Origin: Cohaesibacter sp. ES.047
GTDB lineage: Bacteria > Pseudomonadota > Alphaproteobacteria > Rhizobiales > Cohaesibacteraceae
Direction of reading: 5' to 3'
NCBI RefSeq assembly: GCF_900215505.1
Contig: NZ_LT907844.1
Coordinates: forward strand, 310,001-374,000
DNA length: 64,000 nt
In this document: positions 1 to 64,000 of the stretch, piece after piece
Layout of the letters: every line of letters begins with the position of its first letter
Position numbering within the stretch: the first letter of the stretch is position 1
Position numbers and translations under genes: made by a program
Notes under the pieces: model-generated
Told to the model about the DNA's origin: nothing
The model's database searches: none
The model's input: only the letters and a program-made list of their open reading frames with translations

Positions 1-449
1 GCGTCTGCCTTGGTGTATGTATCGAGAGGCTTATCTCCACAGGCGTCAATGACGTAGCCGCAGGCTCTTTCTGCAGCACGGTGGAAGGTGGCAGGACGCC
101 CCTTTCCTTTCAGCTTCAGGTATATCCCGACGGCTTCTGACAAACAGACAAATGTGGAGGGAAGGACAGGTGAAACATCAGCGGGCCGCGTTCCGACGTC
201 TCCTTGCAGGCGCAGCAGGTGTTTGCCAGGCAACTCTCTGTCTTGGCACCGCAACTGATACCAATACTCATCGAGTTGATCAGCCGCTCTTCTGGCTCTG
301 GCGTCTGCGATACGTGGAGACCTCGTTCGGAGTGAATAGGCTATCCGACGAGATGTGTAGTGAGATTGAAGCTCTTTGGGGATGCGGCGGGTAAAGTAAA
401 AAACGCCAGATTTCACGAAGGTAAACGGGTGTGAAATGGTCTCCGACAT
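1..449 (-). CDS. Site-specific tyrosine recombinase (integrase), DUF6538-type N-terminus, partial
   Basis: Translating the minus strand from the ATG at 449 gives an open frame of 149 codons that runs off the left edge of the window. The N-terminus carries the pattern KSGVFYFTRRIPKELQ, followed by SLRTRSPRIADARARRAADQ, which is typical of the DUF6538 arm-type DNA-binding region of phage-like integrases. Further on, a SEAVGIYLK...GRPATFHRAAE stretch resembles the core SAM-like domain. The catalytic Arg-His-Arg-Tyr domain lies outside the window, so whether the enzyme is intact is unknown. The gene starts 62 bp past the 3' end of a tRNA-Leu gene and points away from it, the usual arrangement for an island integrated into a tRNA 3' end. 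Family assignment is from motif recall; the integrase class is fairly sure, the subfamily less so. Confidence 0.8.
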   Translation of the reverse strand, partial: MSETISHPFTFVKSGVFYFTRRIPKELQSHYTSRRIAYSLRTRSPRIADARARRAADQLDEYWYQLRCQDRELPGKHLLRLQGDVGTRPADVSPVLPSTFVCLSEAVGIYLKLKGKGRPATFHRAAERACGYVIDACGDKPLDTYTKAD

Positions 450-510
450 GGTCTACGGCTCCTAGCGGTTGCTAAAAGCTGGAGCGAAAACAATGGCTTA
501 AGTGAGTAAA

Positions 511-597
511 TGGTGCCCAGGAGAGGACTCGAACCTCCACTTCCATACAGAAACTAGCACCTGAAGCTAGCGCGTCTACCAGTTCCGCCACCTGGGC
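511..597 (-). tRNA. tRNA-Leu (anticodon CAG)
   Basis: The minus strand folds as an 87-nt class II tRNA with acceptor stem GCCCAGG/CCTGGGC, a D arm, an anticodon stem CTAGC/GCTAG around the loop TTCAGGT (anticodon CAG), a long variable arm as expected for leucine tRNAs, and the T arm GGTTCGAGTCC. The 3' CCA is encoded. The integrase gene begins just beyond the 3' end, so this gene is the likely attachment site of an island to the left. Confidence 0.95.
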
Positions 598-1047
598 AAT
601 CTCAGATGTGAGGCGGTTTTTACGGCGTGACATGGTCAATGTCAATCTAAAGAATTGGAAAAAGTGCACAATTCACATCATAAAAGAGGATTGTGACACA
701 GAGCCTTGGAAAACCGGCTTGCACAGCCTTTCTCTTGAGCAGACAAGGGATTAGATGTGCGGCAACGTACAAAAATGAAATATGTCGCAACTTCAATTTC
801 ATGGGTGCCTTTGAAGGCTCGCTTGAGCCTATCTGCAACAGCCCGCACAACCGCTTCATACGCAGGCCGATCGCACCGGAAAAGCTTCCATGCATTGAGA
901 TCAACGTCGCTTTTATCAGCGAAATGGTTGAATATGAGTCCTTTTTCGTCTTCACTGATAGGTATCAAGATGGTGGAGCATAATGGTGTTCACGGATGCA
1001 ACGGACGGGAACAGGCCGAGCGCCAGAATGAGCACAGGGAGACATTG
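598..1047. other. Intergenic stretch with no convincing gene
   Basis: About 450 bp between the tRNA and the NDUFA9-like gene. A minus-strand open frame at 678-968 could encode 96 residues (starting MIPISEDEK from a TTG), but it has no visible ribosome binding site and no family I recognise. A Shine-Dalgarno-like AGGGAGA lies just before the ATG at 1048 and belongs to the downstream gene. Confidence 0.5.
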
Positions 1048-2022
1048 ATGAACAAGTCTACAGGCGGGATCGTCACGGTATTCGGAGGCTCCGGTTTTCT
1101 GGGGCGCCATGTGGTTCGAGCTCTGGCCCTCAAGGGCTACCGGATTCGCGTTGCCGTGCGGCGGCCAGATCTTGCCGGCTTCCTGCAGCCGCTGGGAAAT
1201 GTCGGCCAAGTCATGCCGATGCAGGCCAACTTGCGGGATGCAAACTCCGTTGCGCGCGCTGTTGAAGGCGCAGAGGCGGTCGTCAATCTGGTCGGCATTC
1301 TGCATCAAGCCGGCAAGCAGAGCTTTGACGCAGTTCAGCACATCGGAGCCCAGACCATTGCCGAGGCGACGGCCCGGGCTGGCATTTCAAAGCTGGTTCA
1401 GATTTCCGCCATCGGCGCGTCGGAGGAGTCGCCCTCAGACTATGCCCGGAGCAAGGCCAACGGCGAGATCGCCGCTCTTTCAGCGGTCCCCGGCGCGGTG
1501 ATCGTGCGCCCCTCTCTGCTGATTGGCACGGAAGACAATTTCTTCAATAAATTCGCTGAAATGAGCCGGCTTTCGCCGTTCCTACCGCTGGTCGGCGGTG
1601 GCAAGACGAAATTCCAGCCAGCCTTTGTCGGCGATGTCGCCAATGTCATTGCGCGCGGTGTCGATGGATTGCTGACGCCCGGTGCCACTTATGAACTGGG
1701 CGGCCCGGAGGTCAAGACCTTCAAGGAATTGCTGGAAATGATGATGGCCGTCACACACCATCAGCGGCTGTTGATGCCCATCCCTTTCTGGGCAGCCCAT
1801 GCCATGGGATCGGTCTTTGAGCGGCTCCCCTTGACGCCGCCGCTGACCAGCGATCAGGTGACACTGCTCAAGTTCGACAATGTGGTCTCGGATCTTGCCA
1901 AGGCCGAAGGGCGCACCTTCGAAGGACTGGACATCAATCCAATGGCCATCGAGGCGGTGATTCCGACCTATTTGTGGAGCTATCGCTCAACCGGGCAATA
2001 TGAAACCAACCGGGTGCAGTGA
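1048..2022 (+). CDS. Complex I NDUFA9 subunit-like NAD(P)H-binding protein
   Basis: A 324-residue extended short-chain dehydrogenase/reductase-like protein. Residues 10-17 form the glycine-rich dinucleotide motif (VFGGSGFLG), and a YxxxK pair is present in SDYARSKA. The overall pattern (AVVNLVGIL, VRPSLLIG, LPLVGGGKTKFQPAFVGDVA) is that of the NDUFA9/39-kDa complex I accessory subunit family common in alphaproteobacteria. In the family this protein binds NADPH and stabilises complex I rather than catalysing a reaction. I chose ATG 1048 because AGGGAGA precedes it and the conserved sequence starts right after; the open frame extends upstream to 757 without conservation. It stands alone on the plus strand and converges on the hexosaminidase gene. 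Confidence 0.88.
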   Translation: MNKSTGGIVTVFGGSGFLGRHVVRALALKGYRIRVAVRRPDLAGFLQPLGNVGQVMPMQANLRDANSVARAVEGAEAVVNLVGILHQAGKQSFDAVQHIGAQTIAEATARAGISKLVQISAIGASEESPSDYARSKANGEIAALSAVPGAVIVRPSLLIGTEDNFFNKFAEMSRLSPFLPLVGGGKTKFQPAFVGDVANVIARGVDGLLTPGATYELGGPEVKTFKELLEMMMAVTHHQRLLMPIPFWAAHAMGSVFERLPLTPPLTSDQVTLLKFDNVVSDLAKAEGRTFEGLDINPMAIEAVIPTYLWSYRSTGQYETNRVQ

Positions 2023-2080
2023 TAAGCGCTATCGCCAGACCGTGCGACAATCCACCGTCCGCAAGCCTTGAGATATGCCG

Positions 2081-4051
2081 TCAGCCTTCGGTTGGCGGCA
2101 TTGTCTGGATCAGGCTCTGGCGCGCGGCAAAGCTTTGCCAGCGTTTGTGCTCGGGTCGCGTCCAGGCACTCTCTGCAATGGCAGAAAAGCGCGGGAAAAC
2201 CATGTGATTGAACAAGGAGCGCGACACCAGATTTTCGCTCCAGATGCATCCCTGCAGCCCCAAGACCCGTGAGGTATCGTCAAAGTCCGCCAGCGGATCG
2301 AAATCGTAGGTCTGTTGCGGCGAAGAGGTGCCCGCCCAACTAAGGCCCGGCTCATGCCAATCATCCGACTGGGCCATGTCGAGATAATAGGCTTCACCCG
2401 GACACATGACGACGCGGTAGCCCTTGGCGACGAGCTCTGGACCGCTTTGCGCTTTCATCCATGCCATGAGGATTGTCTCTTCCGGATCAAGTCCGCCGCC
2501 CTTTGCGGCTTCCTCCCAAGCCATCGGCACCTTACCGGCCGAGACGAGCCTGTCGGAGACGAACCGCAAAAGCGCGGCCTGCATCTTCATGCTGTCGGGA
2601 TTGCCTGCAGCATCGACATGGCCTTTGGCGCGGGCCCAGCTTTCTGCTGCACGCGATCCGGCCCATGCCGCGTCAGCCACCTCATCGCCGCCCATATGGA
2701 TATAGCGACCGGGGAAGAGATCACTGAGCTCCCCGAATATGCGCTCCAGAAACTGCCATGTGGCCGACAATCCGGGATTGAGGGCATTGTTGACATACCC
2801 CTGCACCGAAACCCCACCCGCCATGGCACTGGGATCGACCAGCTCGGGAACCGAGACGAGCGCCGCGTAACAATGGCCCGGCACGTCGATCTCCGGCACA
2901 ACTTCAATGCTGAGACTGGTGGCGTGATCAAGGATCTCCTTGATGTCTGCCTGACTGAAAAAGCCACCATGCCGCGCCGCCCCCGAGCCATGCTGGGGCA
3001 ACAGGGGCAAGCGATGGCCGCGCCATGCGCCGACTTGGGTGAGTTGCGGGTAGAGTTTGCTTTCAAAGCGCCAGCCCTCGTCGTCGGTCAGGTGCCAATG
3101 GAAGCGGTTGAGCCTGTGCCATGCCAGCCGATCGAGAAAGTCGAGAATGGAGTCCTTGGTGTAGATCTGACGGGAGACATCCAGATGCATGCCGCGCCAA
3201 TCATGAGCGGGTTCATCGGACAGATACCCCTCAAGCGGAAAATGGAAGCTTTCCGGCTCGGTGCGGGCGGCCCGCCAGATCTGGGCAAGAGCAATGAGGC
3301 CATAGTGCAGGCCCGGGCCGGTTGCTGTGAGGGTAACGGTGGCGTGTGAAAAGTCGAGGCGATAGCCTTCCGTCGATTTCAGCCCATCAGGCGAGGCTTC
3401 GACAACCTCCAGCAGCACTCCGGCAGAATCGGTCCGAAAAGGCCAGAATTCGTTCGGGAAAATGCGCCCAAACAGCGCATTGACGGTTTCGATCGCCTCG
3501 CTCCACTCAGCGACACTCAAGCTCGCAGGAGCCACTTCCGACCAGCGTTCTACCGCCACCTCCTTGGCCATGGGTATCAGGCCCAGCCGTTCGGGGCAGG
3601 TCCCCTCGCCCGCTTCGGGGTGGACACGCGTCAGTTCCGCGGGCGCAGCTTGCTCCCCCTCAGGGGCGAGCGGCGCGCAGTCAACCGGGATCGTCTCGCC
3701 GTCAGGGCAAAGGATGAAAGCGGATTTCGGACCGTCGGTACAATGAGCAGGCCGGTGCGACAGAACCGGGATATTGATCCGCCAAGGCGTATCCGGCCCA
3801 ACCATCACGGTCTTTTCCGGGGCCAGTTCGTGATAGTTCGCCGTGCGGCTGACGAACCGGGCTCCGGTCACATCCGTGCCCGGCGGAATACGGGTTATCG
3901 CGGTGAACGCAAGGATGTGCCGCGGGGTGAGCTCAAGCCCTTCAGCGGAGGCCAATGACAGGTGCATCTGTCCCGTTTTGCTGCCGTCATCAATCCAGTG
4001 GCTTTCGAGAGAGAAAGCGGCCTCGTTGCTCATATCTTGCCCAATCATGTC
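2081..4051 (-). CDS. Beta-N-acetylhexosaminidase, glycoside hydrolase family 20
   Basis: A roughly 656-residue GH20 enzyme that removes terminal N-acetylglucosamine or N-acetylgalactosamine from chitin oligosaccharides or glycans. The central TIM-barrel shows DWRGMHLDVSRQ, NRFHWHLTDDEGWR, and the diagnostic HMGGDE (about residue 455), whose Asp-Glu pair provides the substrate-assisted acid/base chemistry. An N-terminal beta-rich domain (about residues 20-200) matches the GH20b type. No signal peptide is evident, suggesting a cytoplasmic enzyme acting on imported sugars. The start is uncertain: an upstream GTG at 4099 is in frame, but ATG 4051 has AGGATCAG before it; ATG 4036 (MSNEAA) is another option. 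It is monocistronic, with a promoter region shared with the divergent RidA gene. Confidence 0.9.
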   Translation of the reverse strand, partial: DMIGQDMSNEAAFSLESHWIDDGSKTGQMHLSLASAEGLELTPRHILAFTAITRIPPGTDVTGARFVSRTANYHELAPEKTVMVGPDTPWRINIPVLSHRPAHCTDGPKSAFILCPDGETIPVDCAPLAPEGEQAAPAELTRVHPEAGEGTCPERLGLIPMAKEVAVERWSEVAPASLSVAEWSEAIETVNALFGRIFPNEFWPFRTDSAGVLLEVVEASPDGLKSTEGYRLDFSHATVTLTATGPGLHYGLIALAQIWRAARTEPESFHFPLEGYLSDEPAHDWRGMHLDVSRQIYTKDSILDFLDRLAWHRLNRFHWHLTDDEGWRFESKLYPQLTQVGAWRGHRLPLLPQHGSGAARHGGFFSQADIKEILDHATSLSIEVVPEIDVPGHCYAALVSVPELVDPSAMAGGVSVQGYVNNALNPGLSATWQFLERIFGELSDLFPGRYIHMGGDEVADAAWAGSRAAESWARAKGHVDAAGNPDSMKMQAALLRFVSDRLVSAGKVPMAWEEAAKGGGLDPEETILMAWMKAQSGPELVAKGYRVVMCPGEAYYLDMAQSDDWHEPGLSWAGTSSPQQTYDFDPLADFDDTSRVLGLQGCIWSENLVSRSLFNHMVFPRFSAIAESAWTRPEHKRWQSFAARQSLIQTMPPTEG

Positions 4052-4215
4052 GTTCTGATCCTGCCTTTGGCGCAACGGCACCAAAGCAGCCCCCTTCACC
4101 GGTTGAAACTCCGCGGAACAAAGTTGATTGTATTGGCCTTGATTTGGCTTTGCTCGTCAAGCGGGATGAGGTTACTTATAGCGACTAAGATTGCGAAGAA
4201 CAGAAGGAGCGGGAC

Positions 4216-4644
4216 ATGGTTCGCCAGATGATTTCGACAGGGTCGAGCATGGAAGCCGAAGCAGGCTACAGCCGGGCAATCGTGGATGGAGACTGGTGCT
4301 TCGTATCCGGCACGACCGGGTATAATTATGATACGATGGTCATGCCGGAAACGCTGACGGCGCAGACGCATAATTGTTTTTCGACGATCAAGAAAACCCT
4401 TGGCGAGGCCGGTTTCGAGCTGTCGGACATTGTCCGCATCCGCTATTTCGTGACATCCCGCGCCTATGCGGACGAGGCTTTTCCCATTTTCGGCAAATAT
4501 CTGAGTGACATCCGACCCGCAGCAACTCTGATTATCTGCGAGTTGTTGCGCCCTGAAATGAAGATCGAGATTGAAGTAACGGCCAAGAAGCCGGAAAGCG
4601 GCTTCTGGACTGGCACGTCGGATCCACTGATGCTGTTTGACTGA
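4216..4644 (+). CDS. RidA family protein (YjgF/YER057c/UK114)
   Basis: 142 residues, the normal size for RidA. The family hydrolyses reactive enamine/imine intermediates made by PLP enzymes. Visible family features are VSGTTGYN near the N-terminus, QTHNCFSTIKKTLGEAG in the helix, and the PAATLIICELLRPEMKIEIEVTA core near the C-terminus. The arginine that usually binds the substrate carboxylate corresponds to the conserved P-A-x-T region, where here the preceding residue is Arg (IRPAAT), consistent with an active member. A strong AGAAGGAGC site lies before the ATG. It is followed by a rho-independent terminator and convergent with ribN. Confidence 0.92.
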   Translation: MVRQMISTGSSMEAEAGYSRAIVDGDWCFVSGTTGYNYDTMVMPETLTAQTHNCFSTIKKTLGEAGFELSDIVRIRYFVTSRAYADEAFPIFGKYLSDIRPAATLIICELLRPEMKIEIEVTAKKPESGFWTGTSDPLMLFD

Positions 4645-4670
4645 TCGTGTTTGACTACCGCCAAACGAGA

Positions 4671-4697
4671 AAAAGGCCCGCTCAGCGGGCCTTTTTG
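4671..4697. terminator. Bidirectional rho-independent terminator
   Basis: Stem GGCCCGC/GCGGGCC with a three-base loop (4675-4691), flanked by A4 on the left and T5 on the right. It can stop both the RidA transcript and the convergent ribN transcript. Confidence 0.9.
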
Positions 4698-4702
4698 CAT
4701 TA

Positions 4703-5641
4703 TCAGATTGCAGCAGCTGCTGCTCCCGTAGGTCCTCGATAGAGGCGTGTCTCTCGATGCAAAATGTAGAGGGAGGCGGCAACGATCAGCAATGCCCCGA
4801 GCCAGAATTGTCCGACTGGCGCAAAGCCAAAGGCGATCCAGCCAGCAGCAACATTGAACGGCAACTTGACGTGATCGAAGGGCTGTACATAGGCGGCATC
4901 GGCGCTCGAATAGGCGCGGGCGATCAGCCATTGAGACAGCAGCACGAAAAAGCCCGACAGACCAATGATCGCTATGGCATCCATGCCCGGCATGGCAAAG
5001 CCGCTGCCAACGGCGAGCAATCCATTGAACGGCGTCATGAACAACAGCAGATAGAGGGTAACCGCTTCGGGCGCCTCGTTTCCTGTCAGGGTCTTGGTCA
5101 ACAGGGATGTGCCCGCCCAGAAGATGGCGGCCACCACGGGCCAAAGGGCATAGAAGCTGAAGCTATCGGACCACGGCGCCAGAATGATCATGCCACCGAC
5201 AAAGCCGAGAATCGTCGCGGCGAGGCGATGGATGCCGATTTTCTCTTTCAAGATCAGATGCGCACCAAGGGTGACAAAAAAAGGTGACGTCATGATGAGC
5301 GCAATGCCCTGCCAGATCGGCACATGCGCAAGCCCGGCGACCCAGGCCTGAACCCCGAGCACGGCAAAGATGACACGCAGCAAATGCTTGCCGGTTGCAT
5401 TGGTGCGGGCCGCCCGGATCCCCACCTTCAACAGCCATGGCAGGCTGAAGAGCAGAGCAGCAAAATATTGCCCGAAGGCAACAACGGGCGAGGTCACGCC
5501 AAGACTCATGGTCAGATATTGCGTGGCCAGATTGACCAACGCAAAGGATAAACCGGCACAGATCATGTAGATGGCGCCCATAAAGGCGCCCGAATTGATC
5601 AGCGGCGGCTGAGGAAGTGCAGTTTGGGAAATCTGATTCAT
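4703..5641 (-). CDS. ribN: Riboflavin transporter RibN (EamA/DMT superfamily)
   Basis: A roughly 312-residue membrane protein with ten predicted hydrophobic helices in two EamA repeats. By sequence alone it is only a drug/metabolite-superfamily permease. The specific call comes from the leader: a canonical FMN riboswitch lies at 5763-5914 on the same strand, 120 bp upstream. RibN, a DMT-type riboflavin importer first described in Rhizobium leguminosarum, is known to sit under FMN riboswitches. ATG 5641 is preferred because GGAAAG lies five bases upstream; a longer in-frame start exists at 5692. Expected regulation is repression when cellular FMN is high. No riboflavin biosynthesis gene is adjacent. 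Confidence 0.87.
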   Translation of the reverse strand: MNQISQTALPQPPLINSGAFMGAIYMICAGLSFALVNLATQYLTMSLGVTSPVVAFGQYFAALLFSLPWLLKVGIRAARTNATGKHLLRVIFAVLGVQAWVAGLAHVPIWQGIALIMTSPFFVTLGAHLILKEKIGIHRLAATILGFVGGMIILAPWSDSFSFYALWPVVAAIFWAGTSLLTKTLTGNEAPEAVTLYLLLFMTPFNGLLAVGSGFAMPGMDAIAIIGLSGFFVLLSQWLIARAYSSADAAYVQPFDHVKLPFNVAAGWIAFGFAPVGQFWLGALLIVAASLYILHRETRLYRGPTGAAAAAI

Positions 5642-5762
5642 TTCGCTTTCCGAAAAAAGGCTGCCAGCAAAAGGCATGGCGAGCACAGCCAAAGTGAATC
5701 AGGACGAAATGACAGGTCTTCGCGCTCGCCGGATTTTCGGCAAGGGATTGGTGGCTGTCACA

Positions 5763-5914
5763 TTCTCTTTCATCCGGACTGTAACCGTCGGCTCCGGAAT
5801 CACACCGGATCTGCTGACCATCCTTGCGGAGAGCAAGAATGCGCTCGCGGGCTTCAGAGACAGGCTCCTTTACCGCCGGTGGGGACTTTCACCCCGCCCC
5901 GAGAACAAGGCCCT
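5763..5914 (-). promoter_or_regulatory. FMN riboswitch (RFN element)
   Basis: Reading the minus strand, the conserved blocks of the RFN element occur in order: GGGCGGGGTGAAAGTCCCC, ACCGGCGGTAAAGG, AGCCCGCGAGCGC, GTCAGCAGATCCGGTGTG, and GACGGTTACAGTCCGGATG before AAAGAGAA. These are the hallmark FMN aptamer sequences and the closing P1 pairing is present (AGGGCC region at the 5' end). The aptamer ends about 120 nt before ribN; the expression platform between has no obvious intrinsic terminator, so translational control or a less obvious terminator is possible. Confidence 0.96.
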
Positions 5915-6072
5915 TACAGACACTGCAAAGATGCATTCTGTACGGACCAAAAAGAAAATGGCTCTTTTCTGCAAATTTTGCAAGTAGGAAGAATACGCCG
6001 GTGGCTCATCTGTTGCATGAGCGAAATGAATAGCTGGCGATGGCAGAGCGGCACAACCGCACTGCAGACAAA

Positions 6073-6104
6073 CAAAAAGCGGGAGTCAAGGTCCCGCCCT
6101 TTTG
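6073..6104 (-). terminator. Rho-independent terminator of the DUF2852 gene
   Basis: On the minus strand a GCGGGA/TCCCGC stem with a seven-base loop is followed by a T5 run. It lies about 50 bp past the end of the DUF2852 gene. AAAAGGG on the other side gives it some bidirectional character. Confidence 0.75.
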
Positions 6105-6155
6105 TTCATATGGTGTGTGCCTTGAGACAAGGACTTGGGTGGCTTTCGCCGAAGG

Positions 6156-6608
6156 TTATGCTCCCTGATCGTTATAGGGGGCCCCTTCGGACGGAGCGGT
6201 TGGATTGGAATTGTGCCGCGCCGCCATGAAGCGGTCGAACTCTTCCTTGTCCTTCACGCGCCGCAGTTCGGTGAGGAAGTCTTCGAATTCAGCCCGTTCT
6301 GCTTCGAGCTTGCGACGTTCCTCTTCGAGACGCTGCAGTTCTGCCTTGCGATATTCGTCAAAGGCCACATTGCCCGTCGGTTCGAAACCGCCGCGTCGAT
6401 AGTGTCTGTGACGCTGGCCGCATTTCGATCCTTTGAACTCCTGGTCCACTCGTGTTTTGAAATCCTTGAAAAGTTCTCGCATTTCTTCACCCCAGATCAT
6501 GTAGGCCAACATAGCAAGACCAAGCGGCCAGAAGAAAACAAAACCAAGTATCATCAAACCCACATGCTGGATTTTCCAAGATGACTTGGCAGCTCTAATC
6601 TGTGACAT
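6156..6608 (-). CDS. DUF2852 domain-containing membrane protein
   Basis: A 150-residue protein. Residues about 10-40 form a hydrophobic hairpin (GLMILGFVFFWPLGLAMLAYM), followed by a charged region and, in the C-terminal half, a long heptad-like helix rich in Glu, Arg and Leu (RKAELQRLEEERRKLEAER) that looks like a coiled coil. This matches DUF2852, a rhizobial family of unknown function whose C-terminal helix ends LRRVKDKEEFDRFM. I start it at ATG 6608, preceded by AAAGGAAG; a further in-frame ATG lies at 6638 without such a site. It is monocistronic with its own terminator. Confidence 0.85.
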   Translation of the reverse strand: MSQIRAAKSSWKIQHVGLMILGFVFFWPLGLAMLAYMIWGEEMRELFKDFKTRVDQEFKGSKCGQRHRHYRRGGFEPTGNVAFDEYRKAELQRLEEERRKLEAERAEFEDFLTELRRVKDKEEFDRFMAARHNSNPTAPSEGAPYNDQGA

Positions 6609-7018
6609 TGTCTTCCTTTCGGTTGGAATTACATTCATTTTCTACATCGAGTTTCGAGTCTTCGCCTTTTTCAAAACCCGATGCGCTCTCACACTGCAAG
6701 AGGTGGTGAAGTATTCATCCGTGTTCAAGAGAATTTGTTTGAAATTTATTTCACCCTTTCACTCTTGAAATCGCAGCCAATCTTACCGTTGCTCCGTCAA
6801 GAGGGCTATTTTGATCGAAATCTGGTCCAAATCGCGATTTTGTCGCAGTTCCTTTGGAAAAAAGATCGCGGCAATTCCCATCCCAAAGCGGGAGAAACCA
6901 TGCGACCTTTCGCTGCTCAAGCAGTTTTCCGCCCTTCCCGTCGCTTTTTGCAACAAAAAAGCCCCGGACTGGATCCGGGGCTTGTTGCCACTTTATCTGA
7001 TGTTATACGCCAAGAAGC
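6609..7018. other. Intergenic stretch, promoter of the DUF2852 gene and terminator of the nitroreductase
   Basis: About 410 bp, AT-richer than the neighbours, with no supported gene. It holds the leader of the DUF2852 gene on its left and the nitroreductase terminator on its right. Confidence 0.5.
6953..6981 (-). terminator. Rho-independent terminator of the nitroreductase gene
   Basis: On the minus strand an eight-base-pair stem (GCCCCGGA/TCCGGGGC) is followed by T6. It lies about 40 bp beyond the stop codon of the nitroreductase gene. Confidence 0.88.
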
Positions 7019-7651
7019 TCAATCGAGCGTCGTGACAAAATCCTCAGAAGGCCGACGAACCTTTTTCAGATTGACCAGCCAGTCGCCTTCTTTATCGCGA
7101 TAGCCAAGCGGCAGAATGCTGACCGAGCGCAAACCGCGGGCCCTCAGATCGAGGATCTCATCAAGCTTGTCTGCATCAAAGCCTTCCATCGGGGTGGAAT
7201 CCACCTCTTCAAAGGCCGCGGCCATCAAGGCGACCCCCAGACCAATATAGGCCTGACGGGCCGTATGCTCGAAATTCACGGCCTCATCACGCGGCACATA
7301 GCCTGCAAGGAGCCGCTGACGATAGGCTTCCCAACCTTCATCGGCGAACCCGCGTTCTTCGTTCACCAGATCAAACATGCCGTTGATCCGATCCGCCGTG
7401 TAGTTGTCCCAAGCGGCGAAGACCAGCAAATGAGACCCATCGGTGATCTGGGCCTGACCATAGGCGGCTTCGCAGATTTTTGCGCGCAGCTCGGGATTGG
7501 TAATCACCAGAAGCTCAAACGGCTGCAGTCCGCTTGAGGTCGGCGCGAGGCGCACCGCTTCTACAATGCGATCAACCTTTTCCTGCGGGACTGGTTTGGA
7601 GGGATTCATTTTCTTGGCAGCATAGCGCCAGTTCAGTTTTTCAATATACAC
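7019..7651 (-). CDS. Nitroreductase family NAD(P)H oxidoreductase (NfsB-like)
   Basis: 210 residues, the size expected of FMN-dependent nitroreductases that reduce nitroaromatics or quinones by two-electron transfer. Family features include the early RYAAKKM (FMN phosphate-contact region), LAPTSSGLQPFELLVI (the APTS-G-Q-PF segment), the mid-protein AYIGLGVALMAAA helix, and SILPLGYRDKEGDW near the end. It is divergent from an HxlR-type regulator with 173 bp between them, an arrangement commonly seen where the regulator senses quinones or electrophiles and controls the reductase. The physiological substrate cannot be read from sequence. Confidence 0.9.
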   Translation of the reverse strand: MYIEKLNWRYAAKKMNPSKPVPQEKVDRIVEAVRLAPTSSGLQPFELLVITNPELRAKICEAAYGQAQITDGSHLLVFAAWDNYTADRINGMFDLVNEERGFADEGWEAYRQRLLAGYVPRDEAVNFEHTARQAYIGLGVALMAAAFEEVDSTPMEGFDADKLDEILDLRARGLRSVSILPLGYRDKEGDWLVNLKKVRRPSEDFVTTLD

Positions 7652-7721
7652 GTCTTTGCCTTCTTCGCTTTGTGCTCATGGCCGTTGGCCATCGCTCATG
7701 GGCTGGCGGGAGGAAGCAGCC

Positions 7722-7803
7722 CGTGGTAACTATTCGTAACTATGCCTATATACGGAACCACAACATCCATGCAAGCAGGCACAAATTTGATACCTAGTTA
7801 CAG
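7722..7803. promoter_or_regulatory. Candidate HxlR operator region between nitroreductase and regulator
   Basis: The heptamer GTAACTA occurs twice as a direct repeat (7726-7732 and 7736-7742) and once inverted as TAGTTAC (7795-7801). HxlR regulators bind dyad sites in such divergent promoters. The repeats are visible directly; the link to the regulator is inference. Confidence 0.5.
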
Positions 7804-7824
7804 AATGGCGACGGAGGAAGGCGC

Positions 7825-8274
7825 ATGAACAAACAATATGATCACGCCAAATGCAGCACGGTGCGCGAATTGCTCTCGCGGCTGGGTGACAAATGGACCG
7901 TGCTGGTGATCATCATGCTCAGGGATGGCCCGATGCGCTTCAGCGTCCTCAAACGTTCGGTTGCCGGCATTTCGCAGCGCATGCTGACGCTGACTCTCAG
8001 AACACTGGAACGGGATGGACTGGTGAGCCGGACGGTTCATCCGACTGTGCCACCCGCCGTGGAATATGCCTTGACCGATCTTGGCCATTCCTTCGCCGAG
8101 CCAATCATGGCGCTGGGGGATTGGGTGTTTCACCACCATGCCGAAATCCAGTCGGCCCGGATGATATTCGATGACAATCAGGCCCAATCGACGCCGCCGG
8201 CCCGCAAGCCACAACCCGAACAAGCAGAACAGGCTCCGATAGCGATCGGCGCATCAGCCATAGACCATGGCTAA
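7825..8274 (+). CDS. HxlR family winged-helix transcriptional regulator
   Basis: 149 residues. The HxlR fold is clear: VRELLSRLGDKWTVLVIIML, then GPMRFSVLKRSVAGISQRMLTLTLRTLERDGLVSR (recognition helix and wing), then VEYALTDLGHSF. A cysteine at residue 10, just before the first helix, sits where redox-sensing members such as YodB and QorR carry their reactive Cys. The C-terminal 30 residues are low-complexity and rich in Gln, Pro and Ala. The start at ATG 7825 has GGAGGAAGG upstream. It is divergent from a nitroreductase gene that it probably controls, perhaps in response to electrophiles or quinones. Effector inference is moderate at best. Confidence 0.9.
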   Translation: MNKQYDHAKCSTVRELLSRLGDKWTVLVIIMLRDGPMRFSVLKRSVAGISQRMLTLTLRTLERDGLVSRTVHPTVPPAVEYALTDLGHSFAEPIMALGDWVFHHHAEIQSARMIFDDNQAQSTPPARKPQPEQAEQAPIAIGASAIDHG

Positions 8275-8316
8275 TCGCGGCTAAGGGAAACAGAGACTGT
8301 GGCCTTGATGTCTGCG

Positions 8317-9726
8317 CTATGCGCGCTCTTGATCATGGGTGCGGATGAAATCGGAAACACGCGGCGCAATCTCGGACCTAAAGCGTGAGCCGTTGAAGAC
8401 ACCATAATGTCCGACGCCCTCTTGGTCGTAATGAACCTTCATCGCCTCTTCCAATCCGGAACACAGCGCATGAGCGGCCTTGGTCTGGCCGGTGCCGGTG
8501 ATGTCGTCCTTTTCGCCTTCAATCGTCATCAAGGCGGTCTTGGTGATGGCTGACGCGTCAATGCGGTTGCCGCGATAGGTCATCTTGCCATCAGGCAGGG
8601 CATGCTCGATGAAGACAGTTTGCAACGTCTCGAGATAGAATTCCTCAGTCATGTCCATGACCGCGAGATATTCGTCATAGAAGTCACGATGCTTCTCGGC
8701 CGAGTCGCCATCCCCAACCACCAGATGATTGTAAAATTCCTGATGGGCGCTGACATGGCGATCCAGATTCATGCCCATGAAGCCGCCCAATTGCAGAAAA
8801 CCGGGGTAAACCCGCCGGCCAAAACCGGCATGAGGGAAGGGAACGGGCAGGATGACATTGTTGCGGAACCAGTCGATGCCCTTGCTGTTGGCATAATCAT
8901 TGACGGCGGTGGGCGAAATGCGCGTGTCGATCGGGCCGCCCATCAGGATCATGGATGCCGGTGTCCGCGGATCATCTGCCGCGTTCATGTGAGCAACCGC
9001 AGCCATGACTGGCACAGAAGGCTGGCAAACAGCCATGACATGAGTGTTGGGTCCCAGATAATGCAGCATGTCGATAATATAGTCGATATAGTCATCGAGC
9101 CCGAACTCGCCGTCCTGCAACGGCACGAGGCGGGCATCGATCCAATCGGTGATGTATACCTCGTGATTGGGCAGCATCGTCTCGACCGTGCCGCGCAGAA
9201 GCGTTGCATAGTGGCCAGACATCGGCGCGACGATCAATAGCTTGGGGTCCTTGCCGTGTCCGGCAGGCAGCATCCGCTCAAAATGGATGAGATTGCAGAA
9301 GGGGTGACGCCAGACGGTCTTTTCATGCACCGAGGTCGCCTGACCATCGATCGAGACCTCATGAATGCCGAATTCGGGTTTGCCATAGCGGCGTGTGGTG
9401 CGCTCGAACAGCTCTGCCACGGCGGCCATCGTCTTGCCCCATGGCGTTTGGGAGAGCGGGTTGACCGGGTTTTGCATGAAGACCCGCGTTGCATCGGCCG
9501 CAGCCCGCCATGGACTGAGCATCGCATGGTTCCACTCGTACATCTGGTAAACGGGCATGGGAAGCATGGACATGTCCAGCTCCGTCATGTCGCTGAAATC
9601 GAAGGCATCATAGAAAGGCAGACCAGAGAACAGGGTCTTGGGATCGAACGCATTGAGATCGAACTTGTTCGGGTCAAACCAAGCGCCGTAAGAAAATGGG
9701 CGATTTGTCATTGCGTTTTCCATCAT
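8317..9726 (-). CDS. phaZ: Intracellular polyhydroxyalkanoate depolymerase
   Basis: About 469 residues. The family hydrolyses native intracellular PHA granules. Diagnostic features are PVYQMYEWNHAMLSPWR near the N-terminus, the IVAPMSGHYATLLRGTVETMLP segment, DWIDARLVP, and HVMAVCQPSVPVMA (Cys near residue 230), where a catalytic cysteine replaces the serine of ordinary lipase boxes. A C-terminal EGEKDDITGTGQTKAAHALC and VGHYGVFNG segment supplies the Asp and His of the triad. Three starts are possible: 9768, 9726 and 9711; I prefer the ATG pair near 9726 or 9711 because conservation begins there. A PhaR-like palindrome lies about 210 bp upstream. No PHA synthase gene is nearby. Confidence 0.92.
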   Translation of the reverse strand: MMENAMTNRPFSYGAWFDPNKFDLNAFDPKTLFSGLPFYDAFDFSDMTELDMSMLPMPVYQMYEWNHAMLSPWRAAADATRVFMQNPVNPLSQTPWGKTMAAVAELFERTTRRYGKPEFGIHEVSIDGQATSVHEKTVWRHPFCNLIHFERMLPAGHGKDPKLLIVAPMSGHYATLLRGTVETMLPNHEVYITDWIDARLVPLQDGEFGLDDYIDYIIDMLHYLGPNTHVMAVCQPSVPVMAAVAHMNAADDPRTPASMILMGGPIDTRISPTAVNDYANSKGIDWFRNNVILPVPFPHAGFGRRVYPGFLQLGGFMGMNLDRHVSAHQEFYNHLVVGDGDSAEKHRDFYDEYLAVMDMTEEFYLETLQTVFIEHALPDGKMTYRGNRIDASAITKTALMTIEGEKDDITGTGQTKAAHALCSGLEEAMKVHYDQEGVGHYGVFNGSRFRSEIAPRVSDFIRTHDQERA

Positions 9727-10073
9727 GTCCGTTGTCAATCGCGCAGGATAGCCGATCAAGCTTTGCAAGCATTCGGGGTCGTGATCGGCTCCCCTGAACA
9801 GCCGCGTCTGCGTCTGCGTCTTCGTTGATTGTGCATGGCAATATTGTAATTGCCACCCAACCGTCGAAACAGGCGGATAACCTAGGCCTTTTGGCTAAGA
9901 AACGCCTCGTCCTTCCTATTGCAACACACTTTATGCTGCATTGCAACATAAACATCTGAGCAAACCGGTTAGCCGGACTTGCACTGCCTGTCTTGATGGT
10001 GACACTATAGCCTCCCAAGCAAGTTGCTTGCTTCATCGCCGTTTAACTGTCATGCATTCCAAAGCCTTCCCAA
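9727..10073. other. Divergent promoter region between phaZ and regB
   Basis: About 350 bp with no gene. ATTGCAACA occurs at 9918-9926 and again at 9940-9948, 22 bp apart; the second copy is part of the palindrome described separately. Otherwise I see nothing specific. Confidence 0.5.
9932..9950. promoter_or_regulatory. Candidate PhaR operator upstream of phaZ
   Basis: The imperfect palindrome TATGCTGCATTGCAACATA resembles the TGC-rich dyad (TGCTGCANTGCARCA) that I recall for PhaR, the PHA-responsive repressor of alphaproteobacteria. Its position in the phaZ leader supports the idea. The match is from memory, not from a matrix scan. Confidence 0.55.
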
Positions 10074-11462
10074 ATGGACTTCTCCCCCCTCCCCACCTCG
10101 GAATTTGCCACTTTGCAAATCAAGCTCGATACGCTGGTGCGCCTGCGTTGGCTCGCTATTCTGGGGCAGGCGATTGCCGTGGTGCTGGTCTGGTTGGGGC
10201 TTGGCTATGATTTCGACGCGGTGCTGTGTCTTGCGTTGGTCGGCCTCTCGGCGGGGCTCAATCTCTATCTGCAGGCCAAATTCCGCAAGAGCGTGCGGCT
10301 CTCTCCCCTGCCCGCAACAGGGCTGCTTGCCTATGACACGGCGCAACTGGGTGGCCTTTTGTATCTGACCGGCGGTCTGCAAAACCCCTTTTCCCTTCTT
10401 CTGCTCGTCCCGGCGGTGGTCTCTGCGACGATGCAGCCGCCACGCTATACCGTGTTTCTGGCCTGTCTCATCACGATCATTGCGACTGCACTTGTGATCT
10501 TTCACCAGCCCCTGCCATGGGTCGGGCACAGGCCGCCCACCATGCCGGTGTTGTATATGGCAGGGATCTGGATTGCCCTCATCCTGACCATGGGTTTCAT
10601 GAGCATCTACACGTTTCGCATTGCCAAGGAAGGGCACATGCTTGCCAATGCATTGTCGGCCACCGAGCTGGTTCTGGCAAACGAGCAGCATTTAACCAAC
10701 CTTGACGGGCTGGCAACCGCCGCAGCGCATGAATTGGGCACCCCGTTGTCGACCATCCAGCTGGTCGCAAAAGAGCTGGAGCGCGATCTCAGCCCGGATG
10801 ATCCGTTGCATGAGGATATGGTGCTTTTGCGAACGCAGGCCGAGCGATGCCGGGATATCCTTGGCAAATTGCGCTCGCTTTCGGGCGACGAGCACAACAA
10901 TTTCACCAAAATGCGCATCACCAGCCTGATCTGTGAGATCGTGGAGCCTTTCGAGACTATGGGTGTTGAGATCGAACAGGTCTTTCCCGACGATCTTGCC
11001 CGACAACCGGTGGTCTGGCGCAACCCCGGCATTCTGTTCGGGCTTGGCAACCTTATCGAGAATGCGGTGGAATTTGCCCATAGTCGCGTTGAAGTCACCG
11101 CGCATTGGGGTGAAAGCAACGTCTTGATCCGGATATCTGACGATGGACCGGGTTTTTCTGAAGAGATCATGAAACATCTGGGCGATCCCTTCGTTACGAC
11201 GCGCAGCAATCGCACAAGAACGGCCCGGGCGGCCCTTGCCAACCCGGCGACAAAAGGACACTCTGGTGCAAGCTTCAGCGGTGGCGGGTTGGGCCTTGGC
11301 TTCTTCATCGCCAAGACATTGCTCGAACGAACTGGTGGAAAAGTGAGTATCGCCAACCGAAATGGATCCAAAACCGCGCTCCAGTCGAACAATACTTTTG
11401 AAAACAGTGGAGCAATGATCGATATACTTTGGCCTAGGTCCGCGCTTGAGACAGATCAATAA
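10074..11462 (+). CDS. regB: Redox-sensing histidine kinase RegB/PrrB/ActS
   Basis: 462 residues. Six hydrophobic segments occupy about residues 20-185. Between them lies TGGLQNPFS, the quinone-binding GGxxNPF motif of RegB. The H-box is AAAHELGTPLSTIQL with His219; a nearby Cys in AERCRDILGKL is the conserved redox cysteine. N, G1 and G2 boxes follow (NLIENAVEFA, ISDDGPGFS, GGGLGLGFFIAKTLLERTGG). In this family the kinase signals the ubiquinone pool and oxygen state to RegA, controlling respiration and carbon or nitrogen metabolism. The response regulator gene follows at 11570. The start has only a weak ribosome site. Confidence 0.93.
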   Translation: MDFSPLPTSEFATLQIKLDTLVRLRWLAILGQAIAVVLVWLGLGYDFDAVLCLALVGLSAGLNLYLQAKFRKSVRLSPLPATGLLAYDTAQLGGLLYLTGGLQNPFSLLLLVPAVVSATMQPPRYTVFLACLITIIATALVIFHQPLPWVGHRPPTMPVLYMAGIWIALILTMGFMSIYTFRIAKEGHMLANALSATELVLANEQHLTNLDGLATAAAHELGTPLSTIQLVAKELERDLSPDDPLHEDMVLLRTQAERCRDILGKLRSLSGDEHNNFTKMRITSLICEIVEPFETMGVEIEQVFPDDLARQPVVWRNPGILFGLGNLIENAVEFAHSRVEVTAHWGESNVLIRISDDGPGFSEEIMKHLGDPFVTTRSNRTRTARAALANPATKGHSGASFSGGGLGLGFFIAKTLLERTGGKVSIANRNGSKTALQSNNTFENSGAMIDILWPRSALETDQ

Positions 11463-11569
11463 AAGAAGTAAGTTTGATGCTAGATTAAAAGGGCGAGACC
11501 GATTGCCACACCCCCTGTGACGGCAAACAGGCCATGTGGGTAGAAAGGCAAAGCAAACAGGACCAGCAA

Positions 11570-12124
11570 ATGACACTAATCGAACAAGCCGTGAGCGCCC
11601 AGACGGGCTACCTGTTGCTGGTTGATGATGATCGACCATTTCTTATACGGCTGGCGCGAGCGATGGAAAGCCGAGGCCTTTCCATCCAGTCAGCTGATAC
11701 CGTTGCAGAAGCCCTGGCGTTGGTAAAACAGGAGCCTCCGCGTTATGCGGTGGTGGACATGCGCCTTGGAGACGGCAACGGACTTGATGTGATCGAGGCG
11801 ATCCGCGCAGCCAATCCCGATGCACGCACGATCATGCTGACTGGCTACGGCAACATCACGACCGCTGTCACCGCCGTGAAGCTGGGTGCCGTCGATTATC
11901 TCGCCAAACCGGCGGATGCCGACGATATCTATGCTGCACTGATGAATGAGAGTGCAGCCAAGGCCGAACCGCCGGAAAACCCGATGTCGGCCGACAGGGT
12001 CCGGTGGGAGCATATCCAGCGGGTCTATGAAATGTGTGACCGCAACGTGTCAGAGACCGCCCGTCGGCTCAACATGCATCGCCGGACATTGCAACGCATT
12101 CTGGCCAAACGCGCCCCGCGCTAG
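11570..12124 (+). CDS. regA: Response regulator RegA/PrrA/ActR
   Basis: 184 residues, typical of the family. The receiver domain has the acidic pair VDDD (about 19-21), phosphoacceptor Asp63 (VVDMRLGDGNG), the Thr of MLTGYG, and Lys of LAKPAD. The C-terminus is a Fis-type helix-turn-helix (VYEMCDRNVSETARRLNMHRRTLQRILAKRAP), nearly invariant in RegA orthologues. A proline-rich linker (AEPPENPMS) separates the domains. ATG 11570 follows AGGA at a suitable spacing; an upstream in-frame start at 11534 is less likely. It lies about 110 bp downstream of the kinase and probably shares its transcript. Confidence 0.94.
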   Translation: MTLIEQAVSAQTGYLLLVDDDRPFLIRLARAMESRGLSIQSADTVAEALALVKQEPPRYAVVDMRLGDGNGLDVIEAIRAANPDARTIMLTGYGNITTAVTAVKLGAVDYLAKPADADDIYAALMNESAAKAEPPENPMSADRVRWEHIQRVYEMCDRNVSETARRLNMHRRTLQRILAKRAPR

Positions 12125-12168
12125 GCCATCCTGACGATCAGACTGCTCATCCGGTCCTGCTGCGCACT

Positions 12169-12666
12169 CTACAATTTGTTGGGTTCGATATGGACCGGCA
12201 CGCCCGGATCGTGAATGGCATGCAGCCGGGCAGCGGCCAACTGGGCAAAGCGCAAGGTGACTGCCTTGCGTCTGGCCGCAGCCAGTTTCTGCTCTTCCAC
12301 ATGGCGCACGATTTCCGCACCGTGGGCATCGGCTATGATCAGCCCGGCCTCCTGAGGGAAAATATCCGCTGGCGTTTCCTGATTGGTGGCAAAGAACAGT
12401 CGATCACAGAAGTCCCAATAGTCGGGCCATTTGTTGTCTGCCCGGAAATCGGCGACCGAGGATTTGATCTCGATGATCCAGACCTCGCCCTTGTTGTTGA
12501 TCCCGAACAGATCGGCCCGCCTGCCTGACTTCAGTGTCATTTCCGGCAAACAGACAAAACCGTGGCGGCGCAAAAGGCGGCTCGTCCCGCGCTGGATTTC
12601 CATGGCTCTTTGCGACTGACGGCCATCCACCGGGGCGGTGATGTCCGGTTCGATCATTCTGCTCAT
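12169..12666 (-). CDS. mmcB: MmcB family DNA repair protein
   Basis: 165 residues. The alphaproteobacterial MmcB family (formerly DUF1052) is a PD-(D/E)XK-like nuclease-fold group linked to mitomycin C resistance in Caulobacter. Diagnostic is the segment GRRADLFGINNKGEVWIIEIKSS, containing Asp and the E-I-K catalytic-type motif, followed by DFRADNKWPDYWDFCDRLFFA. The full length of the family is present. It converges with regA and is monocistronic. No LexA-box was found by eye upstream, so SOS control cannot be claimed. Confidence 0.9.
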   Translation of the reverse strand: MSRMIEPDITAPVDGRQSQRAMEIQRGTSRLLRRHGFVCLPEMTLKSGRRADLFGINNKGEVWIIEIKSSVADFRADNKWPDYWDFCDRLFFATNQETPADIFPQEAGLIIADAHGAEIVRHVEEQKLAAARRKAVTLRFAQLAAARLHAIHDPGVPVHIEPNKL

Positions 12667-12751
12667 GAGGGACCCTGTTGGATAGTTTCACCATGCGATT
12701 CGATTGGGCAAGCCTAGCACAACTGTCGTCAAACCTTCGCTCGGCAGACGC

Positions 12752-14026
12752 TCAAAGGGCCAAGCCGGCGGCGCGACCGCTGGCCCAGGCCCACTGAAAA
12801 TTATAGCCTCCGAGCTGACCAGTCACGTCCACCACCTCACCGATGAAATAAAGGCCAGGTACGTCGCGTGCTTCCATGGTCTTTTGCGACAGGGCGCGGG
12901 TGTCGACCCCGCCAAGCGTCACTTCAGCGGTGCGATAGCCCTCTGTTCCGATCGGGTTCACCTGCCAGCGGTGAACGCACTCATCAAGCCTGCGCAAGGC
13001 CTTGTCTCCGAGCTGAGCAATGTTGCCGCTGATCTTTTCGCGCTCGCAGATGGCCTTGGCAAGACGCTTGGGGAGGACGGTTGCCAGAACCGTTGCAACA
13101 TCCTGCTTGGGGCGAGACATGCGCGCCTCCTGCAATGTGGCGAGGGCATCGCCATCGGGGGCGAGATTGATGCTCACAGACTTGCCCTCGGACCAGTAGG
13201 ACGAAATCTGAAGAATGGACGGCCCCGACAGTCCGCGATGCGTGAAGAGCAAGCCCTCCCGGAAAGTCACCTTGCCGAACCGCACTTCGGCATCCACCGA
13301 CAGCCCCGAAAGAGGAACGGACCACGCCTTGTCCACTTCTGAAAAGGTGAAGGGAACCAATGCGGCGCGGGTTGATTGAAGATCAAGGCCGAATTGCCGG
13401 GCAATGTCATAGCCAAAGCCGGTTGCCCCCATTTTGGGGATCGACTTTCCGCCCGTTGCAATCACCAACGAGCGGCAAAACTCGGTGCCGCGAGAAGTGG
13501 CGACGTGGTAGAGGTCATCGCTTTTCTCTACCATCTTCACATCGATCCCGAGGCGCAGTTTGCCGCCGGCTCCCGACAGCTCGTCGAGCAGCATGTCGAT
13601 GATCTGCTGGGCGCTGTCATCACAGAAAAGCTGACCCAATGCCTTTTCATGCCAGGCAATCCGGTGCGCTTCGACCATGGCGAGGAAATCTTGCGGCTTG
13701 AAGCCCCGCAAGGCGGAAATGCAGAAGCGGGGATTGGCAGAAAGGAAATTCTTCTCGGTGGTGCCCAGATTGGTGAAATTGCACCGCCCACCGCCCGAGA
13801 TGCGGATTTTCTCCGCTGGCTTTCGAGCGTGATCCAAGACCAGAACACGCCGCCCCCGCTGCGCTGCCGTCAGACCCGCCATGAGACCGGCCGCACCGCC
13901 ACCAATGATGATTGCATCCCAGATGTCTTTGCTCTGAGGCCCGGATTGCTCTGGATTGGATTGCGGTGTCTGTTCTGAAATGCTGGTCATGAGGCTCGTT
14001 GCTGGTATGGGACCGCCGGTCATCAA
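12752..14026 (-). CDS. HI0933/YhiN family flavoprotein oxidoreductase
   Basis: About 424 residues. The N-terminal Rossmann motif DAIIIGGGAAGLMAGLTAAQRGRRVLVLD binds FAD. The family signature ISGGGRCNFTN follows, then a central VIATGGKSIPKMGATGFGYDIARQFG, and a C-terminal ALSQKTMEARDVPGLYFIGEVVDVTGQLGGYN segment closing the FAD site. This is the conserved BaiN/HI0933-like family whose physiological reaction is uncertain. The start is ambiguous: ATG 14026 and ATG 13990 are both in frame, neither with a strong ribosome site. It is a single gene between mmcB and the hybrid kinase. Confidence 0.88.
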   Translation of the reverse strand: MMTGGPIPATSLMTSISEQTPQSNPEQSGPQSKDIWDAIIIGGGAAGLMAGLTAAQRGRRVLVLDHARKPAEKIRISGGGRCNFTNLGTTEKNFLSANPRFCISALRGFKPQDFLAMVEAHRIAWHEKALGQLFCDDSAQQIIDMLLDELSGAGGKLRLGIDVKMVEKSDDLYHVATSRGTEFCRSLVIATGGKSIPKMGATGFGYDIARQFGLDLQSTRAALVPFTFSEVDKAWSVPLSGLSVDAEVRFGKVTFREGLLFTHRGLSGPSILQISSYWSEGKSVSINLAPDGDALATLQEARMSRPKQDVATVLATVLPKRLAKAICEREKISGNIAQLGDKALRRLDECVHRWQVNPIGTEGYRTAEVTLGGVDTRALSQKTMEARDVPGLYFIGEVVDVTGQLGGYNFQWAWASGRAAGLAL

Positions 14027-14143
14027 ACGAGCCGTGCAGCACGCTCATTGCGATGGTGCAACAGCTAGGGCGCGTCTGACCGATTGGCTCACCGCAATAG
14101 CCGACGCAGGCTTTCAGCGTCAAGCAATCTTATTGAATTCGCA

Positions 14144-16738
14144 TCAATTGGCGACTGCGATCCTGTCTTCACGCCCCGCGTAGCCAGCCATGTCCGGCTT
14201 GGGAAGTGCGACATTCAGCATGTCTTCCAGCGCCTCAATCGACAGACGCATGTCGTTGGCAAGCTCCAGCACGTGATCGCCGCCCTCCTCGTGAAGCTCA
14301 GCGGCTGACATGTGCCGCCATGACAGGCAGAGCCGGAAAACCGCCTGAGCGCCGACGTTGGCCGCAGCGGACCGCAACGCATGGGCTCTGTCGCGGAATT
14401 CGGCATCATCGCAGTCTTTCACCGCTTCATTGAGGTGTTTGAGAGCGTCGATACCGTCCTCGGTGAATTGATGGGCCAGTTGGACGACGAACTCTTCTCC
14501 ACCCAAATCCTTCAAATCCATCAGGGTCTGTTCGGACAGGAGTTTTCCATCATCTGATCTGTTTGACTGGAGCATCTCGTGTTCCTCTTCGATCTGGAGT
14601 TCGCATTCGGGCTTGGGGCCATAAAGATCAAGCAGCACCTTGAGCTTCGCGCGATCAATGGGTTTGTGCAGACAGGCAACCATCCCGGATTGCTGGCACC
14701 GTTTTTCCATTTCGGGTGATGCGTCCGCAGTTAGCGCCAGAATATTGGGTCGCACGGTCAGGCCGCGCTGGTTGGCAAGTCGGACATATCGCTCGGAAGT
14801 TTCAAGCCCGTTCAGGAGCGGCATGTTGATATCAAGAAAGACAAGGTCGAAGACCTCATCGGAGAGGCGTCTGAGCGCCAGTTCGCCATCGGAGACCAAC
14901 TCCACCTGATGTCCCAGTGTCTGAAGCATCCGCTCAATGACCATCTGGTTGGTGCGATTGTCATCGGCGACAAGAATGCGCAACTGTTGGCCATCAAGGC
15001 ACTTTTCAACCGGTTGCCGTTTTTCCTGACTGTCATAAAGATTTGCGGCCAGACGCAAGAGAGTCTCCAGCCGCAGTTGAACGTCACGCCGATGCAGATA
15101 GGCCATGCCCAACTCGGGCGCAGTGCGCGTCAATTCGGCAGGATCCTCGCTGTCCTTGCAAACCCACACCACACTGACCTGCTGGCCAGCCAGGAGGTGC
15201 GAGATCTCTTCATTCAGGGCCGGGAGCGAGTGGGGATAGGATCGGCGATCAACCAACAGCAGAGGGGCGACGCCTTCGGTCCGGCACAGGCGAACCATTT
15301 CGGTGACAGCGGGTTCGAGAGCGGTGAAATGATGACTGAACGGATGGCTGGAACGCACGGACATCCTGAGGTGCCAGTCTTCGGTCACCAAGGCCAGAGC
15401 GAGCCCGCGACCAGCGGAGTTCTTGCCCTGCCGAACGATCTCGCTGTATTTCTGCGCCGGATCAAGGGGCAGATCGACCCAAAAGGTGCTGCCCGTACCG
15501 AGCTGGGAGGAGAGACGGATGCGCGTCCCCATCTGCTGGGCATATTGCTGACACAGGGCAAGACCGAGACCGGAGCCGCCATACTTGTTCATGATGCCGT
15601 CGTCGGATTGGGTGAAGCTCTCGAAAATGCGGTCATGGGCAGCGGCATCTATGCCGAGGCCTGTGTCGATCACTTCCAAGCGAACCCGTTGCATTTGCTC
15701 GCCCGCCCGAAGCAGGGAAGCGCGCACCGTGATGCTGCCATTTTCCGTGAACTTGACCGCGTTTCCGATCAGGTTGATCAGAATGTCTTCAATGAAACGG
15801 CCATTGCCCCGATAGAATCTGCGCATGGCCGGATCGACATGGATGTTGAACTGGAGATCCTTTTGGGATGTCTCAAGGCGAAACAGGCGGTGGATACGCC
15901 CAAACATGGCGTAAAAGTCGAAATCCTCAAGATGTTCAGGCATCTTGCCACTTTCGGCGCGCGACAAATCCAACAGATGATTGATCAGCACAAGAAGCGA
16001 ATTGCCGGATTCGGAAATGGTCGAGACCATCCGTCTCTGATCCGCATTGAGCTTTGTGTCGCACAGAAGATCGCTCAAGCCGTTGATGGCATTCAGCGGT
16101 GTGCGAACTTCATGGGAAATGCTCGCAAGAAACCGCGACTTTGCCTTGCTGGCGCGCTGTTCCCCCTTGATGGCCTCCCGGATTGTTCGAAGGAATGATG
16201 AGACCGCCGCCGAGAGCGCGATAATGCCGCCAATCTGGACGATGCAGACAACGGGACTGCTTTGCCACAGACCAAATTCGGTGAAGAGGCTCGCAAGGCA
16301 AAGAACGGACGTCAGTGCAGCAATCAGCAGATAGGTTGGGCCATAGCGAAATCCAGCCGCAAAGATAAGCCAGTAGTAGAAAGGGTAAAGGCCCGTGCCA
16401 TCTGGTCCCAGCGTATAGGTCGCAAAGTAGAGCATCCACTGATCATTGATGAGGGACACGCCACGGCGAACCATCGAGACGCCGGGAGAATACAGCAAAT
16501 GCCCCAGTTGCAACGTCAGCACCGCAACATAAAACGGGATCGCAATGAGCATGTCGTCGTGAAACAGGGTCGCTGTTTCATTGTTCACGGTCAGACCGAA
16601 AGCGACCAGCGCATAGGTGGCCGCAATGATGCCATAGCGATAGAAGATCGCCGTGTGCTCAGTATCCTCTCGGGCCGCCAGACGCAGATGCAACGCTTTC
16701 AACCCATCAAGAGGGCGGGAAACAAACCGGATTGTCAT
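14144..16738 (-). CDS. RpfC-like hybrid sensor histidine kinase with REC and Hpt domains
   Basis: 864 residues. Residues about 25-190 hold several transmembrane helices introduced by a RxDxEH-like segment (AAREDTEHTAIFYRYG) and an FRYGPTYLLIAA segment, both reminiscent of the RpfC sensor. Then come HisKA (FLASISHEVRTPLNAINGL), HATPase (NLIGNAVKFTENGSI; DTGLGID; GGSGLGLAL), a receiver (VADDNRTNQMV, phospho-Asp in LVFLDINMP) and a C-terminal Hpt with HALRSAAANVGA. The architecture equals RpfC, the DSF-type fatty-acid signal sensor, but no rpfF synthase is in the window. It starts two bases after the stop of a REC-GGDEF-EAL gene, with AGGAGCC inside that gene, so the two are co-transcribed and probably partners. 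Signal identity is unknown. Confidence 0.88.
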   Translation of the reverse strand: MTIRFVSRPLDGLKALHLRLAAREDTEHTAIFYRYGIIAATYALVAFGLTVNNETATLFHDDMLIAIPFYVAVLTLQLGHLLYSPGVSMVRRGVSLINDQWMLYFATYTLGPDGTGLYPFYYWLIFAAGFRYGPTYLLIAALTSVLCLASLFTEFGLWQSSPVVCIVQIGGIIALSAAVSSFLRTIREAIKGEQRASKAKSRFLASISHEVRTPLNAINGLSDLLCDTKLNADQRRMVSTISESGNSLLVLINHLLDLSRAESGKMPEHLEDFDFYAMFGRIHRLFRLETSQKDLQFNIHVDPAMRRFYRGNGRFIEDILINLIGNAVKFTENGSITVRASLLRAGEQMQRVRLEVIDTGLGIDAAAHDRIFESFTQSDDGIMNKYGGSGLGLALCQQYAQQMGTRIRLSSQLGTGSTFWVDLPLDPAQKYSEIVRQGKNSAGRGLALALVTEDWHLRMSVRSSHPFSHHFTALEPAVTEMVRLCRTEGVAPLLLVDRRSYPHSLPALNEEISHLLAGQQVSVVWVCKDSEDPAELTRTAPELGMAYLHRRDVQLRLETLLRLAANLYDSQEKRQPVEKCLDGQQLRILVADDNRTNQMVIERMLQTLGHQVELVSDGELALRRLSDEVFDLVFLDINMPLLNGLETSERYVRLANQRGLTVRPNILALTADASPEMEKRCQQSGMVACLHKPIDRAKLKVLLDLYGPKPECELQIEEEHEMLQSNRSDDGKLLSEQTLMDLKDLGGEEFVVQLAHQFTEDGIDALKHLNEAVKDCDDAEFRDRAHALRSAAANVGAQAVFRLCLSWRHMSAAELHEEGGDHVLELANDMRLSIEALEDMLNVALPKPDMAGYAGREDRIAVAN

Positions 16739-16740
16739 GA

Positions 16741-18909
16741 TCAGGCCGGCTCCTGCAAGCTCTCGACCAATCTGGTGCCATATCTGAGTTGTTTCTGCAT
16801 GGCCTGCTCGAACTCATCGGCGGGCGCGGGGCGGGAGAAATAGTAGCCTTGCGCTCTGTCGCAATGCTCAAGCAGCAAAGCGTTGGCAACAGCCCTATCC
16901 TCAACGCCTTCTGCGATCACTTCCAGCCCCAGTGAATGGCCCAGATTGATCGTCGCACGTACGATGGCCGTGTCAGACGGGTTCTTGAGCATGTCACGCA
17001 CGAACGACTGGTCGATCTTGAGCCGGTCGACAGGGAAATGCTTGACGTAGGACAGCGAGGAACATCCTGTCCCGAAATCATCAATCGAAATCTTGATACC
17101 CAGCGTGCGCAATTGACTGAGCTGCTGCGCGACTTGCTTGCGATCATGCAGCACGATGCTTTCGGTCAATTCGAGATCGAGGCAATGGGCCGGCATACCG
17201 GTCTCTGCGAGGATCCGGGCGACCAGAAGCGGCACAGACTGGCGCTGGAACTGAACGGGAGACAGGTTTACACCGATGGTGAAGTCCGTATAGCCCTTGG
17301 AGTGCCACTCGGCCCCCTGACGGCAGGCTTCATAGATCACCCATTCGTTGATCGGCATGATCATGCCGTTGCGTTCGGCACGGGCGAGGAAGTCCGCTGG
17401 TGCGATCAGCGCCCCGTCTTCACCCCGCATGCGCAACAGGGCTTCGCAGCCGCATATGTCGCCGCTTTTCAGGTCCACTTGTGGCTGGTAGAGCAACTCG
17501 AAGCGCCGATCGTCAAGCGCGGCCTTAAGGGCATCGTCGACGCGGCGCTCCGCTTCGGCACGGGCATCGAGATTGGTGGCATAAAGACAAAAACCATTGC
17601 CACTCGCCGCCTTGGTCTTGTACATGGCCTGATCGGCATTGCTCATCAGCTTTTCGAAGGAATTGCCATCCTCGGGATGAACGGCAATGCCGATGGACGC
17701 TGTCACACTGGTCGACAGGTCGATAAGCGAGATCGCATCAGGCATCGCGTTGGTGATTGCCTGGCCCAACTGTTCGACATGCGTGTCATTCTTGACGTTG
17801 GTCTGAAGGATGGCGAATTCATCGCCGCCCAAACGCGCAACCAGATCATTCGGACTGGCAACATTGCGCAATTGTTCACCAACCCGAACCAGCAGCTCAT
17901 CCCCGGTTGCGTGGCCGTGCACATCATTGACCTGCTTGAAACCGTCCAGATCGATCAGATGCAATGCAAAGCGGCCATCACCGCGGCGGCAGCGTCCGAT
18001 TTCGCGGTCGACCCGGTCGCGCAGAAGCGACCGGTTTGCAAGGCCCGTCAAACCATCGTGATGGGCCATGTGATGCAAGTGCGTTTCAGCAGCCTTGCGA
18101 TCCGTGATGTCCTGCGACGACGTTACCACACCGATCACCCGCTTGCCTTCGATAAGCGGACTTTTGGTGGTCATGAAGATCTTTCGCGTGCCCTTGCTAC
18201 TGACGATTTCCTCCTCGAAGGAACGCAAATCAGTGCCCGAGGCGATGACCAGTTGATCGATTGCGGTGTTCCGCTCAGCAACCTGCTCACCCAACACCTC
18301 GGTACAGGAGCGGCCAACCACGTCCTCGGCTTTCAAGCCCAGATAATTCGCCTTGTTGGAATTCATGAAGAGGAAACAGCCATCAACATCCGTGGCGCTG
18401 ACCATCACCGGCAGGGTGTTGATCACGTTGACGAGGCGGCTTTCGTTCTCGCGCTGGGTCCAGGCAAGAATGCTTTCGCTTTTCTTGAGAGACTCCAGAA
18501 GCGAACTGGCCCGGTTCGACAGCACCTGACTCTGACGATGCATCTTGAGAAGATTTCGGGCTCGGGCAACGAATTCCCGATGGTCAACAGGACTGATCAA
18601 CAGATCCGTCGCTCCGGCATCAAGCGCCCGCAGTCTGAGATTGCGGTCCTCGAACACGGTCACAACAATGATCGGAACATCGGCGAAGCGAGGATTGGCT
18701 CTGATTTGACCAATGAAATCGTCTCCATGCATGCCGGGCATGTTGAAGTCGGTCAGAATCAGATCCGGGTCATTGTGATCAAGCCATTTGAGGGCATCAT
18801 GCGAGCCCGCGCAGGTCACAACATCCGTTCCGTCCTCTATTCGCCGTGCAATTTGGGAATAAATCTGTCTATTGGTATTTTGATCGTCAACGATCAGAAT
18901 AAGTGCCAT
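16741..18909 (-). CDS. Response regulator with REC-PAS-GGDEF-EAL domains (c-di-GMP turnover)
   Basis: 722 residues. Receiver at about 1-125 with phospho-Asp in LILTDFNMPGM; PAS at about 165-285; GGDEF near 300-450 with intact LVARLGGDEFAIL; EAL near 470-715 with CEALLRM, NLSPVQF, LDLELTES, DDFGTGCSSLSYVK, KIDQSF and EGVE. All main EAL catalytic residues appear present, so phosphodiesterase activity is likely. The inhibitory I-site RxxD before GGDEF reads SPND, so product inhibition at that site is lost. The gene precedes the RpfC-like kinase and takes the place that HD-GYP protein RpfG has in xanthomonads. ATG 18909 follows GGGGCG; the open frame extends to a TTG at 18921. Confidence 0.92.
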   Translation of the reverse strand: MALILIVDDQNTNRQIYSQIARRIEDGTDVVTCAGSHDALKWLDHNDPDLILTDFNMPGMHGDDFIGQIRANPRFADVPIIVVTVFEDRNLRLRALDAGATDLLISPVDHREFVARARNLLKMHRQSQVLSNRASSLLESLKKSESILAWTQRENESRLVNVINTLPVMVSATDVDGCFLFMNSNKANYLGLKAEDVVGRSCTEVLGEQVAERNTAIDQLVIASGTDLRSFEEEIVSSKGTRKIFMTTKSPLIEGKRVIGVVTSSQDITDRKAAETHLHHMAHHDGLTGLANRSLLRDRVDREIGRCRRGDGRFALHLIDLDGFKQVNDVHGHATGDELLVRVGEQLRNVASPNDLVARLGGDEFAILQTNVKNDTHVEQLGQAITNAMPDAISLIDLSTSVTASIGIAVHPEDGNSFEKLMSNADQAMYKTKAASGNGFCLYATNLDARAEAERRVDDALKAALDDRRFELLYQPQVDLKSGDICGCEALLRMRGEDGALIAPADFLARAERNGMIMPINEWVIYEACRQGAEWHSKGYTDFTIGVNLSPVQFQRQSVPLLVARILAETGMPAHCLDLELTESIVLHDRKQVAQQLSQLRTLGIKISIDDFGTGCSSLSYVKHFPVDRLKIDQSFVRDMLKNPSDTAIVRATINLGHSLGLEVIAEGVEDRAVANALLLEHCDRAQGYYFSRPAPADEFEQAMQKQLRYGTRLVESLQEPA

Positions 18910-19086
18910 TTTTCGCCCCAAGTCGTCCGCCCGTCCCCCCTGGATACGGTCGTCTTTGAATCTCGTCGTATTCTAGTTAGAAGAAGTTAAAGCGAGAGGA
19001 ACGTACTCGGTGCTGACCCGTTTTGGAGGCAAAAGATCGCGTCATCGTTAATGAAAAATGAAGCTTGAGGAGGCTGCCCGATATGG

Positions 19087-20562
19087 CTAGCGCAATCCGC
19101 TCCAGGGATCATCAGATTTGCGCGGCCCGGTTGTCTTTACTTTCTGGGACTTAGGTCGGTTCATCTGTTCCGCGCGCGCAATCGCAGCAACAGCTTCCGG
19201 TGCATATTGCAACTGTGCCTTGCGCGCACCTGACACTGTCAACTGGCCTGTGGCCGCCAGGAAACTGTAGATCGCGATCACCGAATCGGCCTTGGAATAG
19301 ATTTCCAGCTCTTGAGCATCGAGCAACGACACCTCCGCATCAAGGATGTCCAAGAAGGACCGTTGCCCCGCCTTTTCCTCGATCTTGATGCCACGCAAGA
19401 GGTCTCGTACGGCGCGAACCTCGGCGGAGGCCTGCTTCAAGGCGACCTGTGCTGCACGGTTCCTGAGAAACTGCTCTCTGGCGTCGGCCTTGATGCGCGC
19501 TGACAGTGCGTGGGAGGCGTATTTCTGCTGATCGCGCAGGGCACGCGCCTTCTGGACATCGGCCATCCGTGCCCCTCCGTCAAAAATCGGCAGGCTGAGA
19601 CGAAGGGAGAAGGCACCTTCCGCCTTGTTGGTTTCCGCATGACTCGAGGCATAGTTGCGGTTGACTTCGCCGCTCACATCAAGCGTCGGCAGAAACGCTC
19701 CTTGTGCGGACTTGACCGCATATTCCGACGCCTTGACGCTTGCGCGGGAGGCGCGCAAATCGGGATGCATCTGCAGGGCCTTGCGCTCTGCTTCCTCAAC
19801 CGTCTGCGGCAAGTGGCTGACTGGCATCTGAGGGAAGATCAATTCCGCCGGTTTGTATCCCACCAACGATTCGTAGCGACCAACGGCAGCCCCCAGATCA
19901 GCCGATGCTCCCTCCAGCGAGGCGCGTGCGCGATAAATCAGTGCGTCGGTTTTGGACAGATCGGTGCGGGTCAGTTCTCCGGCACGAATGCGTGCCTTGG
20001 TGCCGCGCTGCTGATCGAGCAGATTGGTCAGATACCGACGCCGCAGATTGATCATCTTGCGCGCGGCAAAGACGTCCATATAGGCCTTGACCGCTTCGAG
20101 CAGGATCTGGCGCTCCTTGTTGCGGACCTGATAAAGGCTTGAACGTTCCGTATATTTGGAGCTGATCAGGTTGTTGCGGTTCTGGAAGCCATTGAACAGA
20201 CGATGGCTCGCGCTCAAGCCATATTGCGTTGTTCGGGTTCTGGTGCGTCCGCCGGCCTTGAGGCGCTCTTCAACCATGGAATGCCCCGCTGTCGCATTGA
20301 TCTTGGGGGCATAGGCCGATGCTGCCTTGCGGGTGCTTGCCCTGCTCGCTTCGAGCGCTGCCTCTTGAGCCCGAATGTCGGGATTGTTGTCATAGACGTC
20401 GTAAAGCATTTGGGCGAGATTGTCGGCTCTGGCTGTTGCCGCACCCAAGAGGGGCGCAATGATCGCAGCCAAGACCAGACAGGTCCGCACGCCACGGCTG
20501 ATTCCCGTCGCAGTCGCGCTGAAGCAAAGCTCCGATCCCGTGTTGCTGTGTATCAGCTTCAT
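19087..20562 (-). CDS. TolC family outer membrane protein of a type I secretion system
   Basis: 491 residues. The N-terminus has a basic region and a hydrophobic stretch (CLVLAAIIAPLLGAATARA) that reads as a signal peptide ending near residue 47. The mature part shows the TolC pattern: LYDVYDNNPDIRAQEAALEASR, a repeat of long alpha-helical segments, and LIYRARASLEGASADLGAAVGRYE; the second repeat ends ILDAEVSLLDAQELEIYSKADSVIAIYSFLAATGQL. It forms the outer membrane channel for the adaptor and ABC genes upstream on the same strand. I chose ATG 20562; the longer form would use a GTG at 20592. Confidence 0.9.
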   Translation of the reverse strand: MKLIHSNTGSELCFSATATGISRGVRTCLVLAAIIAPLLGAATARADNLAQMLYDVYDNNPDIRAQEAALEASRASTRKAASAYAPKINATAGHSMVEERLKAGGRTRTRTTQYGLSASHRLFNGFQNRNNLISSKYTERSSLYQVRNKERQILLEAVKAYMDVFAARKMINLRRRYLTNLLDQQRGTKARIRAGELTRTDLSKTDALIYRARASLEGASADLGAAVGRYESLVGYKPAELIFPQMPVSHLPQTVEEAERKALQMHPDLRASRASVKASEYAVKSAQGAFLPTLDVSGEVNRNYASSHAETNKAEGAFSLRLSLPIFDGGARMADVQKARALRDQQKYASHALSARIKADAREQFLRNRAAQVALKQASAEVRAVRDLLRGIKIEEKAGQRSFLDILDAEVSLLDAQELEIYSKADSVIAIYSFLAATGQLTVSGARKAQLQYAPEAVAAIARAEQMNRPKSQKVKTTGPRKSDDPWSGLR

Positions 20563-20723
20563 GACTGCTCTACTCTTGACCCAAAGAAGCACGAAGGCGG
20601 CACATCTGTGCCATCTGGTGTCCCGTTGAGGGTCACCGCCCCGATCAATTTGCTTACCAACTCCCTATCACTATTAGGGTTTTATGGTTAACAAGGGCTA
20701 AATGCGGAGTTTTAAATTCAGCG

Positions 20724-22058
20724 TTAGCGCTCGGAGAAGGCGATGTCCATTGACCGATAGACCGGCTTCAGGAGGTAGCGTGCGAGAGACTTTCTGCCCG
20801 TCACGATATCCGCCGTCACCACCATGCCCGGCAGAACCGGATAGGTCTTGTCGCCATGAGACAGTTCATTCTTGTCAAGCGAGACATGCACCTTGAAATA
20901 GGGCTGACCCTGCTCATCCTCAAAGGATGTGGCTGAGATCGTCTTGACCTGTCCTTCGATGGTGCCAAAGACATAGGGATCGAAAGTCGAAACCGTAATC
21001 TTGGCATTCGCTCCCTCATGGATGTGGCCAATATCCTTTGGCTGAACGCGCACTTCGGCGAGGATCTTGCGATCATCTGGCACGATCCGGGCAACGACTT
21101 CACCCGAGCGCACCACCGCACCCACGGTGTTGACCGCCAGTTCCTGAACCAGACCGCTGGTCGGCGCAACGAGATCAAGGCTTTCGACCCGGTCTTGCTG
21201 CTTGGTCAGAAGGCGGTCAAGTTCTGCCAGTTCCGTGGCGCTCTTGGAGCGTTCCTTTGCCAGCTCGCTGCGCAGGGACGCGCGGGTTTCTTCCAACTGG
21301 ATTTCCGCTTCAGTCACCTGTTCCCGTGTGGTCGCGATCTTGCCATCCAGCACATAGAGCCGGGACCGCGCTTCTTCCAGCGAGGCCTGCGCTTCGAGGA
21401 CGGACCGGCGGGAGGCATATTGCTGCTTGAGCAGATTTTCGAGCATGACAAATTGCTCTTTGGCGATCTCGGCGCGCTTGTTGACGCTTTTCTGTTCGGC
21501 AACAGCGGCGTGCCATTCGGCCTTGCGCCGAACCACCTGGGAAGCAAACTTGGCTTCCTCTCGCTCAATGCGGGTCTTTTCAGACAAGAAGACGTTGTAT
21601 TGGGAATTTGCCAGATTGGGATAGGAGTGAAACAGGGAGCCAAAATCCGGCTGATCCTTGCCATCCATAAGCGCATCAAGGCTGGCGATGGACATTTTGA
21701 GACCCGCAGCCCGGACCACCAGTTGATCCCGCTCGCTTTCGGTCGCTGTAGAGCGCAGGCGCATGATCGGCTGGCCAGCGGCAACCCGGTCCCCTTCGTG
21801 GACCAGAACCTGCTGGACATAGCCCCCTTCCAGATGCTGAACCGTCTGCACCTGAGTGGTGGGCTGGACCTGTCCCATCGCATGGGTCACCTCCAGCACA
21901 GAGGTAACGAAAGCCCAGATGACAAATGCCGCCATGAAAAGGACGCATCCCGACACCACATAGGCAAATAGCTGGGGCGGTTGCTCCGCTTCCAGCGCCA
22001 GAGGCAATGTCAGAGTCCGCGCGTCAAGCTCACTCTGTTTTGACTGAAACAACTTCAA
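20724..22058 (-). CDS. HlyD family type I secretion periplasmic adaptor
   Basis: About 444 residues. A single transmembrane helix near residues 30-52 follows a short cytoplasmic tail; the periplasmic part begins with VQTVQHLEGGYVQQVLVHEGDRVAAGQPIMRL (lipoyl half), then a long helical hairpin, the second lipoyl half (LVAPTSGLVQELAVNTVGAVVRSGEVVARIVPDD) and a beta-barrel region ending LLPGMVVTADI-like (VLPGMVVTADIVTGRKS), the family signature. It links the ABC subunits to the TolC-like channel. The apparent start is a TTG at 22058, with no in-frame ATG close by; translation may be modest. It lies 127 bp from the ABC gene and 161 bp from the TolC-like gene. Confidence 0.92.
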   Translation of the reverse strand: MKLFQSKQSELDARTLTLPLALEAEQPPQLFAYVVSGCVLFMAAFVIWAFVTSVLEVTHAMGQVQPTTQVQTVQHLEGGYVQQVLVHEGDRVAAGQPIMRLRSTATESERDQLVVRAAGLKMSIASLDALMDGKDQPDFGSLFHSYPNLANSQYNVFLSEKTRIEREEAKFASQVVRRKAEWHAAVAEQKSVNKRAEIAKEQFVMLENLLKQQYASRRSVLEAQASLEEARSRLYVLDGKIATTREQVTEAEIQLEETRASLRSELAKERSKSATELAELDRLLTKQQDRVESLDLVAPTSGLVQELAVNTVGAVVRSGEVVARIVPDDRKILAEVRVQPKDIGHIHEGANAKITVSTFDPYVFGTIEGQVKTISATSFEDEQGQPYFKVHVSLDKNELSHGDKTYPVLPGMVVTADIVTGRKSLARYLLKPVYRSMDIAFSER

Positions 22059-22185
22059 AGACCCAATACCCTGTAAAAAGACAACCAGAAACGCAGGTCC
22101 GTGCGCTTTGTGCGCACACGTTCAATATGCCCTCTCAGGGTTAATACATTGTGTTCACGATCAAAAAGTTTTTAAGAAAACCCGG

Positions 22186-24675
22186 TCAGGCGACCGCTTT
22201 GTTGAACGAATCCAGCTGTGGCAAGACCTGCTCGGGAGGACCATTAAGGATGACCTGTCCTTCATGCAACACGATGATGCGATCGGCTTCCTTCATGTGG
22301 CTGGGGCGCTGAGTGGTGAACAGCGTGGTCGCCCTGCCCTTCAGGGTTGCCAGATGGGCCATGAACTTGCGATCGGTCTCGAAGTCCAGATAGTTGGCGG
22401 GTTCATCAAGGAAATAGTAGGACGCATGCTTGGAAAAGCTGCGGCAGAGCAACAGCTTCTGCTTCAGGCTGTCGGCCATCTGATGCACCGTTTCGGCCTT
22501 CAGCCGCGTGTCCAGAGCACCGTCCGGCAGATCGGGATGATCCTCGGTGATATTGAAGTGCGTCATCAATGCCTGCATCTCATTCCGCATCGTCTTTGGA
22601 TCATTGAGATGGAAATTCTGCTCAACAGTGCCGTAGAAGAAGGTGGGATGATCTGGCTGGTAGCTGATTTCGGCGCGCAATTCGCCAAGATCCATCTGCC
22701 GGATGTCGAGGTGATCGAAACCGACAACGCCCGCAACCGGCCGGTAGAGTCCCGCCAGAAGCTTGAGGAAGGTCGACTTACCGCCGCCACTGGGGCCTGT
22801 TATGGCGACCAGCTCACCGGGATTGATGACGACATTGGCATTCTTGATCGCCGCATCGGACGCCTGCGGATAGCGGAAGCTGAGATTCTTGGTCGAGATA
22901 TGGCCGCTGAATTTGCGCGAAATGCTGGGCACAGCACCGGGAGTGCGTTCCGGTTGCATGCGCATCAGATTGTTCACCATGCGCACGGCTTCGATGAGCT
23001 TGCCAACGCGGGACAGGCTGAGGAACGCATTCTGCAGCGGCGACAGGACCCGCCAGATCAGGGCCATGATTGCAATCAATCCGCCAACGCCCAGATCGCC
23101 AGCCATGACCATCAGCGTGCCGACGCTCAGCGTGGTCAGTCCGGCGGTCATCGACATGGACTGACTGATGATCTGGATTTTCTGAGAGAAGTGCTGCGCC
23201 CGGAAATCAAGGGCGGCGAAACTCGCCGCAGCGCGTTCGAAGCGTTCCTGCCAGATCTGCTCGGCACCGGTGTTGCGGATGTCGCGATGCATCAGGAACA
23301 GTTCCATCATGATGTTCTGTTTCTTGGTCTTGGCATCACCGGACTGCATGGTCTGGCGCTTGGCTACCGGAATGCTGAAAGCGGCAAGAATGAAATAGCC
23401 CGCGAGCAGAACCGCCGGAATCGCCGCGATCCACCCCCCAATCATGGCAATGGCGATGATGAAGACGAACACGAACGGCAGATCGAGCACCGCTGTGCCC
23501 AGCGACCCCAGAAAGATTTCTCTGAGCTTCTCGAACTGACGCAAGCGCGACAACTGCGCTCCGATGGTCGCATTCTGGACCATGCCGTAAGACATGAAGA
23601 GCAGGCGCTGGAAGATCTCAACGGACAAGGCGGTATCGAAACGCGCTCCGATATAGGCCAGAACCCGGGTTCTCAGCCTTCGCAGGGCATAGTCAGCAGC
23701 AATGATCAGACCGACCCCGGCGATGAACATCACAAGACTGCCCGGCGCCTTTGATGGGATGGCATAGCCATAGACAGCCATGATGAAAATCGGCACGGCA
23801 AGGGCAGCAAGGTTGATGCCGAAATTGATCACGAACAGCGATAAAAACAGCCGCCGAAAGGCCGTTGCGGCATGGGTAACCCAACCGAAAGACTGCACGA
23901 AGCGGGTCTGATGAGCCAGATCGATCGAATTGATCAGATAGATCGTCTCGGTGCGATCAAGACAGCTGATGTCTTCTTCGGCGCCGGTTGCTCCATTAAA
24001 GCAGGTGACCGTGCCCTCACCGTGATTAACGGACAGGAGAATACGCACCGTCCCGTTCTGATCCTCGAACAGGCATGGCAGCTTCTCGTTCGACAGCGAT
24101 GCAAGGCGGGTTTCGCCCGCGATCGCAGCAAAATTCAGACGGGAAAGCACGGCCCTGAGGCCGTTCATGTCATGAATGGTATTGAAGTGCGGCAGGGCCT
24201 GCGCCAGATGGCGCCCGTCGCCGCCCCAGCCGAGAAGCGCGAGAAGCACCTGCAGGCAGCGCCCAGCGGAACTGTGGTAGTCGATCCCGGACCACCGTTC
24301 CTTCACGCCTATCAAGGTCTCGAAGTCCGTGAACGCAGGGCCTTGGGCTTCTGTCCCGGCAGCCGCTCCTTTTGACAGCAAATCACTCGGCGCAGCATCG
24401 AACTGTATGTCCTCTGCGCTAAATTGGATCTCCTGCTCCGCATCAGGTTGCGCTCTTTCAGCGACCTGATCCGTTTCAAAGGCTTGCACATTCGGGTCCG
24501 ATGCGACCTCTGCTTTCCGCACTGGCTTCACTTCATCCGCCGATGTTGCGAAATTGCGTTCGGCAGAATAGCGCGAAAGCTCTTTCAGTGAGATTCCACC
24601 GGATTGCAGCTTGCGAATGAATTCGGACTGGCCATTGTCATCGGGCGATTGCGATCCTGGGTCTTTTTCGCTCAT
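22186..24675 (-). CDS. Type I secretion ABC transporter subunit with C39-like domain
   Basis: 829 residues. Residues 1-115 are acidic and low in complexity. Residues about 125-260 look like a C39-peptidase-like domain without the catalytic Cys (ALLGWGGDGRHLAQ), as in HlyB-type exporters of RTX proteins. Five to six membrane helices follow, then an ABC domain with intact Walker A GPSGGGKST (about residue 627) and Walker B YYFLDEPANYLD. The ABC signature is degenerate (HQMADSLKQ rather than LSGGQ) and the H-loop histidine is replaced (TTQRPS). Its start overlaps by four bases the end of a second ABC gene, so the two likely make a heterodimer. Substrate is probably the divergent giant adhesin. 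Confidence 0.88.
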   Translation of the reverse strand: MSEKDPGSQSPDDNGQSEFIRKLQSGGISLKELSRYSAERNFATSADEVKPVRKAEVASDPNVQAFETDQVAERAQPDAEQEIQFSAEDIQFDAAPSDLLSKGAAAGTEAQGPAFTDFETLIGVKERWSGIDYHSSAGRCLQVLLALLGWGGDGRHLAQALPHFNTIHDMNGLRAVLSRLNFAAIAGETRLASLSNEKLPCLFEDQNGTVRILLSVNHGEGTVTCFNGATGAEEDISCLDRTETIYLINSIDLAHQTRFVQSFGWVTHAATAFRRLFLSLFVINFGINLAALAVPIFIMAVYGYAIPSKAPGSLVMFIAGVGLIIAADYALRRLRTRVLAYIGARFDTALSVEIFQRLLFMSYGMVQNATIGAQLSRLRQFEKLREIFLGSLGTAVLDLPFVFVFIIAIAMIGGWIAAIPAVLLAGYFILAAFSIPVAKRQTMQSGDAKTKKQNIMMELFLMHRDIRNTGAEQIWQERFERAAASFAALDFRAQHFSQKIQIISQSMSMTAGLTTLSVGTLMVMAGDLGVGGLIAIMALIWRVLSPLQNAFLSLSRVGKLIEAVRMVNNLMRMQPERTPGAVPSISRKFSGHISTKNLSFRYPQASDAAIKNANVVINPGELVAITGPSGGGKSTFLKLLAGLYRPVAGVVGFDHLDIRQMDLGELRAEISYQPDHPTFFYGTVEQNFHLNDPKTMRNEMQALMTHFNITEDHPDLPDGALDTRLKAETVHQMADSLKQKLLLCRSFSKHASYYFLDEPANYLDFETDRKFMAHLATLKGRATTLFTTQRPSHMKEADRIIVLHEGQVILNGPPEQVLPQLDSFNKAVA

Positions 24676-26495
24676 GCGGACCTCCCGATCGCCTGTCTTG
24701 TCTGTTGAGCCAGAACGGATTTTTCTGAACCGGCTCCCCTGGCATCAGCGGCGTCTCTTTGCTGGCCTCCATGCACTTGCAACTGGCCTTCCTTGAGGAT
24801 GAACTGCTTGTCTGCCATGGCAAGGAAAGAGGGACGGTTTGAGAGGAAAACGATGGTCATCGTGCCGCGCAATTGCTCCAGTCCCTTCCTCAGAAGGTTG
24901 TCCGCACGTTGATCGAGCAGGGCATTGGCCTCCTCAAGCACCAGAATACTCGGTTTCTGGGCGATGGCGCGGGCAATGCAGATACGCTGGCGGAAGCTGG
25001 GCGGCAGTGTTTCGTTGCCGCCTGTCCCGATGTTCATGTCATACCCATGCGGCAATTGCTGAATGTCGCTTTCAAGGCCGATCAATTGTGTTGCCTCACG
25101 CGCTCTTTGCAGTCCGTCGCGCGGGTTGAACAGGGTCAGGTTTTCAAGGATCGTTCCGCTGAAAATCGCAGGACTGTTGGGCACATAGGCGATGGAGGAG
25201 GACAGATCCGCATCGATCAATTCGGCACTTGAGTACCCACCGATCAAGACCTCGCCAACCTCTGGATCGAGCTTGCCGCGAAGGATCTCGAGAAACTGGT
25301 GATCATCGCGCGGCAGATTGCCCTTGAGCCCGATGATGCTGCCGTGCGGGATGGTCAGCGAAACCCGATATGGCTTGTTGTTAGGCATATACGAGTTGAT
25401 TATCACATTGCGAACACTGATCGCGCCGTCATCAAGAGTGATCCTCTCTGCGATCTGATCCGGGTTGGGATTGATGCTGAGCAATTCATCGACATTCTGT
25501 TTGACCAGATCGAAGTTGCTCATTTCACTCCAAGATCGCACCGACCGGACAAGCACTTCCACCGCTCGCCCGCCAAGCAGCAGGCAGCAGGCAAGAGACC
25601 CGATCGACTGGGTTCCCTCGATGACGAGCAGAGCACCGCTACTCACGATTGTGACCATGGTAACGGCGGCAAACACCGCACTCAGGGACTGGGTCTCTCC
25701 ATCCATGCGCACCGAATTGTGAAAGGCGACGGCAATGGATTCCTGCAAGCGCTCATATCGCCGCATCATTTGCGGCTCGCAGGCCATGGTCTTGATCGTC
25801 TCGATCCCAGACAATGCCTCGATCACGAAATCATATTTGCGCCGGTCGAGTTGTTGCCGCTCGTCCTGCAGGAGCTGGATTTCCCGAGCCTTGACCAGCA
25901 GTCGCCAGGCAAAGATGCCAAACAGACAGACGAGCAGCCCAGCGATCACCGGACTGACAATTGCCATGACCGCGAGGAAAACAAAAATGAATGGCAGGTC
26001 AACCAGCCCCATCCGGGCCGGACCGGCAAACATCCGTGCCGTGGCCGAGAGCGCATTCATGCGGTCGATATGTGTGCTTGCCGCTTCCTGTTCGACGGCT
26101 TCGGGTGGCGCGTGCATCGCACGTCTGACCGCTTCCACACCGGCCACATAGTCGATGTACGATGATGACCAGCCGGAGATATGCGACCGGATTACCTTAA
26201 GGGTCGTGTCGACAAGCATCACGATCACCAGACCGCCCATCAGGTAGAACAGCGTGTCGTATGATAAATTGGGGATAATTCGGTCATAGATCTGCAAAAT
26301 CACCAAAGGCATGCCGAGGCCAAGCATGTTGATGACAAAAGAGGCCGCCATGATCCGCTTGGGAACCTTGATCAGATCCGCAAACCAGGCCGACTGCATG
26401 GAGCGAGGCGGCTGAAAGATATCGTGCAGGCGCTCGAGCTTTTGCCCGAAACGTGACCGATTGCCGCGCTGCCCGTCTGGATATGGTTCTGTCAT
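24672..26495 (-). CDS. Type I secretion ABC transporter subunit with degenerate nucleotide-binding domain
   Basis: About 607 residues. A transmembrane domain of about six helices (for example FVINMLGLGMPLVILQIYDRIIP) matches PrtD-like exporters. The ABC domain has lost its Walker A: the expected GxxGxGK reads GLKGNLPRDDH, without the lysine. The signature region is LPPSFRQRICIARAIA, Walker B is SILVLEEANALLD with the Glu kept, and the H-loop reads LSNRPS without His. It overlaps the next ABC gene by ATGA, which implies coupled translation and equal amounts. I infer it is the non-catalytic half of a heterodimer. The start is uncertain: ATG 26495 follows GGGATCA; other in-frame options are ATG 26525 and GTG 26561. 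Confidence 0.85.
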   Translation of the reverse strand: MTEPYPDGQRGNRSRFGQKLERLHDIFQPPRSMQSAWFADLIKVPKRIMAASFVINMLGLGMPLVILQIYDRIIPNLSYDTLFYLMGGLVIVMLVDTTLKVIRSHISGWSSSYIDYVAGVEAVRRAMHAPPEAVEQEAASTHIDRMNALSATARMFAGPARMGLVDLPFIFVFLAVMAIVSPVIAGLLVCLFGIFAWRLLVKAREIQLLQDERQQLDRRKYDFVIEALSGIETIKTMACEPQMMRRYERLQESIAVAFHNSVRMDGETQSLSAVFAAVTMVTIVSSGALLVIEGTQSIGSLACCLLLGGRAVEVLVRSVRSWSEMSNFDLVKQNVDELLSINPNPDQIAERITLDDGAISVRNVIINSYMPNNKPYRVSLTIPHGSIIGLKGNLPRDDHQFLEILRGKLDPEVGEVLIGGYSSAELIDADLSSSIAYVPNSPAIFSGTILENLTLFNPRDGLQRAREATQLIGLESDIQQLPHGYDMNIGTGGNETLPPSFRQRICIARAIAQKPSILVLEEANALLDQRADNLLRKGLEQLRGTMTIVFLSNRPSFLAMADKQFILKEGQLQVHGGQQRDAADARGAGSEKSVLAQQTRQAIGRSA

Positions 26496-26759
26496 TGATC
26501 CCAATTTCTCGGTTATTCGGCCCATGTCGCCCGGGCTTGGTGCGCCAAAAGCACAAACCACTCTCTCTTTATGCGCCTAGTCTCTTGAACTTTTCTTAAC
26601 CAAGTTTGAACTTTTCCGTCCAAAATGCCGTTATAGATAGTCTGAAATGTTATTTTTACGTATTCCTAACCAATTAAAAGAACCACCGATTAATCAGCCT
26701 CACGATAGCTTTCTGTCCAATTGCCTGCCCCAAGGGGCCAAGAAGCTAAGGACAGGTCT
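26496..26759. promoter_or_regulatory. Divergent promoter region between secretion operon and adhesin gene
   Basis: About 260 bp, clearly AT-richer than either gene (runs such as TTATTTTTACG and CCAATTAAAAG). The shared intergenic region suggests joint control of exporter and substrate. I cannot assign a specific operator. Confidence 0.5.
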
Positions 26760-29700
26760 ATGGCTGACACCTCGACTCCCAACATCAAGATCAACAGCAG
26801 TTCCACCAAACTAGAAGCCAACCGCGCACAGGACTCGGCCCAGAAAGCCGATCAGTACAAGGGTGGCAGTGATTACGACACCGGTGATCACATTGCAGCG
26901 CGTCAGGACATCCTGAACCCGAACCTGCATTATGGTGTAACAGTCGAGAGCGAACTGCCATTTACCGATACGCAAAGCGGAGCTGCGGATGACAGTGGCG
27001 CGCGCGTATCTGGCGAGCCGATCAACAATGGCGCGCCTCAAACCACACCAAGTGCCTTTGCCAACGGTCCCCAATCTCCTCTTTCTTCGACAGGCCCGTC
27101 AGCCCCTGCCGAAGGTGCGTTCGCGATGTCCGGCGGCCTTGAGGGCGTTCAATCCATCGACAATGGTGCTGCTTTGGCCTCGGCTTCTCCGTTTTCTGCT
27201 CAAGCCACCAACACGGGTGCGGCACCCAGCTTTGCGCCTGCAAACACTGCAAGAAATGATGGTGCGGTATCGACCCCGGGTGGCGGAGGCAGTGGTGGCG
27301 AAACCAACCATGCCGTGACCGCTGAAGACGCCGCCGAGACCACAGGTGAGAATACCCCGCTCTCAAGCAGTGTCACCGCGACGGATCTTGATGGCGATGC
27401 GATCGCCTATAGCCTTGATGGCCAGCCATCCGAGGGTGCTGTCACCTTCAATCCCGATGGCTCCTACAGCTTTGATCCCGGCACCGACTTTGATGATCTG
27501 GCCGTCGGCGAAAGCCGCACCGTCAGCTTCAACTTCACGGCTGACGATGGCAGGGGCTCCACCGATAGCGGCACCGTCAACATCGAGGTGACCGGCACCA
27601 ATGATGCCCCCACCGCCGTGGACCTCACCGCCAACACCATCGATGAGAATGATGCGGGGGCCGTGATCGGCACCCTCAGCACCACCGATGTCGATAGCTC
27701 CGACAGCCACAGTTACACCGTCTCCGATAATCGCTTCGAAGTGGTTGATGATGGCGCGGGCAATATGGTGCTCAAGCTCAAGGAAGGCGTGACGCTCGAT
27801 CATGAGACGGAAGCTTCCGTCCCTCTCACCGTCACCACCGACGATGGCCATAACGGCACCTTCAGCGAAGACTTCACCATCAATGTCGCCGACCTCAATG
27901 AGGCCGTCACCGCTGATGATGCGGCAGAGATCACCGGTGAGAATACCCCGCTCTCCAGCAGTGTCACCGCGACGGACCTTGATGGCGATGCGATTGCCTA
28001 TAGCCTTGATGGTCAGCCGTCCGAAGGTGCTGTCACCTTCAATCCCGATGGCTCCTACAGCTTTGATCCCGGCACCGACTTTGATGATCTGGCCGTCGGC
28101 GAAAGCCGCACCGTCAGCTTCAACTTCACGGCTGACGATGGCAGGGGCTCCACCGATAGCGGCACCGTCAACATCGAGGTGACCGGCACCAATGATGCCC
28201 CCACCGCCGTGGACCTCACCGCCAACACCATCGATGAGAATGATGCGGGGGCCGTGATCGGCACCCTCAGCACCACCGATGTCGATAGCTCCGACAGCCA
28301 CAGTTACACCGTCTCCGATAATCGCTTCGAAGTGGTTGATGATGGCGCGGGCAATATGGTGCTCAAGCTCAAGGAAGGCGTGACGCTCGATCATGAGACG
28401 GAAGCTTCCGTCCCTCTCACCGTCACCACCGACGATGGCCATAACGGCACCTTCAGCGAAGACTTCACCATCAATGTCGCCGACCTCAATGAGGCCGTCA
28501 CCGCTGATGATGCGGCAGAGATCACCGGTGAGAATACCCCGCTCTCCAGCAGTGTCACCGCGACGGACCTTGATGGCGATGCGATTGCCTATAGCCTTGA
28601 TGGTCAGCCGTCCGAAGGTGCTGTCACCTTCAATCCCGATGGCTCCTACAGCTTTGATCCCGGCTCCGACTTTGATGATCTCGCCGTTGGCGAAAGCCGT
28701 ACCGTCAGCTTTAAATTCACCGCCGATGATGGCAATGGCTCCACCGATGACGGCACCGTCAACATCGAGGTGACCGGCACCAATGATGCCCCCACCGCCG
28801 TGGACCTCACCGCCAACAGCATTGATGAGAATGATGCGGGGGCCGTGATCGGCACCCTCAGCACCACCGATGTCGATAGCTCCGACAGCCACAGTTACAC
28901 CGTCTCCGATAATCGCTTCGAAGTGGTTGATGATGGCGCGGGCAATATGGTGCTCAAGCTCAAGGAAGGCGTGACGCTCGATCATGAGACGGAAGCTTCC
29001 GTCCCTCTCACCGTCACCACCGACGATGGCCATGACGGCACCTTCAGCGAGAACTTCACCATCAATGTCGCTGACCTCAATGAGGCCGTGACCGCTGAAG
29101 ACGCCGCCGAGACCACAGGTGAGAATACCCCGCTCTCAAGCAGTGTCACCGCGACGGATCTTGATGGCGATGCGATCGCCTATAGCCTTGATGGCCAGCC
29201 ATCCGAGGGTGCTGTCACCTTCAATCCCGATGGCTCCTACAGCTTTGATCCCGGCACCGACTTTGATGATCTGGCCGTCGGCGAAAGCCGCACCGTCAGC
29301 TTCAACTTCACGGCTGACGATGGCAGGGGCTCCACCGATAGCGGCACCGTCAACATCGAGGTGACCGGCACCAATGATGCCCCCACCGCCGTGGACCTCA
29401 CCGCCAACACCATCGATGAGAATGATGCGGGGGCCGTGATCGGCACCCTCAGCACCACCGATGTCGATAGCTCCGACAGCCACAGTTACACCGTCTCCGA
29501 TAATCGCTTCGAAGTGGTTGATGATGGCGCGGGCAATATGGTGCTCAAGCTCAAGGAAGGCGTGACGCTCGATCATGAGACGGAAGCTTCCGTCCCTCTC
29601 ACCGTCACCACCGACGATGGCCATAACGGCACCTTCAGCGAAGACTTCACCGTCAATGTCGCCGACCTCAATGAGGCCGTCACCGCTGATGATGCGGCAG

Positions 29701-32700
29701 AGATCACCGGTGAGAATACCCCGCTCTCCAGCAGTGTCACCGCGACGGACCTTGATGGCGATGCGATTGCCTATAGCCTTGATGGTCAGCCGTCCGAAGG
29801 TGCTGTCACCTTCAATCCCGATGGCTCCTACAGCTTTGATCCCGGCTCCGACTTTGATGATCTCGCCGTTGGCGAAAGCCGTACCGTCAGCTTTAAATTC
29901 ACCGCCGATGATGGCAATGGCTCCACCGATGACGGCACCGTCAACATCGAGGTGACCGGCACCAATGATGCCCCCACCGCCGTGGACCTCACCGCCAACA
30001 GCATTGATGAGAATGATGCGGGGGCCGTGATCGGCACCCTCAGCACCACCGATGTCGATAGCTCCGACAGCCACAGTTACACCGTCTCCGATAATCGCTT
30101 CGAAGTGGTTGATGATGGCGCGGGCAATATGGTGCTCAAGCTCAAGGAAGGCGTGACGCTCGATCATGAGACGGAAGCTTCCGTCCCTCTCACCGTCACC
30201 ACCGACGATGGCCATGACGGCACCTTCAGCGAGAACTTCACCATCAATGTCGCTGACCTCAATGAGGCCGTGACCGCTGAAGACGCCGCCGAGACCACAG
30301 GTGAGAATACCCCGCTCTCAAGCAGTGTCACCGCGACGGATCTTGATGGCGATGCGATCGCCTATAGCCTTGATGGCCAGCCATCCGAGGGTGCTGTCAC
30401 CTTCAATCCCGATGGCTCCTACAGCTTTGATCCCGGCACCGACTTTGATGATCTGGCCGTCGGCGAAAGCCGCACCGTCAGCTTCAACTTCACGGCTGAC
30501 GATGGCAGGGGCTCCACCGATAGCGGCACCGTCAACATCGAGGTGACCGGCACCAATGATGCCCCCACCGCCGTGGACCTCACCGCCAACACCATCGATG
30601 AGAATGATGCGGGGGCCGTGATCGGCACCCTCAGCACCACCGATGTCGATAGCTCCGACAGCCACAGTTACACCGTCTCCGATAATCGCTTCGAAGTGGT
30701 TGATGATGGCGCGGGCAATATGGTGCTCAAGCTCAAGGAAGGCGTGACGCTCGATCATGAGACGGAAGCTTCCGTCCCTCTCACCGTCACCACCGACGAT
30801 GGCCATAACGGCACCTTCAGCGAAGACTTCACCGTCAATGTCGCCGACCTCAATGAGGCCGTCACCGCTGATGATGCGGCAGAGATCACCGGTGAGAATA
30901 CCCCGCTCTCCAGCAGTGTCACCGCGACGGACCTTGATGGCGATGCGATTGCCTATAGCCTTGATGGTCAGCCGTCCGAAGGTGCTGTCACCTTCAATCC
31001 CGATGGCTCCTACAGCTTTGATCCCGGCTCCGACTTTGATGATCTCGCCGTTGGCGAAAGCCGTACCGTCAGCTTTAAATTCACCGCCGATGATGGCAAT
31101 GGCTCCACCGATGACGGCACCGTCAACATCGAGGTGACCGGCACCAATGATGCCCCCACCGCCGTGGACCTCACCGCCAACAGCATTGATGAGAATGATG
31201 CGGGGGCCGTGATCGGCACCCTCAGCACCACCGATGTCGATAGCTCCGACAGCCACAGTTACACCGTCTCCGATAATCGCTTCGAAGTGGTTGATGATGG
31301 CGCGGGCAATATGGTGCTCAAGCTCAAGGAAGGCGTGACGCTCGATCATGAGACGGAAGCCTCCGTCCCTCTCACCGTCACCACCGACGATGGCCATCAC
31401 GGCACCTTCAGCGAAGACTTCACCATCAATGTCGCTGATATCGACGAAGGCGTGGTTGCTCAGAATGAAAATGGCACGACGACGGAAGATGACGCCCTGA
31501 ATAGTGTTGCGCATGCCCAGAGCGTGAATGGAGGCGACATCAGCTACAGTCTCACCGGCCAGCCGGGAGAAGGGTCCGTTGTCATGAATCCGGACGGGTC
31601 TTACACGTTTGATCCGGGCCAGGATTTCCAGGACCTCAACCTCCATGAAAGCCGGACGGTAACATTTGAGTATTCCGCAACGGATAGCAGCGGCCAAAAC
31701 GGCACCGGTACCGTGACGATCGAGGTTAGCGGCACCAATGATGCGCCAACTGCAATCGAGATTTCCAATTCGAGTTTCGACGAGAACAGCGATGGTTCCA
31801 TCATCGGCACTCTCTCGACGACCGATGTGGATACCAATGACAGTCACACCTACACCGTCAATGATAACCGCTTTGAGGTGGTCGATGATGGCGCGGGCAA
31901 CATGGTCCTGAAAGTGAAGGACGGCGTCAGCTTCGATCATGAGACCGATCAGAGCGTTGATGTTGTGGTCACCACCACTGATCAGGGCGGTCTCAGTCAC
32001 AGCGAAAGCCTGACGATCAATGTGGCAGACGTGAATGAAGGCCTCTCGCTGAGCGCGGAAGGATCCTACAATTTCCTCTACAACGGCAGCTTCGAGCATT
32101 TCAGCAATGGCGAGCATGGCGGCGGCGAGGGAACCGGATGGTTCGCCGGCGCAACCATTGACGGCTGGTCACAGACCGACATCGATGTGCACGAAGCTGG
32201 GCACCAAGGCTTGGGCGCAACTGATGGCGAATACCATGTCGATCTGGCAGGTACGACCAACGGGACCTTGACCCGCGAGATGAACGGGCTGGAAGATGAC
32301 CAGACCTACACCCTGGCCATGGACCTCAAATCCCGCGGATCGAACGGCCACGGCACTGGCAATGAGCAAGACGCCCTTGGACAGTCGGTCGTCAAGATCG
32401 TCTGGAATGGCGAAGTCATCGCAACCGTGGACCCGGCAGAAGACGGATTGGGCTGGCACACCTACAACTTTGATATCGTTGGCGGGTCTGGAGATGGCTC
32501 CGATACCATCAACTTCATCGAGGTGGGTTCGGAAAACAATTTCGGCACGCTCCTTGATAACTTCCGGATCACCGACTCCGAGGGCTTCGGCGTTCTGGAG
32601 AATGAAGCGGGAGCCGAGGTTGCTACTCTTGCTGTTGCCGATCCCGATGCGGGGGATAGTCATACCTATGTCGTCTCCGATGACCGCTTCGAGGTTGTCC

Positions 32701-33566
32701 AGTTGGATGGTGAGACCGTTCTGAAGTTGAAAGACGGCATCAGCCTTGATCACGAAACAACGGCAAATATCGATGTCACCGTTACGGTCACAGATAGCGG
32801 GGGCAACAGCGACAGTCAGGTGTTGGGCATTCAAGTGGGTGACGTCAATGACGCACCGACCGAGGTTATCCTTGATGGCAGTCAGGTGACCGAGAATGAG
32901 GCTGGTGATGTCATCGGCACGTTGACGACGACGGACGCCGATGCTCATGAGGCCTTTGACTACAGCGTCTCGGATAACCGTTTCGAAGTGGTCGATGACG
33001 GCACAGGCACCATGATGCTCAAACTCAAGGATGGAGAATCTCTTGATGCTGGTAGCGAGCCGACAATCAATCTGGCGATCACGTCGACAGACAGTGGTGG
33101 CGAGTCGGTTACCGATTCCTTCGATCTGTCGGTGCAGGATGTAACCCACGGCACTGACAGCAACGATACCATTCAAGGGTCCGGTCTGGACGATGTTCTC
33201 TATGGTGAGGGCGGCAATGACAGTCTTTATGGTGGGGCTGGCAATGATACGCTCATCGGCGGCGACGGAAACGACTTCCTGTCGGGTGGTGACGGTGATG
33301 ATGCCTTCATCTACATGGTGGGCGACGGCAACGACACGATCGACGGCGGGGCTGGCGGAGACTGGACGGACAGCATCGAGATCTTTGCGGCTGACGGATC
33401 GGCTTCAACCGAGATGGGAACCGATTGGACCATCTCGCTTACCCATGGCTCGGTAGAGACGGTCGGCACTGATGAGTTGCAGCTCTCGGATGATGCCTCG
33501 GGCACCATCGATTTTGACGATGGCAGCCAAATCGCCTTCGACAATGTCGAGCGGATCGGCTGGTGA
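26760..33566 (+). CDS. Giant VCBS/cadherin-repeat RTX adhesin, probable type I secretion substrate
   Basis: 2268 residues, very acidic and poor in Cys. No N-terminal signal peptide. Residues about 1-183 are a low-complexity retention or linker region. Seven almost identical 197-residue units follow (about 184-1560), each a VCBS half ([20 protein letters not shown] ... [13 protein letters not shown]) plus a cadherin-like half ([19 protein letters not shown] ... [12 protein letters not shown]). An eighth, diverged unit comes next, then a DUF642/galactose-binding-like domain (about 1767-1941, YNGSFEHF ... LDNFRI), two further cadherin-like units, and C-terminal RTX nonapeptides ([20 protein letters not shown], about 2142-2181) with a terminal aliphatic region ending VERIGW. 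ATG 26760 follows AAGGA. The divergent exporter fits it as the transporter. Role: surface attachment or biofilm, inferred. Confidence 0.93.
27310..31443 (+). repeat. Seven tandem 591-bp repeats within the adhesin gene
   Basis: Units of 591 bp (197 codons) begin at about 27310, 27901, 28492, 29083, 29674, 30265 and 30856. Two types can be told apart. Type A has ETTGEN and [10 protein letters not shown]; type B has EITGEN, PGSDFDD and [10 protein letters not shown]. The order is A, a mixed unit (ITGEN with the GRG block), B, A, B, A, B, so units 4-5 and 6-7 form a near-perfect 1182-bp duplication. Even synonymous positions are shared, which points to recent unequal crossing-over or gene conversion. 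Confidence 0.95.
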
Positions 33567-33592
33567 TCTAGTCGCGGGGTTTTAAAGACAAG

Positions 33593-33635
33593 GACTGACA
33601 GCCTTCCTTATGGGAAAGCTGCCAGTCTTTTTGTT
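33593..33635 (+). terminator. Rho-independent terminator of the adhesin gene
   Basis: GACTGACAGC (33593-33602) pairs with GCTGCCAGTC (33618-33627) apart from one mismatch, followed by TTTTTGTTTTTG. It lies about 27 bp after the adhesin stop codon. Confidence 0.85.
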
Positions 33636-33721
33636 TTTGATTGTCATCGTTAGCATCAATTAACATAATTTTAGAGTCGGTCGGATACCATGGGCTGGAC
33701 TTCAAGAAATGAGGCAAGCTA

Positions 33722-34795
33722 ATGCTGGATACCATCACCGATCTTGCGCGAGAAAAATCGAGCGACAAGCGACGCGAACTCCTCGGCCGTGTGGCCGATA
33801 TGTTCTTTGATGGAGCAGAGCTGCACACCGATCACGAAGCAATTCTTTTTCGCGACATCGTCCTGAAGATGCTCAACGATGTGGGTGCAGAAGGTCGCGC
33901 CATATTCTCCGAGCGCGCCTCCAAGGAACCCACTCTGCCAATCGAAATTGCACGCAATCTTGCACAGGATGACGTTGAAATCGCAGCTCCCGTACTCAAG
34001 AACAGCCCGGTGTTGACCGACGAGGATTTTGTTGCCCTCTCTCAAACGCTGTCCCCGGCGCATCTTGAAACCATCGCAGAGCGAGAGTCGCTGAGCGGCA
34101 CAGTCACCGATGCCCTGATTGAGAACGGCACCAGAGCTGTCTGGCACAAGGTCACACAGAACCAAAGCGCCGAGATCACTGACAAGGGTTTTGACACGCT
34201 TGTTGATAATGCAACGGATGACGAGATCCTGCAAACCAGCCTGAGCTCTCGTAAAGATATCCCTGAACACGCGGCCAAAAAGCTGTTGCCGCTGTTGCCG
34301 CCTGAGGGCAAGGCCCGTCTCGCCAAGCTGTTCCGACATGATCCCCACGCTGCCGGTGACCTTGTTGCCGGGGCGCAGAAGAAGTTTATCGAGCATAGCC
34401 TTTCAGAACGCAGCGAACGGATCGAAGCCAAGGTTCTGATCAGTCAAGTTAAGCAGGGTACGCGGGCATTATCCGATGCGGTGTCCCTTCTGGCTGAGGC
34501 CCAGCGCGGCTCCGACATCATCATGTTGCTCGCGGCAATCATCGGCCTTGATCAGGCGATCATCTCGAATGTGTTCTATCAGAGCAACGACGAACCGATT
34601 GCCATCCTTTGCAAATCGATGGATCTGGAAACGAATGCGTTTGCCAAGCTGATGAATGTCCGTCAGGAAAAGCTTGGTCTTTCGCTATCGGCGGTTGGGC
34701 GCAGCATTGCGCACTTCAAAGAGCTGGACGTTGCCTCCTCTCAGCGGGCCATGCGCTTCGTCCAGATGCGCAACAATGTTGCGAAAACCCAATAA
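33722..34795 (+). CDS. DUF2336 domain-containing protein
   Basis: 357 residues, all-helical in appearance with no signal peptide or membrane segment. Features such as LAREKSSDKRRELLGRVADMFF at the N-terminus, RDIVLKMLNDVGAEGRAIFSERAS, and IARNLAQDDVEIAAPVLKNSPVLTDEDFVAL (a HEAT-like repeat pattern) match DUF2336, an alphaproteobacterial family of unknown function. In related genomes such proteins occur singly. It has its own terminatorless 3' end: an IS630 element was inserted 35 bp after the stop. Position directly behind the adhesin gene may be chance, since a terminator separates them. Confidence 0.87.
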   Translation: MLDTITDLAREKSSDKRRELLGRVADMFFDGAELHTDHEAILFRDIVLKMLNDVGAEGRAIFSERASKEPTLPIEIARNLAQDDVEIAAPVLKNSPVLTDEDFVALSQTLSPAHLETIAERESLSGTVTDALIENGTRAVWHKVTQNQSAEITDKGFDTLVDNATDDEILQTSLSSRKDIPEHAAKKLLPLLPPEGKARLAKLFRHDPHAAGDLVAGAQKKFIEHSLSERSERIEAKVLISQVKQGTRALSDAVSLLAEAQRGSDIIMLLAAIIGLDQAIISNVFYQSNDEPIAILCKSMDLETNAFAKLMNVRQEKLGLSLSAVGRSIAHFKELDVASSQRAMRFVQMRNNVAKTQ

Positions 34796-34843
34796 TCGAG
34801 CTCGGCGCGAATGATGTGGTCGAGCCTTTAAAGCATATCGCAA

Positions 34844-35457
34844 TTAATTAACCTCATACCCGGCAGCTTTGAAGTCGTTCAGACACTCCTTGGCAGAATA
34901 GAGGTCACAAATGTCACCGATCGCGTCTGAGATTGTATCGAAGCTTCTGGCTGCTCGCTTGCGCAGCAGTGTCTTGAGTTTGGAATATGCCATTTCGATG
35001 GGATTGAGGTCCGGTGAATATGGCGGAAGAAACAGCAGCCATGCTCCCTTTGATTTGACGAGCTTGTGAGCTTTCTCACTTTTGTGGAAGGCGACATTAT
35101 CGAGGATGACGATGTCGCCAGCTGACAGGGTCGGCAGTAGTTGAGTTTCAATCCAAGTTTCAAAGATACGTCGGTTCATCGGAGCATTGACGATCCAGGG
35201 CGCAACCATCCCACGGGATCTCAAACCAGCGATGAAGGTCTGGGATTTCCAATGACCAAAAGAAGCGTGGGCGCGATAGCGCTGTCCTTTTGGTGACCAT
35301 CCAGACCGTTTGGTCAGCTTCGTGTTGGTTGATGTCTCATCGATAAAGATCAATCGGGACAATGCTTTGTTGAAGAAAGGCCGGCGCTGATTGATCCATA
35401 CATACCGATCATGAGCAATCGCGGCCCGTAGCTGTTCAGTGGCTACCAGACTTTTTT
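34844..35457 (-). CDS. IS630 transposase, C-terminal DDE part (frameshifted)
   Basis: The DDE half of the transposase. Reading the minus strand in the frame reached by skipping one base at the A8 run (35452-35459), the protein continues KKSLVATEQLRAAIAHDRYV into LIFIDETSTNTKL. The catalytic acids are Asp in FIDE, Asp in ILDNVAFHK and Glu in PYSPDLNPIEMAY, so the triad is complete. There is no good independent start; the only candidates are TTG codons. Expression as a fusion with the upstream half by +1 frameshifting or transcriptional slippage is likely, as known for other IS630 members. The stop codon lies in the left inverted repeat. Confidence 0.88.
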
Positions 35458-35795
35458 TTATGGCTCAGGCCGAGCCTGTGAAGCACGCGCCCAACGCTAG
35501 AGCGATGCACATGGACCCCGCGTTCAGCCAATTCCAGACAAAGCTCATCAAGCGTCAGATCGCCATTCTCAGACATGCGCCTTGTGATCCATTCATGATG
35601 CACACCCAACTTGCCTTTGTCTGGTCGGCCTTGCTTGCGAGGCTGCACAGAACCCGTCTCTTTCTTGAGAAGCATCAGGTTATTGACAAACCGTGGTGAC
35701 ACGCGGAAATGGCTGGCGGCCGCCCGATGCGAATGACCGGCATCAACAAATGAAGCAACACGTTCGCGCAATGCAATAGGAAGTGATTTGCCCAT
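35436..35795 (-). CDS. IS630 transposase, N-terminal helix-turn-helix part
   Basis: 119 residues carrying the DNA-binding half: LRERVASFVDAGHSHRAAASHFRVSPRFVNNLM is a paired-type helix-turn-helix, and LTLDELCLELAERGVHVHRSSVGRVLHRLGLSHKKK is the second one. The frame closes shortly after an A8 run (35452-35459), where one-base slippage leads into the DDE half. The ATG at 35795 is preceded by GAGAAAAGGGGATCATC. The pair therefore looks like a programmed frameshift arrangement rather than a dead gene, though a simple frameshift mutation cannot be excluded. Confidence 0.9.
   Translation of the reverse strand: MGKSLPIALRERVASFVDAGHSHRAAASHFRVSPRFVNNLMLLKKETGSVQPRKQGRPDKGKLGVHHEWITRRMSENGDLTLDELCLELAERGVHVHRSSVGRVLHRLGLSHKKKSGSH
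35452..35459 (-). other. A8 slippery tract for transposase frameshifting
   Basis: Eight consecutive A residues on the coding (minus) strand, in CAT AAA AAA AAG. Loss of one A, or a +1 shift, joins the two transposase halves without any other change. A -1 shift would meet a TAG within four codons. Confidence 0.7.
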
Positions 35796-35900
35796 GATGA
35801 TCCCCTTTTCTCAAAGGGAATCACAATTGGCAAAAAATGGGAATCCTGAATCTCATTAACTGCGACACGCTTTAGTCCCATCCACCGGCTTGAATATAAA

Positions 35901-35935
35901 AAAAGGGTGCCAACACAGGTTGGCACCCTTTTTTA
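35901..35935. terminator. Bidirectional rho-independent terminator
   Basis: A perfect ten-base-pair stem (GGGTGCCAAC/GTTGGCACCC) with loop ACAG, flanked by A7 and T6. It ends the proXWV transcript on the minus strand. On the plus strand it may originally have ended the DUF2336 transcript before the IS insertion. Confidence 0.93.
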
Positions 35936-36018
35936 TTATCTCGTCCAAGATTGCAACCAAACGGCTCATCGAGGAACGGGTCTGCCAGTCGCCACGGGCC
36001 GGCTGGCTGATTGAGCGA

Positions 36019-37281
36019 TCAGCTCGGTTCCTTGACAGCATCCCCTTCGGTGCCGGCTTTGGCTTTCGCGGTTTCATCTTCGGCTTCCTCGTCTTCAGAA
36101 GCTTCGGAACTCAGCACTTCAGCAAGGGCGTCACGGGACAGTGAGCCAACGAATTCGCCATCTTCTCCAACCACCGGCACAGGATAGTCCGCAGACAGGG
36201 TTCCTGGCAGGACTTCTTCCAGAGGGGCATCCGGAGAGATGTGCTGTACATCGTAATAGTGCTCTTCGGAGATCTTGCTGTCCGCATTGTCCTTGTAATA
36301 TTCCTCAAGGCTCTCTTGCGTCAGGGTCCCCTGATAGCCATCGTCGGTGACGTGATAGGCGTAATCGTCCTTGTGGGCCTTCATCTGCTTGTAGGCCTCG
36401 CCGATGGTTTTGGCCGTGATGCGGAAGGTCTGCGGCTGCATCACAGTCTCAACGTTCAGCGCACGGGCACGGTTCACATCCTTGACGAAGGCCTCGACAT
36501 AGTCATTGGCCGGATTGAGCAGAATTTCTTCAGGCTTGTCATCCTGCACCAGTTCACCGTCCTTGAGGATGGCGATGGTGCTGCCAAGACGCAGGGCTTC
36601 ATCAAGATCGTGGGTGATGAAAATGATGGTCTTGTGCAGTTTTTCCTGCAGCTCGACGAGCTGATCCTGCATTTCGGAGCGAATAAGCGGGTCAAGCGCG
36701 GAAAAGGCCTCATCCATCAGAAGGACTTCGGCGTTGGTGGCAAGGGCGCGCGCCAGACCGACACGCTGCTGCTGACCACCCGAAAGCTGTGCCGGATACT
36801 GGTTCTCGTATCCAGCCAGACCAACCGTCTCGAGCCACTCAACAGCCCGATCATGGGCTTCGGACTTCTTGACGTTCTGAATGTGCAGGCCGTAGGCAAC
36901 ATTGTCGAGAACCGTGCGGTGCGGCAGGAGCCCGAAGCGCTGGAAGACCATCGACATCTTGTGACGCCGAAACTGCTCGAGTTCCTTGATCGAAAGATTC
37001 ATCACGTCGGTACCGTCAACCAGAATCTGACCTTCGGTCGGATCAATCAGGCGGTTGAAGTGGCGGATCAGGGTCGACTTGCCCGAACCTGACAGGCCCA
37101 TGATGACCGAGATTTCACCCTTCTGAATGCTGAGGTTGATATCCTTGAGACCAAGGGTGTGACCGGTTTGAGCAAGGATCTCGTCCTTGCTCAGCCCTTG
37201 GTGCACCAACGGCATATATTTCTTGGGGTCGTTGCCGAAAAGCTTGTAGAGCCCTTTGATTTCAATCAGCACTTCACTCAT
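36019..37281 (-). CDS. proV: Glycine betaine/proline ABC transporter ATP-binding protein
   Basis: 420 residues. The ATPase domain has Walker A GLSGSGKST, Q-loop VFQRFGLLPHRT, signature LSGGQQQRVGLARAL, Walker B LLMDEAFSALDP and H-loop THD. This MVFQ..ALLPH pattern is specific to the ProV/OpuAA quaternary-amine group. The C-terminal part (about 275-395) carries CBS-like segments, used by this group to sense ionic strength, and ends in an acidic low-complexity tail (SEASEDEEAEDETAK). Its ATG overlaps the stop of the permease gene by one base. It is the last gene of a proX-proW-proV order on the minus strand. Confidence 0.93.
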   Translation of the reverse strand: MSEVLIEIKGLYKLFGNDPKKYMPLVHQGLSKDEILAQTGHTLGLKDINLSIQKGEISVIMGLSGSGKSTLIRHFNRLIDPTEGQILVDGTDVMNLSIKELEQFRRHKMSMVFQRFGLLPHRTVLDNVAYGLHIQNVKKSEAHDRAVEWLETVGLAGYENQYPAQLSGGQQQRVGLARALATNAEVLLMDEAFSALDPLIRSEMQDQLVELQEKLHKTIIFITHDLDEALRLGSTIAILKDGELVQDDKPEEILLNPANDYVEAFVKDVNRARALNVETVMQPQTFRITAKTIGEAYKQMKAHKDDYAYHVTDDGYQGTLTQESLEEYYKDNADSKISEEHYYDVQHISPDAPLEEVLPGTLSADYPVPVVGEDGEFVGSLSRDALAEVLSSEASEDEEAEDETAKAKAGTEGDAVKEPS

Positions 37282-38174
37282 TAGTGGGCTCCCTTCATGT
37301 GTTTCTGACTTCGCGTGGCATATGCCTGCGAAACACGGTCAAAGATGATAGCAAGCGCCACAATGGCTAGACCGTTGAAGAGACCCAGCGTGAAGTACTG
37401 GTTCTGAATGGATTTGAGAACCGGCTGGCCAAGACCTTTCACACCGATCATTGATGCGACCACGACCATGGCGAGCGCCATCATGATGGTCTGGTTGATA
37501 CCGGCCATGATGGTTGGCATGGCGAGCGGAACCTGCACCCCGAACAGGCGCTGGGTCGGGTTTGCACCAAAAGCGGTGGCCGCTTCGAGCACTTCCTTGT
37601 CGACCAGACGAATACCGAGGTTGGTCAGGCGGATAACCGGCGGAATGGCGTAGATCACAACCGAAATGAGGCCTGGAATCTTGCCGATGCCGAGCAACAT
37701 GACAACGGGAATAAGATAAACAAAGGCTGGCATGGTCTGCATGACGTCGAGAATCGGTGTCATCACTTTCTGGAAGCGATCGGACCGCGCCATGCCAATG
37801 CCAACCGGAATGCCAACCACAATGGACATGAGCGTACAGACGGTAATCATCGACAGGGTGCTCATCGTGTCTTCCCACATGCCGAAATAGCCAATCAGCA
37901 GCAGAGAAACAACAACACCAAGAAGCAACTTCCATGAGCGGCTGGCGGAATAGACGATTGCACCGATAACAATAATGATAATCGGCCATGGCGTGTTGAG
38001 GAGCAGCTTCTCGAACCATACGAGGAACTGGAGAAGGGGGTGGAACAAGCCTTCGATAAACTCGCCATACTCCCGAGAGAATGCTTTGTAAGCGCCATCT
38101 AGCGTCTTGCGTATCGCAAGAAGATCAAGACGATCCAACTGCGGAAATTCTGTTAGCCATGACAATTCCGCCAT
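37281..38174 (-). CDS. proW: Glycine betaine/proline ABC transporter permease
   Basis: About 297 residues with five to seven transmembrane helices and the binding-protein-dependent permease EAA loop LEAATAFGANPTQRLFGVQVPLAMPTIMAGINQTIM, which is characteristic of ProW/OpuAB. The N-terminal tail contains FPQLDRLDLLAIRKTLDGAYKAFSREYGEFIEG. I chose ATG 38174, preceded by GGAGACCG; the longer open frame begins at a TTG (38225). It is one base overlapped with proV and 207 bp from proX; two hairpins lie in that gap. Confidence 0.92.
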   Translation of the reverse strand: MAELSWLTEFPQLDRLDLLAIRKTLDGAYKAFSREYGEFIEGLFHPLLQFLVWFEKLLLNTPWPIIIIVIGAIVYSASRSWKLLLGVVVSLLLIGYFGMWEDTMSTLSMITVCTLMSIVVGIPVGIGMARSDRFQKVMTPILDVMQTMPAFVYLIPVVMLLGIGKIPGLISVVIYAIPPVIRLTNLGIRLVDKEVLEAATAFGANPTQRLFGVQVPLAMPTIMAGINQTIMMALAMVVVASMIGVKGLGQPVLKSIQNQYFTLGLFNGLAIVALAIIFDRVSQAYATRSQKHMKGAH

Positions 38175-38315
38175 ACGCGGTCTCCAGTTCAGTCCAAAGG
38201 TGGTGAGCACGGGGGTCAAGCTCAAACGCGCCTTGTTGATTGGTCACAATCATCCGCTTTTCAGGCGTCAGGGTGCTCGATGAAACAGAGTGCGTGACGA
38301 TGGAAAAGCAGACAT

Positions 38316-38378
38316 TCTTTACGAAAGAACCCGGGCCACCTGAGGTCGCCCGGGCACAGCACCCCTTTTGGGGTGTCA
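38316..38378 (-). promoter_or_regulatory. Two stem-loops between proX and proW
   Basis: Two hairpins without a following T run: CCCGGGC...GCCCGGG around 38328-38356, and ACACCCC..GGGGTGT around 38358-38379 (core CACCCCTTTTGGGGTG). Their place after the binding-protein gene is where many transporter operons carry mRNA-stabilising or partial-termination hairpins that raise the level of the binding protein over the membrane parts. The structure is seen; the role is inference. Confidence 0.6.
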
Positions 38379-38381
38379 GTC

Positions 38382-39380
38382 TTACATCTCTGCGACAGCA
38401 GCCTTGACTTTGGCAGCCATGTCGTCAGAAAGCCACTCGGTCCATTTGTCCTCATGGTTTTTGAGGAAATAGATACCAGCGATTTCACCGTCAGCCTGGT
38501 TGTCTTCCATCCATGCCAACAGAGCGTTCATCTCTTTGTTGGTGAAGGAAAGCTTGCCAAGGAAATCCATGATTTCCGGATTGTTCTTGGCGAATTCACC
38601 GGTGGTAATCGCCTGAACGAGAGACGGCGGATACATGGTCACTTTCGGATCTGCACAATCGTTCTGCGTGGTGCAGCCTTTGAACTCTTCTTCGTCGATG
38701 CCAGAGCCGAAATCAACCTTGGTCATCTGGTATTTGCCGAGAACAGCAGTCGGCGCCCAATAGTAGCCGAACCAGCCTTCGCCGCGCTCATAAGCCTTGG
38801 CGATGGAACCAGAGAGGCCAGCCCCCGAACCCGGATCAACGATTTCAAAACCAGCGTCTTCAAGATTCATAGCGCGGAACAGGTTGCCGGAAGAGATCTG
38901 ACAGTTCCAGCCTGCCGGGCAGCCATAGAATGCGCTCTTGGTGTCATCTTCCGGATGTGGGAAGAGATCGGCATGCTCGATGACGCCTTCGATGGTGGCA
39001 AGGCTGGGCTCTTTCTCAACCATGTAGTTGGGAACCCAGAAGCCTTCTTCCCCGCCGTCGGACAGAGATTTGCCGGCGATGGCCAGACGGCCCTCTTCGA
39101 CACCCTTGTCGATAACTTCGCGCATGGAGTTGGACCAGAATTCGGGAGCGATATCTGGTTCGCCTTTTTCGGTCATGGATGCGCCGGTCGGCATGGTGTC
39201 GCCCGGAATCAATTCGGCATCACAACCGAACCCTTGCGTGAGAATAATTTTCTCCACATTTGCGATCAGGGTCGCAGAGCTCCAGTTCATGTCAGCGATG
39301 GTGACTTTGCCGCAATCAGCCGCGTTTGAAGAAAGGGCCGAGCCTGACAGCATCAGGGCAGCAAGCAGGAGTCGTTTCAT
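38382..39380 (-). CDS. proX: Glycine betaine/proline-type ABC transporter substrate-binding protein
   Basis: 332 residues with a clear signal peptide (MKRLLLAALMLSGSALSSNA, cut near ADCGK). The mature protein is an OpuAC-type binding protein: VTIADMNWSSATLIANVEKIILTQGFGCDAELIPGDTMPT, then PDIAPEFWSN, and GEGWFGYYWAPTAVLGKY. Tryptophan and tyrosine residues at such sites usually form the aromatic box for quaternary ammonium ligands. Several Cys pairs (C161/C167-like; GCTTQNDCAD) may be disulfides. The ligand might be glycine betaine, proline betaine or choline; it cannot be fixed from sequence. First gene of its operon. Confidence 0.9.
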   Translation of the reverse strand: MKRLLLAALMLSGSALSSNAADCGKVTIADMNWSSATLIANVEKIILTQGFGCDAELIPGDTMPTGASMTEKGEPDIAPEFWSNSMREVIDKGVEEGRLAIAGKSLSDGGEEGFWVPNYMVEKEPSLATIEGVIEHADLFPHPEDDTKSAFYGCPAGWNCQISSGNLFRAMNLEDAGFEIVDPGSGAGLSGSIAKAYERGEGWFGYYWAPTAVLGKYQMTKVDFGSGIDEEEFKGCTTQNDCADPKVTMYPPSLVQAITTGEFAKNNPEIMDFLGKLSFTNKEMNALLAWMEDNQADGEIAGIYFLKNHEDKWTEWLSDDMAAKVKAAVAEM

Positions 39381-40113
39381 ATGAATAAACCTCCGAGATG
39401 GTTTTCAATTTGCTTTGACAACTTATGTGCGGCCACACAGAGCATGACCACGTTGTTCATCATGGAATTTGCATTACCCAGTGCGAACCATGCACAGGGA
39501 TACGGACCCGGACAGAAATTTTCAGCTTCGTCCGACCCCGTCATAAAGAATAAAATCTTGCCTACATTCCACCGGATCAGTCTTCCCTCACCAGTAGCTG
39601 GCGCAAATTCGTTTCACGCACAAGAGAATAACAATTCTTGCAAACCTACGTCAATGACAGATCCGATTTTGCATGACTATCATATCTGAGCACTCGAGCG
39701 GAAAGCGAAAAGTATTTTTTGGTTGTTTTTTGAAAAGGGTGCGAAAATTTGTTTGCAGGCGAAATTTACTTTGAACTATTGTCAAACACCACTTTATGCG
39801 CTGAAAGTGCTTGGTTTTTACAGCCTCATCAACTTGATCACGATGAGGCAAGAGGCCAGAAAGCACCTATCCGGAAAGACTTCTTGGCCGCTTCCAGGAA
39901 ATAAAAATACGCAATGTGCGGCGACTCGACCCTACAGGAACTACTTGAAATTGCGCACTATTTTTGCGGGGAAAACTTTTTTAAAAGGAGCCATTAGCGC
40001 TCATTCCGGACTGAAAATCGTCATTGGATGCGGGCCTGTTTTAGATCCGCATGCGCACTCGGTGCGCACAATGTGATCAAATTTTCGCGCTGAGATTCTG
40101 AGCAAAGCGCTCT
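39381..40113. other. Long intergenic stretch upstream of proX
   Basis: About 730 bp, AT-rich, between proX and the HPr gene, both on the minus strand. No supported gene. A perfect seven-base inverted repeat TGCGCAC-TCG-GTGCGCA sits at 40052-40068, near the 3' side of the HPr gene, but no T run follows on either strand. The left half should contain the osmoregulated promoter of proXWV; I see no specific site. A small RNA here cannot be excluded. Confidence 0.4.
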
Positions 40114-40395
40114 CTATTCTCCCTCGCCGAACCGATCGTCAATCAGGTCCGAAATGGCCTTGAGCACCTCTTCTGCCTGGTTTCCTGATGCAACGACATC
40201 GATGCAGCAGCCCGGAGCCGCCGCCAACATCATCAGCCCCATGATGGAATTGCCCCAGACTGTCTGTCCGTCCTTGGACACCGTAACCGAGGCATCATAC
40301 ATGTCGACGAGCTGGACGAATTTGGCCGACGCCCGGGCGTGCAGGCCTCGCTTGTTTTGGATGGTCAGAGTGCCAGAAAAGGATTGGTCGGTCAC
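40114..40395 (-). CDS. ptsH: HPr family phosphocarrier protein
   Basis: 93 residues. The active-site histidine is in NKRGLHARASAKFVQ (His19), phosphorylated by enzyme I. The regulatory serine is in GNSIMGLMML (Ser50), which HPr kinase targets. This is an alphaproteobacterial HPr of a regulatory PTS with no sugar permease, typical of a cascade that signals carbon and nitrogen status. It lies 94 bp downstream of the EIIA gene in a chvI-chvG-hprK-EIIA-ptsH series. Enzyme I is not in the window. Confidence 0.95.
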   Translation of the reverse strand: MTDQSFSGTLTIQNKRGLHARASAKFVQLVDMYDASVTVSKDGQTVWGNSIMGLMMLAAAPGCCIDVVASGNQAEEVLKAISDLIDDRFGEGE

Positions 40396-40489
40396 GAAAA
40401 GGCTAGTCTCTTGCTATCAAAGGAACGCCGGGGATCATGTCTGAACGTCGCCCCTTAAGCACCGGTTGTCTCAATTGCGTGTCCGAGGG

Positions 40490-40891
40490 TCATTCTCCGG
40501 CCAGCAACTTGCTGGCTATGTTAATGTATTTCCGCCCGGCTTCACAAGCCTCATGCACCGCCTCGGTGATCGAGCGGTCCGAGCGAACGCTTGCGAGCTT
40601 GATCAGCATCGGCAAGTTCACGCCAGCCAACACTTCAACGCGCTCGCTGTCCATGACGGAAATGGCCATGTTGGACGGCGTGCCACCGAACATGTCGGTC
40701 AGAAGGACAACGCCCTGCTTATCGTCAACCGCCGCGACAGCATCGATTATGTCCTGCCGCCGTTGTTCCATGTCGTCGTCGGGACCGATGCAGATGGTCT
40801 CGATCAGCTCCTGAGGGCCAACGACATGCTCAAGCGCAGATCGAAATTCCTCTGCCAGATGACCATGTGTAACGAGGACAAGACCGATCAT
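40490..40891 (-). CDS. PTS mannose-type EIIA component (regulatory)
   Basis: 133 residues, the EIIA-Man fold. The phosphorylated histidine is in MIGLVLVTHGHLAEE (His9) and the family motif LLTDMFGGTPSNMA is near residue 65. Rhizobial genomes typically keep this as a solitary IIA without IIB, IIC or IID parts, used for regulation rather than transport. In its place here, between hprK and ptsH, it fits a phosphorelay that reports to HPr kinase or the ChvG/ChvI system. Gene name manX is often used but I leave it blank since transport is unlikely. Confidence 0.94.
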   Translation of the reverse strand: MIGLVLVTHGHLAEEFRSALEHVVGPQELIETICIGPDDDMEQRRQDIIDAVAAVDDKQGVVLLTDMFGGTPSNMAISVMDSERVEVLAGVNLPMLIKLASVRSDRSITEAVHEACEAGRKYINIASKLLAGE

Positions 40892-41057
40892 AGTGCCTCA
40901 CTTCTCCTGATTGTCGGAGCCAGAGCTCCTTACGCTCTCTTGCGGCCATACCGTCGAACCATGGCGCGATCGCCGGACAGACAGCCGTCAAAGATTTTCT
41001 ATCTTGACCAGCAGCGTTTGGAACGCAAGCCCAAATGTCATTTTTGGGCCGGTTCGG

Positions 41058-41615
41058 TCAATGCTTCCATGTGGAAAGAAGCGCAAACACCATATCGCAG
41101 GCCACATCCACCGAACGCTGCGGGACGGCAAGGTGTGCTACCTCATGACCAAGACAAGGTTTCGACCTTGCCATTTTTCTCGGCATTCGTTCAATTTCTT
41201 CCGGCGCAACCATATCGACCAGCAGATGAATCACGGCACGCGAGAGCACATGCTCCGGTTCAAGCTTGAGGACGCCGATGCCCCGCACCTCCTGCAAACG
41301 ATGTGTGGGCACGGGCGAGAAGGCCAGCAACGGCGGCACAGCCTCCTCTTTGCCATCAGGCCCGGGGCGTGACAGGCGCACATAGTCATCGCTGATCAAA
41401 GCCGCAAACATGCCTCGCGCACGCGCCTCCTGGCGCAACCGCCGCTGCAGCATCGACTTGCCGCTGCCTGAAGGCCCGCACAAAAGAAGGCCGTAGCGGT
41501 GCAGCACCAGCCCACTGGCCTGCATGATTTCGCTGCCGTCTTCGAGACGAGCAGGAAGGTCGAAGGCCGGCCCTTGAGTGGCATGGTCCCTGTCAGGGTC
41601 AAGATAGTTGGACAT
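41058..41615 (-). CDS. hprK: HPr kinase/phosphorylase, short alphaproteobacterial form
   Basis: 185 residues. It lacks the N-terminal domain of Firmicutes HprK and keeps only the catalytic core, as usual in alphaproteobacteria. Visible are the P-loop GPSGSGKS, DDYVRL, and the HprK signature EVRGIGVL. It phosphorylates HPr on the regulatory serine. ATG 41615 follows AAGGAGCAAG. Gap to chvG is 32 bp, so it is probably co-transcribed with the sensor gene; EIIA follows after 166 bp. Confidence 0.93.
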   Translation of the reverse strand: MSNYLDPDRDHATQGPAFDLPARLEDGSEIMQASGLVLHRYGLLLCGPSGSGKSMLQRRLRQEARARGMFAALISDDYVRLSRPGPDGKEEAVPPLLAFSPVPTHRLQEVRGIGVLKLEPEHVLSRAVIHLLVDMVAPEEIERMPRKMARSKPCLGHEVAHLAVPQRSVDVACDMVFALLSTWKH

Positions 41616-41647
41616 GGCTTGCTCCTTTTTACGGGCAACCGATGGTG

Positions 41648-43516
41648 TCAGGCCTGATCGTCGCGCTCTGTCGTGTGGTCGGACTTCCTATGAGCCGTCG
41701 TCTTGTGGTGCGTCGGCTTATGGGCTGTTGTCTTTGCCATCACCGGGAAGCGCGCGCAGAAGCGGGCACCCAGTATCTCAGGATCGCTCTCTGACGAGCT
41801 TTCGTCAATGCGGTTGAAAGCCTCAATCTGCCCCTGATAGGCCTCGACGATCTGCTTGGAAATGGACAGCCCGAGACCCGAGTTCTGACCAAAATCCTCT
41901 CCTTGCGGGCGATCGGTGTAGAAGCGCTCGAAGACGCGATTGACATCCTCCGCCTGAATGCCGGGGCCGCAGTCATCAACCGTGACCTCCACCCAATTGT
42001 CTTCGCGCGACAGACTGACGACCACTTCGGAGCCATCTGGGGAGAAGGAGCGAGCGTTGTCGATGAGATTGACGAAGACCTGACCGATGCGGCTGTCATT
42101 GCCATTGACGAAAAAGCGCCTGTCGTCCTTGGCGGGTTCGCCATCGGTCTCGAGCTTGACGCGTACGCCGACCTTGGCTCCAATCTCATCTTGAATGGTG
42201 ACAATGGTGTCGAGCAGTGCATGAAGGTCGATGGCATCCGAGTCCTGTCGTGCCAACTCCGCATCAAGGCGAGACGCATCGGAAATATCCGAAATCAGCC
42301 GATCAAGGCGTCTGACGTCATGCAGAATGATGCCGGTAAGACGCTCTCGCGCTTCGGGCTTCTTGGCCAATGGCAGGGTTTCCACCGCCGAGCGCAGAGA
42401 TGTCAGAGGGTTCTTGAGCTCGTGCGCCACATCGGCAGCAAAGGCCTCGATGGCATCCATGCGCTGATAGAGGGTCTTGGTCATGTCGCGCAGAGATTGG
42501 CTCAATTGGCCGATTTCGTCCTTGCGATCAGAAAAATCCGGGATCTGCTCGCGGGACTTGACGCCCCGGCGCACGCGTTCGGCTGCCTCGGAGAGCCGGC
42601 GTACAGGGCCGGCGATGGTGCCAGCCAACAGGAAGGACAGCGTGCTCGTCACAACGGCGGCAATGAGGAAAACCCGCAGAATACCAAGACGCTCGGCGGT
42701 CACGATTTCGTCGATCTCACCATCGCGTGTCGACAAAAGGAGCGCACCGGCGATGACACGCGAGCGCTGAATGGGCACTGCAACGGAGACGATCAGCCGA
42801 CCCTTGTCATTGACGCGCACGATGGAGGCAGCAGATCCATCCAGTGCCAGCGTTACTTCCGGATAGCCCCGGCCTTCGCTGCTCCCCAGCTCTTTATAGA
42901 GGGGGTGCTCTGCCTGCCGGATCCAGCTGATGAAGCGGCTCCACTTGTCCATCCAGCCGCCGTCTTTCTCCTCGACCGGATCGGGCAGATTGAAGCGCAG
43001 AATGCCGCTGGCATTGAGCTGGCGCGAGTCCACCACCAGATTGCCGGACAGATCGTAGATCCGGGCCCGTGTGTCCGTGGTTGAAATCGCAGCACGCAGA
43101 ATAGGAGCCGCGCGCTCGGGATCGATGGGAAATTCGAAGAAGCCGAAGGTGTCATCGGACGGGGTGAAGCTCTCGCCGGCCTGCAGCTCGAGCAGGCGAT
43201 CCGGGCTGATGGTGATGGCGTCGGCGTCGGATGCAGCCGAGGCGGCAATCGCACCGGCAATGATGTTGCCCTGTGTCATCAAAGAACGCACGCGGCTGTC
43301 GATGAGTCCTTCGCGGAACTGGTTGAGATAAAGAATACCAATCACCAGCACTGCGAGCGCGGCGAGATTGAGGAACACGATGCGGCGGGTCAGGGATGAA
43401 AAGGCGACCGATGACGTTACGATGCCGAGAAAGCGATTGAACCGGCCTTTGTTCCGTTTGGCCGATTGCGCGCGCTTCTGCTTTTCCGAGCCCTGATTGT
43501 TTTTCTGCTGCAGCAT
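41648..43516 (-). CDS. chvG: Two-component sensor histidine kinase ChvG/ExoS
   Basis: About 622 residues. Transmembrane helix near residues 45-68 (IVFLNLAALAVLVIGILYL), a large periplasmic domain of about 230 residues, a second helix (VFLIAAVVTSTLSFLLAGTIAG), a HAMP domain, HisKA with AADVAHELKNPLTSLRSAVETL, then N box NLIDNARSFSP, DDCGPGI and GLGLSISKQIVEAYQG. The periplasmic domain binds ExoR in Sinorhizobium and Agrobacterium, responding to acidity and envelope state. It precedes hprK on the same transcript. ATG 43516 follows GGAACC; the longer open frame begins at a TTG. Confidence 0.93.
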   Translation of the reverse strand: MLQQKNNQGSEKQKRAQSAKRNKGRFNRFLGIVTSSVAFSSLTRRIVFLNLAALAVLVIGILYLNQFREGLIDSRVRSLMTQGNIIAGAIAASAASDADAITISPDRLLELQAGESFTPSDDTFGFFEFPIDPERAAPILRAAISTTDTRARIYDLSGNLVVDSRQLNASGILRFNLPDPVEEKDGGWMDKWSRFISWIRQAEHPLYKELGSSEGRGYPEVTLALDGSAASIVRVNDKGRLIVSVAVPIQRSRVIAGALLLSTRDGEIDEIVTAERLGILRVFLIAAVVTSTLSFLLAGTIAGPVRRLSEAAERVRRGVKSREQIPDFSDRKDEIGQLSQSLRDMTKTLYQRMDAIEAFAADVAHELKNPLTSLRSAVETLPLAKKPEARERLTGIILHDVRRLDRLISDISDASRLDAELARQDSDAIDLHALLDTIVTIQDEIGAKVGVRVKLETDGEPAKDDRRFFVNGNDSRIGQVFVNLIDNARSFSPDGSEVVVSLSREDNWVEVTVDDCGPGIQAEDVNRVFERFYTDRPQGEDFGQNSGLGLSISKQIVEAYQGQIEAFNRIDESSSESDPEILGARFCARFPVMAKTTAHKPTHHKTTAHRKSDHTTERDDQA

Positions 43517-43778
43517 GCGGTTCCATTGTTGGCAGCATTCGGATGTCAATCGGATCGAGACCTTATCCCGTCCTGTTGCCGAAATGCGAGAGGGGCCGCA
43601 GAGCGGCCCGGCACAAGGTGGCTGATAGTGTCAACCCAGACGCTGTTCGTTGCAAGTCATTCCGTGGTCTGAGAAATTGGCCATCTCTTTATGCGCTTCA
43701 GATCTTTGTGCGTTTCAGGCCGCTCCGTGCGCTTCAAATGTCGCGCACGGTCGTGATATGCACGCCCAGGTGCTTTTC

Positions 43779-44489
43779 TCAGGCACTTTCACGGAAGCGA
43801 TAGCCAACGCCGTAGAGGGTTTCGATCATGTCGAAATTGTCGTCGACGGCCTTGAACTTCTTACGCAGGCGCTTGATGTGGCTGTCGATGGTGCGATCAT
43901 CCACATAGACCTGATCTTCATAGGCAGCATCCATCAAGGCATTGCGGCTCTTGACCACCCCGGGGCGCTGGGCAAGCGAGAAAAGAATCAAAAACTCGGT
44001 GACCGTCAAGGTAACAGGTTTACCGTCCCAACTGCAGGTGTGGCGTTCCTGATCCATCGACAGAAGACCGCGCTCAAGCAGATCGGACTTGTTCACCTGG
44101 CCCTCGCCCTTGATTACTGTTTCGCGGGCTTGCGCGCGCCTGAGTACCGCCTTGACCCGCTCAACAAGCAGACGTTGGGAGAAGGGTTTGTGGATGAAAT
44201 CATCTGCGCCCATCTTCAGACCAAACAATTCATCGATCTCGTCATCCTTGGATGTCAGGAAGATGACCGGAAGGTCCGTTTTCTGGCGCAGACGTCGCAG
44301 CAGTTCCATGCCGTCCATGCGCGGCATCTTGATATCGAGGATTGCAAGATCGGGCGGCGCGTGCAGCAGGCCATCGAGCCCGGAGGCACCATCTGTATAG
44401 GTATCGACCTTGTATCCCTCGCTCTCCAGAGCAATGGAGACGGACGTCAGAATATTTCGATCATCGTCGACAAGCGCAATCGTTGCCAT
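43779..44489 (-). CDS. chvI: Response regulator ChvI, OmpR/PhoB family
   Basis: 236 residues. Receiver with acidic VDDDR at 8-11, phosphoacceptor Asp52 ([17 protein letters not shown]), Thr/Ser and Lys103-like HKPFSQ. The C-terminal winged helix ([54 protein letters not shown]) matches ChvI. It works with ChvG downstream; 262 bp separate the genes. ATG 44489 is preceded by GGAAAGGAAG, clearly better than the longer in-frame start at 44603. Divergent from pckA, as in many rhizobia; direct control of pckA by ChvI is possible but not shown. Confidence 0.95.
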
Positions 44490-45188
44490 GTCGCTTCCTT
44501 TCCATAACCGGTTTTGCTGACCGGCTCGTGATTTTGCGGTTTTACCGCCAAGCAGGCATTCCGCTACGAATATAGGCCGCCCATTGCTTTCATCAACAGG
44601 CACGGCGATTCAAAGCTCTTCAGACCTGCCATTCGGACCTGACAGATATGCCAAAAACACATTTCTGTCACCTATGACGGTTGATATGGAGCGATCATCG
44701 CCAAAATATGGCCTGCAACATCAATCCACAGGCACGAAAATGCGCAACAAATGAAAACAATTCGCACTCACATGGTCATTTTTGATGTCTTTTGCGCTCT
44801 TTTCTGACACGACCGAAGCCAAATTGGCATCACTTTTGTCGAAAGGTCGAACTATTCGACTCTAGCACTTTAGTATAGAAAATTGCGACATAAAGACGTA
44901 CTTCCCGTTTGCAACTTTGCGGGAAATCAACGACACTCCAGAGTGTCCCGTCTAGAAGTGGCTCGAGTTCGACATAAGGACTGTTACGGAGCCGCCTCCT
45001 GCGACCAAGTATGAATGGCGCGACGGCTTCTGGAGGAAGAGACGTCATAAAAAGAGCGGTCATATCCGCCCGACGAACCTGACTTCCGCTTTTCTTTTTG
45101 CGGACGATCGATTGCGGTGGCTTGCCGCAATCGGGCTGACCTATAGGTCAGTTTCCCACAACCTAGTGTGTCTCAAGGGGCTTTTAAA
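44490..45188. other. Divergent promoter region between chvI and pckA
   Basis: About 700 bp with no supported gene. A minus-strand open frame at 44830-45063 (77 codons) has no ribosome site or recognisable family. The region must hold the promoters of both genes. Confidence 0.45.
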
Positions 45189-46787
45189 GTGAAACAATTC
45201 GGCACGATCAACGAATCTTACGGCGTGGATAAAAACGGTCTGCGCAATCTGGAAGCCGTTCATTGGAACTATCGGTATCCAAAACTGGTAGAAGAAGCAT
45301 TGGCTCGCGGCGAAGGTCGCCTGATCCATGGCGGCGCCTTTGCAGTTGATACCGGTGTTCACACCGGTCGCTCTCCTAAAGACAAATTCACCGTACGCGA
45401 CGACGTTTCTGAGAACACCATCTGGTGGGACAACAACAAGGCGATGACCCCGGAATCCTTCGATCTTCTGTTCGAAGACATGATGGCTTACGCTGAAGGC
45501 AAAGAGCTGTTTGTTCAGGACCTTTACGGCGGCGCTGACATCGACCATCGCCTGCCAACCCGTGTTGTTACCGAACTGGCATGGCAGTCGCACTTCATCC
45601 GCAACATGCTGATCCGTCCTGAACATGAAGAACTTGCCTCCTTCATGCCCGAGTTGACCGTTATCGATCTGCCGAGCTTCGAATGCGATCCTGAAAAATA
45701 TGGTATCCGTTCCAGCACCTGCATCGCGCTGAACCTGAAGAAAAAGATCATTCTGGTTGCTGGCTCTTCCTATGCAGGCGAAATCAAGAAATCTGTCTTC
45801 ACCACGCTCAACTACCTGCTGCCTGAAAAAGGCATCATGCCGATGCACTGCTCGGCCAACGTTGACGACGAAGGCAACACCGCGATCTTCTTCGGTCTGT
45901 CTGGCACCGGTAAAACCACCCTGTCCGCTGACCCGAACCGCACTCTGATCGGTGATGACGAACACGGCTGGGGCGAAAACGGCGTCTTCAACTTCGAAGG
46001 TGGCTGCTACGCAAAAACCATCCGCCTGTCTGCTGAAGCAGAACCGGAAATCTTTGCAACCACGCATACTTTCGGTGCAATCGTCGAAAACATGGTTATC
46101 GATCCTATTACCGATATCCCTGATTTCGAAGACGGTTCCAAAACGGAAAACACCCGTGTTTCCTATCCGATCGACTTCATCCCGAACGCATCGTTGACCG
46201 GCCGTGCTCCGCAGCCGAAAAACATCATCATGCTGACGGCTGACGCTTTCGGTGTGCTGCCTCCGATCGCTAAACTGACCCCGGAACAGGCTATGTATCA
46301 CTTCCTGTCCGGTTACACCGCGAAAGTGGCTGGTACCGAAAAAGGTGTTACCGAACCTGAAGCAACCTTCTCTACCTGCTTCGGTGCTCCGTTCATGCCG
46401 CGCCATCCGTCCGAGTACGGCAATCTTCTGCGCGAAATGATGGAAAAACATCAGGTTACCTGCTGGCTGGTTAACACCGGTTGGACCGGTGGTGCTTACG
46501 GCGTCGGTTCCCGCATGCCGATCAAGGCAACCCGCGCCCTGCTGACCGCAGCGCTCAACGGCTCCCTGAGCGACATGGAATTCCGGACCAACGAAATCTT
46601 CGGCATCCAGGTTCCGCTTTCCTGCCCTGGCGTTGATGACAAGCTGCTTATGCCTCGCGACACCTGGGCTGACAAAGATGCCTTCGATGCACAGGCCAAG
46701 AAACTGGCTGGTATGTTCGTGAAAAACTTCGAATACTACCTGCCACATGTTGACGAAGCAGTAAAAGCTGCCGCTCCGAAAGCCTAG
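45189..46787 (+). CDS. pckA: Phosphoenolpyruvate carboxykinase (ATP)
   Basis: 532 residues, normal for the ATP-dependent enzyme that converts oxaloacetate to phosphoenolpyruvate, the first step of gluconeogenesis. Motifs include GRSPKDKF (N-terminal substrate site), the kinase P-loop [19 protein letters not shown] with metal-binding Asp, and [11 protein letters not shown]. Start: no ATG is available. GTG 45189 follows AAGGGG by eight bases and gives the right length; GTG 45168 would add seven residues. Codon use is strongly biased (for example frequent CTG, GGT, GAA), as expected of a highly expressed gene. It is followed by a terminator. Confidence 0.95.
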
Positions 46788-46810
46788 GGCTTTCGCGACA
46801 TCAAGACACG

Positions 46811-46840
46811 AAAGGCCCGCCAATGGCGGGCCTTATGCTT
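46811..46840 (+). terminator. Rho-independent terminator of pckA
   Basis: Perfect eight-base-pair stem GGCCCGCC/GGCGGGCC with a three-base loop (46814-46832), then TTATGCTTTT. It starts 24 bp after the stop codon. Confidence 0.88.
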
Positions 46841-47010
46841 TTCAAACACCGCGCTTGATTGCTTCACTGAGATCCAATGGTCAGACTTGCGAAGACGCTG
46901 TGTCGCATTCCGCCGACCATCATATGGCCTTATCTTGCCACGAAACCCTTCAATAGACCCCGTTCTGAGAGCCTGCATTTTCACCACACACCGGCGGGGT
47001 AGGATTTACC

Positions 47011-47517
47011 ATGGAAATTCGCGAAGAAACCTCTGCTGACGCGGCGGACATTCATACCCTGACACAAAGAGCGTTTGCGCCCATGCCCTACAGCTCTGGC
47101 AGCGAAGGCGAGATCATCGACCAATTGCGCCGGGATGGCGATCTTGTGCTGTCGTTGGTGATGGATGATGATGGCATGATTGTCGGCCATGTGGCTTTTT
47201 CGAAAATCCAGATCGATGGCACATGGGACAAATGGTATTGCCTCGGCCCTATCTCGGTTGCTCCAGACAAACAGAATCAGGGCATCGGCAAGGCTCTGGT
47301 TGGCGAAGGTATGAGGCGCCTTCGCGCTCTTGGTGCCAATGGTTGTATCCTGATCGGCAACCCCGCCTACTATGTCCGGCTCGGGTTCGAATGCGATGGC
47401 CAATTACGCTATGGCGCACTGGATCCTTCACTCATTCAGCACATGACCTTTCAAGGCCCCGCACCAAAAGGCACATTGTCCCACGCCGATGCCTTCGAGC
47501 AGGCTTTGCAGCAATGA
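47011..47517 (+). CDS. GNAT family N-acetyltransferase
   Basis: 168 residues. The GNAT core shows LSLVMDDDGMIVGHVAFSKI (beta 2-3), GPISVAPDKQNQGIGKALVGEGMRRLRALGANG (motif A with Q-x-x-G-I-G for acetyl-CoA), and VLIGNPAYYVRLGFE (motif B: NPAYYVRLGF), the YhbS-like subgroup. The substrate is unknown. RBS AGGAT precedes the ATG. It stands alone between pckA and the convergent methionine aminopeptidase gene; stop codons of the two lie nine bases apart. Confidence 0.9.
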   Translation: MEIREETSADAADIHTLTQRAFAPMPYSSGSEGEIIDQLRRDGDLVLSLVMDDDGMIVGHVAFSKIQIDGTWDKWYCLGPISVAPDKQNQGIGKALVGEGMRRLRALGANGCILIGNPAYYVRLGFECDGQLRYGALDPSLIQHMTFQGPAPKGTLSHADAFEQALQQ

Positions 47518-47525
47518 ACTCTTGA

Positions 47526-48266
47526 TCAGAGCGTGACGACAATTGGTCCTTTCTTGCTGACAATCACCGTATGCTCGAATTGAGCGGTGAGGCAGCCGGG
47601 CGTAAAGAGCTCCCACTCCTTGTCGCCATCAAGCGCGAATTCGGCACCGGTCGACAGAAACGGCTCGATGGCAAGCACCATGCCCTCGACCAGCTTGCGC
47701 TTGTCGCGCCGGTCCGGAATGGCGAGCACTTCGGGCTTGTCATGAAGGGTTTCACCCACACCGTGACAGCCGAGCAGATTCTCGATGACCGTATAGCCGC
47801 CTTCCAGCGCGATCTCGGCAAAGGCGTTGGGGATCACCTGCATGGCGGCGCCATCTCGGATCTTGCTGACGGCACGATCCCGGGCCTTTTGGGCGGCCTC
47901 GACCAATTGCGCCTTTTCAGGCGTGACAGGAGGCAGGATGAAGGTTGCTCCCGCATCGGTGAAGAACCCGCCCTTGCTGGCGGAGACGTCGATATTCACA
48001 AGATCGCCGGCCTTGATGACCCGCGTATCCGCCCAGCCATGTGCAATAACCGGTTCGACAGAGATGCAGGTCGCACCGGGAAAGTCATAGACCTGCTCGG
48101 GCGCAGACCGCGCCCCTTCTCTTTCAAGGATCTTTCGGCCCAGATCATCAAGTTCCTTGATTGTCATACCCGGTTCGAGTGCCTTGCCCATTTCCTCGAT
48201 TGCCATGGCGACCGCCTTGCCGCAGTCCTTGAAACCTTCGAGTTGGTCGTTGTTGGTGATGATCAT
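47526..48266 (-). CDS. map: Type I methionine aminopeptidase
   Basis: About 246 residues. The enzyme removes the N-terminal Met from new proteins. All five metal ligands can be seen: Asp in LVNIDVSAS, Asp in GFFTDAGATF, His in CHGVGETLHDKP, Glu in LAIEPFL, and Glu in QFEHTVIV. The substrate-side histidine is in PVIAHGWAD, where most enzymes read CHG; here it is AHG. Length fits family. The start is uncertain: ATG 48266 (MIITNNDQLEG) matches homologues best; open frame extends to 48326 with further ATGs. A paralogue elsewhere in the genome is likely, since many alphaproteobacteria have two. Confidence 0.88.
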   Translation of the reverse strand: MIITNNDQLEGFKDCGKAVAMAIEEMGKALEPGMTIKELDDLGRKILEREGARSAPEQVYDFPGATCISVEPVIAHGWADTRVIKAGDLVNIDVSASKGGFFTDAGATFILPPVTPEKAQLVEAAQKARDRAVSKIRDGAAMQVIPNAFAEIALEGGYTVIENLLGCHGVGETLHDKPEVLAIPDRRDKRKLVEGMVLAIEPFLSTGAEFALDGDKEWELFTPGCLTAQFEHTVIVSKKGPIVVTL

Positions 48267-48490
48267 AGTGGCGTGAAGATCCTTGGCGTTTTGCATGATA
48301 TAACACATGCTTATCGCATTTGACATTGCGCTGACAAGCTGTGATCGCTCCCACCAGCATCAACGCGCCTCGCTTTATCCGGGAGACTTCGCCTCATGGC
48401 TACAGAAAAGACATACTCCTGTGTCACGGAACCAATGTGCGTGCGAAATAGTTGTCTTGAGAGATATTCAAACATAGAGAGGCGCAAATC

Positions 48491-48910
48491 ATGAAAAGGC
48501 AAATTGCTGCAGCATTCATGGCTGCCTGTATTGGCATGGTTGCCGTTCCTGTATCGGCTGAACCGCTTCCGCCATTCAAGCACTTCAAGAAAGAACGACA
48601 TTACAACGACAAGCGAAACTTCAAGCGGCACTGGGGACGTAATGATCACAGACGCCCCAGAATGGCGCCTCGCAATCACAGGCGCCATCATCGCGACGAC
48701 GACGACAATGGTGCGGCGCTCGCAGCAGGGGCCATCTTCGGGGCGATCGCCGGGACGATCCTGTCCGACATGAACAAGCGCCAGGCGCCGCCGCCAGAGT
48801 ATGGCGGGTACTGCAACTATGATGCGTGCGCCAATCGATATCGCAGCTTCCGGGGTTCGGATTGCACCTTCCAGCCCTACAATGGCCCGCGACGCTATTG
48901 TCGCATGTAG
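48491..48910 (+). CDS. BA14K family small secreted protein
   Basis: 139 residues. Signal peptide MKRQIAAAFMAACIGMVAVPVSA; a very basic His/Arg-rich middle (HWGRNDHRRPRMAPRNHRRHHRDDDDN), a glycine/alanine-rich hydrophobic segment (GAALAAGAIFGAIAGTIL) and a C-terminal CxNRYRSF...TFQPYNGPRRYC with four Cys. The C-terminus matches the BA14K family (Brucella 14-kDa immunoreactive, lectin-like protein). GAGAGGCG precedes the ATG. Location is periplasm or cell surface by inference. The function of the family is not settled. Confidence 0.85.
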   Translation: MKRQIAAAFMAACIGMVAVPVSAEPLPPFKHFKKERHYNDKRNFKRHWGRNDHRRPRMAPRNHRRHHRDDDDNGAALAAGAIFGAIAGTILSDMNKRQAPPPEYGGYCNYDACANRYRSFRGSDCTFQPYNGPRRYCRM

Positions 48911-48957
48911 CAAGTGCATTGCCAAAGGCCGAAATGCCGGAACACAGTGCTCGAATG

Positions 48958-48989
48958 AAAAAGGCCCGCAGACAGCGGGCCTTTGTTGT
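48958..48989. terminator. Bidirectional rho-independent terminator
   Basis: Seven-base-pair stem GGCCCGC/GCGGGCC with loop AGACA, preceded by A5 and followed by TTTGTTGTTT. It separates the convergent BA14K and choice-of-anchor I genes. Confidence 0.87.
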
Positions 48990-49011
48990 TTCTCTGTCAC
49001 GCCATCAAGCG

Positions 49012-50541
49012 CTACTTGATCGCCCACAGGGTGGTGGTGCCGGAGACTTCGTTGGCGACGGCCAGCATCGGTTTGCCGCTTGGGCTGTCTTCACCAGCGA
49101 TGAACTTGACGCCTTCCGGGCCGATGTCGCCTGCGGTCAGCTTTTCGGATTCACCCTCAAGCTTGGCGTTGCTGGCATAGGTTACGAAAGAGGACTTGGC
49201 TGGATCGGTGATGTCATAGACCATGATGCCGCTCTGACGCTCAAGACCGACGAAGGCGTAGAGCTTGCCATCCACTTCACCCAGTTCGATGGCCTCGGGC
49301 TCAGCGCCCTTGTCATCGGAGCGATTGTCGAAGCTTTCGTTTGCGCCCTGACTGTTGAAAGCGCTCGGCGCCAGTTCGGCGATCTTGGCTTCGATTTCGG
49401 TGCCGCTGTCAAAGACCATTTCGCCCATCTCGTTGAAGATTGAGAAAGACCGACCGCCGTAGCCATAGATGACGTCGAAATCGCCATCGCCATCACGATC
49501 CCCTTGCGAGGTGGTGATTTTGAGACGACCAAGATTTTCCTTTTTCTGCAGCTCTTCGGCATTCGGGAAGGCCGCCGGGTCGAGTTTGGCCTTGCCAAGT
49601 CGGGTTTCTTCGGAATAGCCGTCATAATCGCGGCTATCGCCTTCGTTGGCCATGACGACATAATTCACGCCATCCTTGGTGAAGGCGTCAATGGTGTCCG
49701 GCATGCGGAAAGACAGAACAGGCCAGTTCTGGCGGTTTATTTTGCCGTCCTTATCGGAAAGATCGACGAGCTCTTTGGAATAGTCCTGAAACCCGAGCGT
49801 GAAGACCTTTTTCAGGGCGGCACTGTCGACGTCAATCACTGCAATCGCGTTGCTTTCCTGCAGGGACACAAAAGCGGTCTTGCTGTCCGGCGTGATCGCA
49901 ACATATTCCGGCTCGATCTGCTGGGTGAAGGAGATACCCTCAGGAGCAGCCGTGTGGAAGTCATCGCCGAAATCTTTGGCTTTCAGCGCGTCAAACGTGA
50001 TCGTCTTCACCTCAAGCGAAGGGACGGACACGATGGAAACGGTGCCTTCAGGATCGGTCTTGAAATCGTCGGACGGCTCGCCTTCGTTGGCAACAATCAC
50101 AAAGTCACCATTGGGAGCAAAGACAACGCAATCGGGTAGAGCGCCGACGGTGGCTTCACCGACGAGCGTTCCGTCGGTTTTGTAGAGGACCAGTTTGCCG
50201 TCAGCCTGCTTGTCTTCCGCTTCCACTGCGATGGCAACATACTCACCATGAACCGACACGGAATTGGCGCCCTTGCCGTGCTTGGTGACATCAATTGCAC
50301 CGGCCTTCTTGATCTCAGCCGGGTTGGAGATATCCAGCATGTCGATGGATTTGTCGAGACCATTGACGACATAGAGCATCTTGCCTGCCTTGTCATAGGA
50401 GACAATTTCAGCGGCCCCCTCGTCGAAGACGCCTACGGAATAGGTCGAGATCGGCTCGATGGTAAGGGCTGCAGCTTCAGAGGCGAAGGGCAGTGCGAGG
50501 CAGCTGGTCAGAAGCAGCGCCTTGGAGAAACTTTTTAGCAT
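49012..50541 (-). CDS. Choice-of-anchor I family secreted beta-propeller protein
   Basis: 509 residues. Signal peptide MLKSFSKALLLTSCLALPFASEAAA. The rest is a series of short beta-blades with aligned phrases (YSVGVFDEGAAEIVSYD, KMLYVVNGLDKSIDMLDISNP, NGDFVIVANEGEPSDDF, PEGTVSIVSV, DYVAITPDSKTAFVSLQESNAIAVID-like) and NEGDSRDYDGYSEETR, which is the mark of the choice-of-anchor I family, often found fused to alkaline phosphatase or nuclease domains. This copy has no such fusion and no anchor. It is probably periplasmic or secreted. ATG 50541 has AAGGGAA upstream. Enzyme activity is unknown. Confidence 0.85.
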   Translation of the reverse strand: MLKSFSKALLLTSCLALPFASEAAALTIEPISTYSVGVFDEGAAEIVSYDKAGKMLYVVNGLDKSIDMLDISNPAEIKKAGAIDVTKHGKGANSVSVHGEYVAIAVEAEDKQADGKLVLYKTDGTLVGEATVGALPDCVVFAPNGDFVIVANEGEPSDDFKTDPEGTVSIVSVPSLEVKTITFDALKAKDFGDDFHTAAPEGISFTQQIEPEYVAITPDSKTAFVSLQESNAIAVIDVDSAALKKVFTLGFQDYSKELVDLSDKDGKINRQNWPVLSFRMPDTIDAFTKDGVNYVVMANEGDSRDYDGYSEETRLGKAKLDPAAFPNAEELQKKENLGRLKITTSQGDRDGDGDFDVIYGYGGRSFSIFNEMGEMVFDSGTEIEAKIAELAPSAFNSQGANESFDNRSDDKGAEPEAIELGEVDGKLYAFVGLERQSGIMVYDITDPAKSSFVTYASNAKLEGESEKLTAGDIGPEGVKFIAGEDSPSGKPMLAVANEVSGTTTLWAIK

Positions 50542-50675
50542 CGGTGTTCCCTTGGTTCGGTAATGAAACATGCCTCCCCTTAACGGCCCGATGTGACAGC
50601 CACGTGAAGTCCATACCGATGCACCAGATCTGTACTTCAGGCCCACTCTTGCGGATGGGCCTTGCGGATTGATTG

Positions 50676-50704
50676 TTGCTTTGCAATTCTGTATTGCAAA
50701 GCAA
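50676..50704 (+). promoter_or_regulatory. Perfect 12-bp inverted repeat in the GT25 leader
   Basis: TTGCTTTGCAAT (50676-50687) pairs exactly with ATTGCAAAGCAA (50693-50704), with a five-base loop. It sits 29 bp before the ATG at 50733. It could be an operator or an RNA hairpin. Low GC makes it weak as a terminator and no T run follows directly. Confidence 0.55.
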
Positions 50705-50732
50705 TCGCTCGATGGATTTTTGGAAACCAGAC

Positions 50733-51498
50733 ATGCCCCAGCCGCCCCCCCTTCGTTCAGGTCATCAATTTGTGGCGCCAAGAAGACCGTCGCCAAGCGA
50801 TGTCAAAACGCCTGTCTGATCTCAATATCGATTATCAAATTCTCGACGCGGTGGATTTCAAGGATCTGGAGCCGACGATCAAACGGCATTTCTCTTTAAG
50901 GATGCTCCGGGTTCTCTCGCTGGGTGAAATTGCCTGCGCGATGAGCCATCGTCTTGCCCTTCAGCGCATCGTTGACGGCGGACACCCTTACGGGATCGTC
51001 CTAGAGGATGACGCGATCCTGCCCGATGACTTCAGCGACTGGATCGATAGCCTCTCGGCCTATCCAGACGACATGGAGCTGGTCAAGCTCAGCGGGCATT
51101 ATGCGCCCTATCAACATGCCTGGAAGTTCGGCGAGCACAAGCAACGGGATATTCTGTTTGCGCCGCGCTGCTCGTCGGGAACAGCGTGCTATCTGGTCAA
51201 GGCGGGCGCAGCCAAAAAGCTGGCCGCCAATCTCTCGATCATCGATGAACCGATCGACCGCCTCCTCGCCAACCAGTATCGCAACCGCATCAATCTCTAT
51301 GAGGTTTGCCCTTTCCCCGTACGGCTCGACGAATGCGAGTCGACCATATCGGACCGGCTCAACAAGCCGCTGAAGAAAGACTTCAAGCTCGTCATTCAGA
51401 AGAAAATCTGGCGGTTCCAGCAATCTATGGGGATGCGCTACATGATCTTACGCAAGCTTGGTCTGTTTGCCGCCATTAATGCCAAAACAAAAGCGTAA
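50733..51498 (+). CDS. Glycosyltransferase family 25 protein (possibly frameshifted at its start)
   Basis: About 255 residues in the GT25 family (LPS or glycan galactosyl/glucosyltransferases). Family marks are VINLWRQEDRRQAMSKRLSDLNIDYQILDAVD near the N-terminus, SLGEIACAMSHRLALQRIV, and GIVLEDDAIL with the DxD-like EDD, then SGTACYLVKAGAAKKL. Its body frame has no ATG before residue 16. The nearby ATG 50733 has GGAAACC before it, but runs into a C7 tract (50745-50751) and is one base out of frame, ending at 50819. Removing one C would give MPQPPPFVQVINL in perfect agreement with family N-termini. The open frame itself begins at a TTG (50662). So this is either a phase-variable start, a TTG start, or a sequencing error. 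Confidence 0.75.
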
Positions 51499-51655
51499 CG
51501 CGCCCTTTTGAGCGGGTAGTCACCGCCGAAAGCGAAACCGCCGCCCATGACTTGTGCACTTCGGGAGCTCCTCATGTGCCTGCGCCTTGCCGCAAATAAG
51601 CACAACAGTGTATTTGAAAAGCTCAGCCAATTTCTTTTGCCGACAGGAGAGCAAG

Positions 51656-52435
51656 ATGTGCCGCTGGATCGCATACAAGGGGCAACCGGTTTTTCTGGAG
51701 CATTACATCACCACAGCCGAGCACTCGCTCATTCATCAAAGTCTTCATGCCGAACAGGGCAAGACCGAAACCAACGGCGACGGCTTTGGCATCGGATGGT
51801 ACGGATCGCGGCCAGAGCCGGGCATTTACCGCGAGATTTTGCCCGCGTGGAATGATGGCAATCTCAAAAGCCTCGCCTCACAGATCCAGTCACGCCTGTT
51901 CTTCGCTCACGTCCGCGCCTCGACCGGAACAGAGACCAGCCGCGCCAATTGCCACCCCTTCGCACTTGATCAATGGATGTTCATGCACAATGGCCAGGTC
52001 GGTGGGTATGGCGCCTTGCGACGGCTGCTTGAGAGCATGCTCGATGATGACCACTATGCGCACCGGACCGGCACCACAGATTCCGAGCTGTTGTTCCTTT
52101 TGGCCATGCAGGAGGATCTTCGCTCCTGCCCCAAAAAGGCTCTTGCCAAGGTTCTCAGGCGGGTCGTTAACGGCATGGCGGAGAAAGGCATCTCCACCCC
52201 CTTGCGCTTCACCTCCTGCCTCTCCGATGGCGAACGTCTGATCGGGTTTCGCTGCTCAAGCGATCATCAGGCTCCGTCGCTGTTTTATCGCCGCTATGAC
52301 AATGGCGACGTCATTCTGGTCTCCGAACCCATCGACAGGCAGCTTGAATGCTGGCAGGAAGTGCCGCAAGATCATGTGGTCTGCTTCACGGGCGGTAAAA
52401 TGGTGATGAGCGAGATGGCGATACAGGTACAATGA
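51656..52435 (+). CDS. Class II glutamine amidotransferase
   Basis: 259 residues. After removal of Met the protein begins with catalytic Cys2 (MCRWIAYKG). Further class II marks are NGDGFGIGWYG, FFAHVRASTGTETSRANCHPF (with the H-V-R that binds glutamine) and MHNGQVGGYG. This resembles YafJ/EgtC-like stand-alone amidohydrolases, which release ammonia or cleave gamma-glutamyl amides; no ergothioneine genes are nearby, so EgtC is not claimed. AGGAGAGC precedes ATG 51656. Its stop overlaps the start of the DUF1801 gene by four bases, so they form an operon. Confidence 0.9.
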   Translation: MCRWIAYKGQPVFLEHYITTAEHSLIHQSLHAEQGKTETNGDGFGIGWYGSRPEPGIYREILPAWNDGNLKSLASQIQSRLFFAHVRASTGTETSRANCHPFALDQWMFMHNGQVGGYGALRRLLESMLDDDHYAHRTGTTDSELLFLLAMQEDLRSCPKKALAKVLRRVVNGMAEKGISTPLRFTSCLSDGERLIGFRCSSDHQAPSLFYRRYDNGDVILVSEPIDRQLECWQEVPQDHVVCFTGGKMVMSEMAIQVQ

Positions 52436-52860
52436 CGCAGTCTCTTGACAAGATGAGCAAGGACGTTGAGGCCGCTTTTGCAGCGTTTCCCGATCCCGCA
52501 CGGATGGCCTTGTTGACGGTTCGGCGTTGGATCCATGAAATTGCCGGGGCGCGAAGCGATGTCGGTGCGATCCATGAAGAAGTCAAATGGGGGCAACCCA
52601 GCTTTGCCACGCGCCCCAAGACCGGGTGCCCGATCCGGCTGGGGATGCCCAAAGATGGCAGAAGCGCTGCGCTTTATGTGCCCTGTCAAAGCAAGCTGAT
52701 CGCACAATTGAGGGAGCATTATGATGCCTCCCCTCCGGCCAACTGGCAGTTCGAGGGCAAACGGGCCATCCATTTCGACCCGACCAAACCACTGCCAGAA
52801 ACCGAATTGCGCCATGCGATCACGCTTGGCCTGACCTATTACAGCGCCAAGCGCGACTGA
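52432..52860 (+). CDS. DUF1801 domain-containing protein
   Basis: 142 residues. Features HEEVKWGQPSFATRPKTGCPIRLGMPKDGRSAALYVPCQSKLIAQLR match DUF1801 (YdhG-like fold) of unknown function. The N-terminal helix (MTQSLDKMSKDVEAAFAAFPDPARMALLTVRRWI) is typical. It overlaps the amidotransferase gene by ATGA, implying coupled translation. Nothing else links it to a pathway. Confidence 0.88.
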   Translation: MTQSLDKMSKDVEAAFAAFPDPARMALLTVRRWIHEIAGARSDVGAIHEEVKWGQPSFATRPKTGCPIRLGMPKDGRSAALYVPCQSKLIAQLREHYDASPPANWQFEGKRAIHFDPTKPLPETELRHAITLGLTYYSAKRD

Positions 52861-53001
52861 CTGGCGCCGGCCAACGTACATGCCCGCCGATTGTCTGGCC
52901 GCACGTCTGAACGCATCCAGACGCTGGATTCTCTTGTGAGACCGTGTTAATGGCCCGAGAGCGCCGTGAGAAACGCGGCGCCCCTGCCCTGAAAGAAGAC
53001 A

Positions 53002-53916
53002 ATGCCTCTTTGGATCGCCATCACGATTTCTGCTGCGTTTTTGCAGAATATCCGCTCTGTGCTGCAAAAACACCTGAAGGGCACGCTCAGCACCACCGGA
53101 GCGACGTTCATTCGCTTCGCGTTTGGTGTTCCCTTCGCCCTTATCTATCTGTTTGGCTATGCCTGGCTGACGGGTGCGGCCATCCCTTCAGCAAACGGCG
53201 ATTTCGTCTTCTGGGTGGTCATCGCGGCTTTGGCACAGATTGGCGGGCAGATGTTGCTGGTGATGCTGTTTTCCTTCCGCAACTTTGCGGTGGGCACGGC
53301 CTACAGCCGCACAGAACCGGCGCAGGCGGCTCTCTTTGCCTTCATCGTCTTTGCCGAAACCATCTCGGCAACGGCGATCCTTGCCATCGTGATGGCTGTG
53401 CTCGGGGTGATGCTCATATCGGTTGCCCGCACGCCCTTCTCATGGCGCAGCCTTGTCATTTCGACCTTTTCGCGCACCGCGCTCATCGGGCTCGGGTCCG
53501 GGGCCTTCTTCGGCATCGCTGCGGCCGGGTTTCGCGCCGCATCGCTGTCTCTCGAACCTGACATGGCCTCGCCAGACTTCATCCTGCAGGCCGGGTTCAC
53601 GCTGGTTGCCGCGACGGGCTTTCAGACGCTTTTAATGGGATGTTACATGGCGCTCAAACAGCCAGAGCAGTTCGGCAATATCGCACGCGCATGGAAACCG
53701 TCGCTGGCGACCGGTTTTGTCGGTGCAACCGCATCCTTTGGCTGGTTCATGGCGATGACCTTGCAACAATCGGCGATCGTCAAGGCACTGGCCCAGATCG
53801 AAATGCTGTTCTCTTTTGCGTCCTCGGTCTTCATCTTCAAGGAAAGCATAAACCGGCTCGAGATCACCGGATGCCTGTTCATCGTCTGCGGCGTGCTCAT
53901 TCTGGTTCTGGGATAG
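53002..53916 (+). CDS. EamA/DMT superfamily transporter
   Basis: 304 residues with ten hydrophobic helices in two five-helix halves, as usual for DMT permeases. The first helix is WIAITISAAFLQNIRSVLQKHL and the second half ends with IFKESINRLEITGCLFIVCGVLILVLG. Substrate unknown; unlike ribN at 4703 it has no riboswitch. AAAGAAGAC precedes the ATG. It converges with the MATE gene. Confidence 0.88.
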   Translation: MPLWIAITISAAFLQNIRSVLQKHLKGTLSTTGATFIRFAFGVPFALIYLFGYAWLTGAAIPSANGDFVFWVVIAALAQIGGQMLLVMLFSFRNFAVGTAYSRTEPAQAALFAFIVFAETISATAILAIVMAVLGVMLISVARTPFSWRSLVISTFSRTALIGLGSGAFFGIAAAGFRAASLSLEPDMASPDFILQAGFTLVAATGFQTLLMGCYMALKQPEQFGNIARAWKPSLATGFVGATASFGWFMAMTLQQSAIVKALAQIEMLFSFASSVFIFKESINRLEITGCLFIVCGVLILVLG

Positions 53917-53940
53917 AACCAAGCCGGTTCAGCCGCGATG

Positions 53941-55320
53941 TCACTGCGCTGGCTGCTCGCCCAGCTCCAGCGAGGCCGTCTCCTTGTCATGGGGCAGGTA
54001 TTTCTTGAGATAGGGATAGACAAGAAACACCGCCATGATTACCGATACCAGATCGGCGGTCGGCTGGGCAAAGACCACGCCATCCAGACCAAACCATGCA
54101 TTCATCACAAACAGCATAGGGATGAAAACAAAGCCCTGACGGCTGATTGAAAGAACCAGCGATTCCCGTGCCGCTCCCATGGCCTGCAACGTGTTGATGA
54201 AGACAAACATCACACCGACAATGGGACCGGAGAAGAGCAGGATATGCACGAAGCGGACGCCCTGATCGACGACGCTCTTGTCTTCGATGAAGGCGCTGAT
54301 GATAAGGTCCGAGCTGAGAAAGGTCACCAGTGTCAGGACGCTGCCCATCACCAGTGCATAGACCATCGAAACATTGAGGATCGAACGAAAGCGCTGGGCA
54401 TTGCCCGCCCCGAAGCTATAGCCCAGAAGCGGCTGGATGCCGGCACCAAGACCGATCTGCAACAGGACCGCGATCATCATCACCTTGGATGCAATGCCCA
54501 TGGCGGCGATGGCCACATCGCCATATGCGGTGAGCACATTGTTCAGAATGATGACCGACGTGCTCATCATGACATTGTTGAGCGCCGCCGGCACACCGAT
54601 GGCAACAACCGGCCAGAGAACGCCCTTGATGCGGAAATCCTTGAAGGCAATGGACAGCCTGAAGCGGCCACGCGAAAACATGGAGAGGAAGTATCCCGCC
54701 GAGACGATGTTGCCGATCAGCGTTGCAACGGCAGCACCGGCAACGCCCATGTCCAGTCCGATGATAAAGATCGGATCGAGCAGGATGTTGAGGGCGGTGC
54801 CCAGCATCATGCCGATCATGGCCTGCTTGGCCTTGCCTTCGGCCCGAACGATGTTGCCAAAGGCAATCGAGATGATCACAAAGGGCGCACTGGGCGCGAT
54901 ATACAACAGATATTGCCGTGTCGGTCCAATCGTATCCTCGCTGACGCCGATGGCTGACAGAATGGTCGACATCTCGACAAAGAAGACAAGCGAGAACAGG
55001 ATGCCAACGATCCATGAGGCATAAAAACAAAAGGAGCTGACCTGCTGGGCGTAGGCTTGACGTTTCTCACCAAAGGCACGAGAAATGACCGACGTGCCCC
55101 CAATGCCGATGAGGTTACCGGTTGCCATGAAAAGCAAGAACACCGGGGTCGCCAACGAAACGGCGGCGACCTGTATCGGGTCATTGGTCTGGCCAACGAA
55201 GAAGGTGTCGGCAATGTTGTAGATCAGGATGACAATCATGCCAACAATGGTCGGAATGGCATTCTTCAGAATGGCTTTCGGGACCGACATGCTTTCGAAT
55301 TGTTCGTTGTCATTATCCAT
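53941..55320 (-). CDS. MATE family efflux transporter
   Basis: 459 residues with twelve predicted helices in two matching halves. MATE features: KAILKNAIPTIVGMIVILIYNIADTFFVGQTND at the start, GGTSVISRAFGEKRQ, and the second half GLGAGIQPLLGYSFGAGNAQRFRSI. It closely follows the type seen in Bacteroides/Vibrio-like multidrug exporters that swap Na+ or H+ for cationic drugs; the substrate is unknown. It is 48 bp downstream of a MarR-type regulator on the same strand, so it is probably controlled by that regulator and its palindromic operator. Confidence 0.92.
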   Translation of the reverse strand: MDNDNEQFESMSVPKAILKNAIPTIVGMIVILIYNIADTFFVGQTNDPIQVAAVSLATPVFLLFMATGNLIGIGGTSVISRAFGEKRQAYAQQVSSFCFYASWIVGILFSLVFFVEMSTILSAIGVSEDTIGPTRQYLLYIAPSAPFVIISIAFGNIVRAEGKAKQAMIGMMLGTALNILLDPIFIIGLDMGVAGAAVATLIGNIVSAGYFLSMFSRGRFRLSIAFKDFRIKGVLWPVVAIGVPAALNNVMMSTSVIILNNVLTAYGDVAIAAMGIASKVMMIAVLLQIGLGAGIQPLLGYSFGAGNAQRFRSILNVSMVYALVMGSVLTLVTFLSSDLIISAFIEDKSVVDQGVRFVHILLFSGPIVGVMFVFINTLQAMGAARESLVLSISRQGFVFIPMLFVMNAWFGLDGVVFAQPTADLVSVIMAVFLVYPYLKKYLPHDKETASLELGEQPAQ

Positions 55321-55368
55321 GCTGGTTATTCTCTTGTTCTTGCTTGCCGCCGTTTTTGCGACGTCAGC

Positions 55369-55815
55369 CTAATCCTGTATATTGGCGAGCAACCGCTCGA
55401 GCATGATCTTCAGATCCGCGACCTCTTGGGGGGTCATTTTGTCGATCAGGCAGGCTTCTATGGTTTGCCTGGTGGCCTGCACCTGACGATGTATCTGCTG
55501 CTCGGCGGGAGCGAGGGTGATGATCTTGCGTCGCCCGTCTTCCGGGTCGGGCATCGCCGCGATCAATTCCTTTTGCTCCAGACGTTTCAAGACACCAACC
55601 ACGGTCGGGTGGGCAATCCCGAAGTGTTCCTCAAAATGCTTGGGCGTCGTTGTCTTGCCCATGCGGGTGCGCAGGAAATACAGAAACTGGGCTTGCGTCA
55701 TCGTCAGCCCGAAAGGCTGCAATTTCGCATCCACCATCTGTTTCGTGCCATCGTTGAGTTGTTTGAGGAGGAAGCCGATTGTTTTTTCTTCGTGCTCACC
55801 ACGTTCATTGGGCAT
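55369..55815 (-). CDS. MarR family transcriptional regulator
   Basis: 148 residues from ATG 55815. Winged helix: LTMTQAQFLYFLRTRMGKTTTPKHFEEHFGIAHPTVVGVLKRLEQKELI (DNA-binding helices), AMPDPEDGRRKIITLAPAE (wing with the D-x-R-x3-I/V-x-L-T pattern). ATG 55815 is preceded by GAGGAGGGAG, which rules out the ATG at 55830. The next gene on the strand is a MATE exporter. A perfect palindrome lies about 60 bp upstream and is a likely binding site for autoregulation. Confidence 0.93.
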   Translation of the reverse strand: MPNERGEHEEKTIGFLLKQLNDGTKQMVDAKLQPFGLTMTQAQFLYFLRTRMGKTTTPKHFEEHFGIAHPTVVGVLKRLEQKELIAAMPDPEDGRRKIITLAPAEQQIHRQVQATRQTIEACLIDKMTPQEVADLKIMLERLLANIQD

Positions 55816-55873
55816 CGGCTCCCTCCTCATTAACGGCCTTCGTTTTGCGGGGACCGTTTCGTCCTGTCTATAT

Positions 55874-55889
55874 ATGTAGCGTGCTACAT
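55874..55889. promoter_or_regulatory. Palindromic operator, probable MarR binding site
   Basis: ATGTAGC-GT-GCTACAT: seven-base perfect arms around two bases, 59 bp upstream of the MarR start, next to a TATATA stretch that may be the -10 element. Such ATGTAGC/GCTACAT dyads are typical of MarR autoregulated drug-efflux operons. Confidence 0.75.
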
Positions 55890-55988
55890 TTTACAACGCA
55901 AAAAAATGTGAAGGGTTAACAAGCCCCGTCCCTTGTTGAGAATTCTGTTGATATTACGAGCCGCAAAGACAGCCTGAAGCGCTTTTCC

Positions 55989-56420
55989 TTAGGGGAAAAG
56001 ATTGTACTTACCCCAGTCATTCCTTGGGATCTTGTCGCCCTTGCTAAAATCGAACTCGACGATCTCCATGCGGTCTGCGCTGGTGGTGCAGCTGTAGCTC
56101 AGGCGATACCAGACACCAGCCTTGCGATAAGCCGCCCCGGGCGCATCGAGATGATTGCCTTTATAGTGCATCGGCTCGAAGGTGTAGGCAACCACGCGGT
56201 CTGCGTTGAGCTTGGCCAGCGTTTCCAGCTCGCAGCGCTGGATGAGCTGTTCGGACGGCTCCATATCCTTAAGCGCGGCGAGCTCGCGCTTGTGCAGCCC
56301 CCGAGCATCGACTGACTGGCTCAATGCCACAAGGGACACGAGTGAGAGGGCCAGAAGAGACAGTGTCAGGCGGGAAAGGGGCATTAGGGAAGAGGATAGA
56401 ATGCTGATTTGGTGTTTCAT
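55989..56420 (-). CDS. DUF930 domain-containing secreted protein
   Basis: 143 residues. A signal-like N-terminus (LTLSLLALSLVSLVALSQSVDA) precedes LKDMEPSEQLIQRCELETLAKL, ADRVVAYTFEPMHYKGNHLDAPGAAYRKAGVWYRLSYSCTT and FDFSKGDKIPRNDW. These match DUF930, a rhizobial family of periplasmic or exported proteins of unknown function. Two Cys (in QRCELE and SYSCTT) could form a disulfide. It stands alone. An ATG occurs at 56420 and further in-frame ones downstream; no clear ribosome site was found. Confidence 0.83.
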   Translation of the reverse strand: MKHQISILSSSLMPLSRLTLSLLALSLVSLVALSQSVDARGLHKRELAALKDMEPSEQLIQRCELETLAKLNADRVVAYTFEPMHYKGNHLDAPGAAYRKAGVWYRLSYSCTTSADRMEIVEFDFSKGDKIPRNDWGKYNLFP

Positions 56421-56821
56421 TGTGCCTCAATATCGCGTCGCAGGCGGGTCTGCAAGCTGAGATCTGGTATCGGAGCCCATCGGAGGATACAAGCCGCTGA
56501 TGCTCAGTTCGGATTTTGGACCATGGACGTATCGGCACAAGGGGCTGCTGTCTTTGACGTCGGTCAGTTGCCTTGAAAGCGGGTGTCGGTCATCCACCAC
56601 GGACTTGGCCTGGCTCGGATTTGGCTTGGCTCGGATTTGACTTGGCCGAAGCCCGGACCGCTGCCGTTGATCCGGCAGCTTTATGCCCCCCGAATGCGGT
56701 AAAAATTTGGCTAGAAACAACTGCAACGCCTCTCGGCAGCAAAAACTGTTAAGCAACTAATAATTGAACAGGAGACGTGCTATACTAATATTCAAATGGA
56801 AACGGAAAATGGAAACTTGGA
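56421..56821. other. Intergenic stretch with short tandem repeats
   Basis: About 400 bp. It holds two copies of TTGGCTCGGATTTG(G/A) in tandem around 56608-56645, with a truncated third. No gene is supported. The right third becomes AT-rich, leading into the AT-rich HAD gene. Confidence 0.5.
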
Positions 56822-57652
56822 ATGACAAGTTCAACTCGCTGCGCGATTATTTATGATTTCGATGGAACTTTGGCAAAGGGAAACCTGCAAGAAACCAGTT
56901 TCATTCCGGAAGTTGGTCTAACGAAAGAAGAGTTTTGGTCAGAAGTTAAATCTCGCACAAAAGCTAACGATGCAGATGAAATATTGGTCTATATGCAATT
57001 GATGCTCGAACTGTCGGCATCTAATAACAAACCTCTCACAAAGTCGATGCTAAGTAATCATGGACAGGCTGCCCAGCTTTTCCCAGGTCTCAGCGACAAA
57101 ACTTGGTTCAAGAGAATTAATCAGCATGCGAAGAAACTAAACCTATCTTTAGAGCACTATATTATTTCGTCTGGAATCGACGAAATGATTGACGGCTGCT
57201 CAATAAGAGATTGCTTTACTAAAATATTCGCCTCTAAGTTTATTTATGAATCAGAGAAAGCTGTTTGGCCCGGAGCAGGAATTAATTACACAACGAAAAC
57301 ACAATATTTATTTCGCATCAACAAAGGCATCAATAATCACTGGGACAATACTACCATAAATAGCTACATTCCTGAACCAGAAAGACCTATTCCTTTTGAG
57401 CATATGGTCTTTCTGGGTGATGGAGATACAGACATTCCTACTATGAAAATGTTGACCTATAAGGGAGGTAACTCAATAGCTGTTTATGATGAGAGCAAGA
57501 ATTCAAGAGATCTAGACAAAATCCATACATTGATTTCTGACGGGAGAGTAAATTTTATTGCTCCCGCAAACTATAAAGAGCATTCTTCTCTAGACATAAT
57601 TGTAAAAGGCATCATCGGCAGGATAGCTCGGCAACAGGGTTATCGTCCATAA
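56822..57652 (+). CDS. HAD family hydrolase (phosphatase), AT-rich, probably acquired
   Basis: 276 residues. HAD motifs: I in YDFDGTLAKG (Asp12 and Asp14), II in HYIISSGIDE, III Lys in SEKAVWPG, IV in VFLGDGDTDIPTMKML. A helical cap lies between motifs I and II. Substrate unknown. Codon use is far more AT-rich than the neighbours (for example many AAA, AAT, TTA, ATA codons), and so is the sequence just upstream, which suggests recent transfer. The stop is seven bases from polA, whose convergent stop is at 57660. AAACTTGGA precedes the ATG. Confidence 0.85.
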   Translation: MTSSTRCAIIYDFDGTLAKGNLQETSFIPEVGLTKEEFWSEVKSRTKANDADEILVYMQLMLELSASNNKPLTKSMLSNHGQAAQLFPGLSDKTWFKRINQHAKKLNLSLEHYIISSGIDEMIDGCSIRDCFTKIFASKFIYESEKAVWPGAGINYTTKTQYLFRINKGINNHWDNTTINSYIPEPERPIPFEHMVFLGDGDTDIPTMKMLTYKGGNSIAVYDESKNSRDLDKIHTLISDGRVNFIAPANYKEHSSLDIIVKGIIGRIARQQGYRP

Positions 57653-57659
57653 TTCCCCC

Positions 57660-60545
57660 TCAATGCGCCTCGTCCCAGTTGTCGGCGGCTTCGGCGTCGA
57701 CTTTCAGGGGGACCGAAAGCTGGAGCGTTGGCATGGGGGCGTCGATCATGATTTTCTGCACCAGCGGGATCGTTGCCTCAACCTCGCCTTCGGGCACTTC
57801 AAAAATCAATTCATCGTGCACCTGAAGCAGCATCTGGGCGCTGAGCTTTGAGGCTTCCAGCGCGTCGTCCATGCGGATCATGGCGCGGCGCAGGATGTCG
57901 GCTGCCGAGCCCTGAATGGGGGCGTTGATGGCGGCGCGCTCCTGGAACGACTTCATGTTGGGATTTTTGGAATTGATCTCCGGATAGTGGATCTTGCGGC
58001 CAAAGATGGTTTCCACATAGCCATGCTCGCGGGCCTGTTTCTTGGTCTCTTCCATATAGTCGCGGATACCGGGGAAGCGCTCGAAATAGGTGTCGATATA
58101 CTCCTTGGCCTCGGTGCGCGAAATGCCAAGCTGGTTGGCAAGACCAAAGGCCGAGATGCCATAGATGATGCCGAAGTTGATCGCCTTGGCGCGGCGGCGG
58201 GTGGCCGAATCCATGCCCTCGATGGGCACGTTGAACATTTCCGACGCCGTCATGGCATGAATGTCCTGTCCGTCCTCGAAGGCTTTTTTCAGTTGCTCGA
58301 TCCCGGCGATATGGGCGAGCACCCGCAACTCGATCTGGCTATAGTCGGCCGAGATCAGTTTTTGGCCCGGTGTGGCGACAAAGGCGGTGCGGATTTTGCG
58401 CCCTTCCTGCGTGCGAACCGGAATGTTCTGCAGGTTCGGATCAGACGATGAGAGCCGCCCCGTGCTGGTTGCCGCCAGTGAATAGGAGGTGTGAACCCGC
58501 TTTGTCTCAGGATTGATGAAGGTTGGCAGCGCGTCGGTGTAGGTGCTCTTGAGCTTGGAAAGCTGGCGCCAGTCGACGACTTTGCGCGGCAGTTCGTGGC
58601 CCGTGGCGGCGAGGTCTTCGAGTACGCCAGCCGAGGTCGACCAGGCACCGGTCTTGGTCTTCTTGCCACCGGGCAGGCCCTGTTCGCCAAACAGGATATC
58701 GCCCAACTGCTTGGGGCTGCCAATATTGAAAGGCTTGCCCGCGAGGGTATGGATTTCCTCCTCCAGCGCGGCCATCCCTTGGGCAAAGGTGCCGGACAGG
58801 CGCGACAGGATCTGGCGGTCCACCGAAATGCCGCGGCGCTCCATCTTGGTCAGGACAGGAAGCAATGGACGCTCAAGGCGCTCATAGACGCGGGTCATCC
58901 GGTCGGCAGCAAGGCGCGGCTTCAGCACCATCCAGAGGCGCAGGGTGACGTCGGCATCCTCGGCGGCATAGGCGGTGGCCTTGTCGATGGCGATCTTGTC
59001 AAAGGTGAGTTGGTTCTTGCCGCTACCCGCCACTTCCTTGAAGGGGATTGGCTGGTGGCCGAGCCAGAGGTCGGACAGCTCATCCATGCCGTGGCCATGC
59101 TTGCCCGCGTCGAGTGCATAGGATAGCAGCATGGTGTCATCAAAGGGCGCGAGATCGATGTCGTAGCGACTGAGCAGCAGGGTGTCATATTTGAGATTCT
59201 GCCCGATCTTGAGGATGGTGGGATCCTCGAGCAGGGATTTGAGCATGGCGAGTGCATCATCAAAGGCAATCTGGCCCTCGGCGCGGCCACCTCCGAACAT
59301 GTCGCCGTCACCCACTGTGTGATCGAGCGGGATGTAACAGGCCTTGCCCGGCTCGGTCGCGAGCGACACGCCGACCAGTTTGGCCTGCATGGCATCAAGG
59401 CTGTTGGTCTCGGTGTCGACAGACACATGGCCGATGCGCTTGGCCTCATCGAGCCAGACTTGCAGCTCGTCTGTGGTGGTAACGGTCTGATAGGCGTCCC
59501 GGTCGATGGGTAGAGCGGCCACGTCGGCGGCAATCTTGGCCGCCAGATGGGCCGGTGTTTTCAGACCATCATCCGCGTCTTCAGCCTTTTCGGCCTTTTC
59601 GGGTGCTTCCCAGCCGACGATTTCCAGCGCGCATGGTTCGACCACATCCGCCTCGGTCTCGGTCGCCTCGGCAACGCGGCGGGTCAGCGAGGTAAATTGC
59701 ATCGTCTTGAGAAAGGAGACGATCTTGACGCCGTCCAGATCGCAGCAGACCAGATCATCGATACCGAGCGGCAGCGGCACATCGCGCTTGAGATAGACCA
59801 ACTCTTTGGAAATCCGAGCCTGATCGGCAAATTCGATGAGGTTTTCGCGCCGCTTCTTCTGTTTGATGCCGTCGGCTTGGGCCAGCAGGGTTTCCAGATC
59901 ACCATAATCATTGATCAGCTGGGCTGCGGTCTTGATGCCAATGCCGGGCACGCCGGGGATGTTGTCGACCGAATCGCCCGCCAGCGATTGCACCTCGACC
60001 ACCTTGTCAGGCGCGACGCCGAACTTGGCCAGCACCTCCTCCTCGTTAATCACCTTGTTCTTCATGGTATCGACCATCAGCACGCCGGGCCGGACGAGCT
60101 GCATCAGATCCTTGTCCGAGCCGATGATGGTGACATCCGCACCCGCTTCCAGCGCACGCTCGGAATAGGTGGCGATGATATCATCGGCCTCATAGCCTTC
60201 AAGCTCGATGCAGGCGATGTTGAAGGCCCGGACGGCATCGCGGATGAGGCCGAACTGCGGGATAAGATCTTCCGGTGCTGGTGGCCGGTGGGCCTTGTAT
60301 TGCTCATAGATATCGCTGCGGAAAGTCTTGCCCTTGGCGTCGAAAATCACTGCCATGTGGGTGGGGGTGACCCCGGCGAGCCCGTTGTCGCCCTCCTGCA
60401 TCAGCTTCCAGAGCATGTTGCAAAAGCCGGAAACCGCGCCGATCGGTAGCCCATCGCTCTTGCGGGTCAGCGGCGGCAGCGCGTGGTAGGCGCGGAAAAT
60501 ATAGGACGAGCCGTCAACCAGAAAGAGATGCGGTTTTTGTGCCAT
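57660..60545 (-). CDS. polA: DNA polymerase I
   Basis: 961 residues. Three domains: 5' nuclease (LFLVDGSSYIFRAYHALP; ELEGYEADDIIATYS; GDSVDNIPGVPGIGIKTA), 3'-5' exonuclease with the DTE-type motif VSVDTETNSLD and TLLLSYALDAGKHGH, and polymerase (ISADYSQIELRVLAHI; RRRAKAINFGIIYGISAFGLA; LLQVHDELIFEVP). Catalytic Asp residues of motifs A and C (DYSQ, HDE) are present. The proofreading domain keeps its acidic residues, unlike those of some firmicutes. ATG 60545 follows AAGGACATCC; the longer frame begins at 60593. Confidence 0.97.
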   Translation of the reverse strand: MAQKPHLFLVDGSSYIFRAYHALPPLTRKSDGLPIGAVSGFCNMLWKLMQEGDNGLAGVTPTHMAVIFDAKGKTFRSDIYEQYKAHRPPAPEDLIPQFGLIRDAVRAFNIACIELEGYEADDIIATYSERALEAGADVTIIGSDKDLMQLVRPGVLMVDTMKNKVINEEEVLAKFGVAPDKVVEVQSLAGDSVDNIPGVPGIGIKTAAQLINDYGDLETLLAQADGIKQKKRRENLIEFADQARISKELVYLKRDVPLPLGIDDLVCCDLDGVKIVSFLKTMQFTSLTRRVAEATETEADVVEPCALEIVGWEAPEKAEKAEDADDGLKTPAHLAAKIAADVAALPIDRDAYQTVTTTDELQVWLDEAKRIGHVSVDTETNSLDAMQAKLVGVSLATEPGKACYIPLDHTVGDGDMFGGGRAEGQIAFDDALAMLKSLLEDPTILKIGQNLKYDTLLLSRYDIDLAPFDDTMLLSYALDAGKHGHGMDELSDLWLGHQPIPFKEVAGSGKNQLTFDKIAIDKATAYAAEDADVTLRLWMVLKPRLAADRMTRVYERLERPLLPVLTKMERRGISVDRQILSRLSGTFAQGMAALEEEIHTLAGKPFNIGSPKQLGDILFGEQGLPGGKKTKTGAWSTSAGVLEDLAATGHELPRKVVDWRQLSKLKSTYTDALPTFINPETKRVHTSYSLAATSTGRLSSSDPNLQNIPVRTQEGRKIRTAFVATPGQKLISADYSQIELRVLAHIAGIEQLKKAFEDGQDIHAMTASEMFNVPIEGMDSATRRRAKAINFGIIYGISAFGLANQLGISRTEAKEYIDTYFERFPGIRDYMEETKKQAREHGYVETIFGRKIHYPEINSKNPNMKSFQERAAINAPIQGSAADILRRAMIRMDDALEASKLSAQMLLQVHDELIFEVPEGEVEATIPLVQKIMIDAPMPTLQLSVPLKVDAEAADNWDEAH

Positions 60546-60648
60546 TGGATGTCCTTCGTCGCTCTGCCGGTTGTTCACCGGATATGTGAACAAACCATGA
60601 TCATGATTGGCTCAGACCTTAGCCAACGACGGGGGGAAAGAAAAGACC

Positions 60649-60687
60649 AAAAACAAAAAGCCCCGCATGCCGGACGGCACGGGGGCT
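60649..60687 (-). terminator. Rho-independent terminator of the acyltransferase gene
   Basis: On the minus strand GCCCCCGTGCCG pairs with GGCATGCGGGGC (one mismatch) around TCC and is followed by TTTTTGTTTTT. It lies 30 bp downstream of the acyltransferase stop. Confidence 0.85.
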
Positions 60688-60716
60688 TGAGAGGTTAGGC
60701 AGATGGCCGCAGTGAT

Positions 60717-61766
60717 TTATTCGGCTGGAACCATTTCCACACGGCGCAGTCTCAACCGGGCCCACTCGGGCCGCACATAAAGAAAAGTTCCGATCTTCAG
60801 GCGCTTGACCGCTTCAAACATCACAATCGCACCGGCAATCGCTGTCAGGGATACCAGAAAGGCGATGGTGCCGACATCGATCACATCGGTAAAGCGGGAG
60901 AGCGCAAGACGGGACACGCCCATGGGCAGGAAAAAGCCCAGATAGATCGGCAGGGACCGCTGGCCACAGAACCGCAGGAGGTGCGCCGGGGTTCCGGCAA
61001 GGCCGCTCTTGGGCACTATCGCGATCAGACCGATCACCGCCACGAAGCCCAACACGCCCATCAGTATGGTCACCGGCAGGATGTCACCATAGCCGAGATA
61101 GACGACTGCGCCATTCACACCGGCCCAAAGCGACAGTCCCGCAAACACCGTGTATCGATTCCGGTCTGCTGCTCCGGCGAGGGAGAACCACAGGTCCCGC
61201 CCAAAATGCCCGGCCAGAAAGAAGACGTAATATTTCGAGAAGAAATCGACGACATTGATGCCGGTGTGCGTGAGATAGGCCTTGCAGGCAATGGCGATGA
61301 CAAATTGCGCCAGCATTGGTACGGGCTTCGTGACACGCAGCACGAGAAAATAGATCGGCAACAGATAGATGAACCAGAGCAGACCGAAAGGCTGGACGAA
61401 GGACGCGATATAGTAGGAGAGTGTGCCCTCTGATCCCAATGTCTGGATGAAGAAGGGCGTCTTGAAGATGAACTGGATCGTCATCCAGATCACATAGAAA
61501 TAGGCGAAGTGGACAAACTTGCTGTCAAGGAACGTGCGCCAGTCCTTGGAAATGGCGTTGGCCGCGAACAGCCCCGCAACAGCAAAGAACACAGGCATCC
61601 GGAAAGGCGTTGCAAAGGCGAGCACGTGATGCATCCAGCCTTCGCTGTCGAAATGAAGCTCGACCCCTCCGGTAGAATGCATGATAACCACGAGCAAAAT
61701 GGTGAGGCCCTTGGCAAGGTCAATCCACTCGATTCGCTGCTTGTTTGCTACTGGCTGTTGCGCCAT
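60717..61766 (-). CDS. Acyltransferase family 3 membrane protein
   Basis: 349 residues with about ten transmembrane helices. The family motif RIEWIDLAKGLTILLVVIMHSTGG at the start holds the conserved His, and MPVFFAVAGLFAANAI follows. Such proteins transfer acyl or succinyl groups to extracytoplasmic polysaccharides or glucans (OpgC/OafA-like). Target unknown. ATG 61766 follows GGACGGAGCC; the open frame extends to 61841. It is monocistronic with its own terminator. A TCACAT/ATGTGA palindrome lies about 150 bp upstream. Confidence 0.88.
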   Translation of the reverse strand: MAQQPVANKQRIEWIDLAKGLTILLVVIMHSTGGVELHFDSEGWMHHVLAFATPFRMPVFFAVAGLFAANAISKDWRTFLDSKFVHFAYFYVIWMTIQFIFKTPFFIQTLGSEGTLSYYIASFVQPFGLLWFIYLLPIYFLVLRVTKPVPMLAQFVIAIACKAYLTHTGINVVDFFSKYYVFFLAGHFGRDLWFSLAGAADRNRYTVFAGLSLWAGVNGAVVYLGYGDILPVTILMGVLGFVAVIGLIAIVPKSGLAGTPAHLLRFCGQRSLPIYLGFFLPMGVSRLALSRFTDVIDVGTIAFLVSLTAIAGAIVMFEAVKRLKIGTFLYVRPEWARLRLRRVEMVPAE

Positions 61767-62202
61767 TTCCCGGCTCCGTCCTTTTCTTAGGAATTTCGTT
61801 CCAAATTTAGTCATCGGTGCCACTATGATCGCGATGGACACACGAGTCCCACGCCATCCGTATTTAACCTTAACGCAATATCCAAGTATTTGATTTGTAA
61901 ATATTATTCCGACATCACATTGATGTGAGAGGGGAGCCGGTACGGGCAGTTTAGGTTAATGGCCTGTCGCATCTCATGCGTCTCGGGCGCTGATATGTGG
62001 ATGTTAACGGGCTTTTTGGGATCGCGCGGTTAATATTTTTGCCGAATCATTGCCCAGCTCCCTGAAAGTGCGGGGCGCTCACGAATTTGCCGTATTGTGG
62101 GGGCAAATCTCCCGCTGAAACCATCAGGATCCATGCCTTTGCCGCAGCCCAAACCCGAAGGCACACGGTAAAAGCACCAACCAAAGAGCCACCCGACAGC
62201 CC
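61767..62202. other. Divergent intergenic region between acyltransferase and PBP1 genes
   Basis: About 430 bp. At 61915-61928 there is a perfect dyad TCACAT-TG-ATGTGA, a possible regulatory site. No gene is supported. Confidence 0.5.
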
Positions 62203-64000
62203 ATGCCGCGTCAAACCCCTCCATCCCGCGCTCCCGGCGACATTCGCCTCAGCGAAGATGACCGCAGCCAACCTGCCCAGACCAAGAGACGGGCGAAAAA
62301 GCCGACCGGCGCAAAGAAAGGCGCTGGTGCAAAACGCACGCCTGCCAATGCCCGCAATGCAAAGAACGGCAATGGATCAGGCAATGGCGGAGGTCGTGGC
62401 AAGGGGCCTTCCAATGGATCTGGCAACGGCGGTCGCAGGAAAGGTGGTCGCAAACGGGGCCCCAAAAGCGGGTCGCTTCTGGGGCGCATGTTCCGTGTTG
62501 TTCGTGAGCTGGTCTACTGGCTGGTGATCGCCGGTCTTTGGGGCGGGATCATCGCGGGCTGCATCCTGTTGTGGTATGGCGCTCAATTGCCAAGATCGAC
62601 CGACTGGCGCATTCCTGATCGTCCGCCCAACATCCAGATCGTCTCTCTTGATGGGGCGCTTGTGGCCAACCGGGGCGAAACCGGCGGGCAGAAGGTGCGC
62701 ATCTCTTCGCTGCCGCCCTATCTCGTCGATGCGGTTGTCGCCATCGAGGACCATCGCTTCTATTCGCATTTCGGCTTTGATCCCATCGGCTTCACACGCG
62801 CCATGGTAACCAACATCGTTCGCGGGCGGTTGTCGCAGGGTGGCTCGACGCTGTCCCAGCAGCTTGCCAAGAACCTGTTCCTCGAGCACAAACGCACCAT
62901 TGAGCGCAAGGTGCAGGAGCTGATCCTCGCGATCTGGCTGGAAACCAAGTTCAGCAAGGACGAAATCCTCGAGATGTATCTCAACCGGGTCTATCTGGGC
63001 TCTGGTGCAACGGGGGTCGATGCGGCGGCCCGAACCTATTACAACAAGCCGGCCTCAATGCTGACCCTGTCGGAGGCTGCAACCATTGCCGGGCTCTTGA
63101 AGGCCCCGTCCCGTTTGGCGCCCAACCGGCACCCGAAGGCAGCCCGTGCGCGCGCCAAACTGGTCCTGGCGGCCATGGCGCGGGAAGGGTTCATCACGCC
63201 CGAAGAGCAAAAACTGGCGCTGACACAATCGGTCAACACCGTGGCGCGCCATCGGGCCAGTTCGCTCAATTATATCGCTGACTGGGTGATGGAGCAGGTG
63301 CCCGATCTGGTGGGGGACATGAAAGAGGATCTGATCGTCGAAACCACCATCGACATGCGCATGCAGACCCTTGCAGAAACCGCAATCGCCGATGCCATCG
63401 AGGATCAGGGCAAGAAATATGGCGTCAGTCAGGGAGCACTCGTCTCGGCGACGCCTGACGGCGCTGTGCGGGCAATGGTTGGTGGCAAATCCTATCGCGA
63501 AAGCCAGTTCAACCGTGCGGTCAATGCCAAGCGACAGCCGGGCAGCTCCTTCAAGCCGTTCGTCTATCTGGCGTCGCTGGAGCGCGGCAACCAGCCCAAC
63601 AGCCTGCGCGTTGACGAGCCGATTTCCTACAACGGCTGGACACCCCAGAATTACTCGAAAAAATACGTGGGTCAGATCACCCTGAGAAAGGCGCTGGCCC
63701 TTTCGATCAACACCATAGCGGCGCAGTTGACCTTCGAGGTCGGCCCGCAGCAGGTGGCCGAAGTGGCGCACCGGCTCGGCATCCATTCAAAGCTCAGTGA
63801 CAATCTGTCGATCGCTCTGGGAACGGCGGAAGTCTCACCGCTCGAGATGGTTGGCGCCTATCTGCCCTTTGCCAACGGTGGCATACGAGCCAATCCCTAT
63901 GTCATTCAGCGGATCGTCAACAAGGATGGCGAGGTTCTCTACCTCAAACCCAACATGCCCGGCCCTCGCGTGATCGAGCCGCAGATTTTGTCGATGATGA
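62203..64000 (+). CDS. Class A penicillin-binding protein 1 (transglycosylase/transpeptidase), 3' end beyond the window
   Basis: At least 599 residues, cut by the window edge. A basic, glycine/asparagine-rich cytoplasmic tail (residues about 1-105) precedes one membrane helix (LVYWLVIAGLWGGIIAGCILLW). The glycosyltransferase domain (GT51) has EDHRFYSHFG with the catalytic Glu (about 184), QGGSTLSQQLAKNLFL, and LEMYLNRVYLGSGATG. The transpeptidase domain shows SxxK in PGSSFKPF (about residue 448) and the SxN motif LSINTIA; the KTG motif would lie to the right of the window. ATG 62203 fits the family: this basic, low-complexity cytoplasmic tail is common in rhizobial PBP1. It builds and crosslinks peptidoglycan. 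Confidence 0.93.
   Translation, partial: MPRQTPPSRAPGDIRLSEDDRSQPAQTKRRAKKPTGAKKGAGAKRTPANARNAKNGNGSGNGGGRGKGPSNGSGNGGRRKGGRKRGPKSGSLLGRMFRVVRELVYWLVIAGLWGGIIAGCILLWYGAQLPRSTDWRIPDRPPNIQIVSLDGALVANRGETGGQKVRISSLPPYLVDAVVAIEDHRFYSHFGFDPIGFTRAMVTNIVRGRLSQGGSTLSQQLAKNLFLEHKRTIERKVQELILAIWLETKFSKDEILEMYLNRVYLGSGATGVDAAARTYYNKPASMLTLSEAATIAGLLKAPSRLAPNRHPKAARARAKLVLAAMAREGFITPEEQKLALTQSVNTVARHRASSLNYIADWVMEQVPDLVGDMKEDLIVETTIDMRMQTLAETAIADAIEDQGKKYGVSQGALVSATPDGAVRAMVGGKSYRESQFNRAVNAKRQPGSSFKPFVYLASLERGNQPNSLRVDEPISYNGWTPQNYSKKYVGQITLRKALALSINTIAAQLTFEVGPQQVAEVAHRLGIHSKLSDNLSIALGTAEVSPLEMVGAYLPFANGGIRANPYVIQRIVNKDGEVLYLKPNMPGPRVIEPQILSMM

Follow-up and report, generated by a model that had tools for sequence, protein, structure and literature searches.

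The window, the whole stretch of 64,000 nucleotides analysed here (Cohaesibacter sp. ES.047, contig NZ_LT907844.1, positions 310,001 to 374,000), carries two adjoining ABC half-transporter genes, designated S2 and S1. Both are uninterrupted open frames on the (-) strand, followed on that strand by genes for an HlyD-type adaptor and then a TolC-type channel (Table 1). An in-frame ATG at 26495 ('MTEPYP') offers S2 an alternative start. The genes overlap by the four bases ATGA (24672-24675), as an earlier sequence-only reading of this DNA had noted, and a 4-base overlap recurs in 14 of the 16 members of the window's clade, two Maritalea pairs overlapping by 0 and 1 base.

Table 1. Features of the secretion locus, with positions in the window, and of related pairs in Phaeobacter
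Feature	Position	Strand	Remarks
S2	24672..26561	-	629 aa from GTG; half-transporter; altered NBD; without C39-like domain
S1	22186..24675	-	829 aa, ATG; half-transporter; P-loop-bearing NBD; putative N-terminal C39-like domain
HlyD-type membrane fusion protein	20724..22058	-	TIGR01843 358.4 bits, above cut-off 208.65
TolC-type outer membrane channel	19087..20592	-	OEP 176.7 bits; TIGR01844 218.1 bits, just below cut-off 225.15
Giant cadherin/VCBS-repeat protein, presumed substrate	26721..33566	+	Divergent, upstream of S2; two RTX stretches
S1 Walker A GPSGGGKST, residues 627-635	22771..22797	-	Intact; 7 of 9 columns invariant in 16 clade members
S1 Q-loop position, Asp675 for Gln	22651..22653	-	Asp in 16 of 16
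S1 signature position MADSLKQ, not LSGGQ	22459..22479	-	1 of 7 columns invariant in clade
S1 Walker B Asp757-Glu758 (FLDEP)	22402..22407	-	Intact by alignment; Asp-Glu invariant in clade
S1 H-loop position, Gln789 for His	22309..22311	-	Gln in 16 of 16
S2 Walker A position GNLPRDDHQ	25296..25322	-	P-loop lost; 3 of 9 columns invariant
S2 signature position LPPSFRQ	24987..25007	-	5 of 7 columns invariant
S2 Walker B position Glu543-Glu544 (LEEA)	24930..24935	-	Asp replaced by Glu; catalytic Glu kept
S2 H-loop position, Asn575 for His	24837..24839	-	By alignment
Phaeobacter pair loci	L154 7313-11103 (P. gallaeciensis plasmid pP128_a); L266 3313-7103; L267 3241-7031

Both proteins match ABC_membrane and ABC_tran, the latter with 82.9 bits in S1 and 33.7 bits in S2. 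Among NCBIfam profiles S2 matches TIGR03375 best, with 293.8 bits and an alignment that starts at profile position 135, and S1 aligns to the same profile from position 6 with 415.2 bits; both scores fall below the cut-off of 693.1, and the profile match suggests that S1 possesses a C39-like domain. Named relatives of S2 come from Cohaesibacter (six records, 68-75% identity) and from Maritalea porphyrae (two records, 59 and 62%). The AlphaFold model of S2 is usable only in its NBD, with blocks mostly near 80 pLDDT (57 to 88), where strands and helices follow the ABC order despite the lost P-loop; a Foldseek search with this model returned HlyB first (7sgr), though at low TM scores owing to the poor quality of the TMD model. 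The model of S1 is poor (mean pLDDT 49.6).

The giant repeat protein divergent from S2 has its better RTX stretch near the C-terminus, and its position suggests that it is an adhesin exported by S1/S2. The operon has the HlyD-type and TolC-type partners of LssB/LapB-type secretion, with a presumed repeat/RTX substrate nearby. A TolC gene likewise adjoins the pair in many relatives, though not in all. By a composition rule, an acidic repeat-like frame lies divergently within 2.5 kb upstream of S2 at 72 of 108 loci, the window included and a few of the frames being far off or short; another frame was found at 28 loci and none at 8, four of which had less than 800 bases of room. Near its N-terminus the presumed substrate has the stretch SDYDTGD, which is also found in other members of the clade, followed there by RQDILNPN; a related NDF...D motif, limited by lineage, occurs in the first 200 residues of 12 of 59 presumed substrates, where shuffling gave a mean of 0.17. 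On the same strand and further downstream than the TolC gene (14144-18921), a hybrid histidine kinase of 864 aa and a response regulator-PAS-GGDEF-EAL protein are encoded, and control of the adhesin by c-di-GMP through these genes is possible. Two genes for LapG-like proteases (PF06035) reside elsewhere in the genome (G000:C1:4835958-4836431 and 3281927-3282376).

That motifs pair across the dimer is established for ABC proteins. Each site draws Walker A, Walker B and the Q- and H-loops from one NBD and its signature from the partner NBD, as set out in part of a recent review (PMC7756269). Pairwise alignment with a canonical exporter from a genome of the same family (L107) placed the motif columns of the window pair and bore out the residue assignments of the sequence-only reading: S1 keeps Walker A and Walker B and has neither LSGGQ nor the H-loop His, while S2 has lost the Walker A Lys and the H-loop His and keeps the Walker B Glu. 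To these losses the alignment added that of the S1 Q-loop Gln (Asp675), which had been missing from the earlier list. The two errors that might have undone those assignments were also addressed. Normal motifs elsewhere in the proteins were rejected, as whole-protein scans gave none that fits: S1 has a single P-loop pattern, at residue 627, and two SGG, one in the N-terminal tail (residue 25) and one inside Walker A, and S2 has no P-loop pattern and no SGG anywhere. Sequencing error is excluded for the key letters by the recurrence of the same residues in all 16 clade members, a comparison that includes the window and in which two of the others are near-identical MAGs. In every one of them, S1 has the P-loop Lys, the Q-loop Asp and the H-loop Gln, and S2 has Asp for Lys, Pro for the signature Ser, Glu for the Walker B Asp and Asn for His. 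Site A, in which the cassette of S1 meets the signature loop of S2, is thus invariantly altered in this clade, with Gln in the H-loop, Asp in the Q-loop and LPP(S/G)F as signature.

Motifs were counted over 120 scoreable pairs, three of the 123 complete ones (L078, L102, L172) having been dropped for a gap at a key column. The P-loop Lys is present in 118 S1 and 87 S2 subunits, and the LSGG signature in no S1 and a single S2 (L082, FSGGFLQ). Lys, Glu and His occur together in 62 S1 and 20 S2 cassettes, in both cassettes of 18 pairs and in neither of 56. With 106 pairs, a site having Lys, Glu, His, signature Ser and second Gly was seen in five (site A in L052, L157 and L165; site B, the S2 cassette with the S1 signature, in L095 and L181), none with LSGGQ, and hence the loss is not complete everywhere; L161 has nearly complete motifs. 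Twelve of the 106 have no site with both the P-loop Lys and the catalytic Glu, one of them (L172) being cut off at Walker B. As controls, 20 loci were hand-picked from single-looking matches, 19 from genomes outside the class and one (G324) within it. Nineteen proved single, and all 19 are canonical, with Lys, Glu, His and either LSGGQ (18) or LSAGQ (1). The twentieth, L285 (1937-5630), turned out to be a pair outside the class and was kept out of the 120; its S2 has no P-loop and both of its signatures are replaced, with Glu and His kept. Canonical exporters in the alignment (18 rows, which include other ABC exporters of the window's genome, two rows being the same gene) hold Lys, signature Ser, second Gly and His in 18 of 18 and Glu in 17. 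Left out of that alignment were L002, L003, L004 and L007 (copies), L142 and L143 (the window itself) and the own-genome exporters of L145 and L152, both complete frames of which have a P-loop and an LSGGQ-type signature by pattern scan. With no S1 and one S2 carrying LSGG and the singles canonical, both composite ATP sites of S1/S2 are non-consensus, and the full canonical motif set of a single homodimerizing subunit is found in neither protein. Loss of the S2 P-loop showed a nominal association with loss of the signature Gly of S1 (Fisher p 0.024) and of S2 itself (3e-8), values in which the window's clade weighs heavily; tree-independent pairs showed nothing for S2 P-loop loss and S1 signature loss.

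The pair is widely distributed. In the order sample, the query P0002 matches 69 of 297 genomes at 74 places; seven places are single canonical exporters (L105-L111), each with LSGGQRQ. Six genomes have singles only, and pair-type places, a few cut at contig ends, occur in 63 of the 297; contig ends also account for the presence of one half only at L057, L077, L101 and L104. The same query matches 43 of 385 genomes of the class sample, and S2 adjoins S1 in all 38 inspected besides the window's own (G392, G519, G589 and G600 lie outside this set), with S1 cut by contig ends at L160 and L172. At L173 (6325-8019), a stop splits the S2 relative into two frames, reflecting a pseudogene or a sequencing error. 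Across the phylum sample, the S2 of a relative matches 154 of 398 genomes, singles and pairs mixed; inspection of 20 places from 18 genomes (15 outside the class, 3 within) revealed both halves at 19. The exception to pairing is L245 (6642-9110, outside the class), where an S2-like gene stands alone, without S1, immediately next to an HlyD gene. The order S2-S1-HlyD recurs in Alphaproteobacteria and in other Pseudomonadota, and at seven loci (L074, L153, L168, L260-L263) S2 and S1 are fused; HlyD-like frames flank the fused gene on both sides at L260 and L263. Named members of the branch include Phaeobacter and Azospirillum sp. B510, in which AZL_RS33650 is one fused gene, and those inspected carry generic ABC names in annotation.

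Two quick maximum-likelihood trees recovered S1 as one group (support of 100), S2 as one group (100) and the two together (98 and 96), so that the pair forms the conserved branch for which the sequence-only reading had proposed a phylogenetic check. The next branch, with an SH-aLRT support of 93 in one of these trees, unites 12 single-gene exporters, and six of these that were scanned score 924.1 to 963.1 bits with TIGR03375, all above the cut-off and so of LssB type by this curated threshold; four other singles comprise three of HlyB type and one (L269) over neither cut-off. None of ten pair proteins scanned, the window's two and eight from relatives (247.8 to 518.0 bits), reaches 693.1, and in the quick tree the S1+S2 branch lies beside, not among, the LssB-type singles. 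By eye, the same clusters reappear among the S1 and among the S2 sequences of the trees, which fits joint descent of the halves, and long rows (Phaeobacter, L285) are of unsure placement. On a thinned FastTree tree of 107 rows, the fewest changes, counted in either direction, numbered 8 for Lys, 16 for His and 9 for Glu in S2, and 6 for Glu and 9 for His in S1. The pair thus goes back to a single ancient duplication next to the type I secretion ABC transporters of LssB type, and phylogeny and motif counts show that LSGGQ was lost or replaced early in both halves. The separately decayed sites of the earlier reading are therefore no local or recent decay and belong to an old and widespread lineage; its view that the pair is unusual among type I exporters stands by comparison with single-gene ones, canonical in 19 of 19, and not within the two-gene branch, in which such sites are the rule.

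Conservation of the motifs was compared by column entropy over 104 pairs outside the window's clade, the rows being related and the values descriptive. Walker A (1.02 in S1 vs 1.73 in S2), the Q-loop (1.20 vs 2.01) and the H-loop (1.35 vs 1.66) are better kept in S1, the signature is better kept in S2 (2.32 vs 1.86), and thinning to 85 pairs changed these values little. The same crossing is seen within the 16-member clade for Walker A (0.10 in S1 vs 1.25 in S2) and the signature (0.75 vs 0.23), and it is what would be predicted if a single site, with its cassette from S1 and its signature from S2, were maintained. Walker B, about equal outside the clade (1.59 vs 1.56), and the Q-loop, slightly better kept in S2 within it (0.34 in S1 vs 0.24), speak against this model. 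Among 14 Cohaesibacter/Maritalea sequences, the median dN/dS of S1 was 0.096 for the TMD, 0.098 for the NBD and 0.175 for the C39-like region, that of S2 was 0.072 for the TMD and 0.147 for the NBD, and the N-terminal tails gave 0.40 and 0.46, all rough values since dS is near saturation and 46 to 67 of 91 comparisons were usable, by region. The NBDs of both proteins are thus under purifying selection.

The furthest departure was encountered in Phaeobacter, where the P-loop Lys is absent from both subunits in P. gallaeciensis P128 and DSM 26640 and in P. piscinae P36; a pattern scan found no P-loop in four P. gallaeciensis/P. piscinae proteins or in the DSM 26640 pair. These pairs adjoin an HlyD gene and a gene for a PA14-domain repeat protein, and homologues of their S2 with 91.9-100% identity occur in 11 plasmid records, the motifs having been checked in three. 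Comparison of P. gallaeciensis with P. piscinae gave a dN/dS of 0.133 for S1 (NBD 0.186) and 0.104 for S2 (NBD 0.120), indicating that this pair, too, is under purifying selection. The S1 of these strains has Arg at the position of the P-loop Lys, which weakens any claim that it binds no nucleotide.

We regard it as fairly probable that S2 and S1 form an obligate heterodimeric type I secretion engine that arose by one duplication and in which site A was kept while site B drifted. The two proteins would be the obligate halves of an inner-membrane engine that exports the neighbouring giant repeat adhesin via the HlyD-like and TolC-like proteins encoded downstream. By the conservation pattern, site A stayed under more constraint while site B drifted; in the window's version, ATP would be bound by site A alone and, with Gln for the switch His and a changed Q-loop, this site may serve as an ATP switch that is slow or chiefly structural. 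The substrate may be handled in its unfolded state by the C39-like domain of S1, and its calcium-driven folding on the outer side may help to pull it from the cell. That two different subunits form the transporter, with no more than one ATP site, which combines the cassette of S1 with the signature of S2, had been proposed from the sequence alone, and the gene pairing, the seven fusions, the recurring tree clusters and the crosswise conservation lend support to it. The proposal needs amendment as to the surviving site, which is itself non-consensus in signature, Q-loop and H-loop and may or may not hydrolyse ATP.

Other explanations were weighed against this heterodimeric engine with a partly preserved site A. 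Were the odd residues simply tolerated, site A could hydrolyse ATP at normal rates as in an ordinary heterodimeric exporter; it retains both Walker motifs, Lys, Glu and His persist together in just over half of S1 subunits (62 of 120), and the part of the review concerned with MRP1 records wild-type-like transport with Gln or Asn in the H-loop of NBS2 (PMC7756269). However, the window combines changes in all three of signature, Q-loop and H-loop, and the human exporters treated in the same review have one degenerate site of two (PMC7756269), making this explanation quite unlikely. Unlikely, too, is a translocator free of ATP hydrolysis, with the NBD dimer as a scaffold or gate and calcium-dependent folding of RTX and repeat domains outside the cell as the chief driver. 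The calcium-folding ratchet is reportedly a published idea, and such a translocator would accommodate both the Phaeobacter pairs, under purifying selection without a P-loop Lys in either subunit, and the 12 of 106 pairs in which no site combines this Lys with the catalytic Glu. An HlyB mutant with Ala in the H-loop (printed as H622A) showed no ATP hydrolysis in the assay, in the portion of the report concerned (PMC6558041). Against it, the S1 P-loop Lys is present in 118 of 120 pairs and the Walker B Asp-Glu of S1 is invariant in the window's clade, so that nucleotide binding looks selected in most members, and the Arg of Phaeobacter S1 tells against it as well.

It is very improbable that S1/S2 act only with a separate canonical ABC subunit that provides the ATPase activity, such as within a mixed multi-engine complex: the HlyB/HlyD complex is said to be a pump with three ABC transporters, and the genome holds at least 151 ABC_tran matches, but further ABC exporter genes were found near the pair only at L181 among the loci examined, where relatives of the query were looked for. 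Decay into non-functional genes is extremely improbable. The losses in both cassettes and the weaker constraint on the NBD of S2 than on its TMD (0.147 vs 0.072) could be read in that way, but both halves are open in 16 of 16 clade members, dN/dS is low, the replacement residues are invariant, the operon is conserved, and the stops counted in four same-genus matches lie outside the S1/S2 frames; the candidate was rejected on the dN/dS values and open frames. The pair is a genuine variant of the type I secretion machinery, long established and apparently maintained by selection.

The engines of type I secretion are generally regarded as homodimers driven by ATP. Given that both composite sites are non-consensus across nearly all of the branch, and that the Phaeobacter plasmid pairs are under purifying selection without a P-loop Lys, it is conceivable, though doubtful, that the branch is giving up ATP hydrolysis or has already done so in some lineages, with adhesins passing through a gated channel; if so, giant adhesins would be pulled through such a channel by folding outside the cell, or be powered in a new way. 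A natural series is available that runs from L161 with nearly complete motifs, through the window with one altered site, to Phaeobacter with no P-loop Lys, and it makes testable both how much ATP hydrolysis the export of a giant protein requires and what purpose a degenerate site has. The findings also bear on annotation, as the named members inspected are filed under generic ABC names.

Compared with known systems, the pair most resembles the LssB/LapB-type transporters: TIGR03375 is the best family match of both proteins, S1 has the putative C39-like region, and HlyD and TolC partners and an adjoining repeat protein are shared. It differs in consisting of two unequal genes instead of one, in having no LSGGQ, and in scoring below 693.1 bits where the neighbouring singles reach 924 to 963. 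The NHLP bacteriocin exporter pair (TIGR03796/TIGR03797) likewise involves two adjacent ABC genes in a type I-like system, a case from Legionella being described in part of one paper (PMC6959600). This identity was rejected, as S1 (184.4/174.8 bits) and S2 (164.3/138.6 bits) score far below the cut-offs of 853.3/709.4 and TIGR03375 matches better. The portions covered of a review of type I secretion describe no heterodimeric engine (PMC8277102). No published description of such a pair was found in the open-licence literature, most subscription papers lying outside this scope. Pdr5 of yeast is a drug pump of another ABC subfamily. According to part of the review of degenerate sites, it resembles the pair in having one site with every motif changed, including the P-loop Lys and the H-loop His, and differs in that its second site is canonical (PMC7756269). 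In the full-length human degenerate exporters covered there, the degenerate site is always NBS1, and the NBD2 signature is changed in all (PMC7756269). Unequal NBDs and one better-kept composite site are also shared with TM287/288, TmrAB, TAP, MRP1 and CFTR (the last two full-length). All of these combine one degenerate with one working site. This arrangement, attributed to heterodimeric exporters in the same part of the review (PMC7756269), contrasts with the replacement of both signatures in S1/S2. Neither in the window nor in its family does the other site have the consensus, and S1/S2 would further be distinguished from these exporters as engines of protein secretion.
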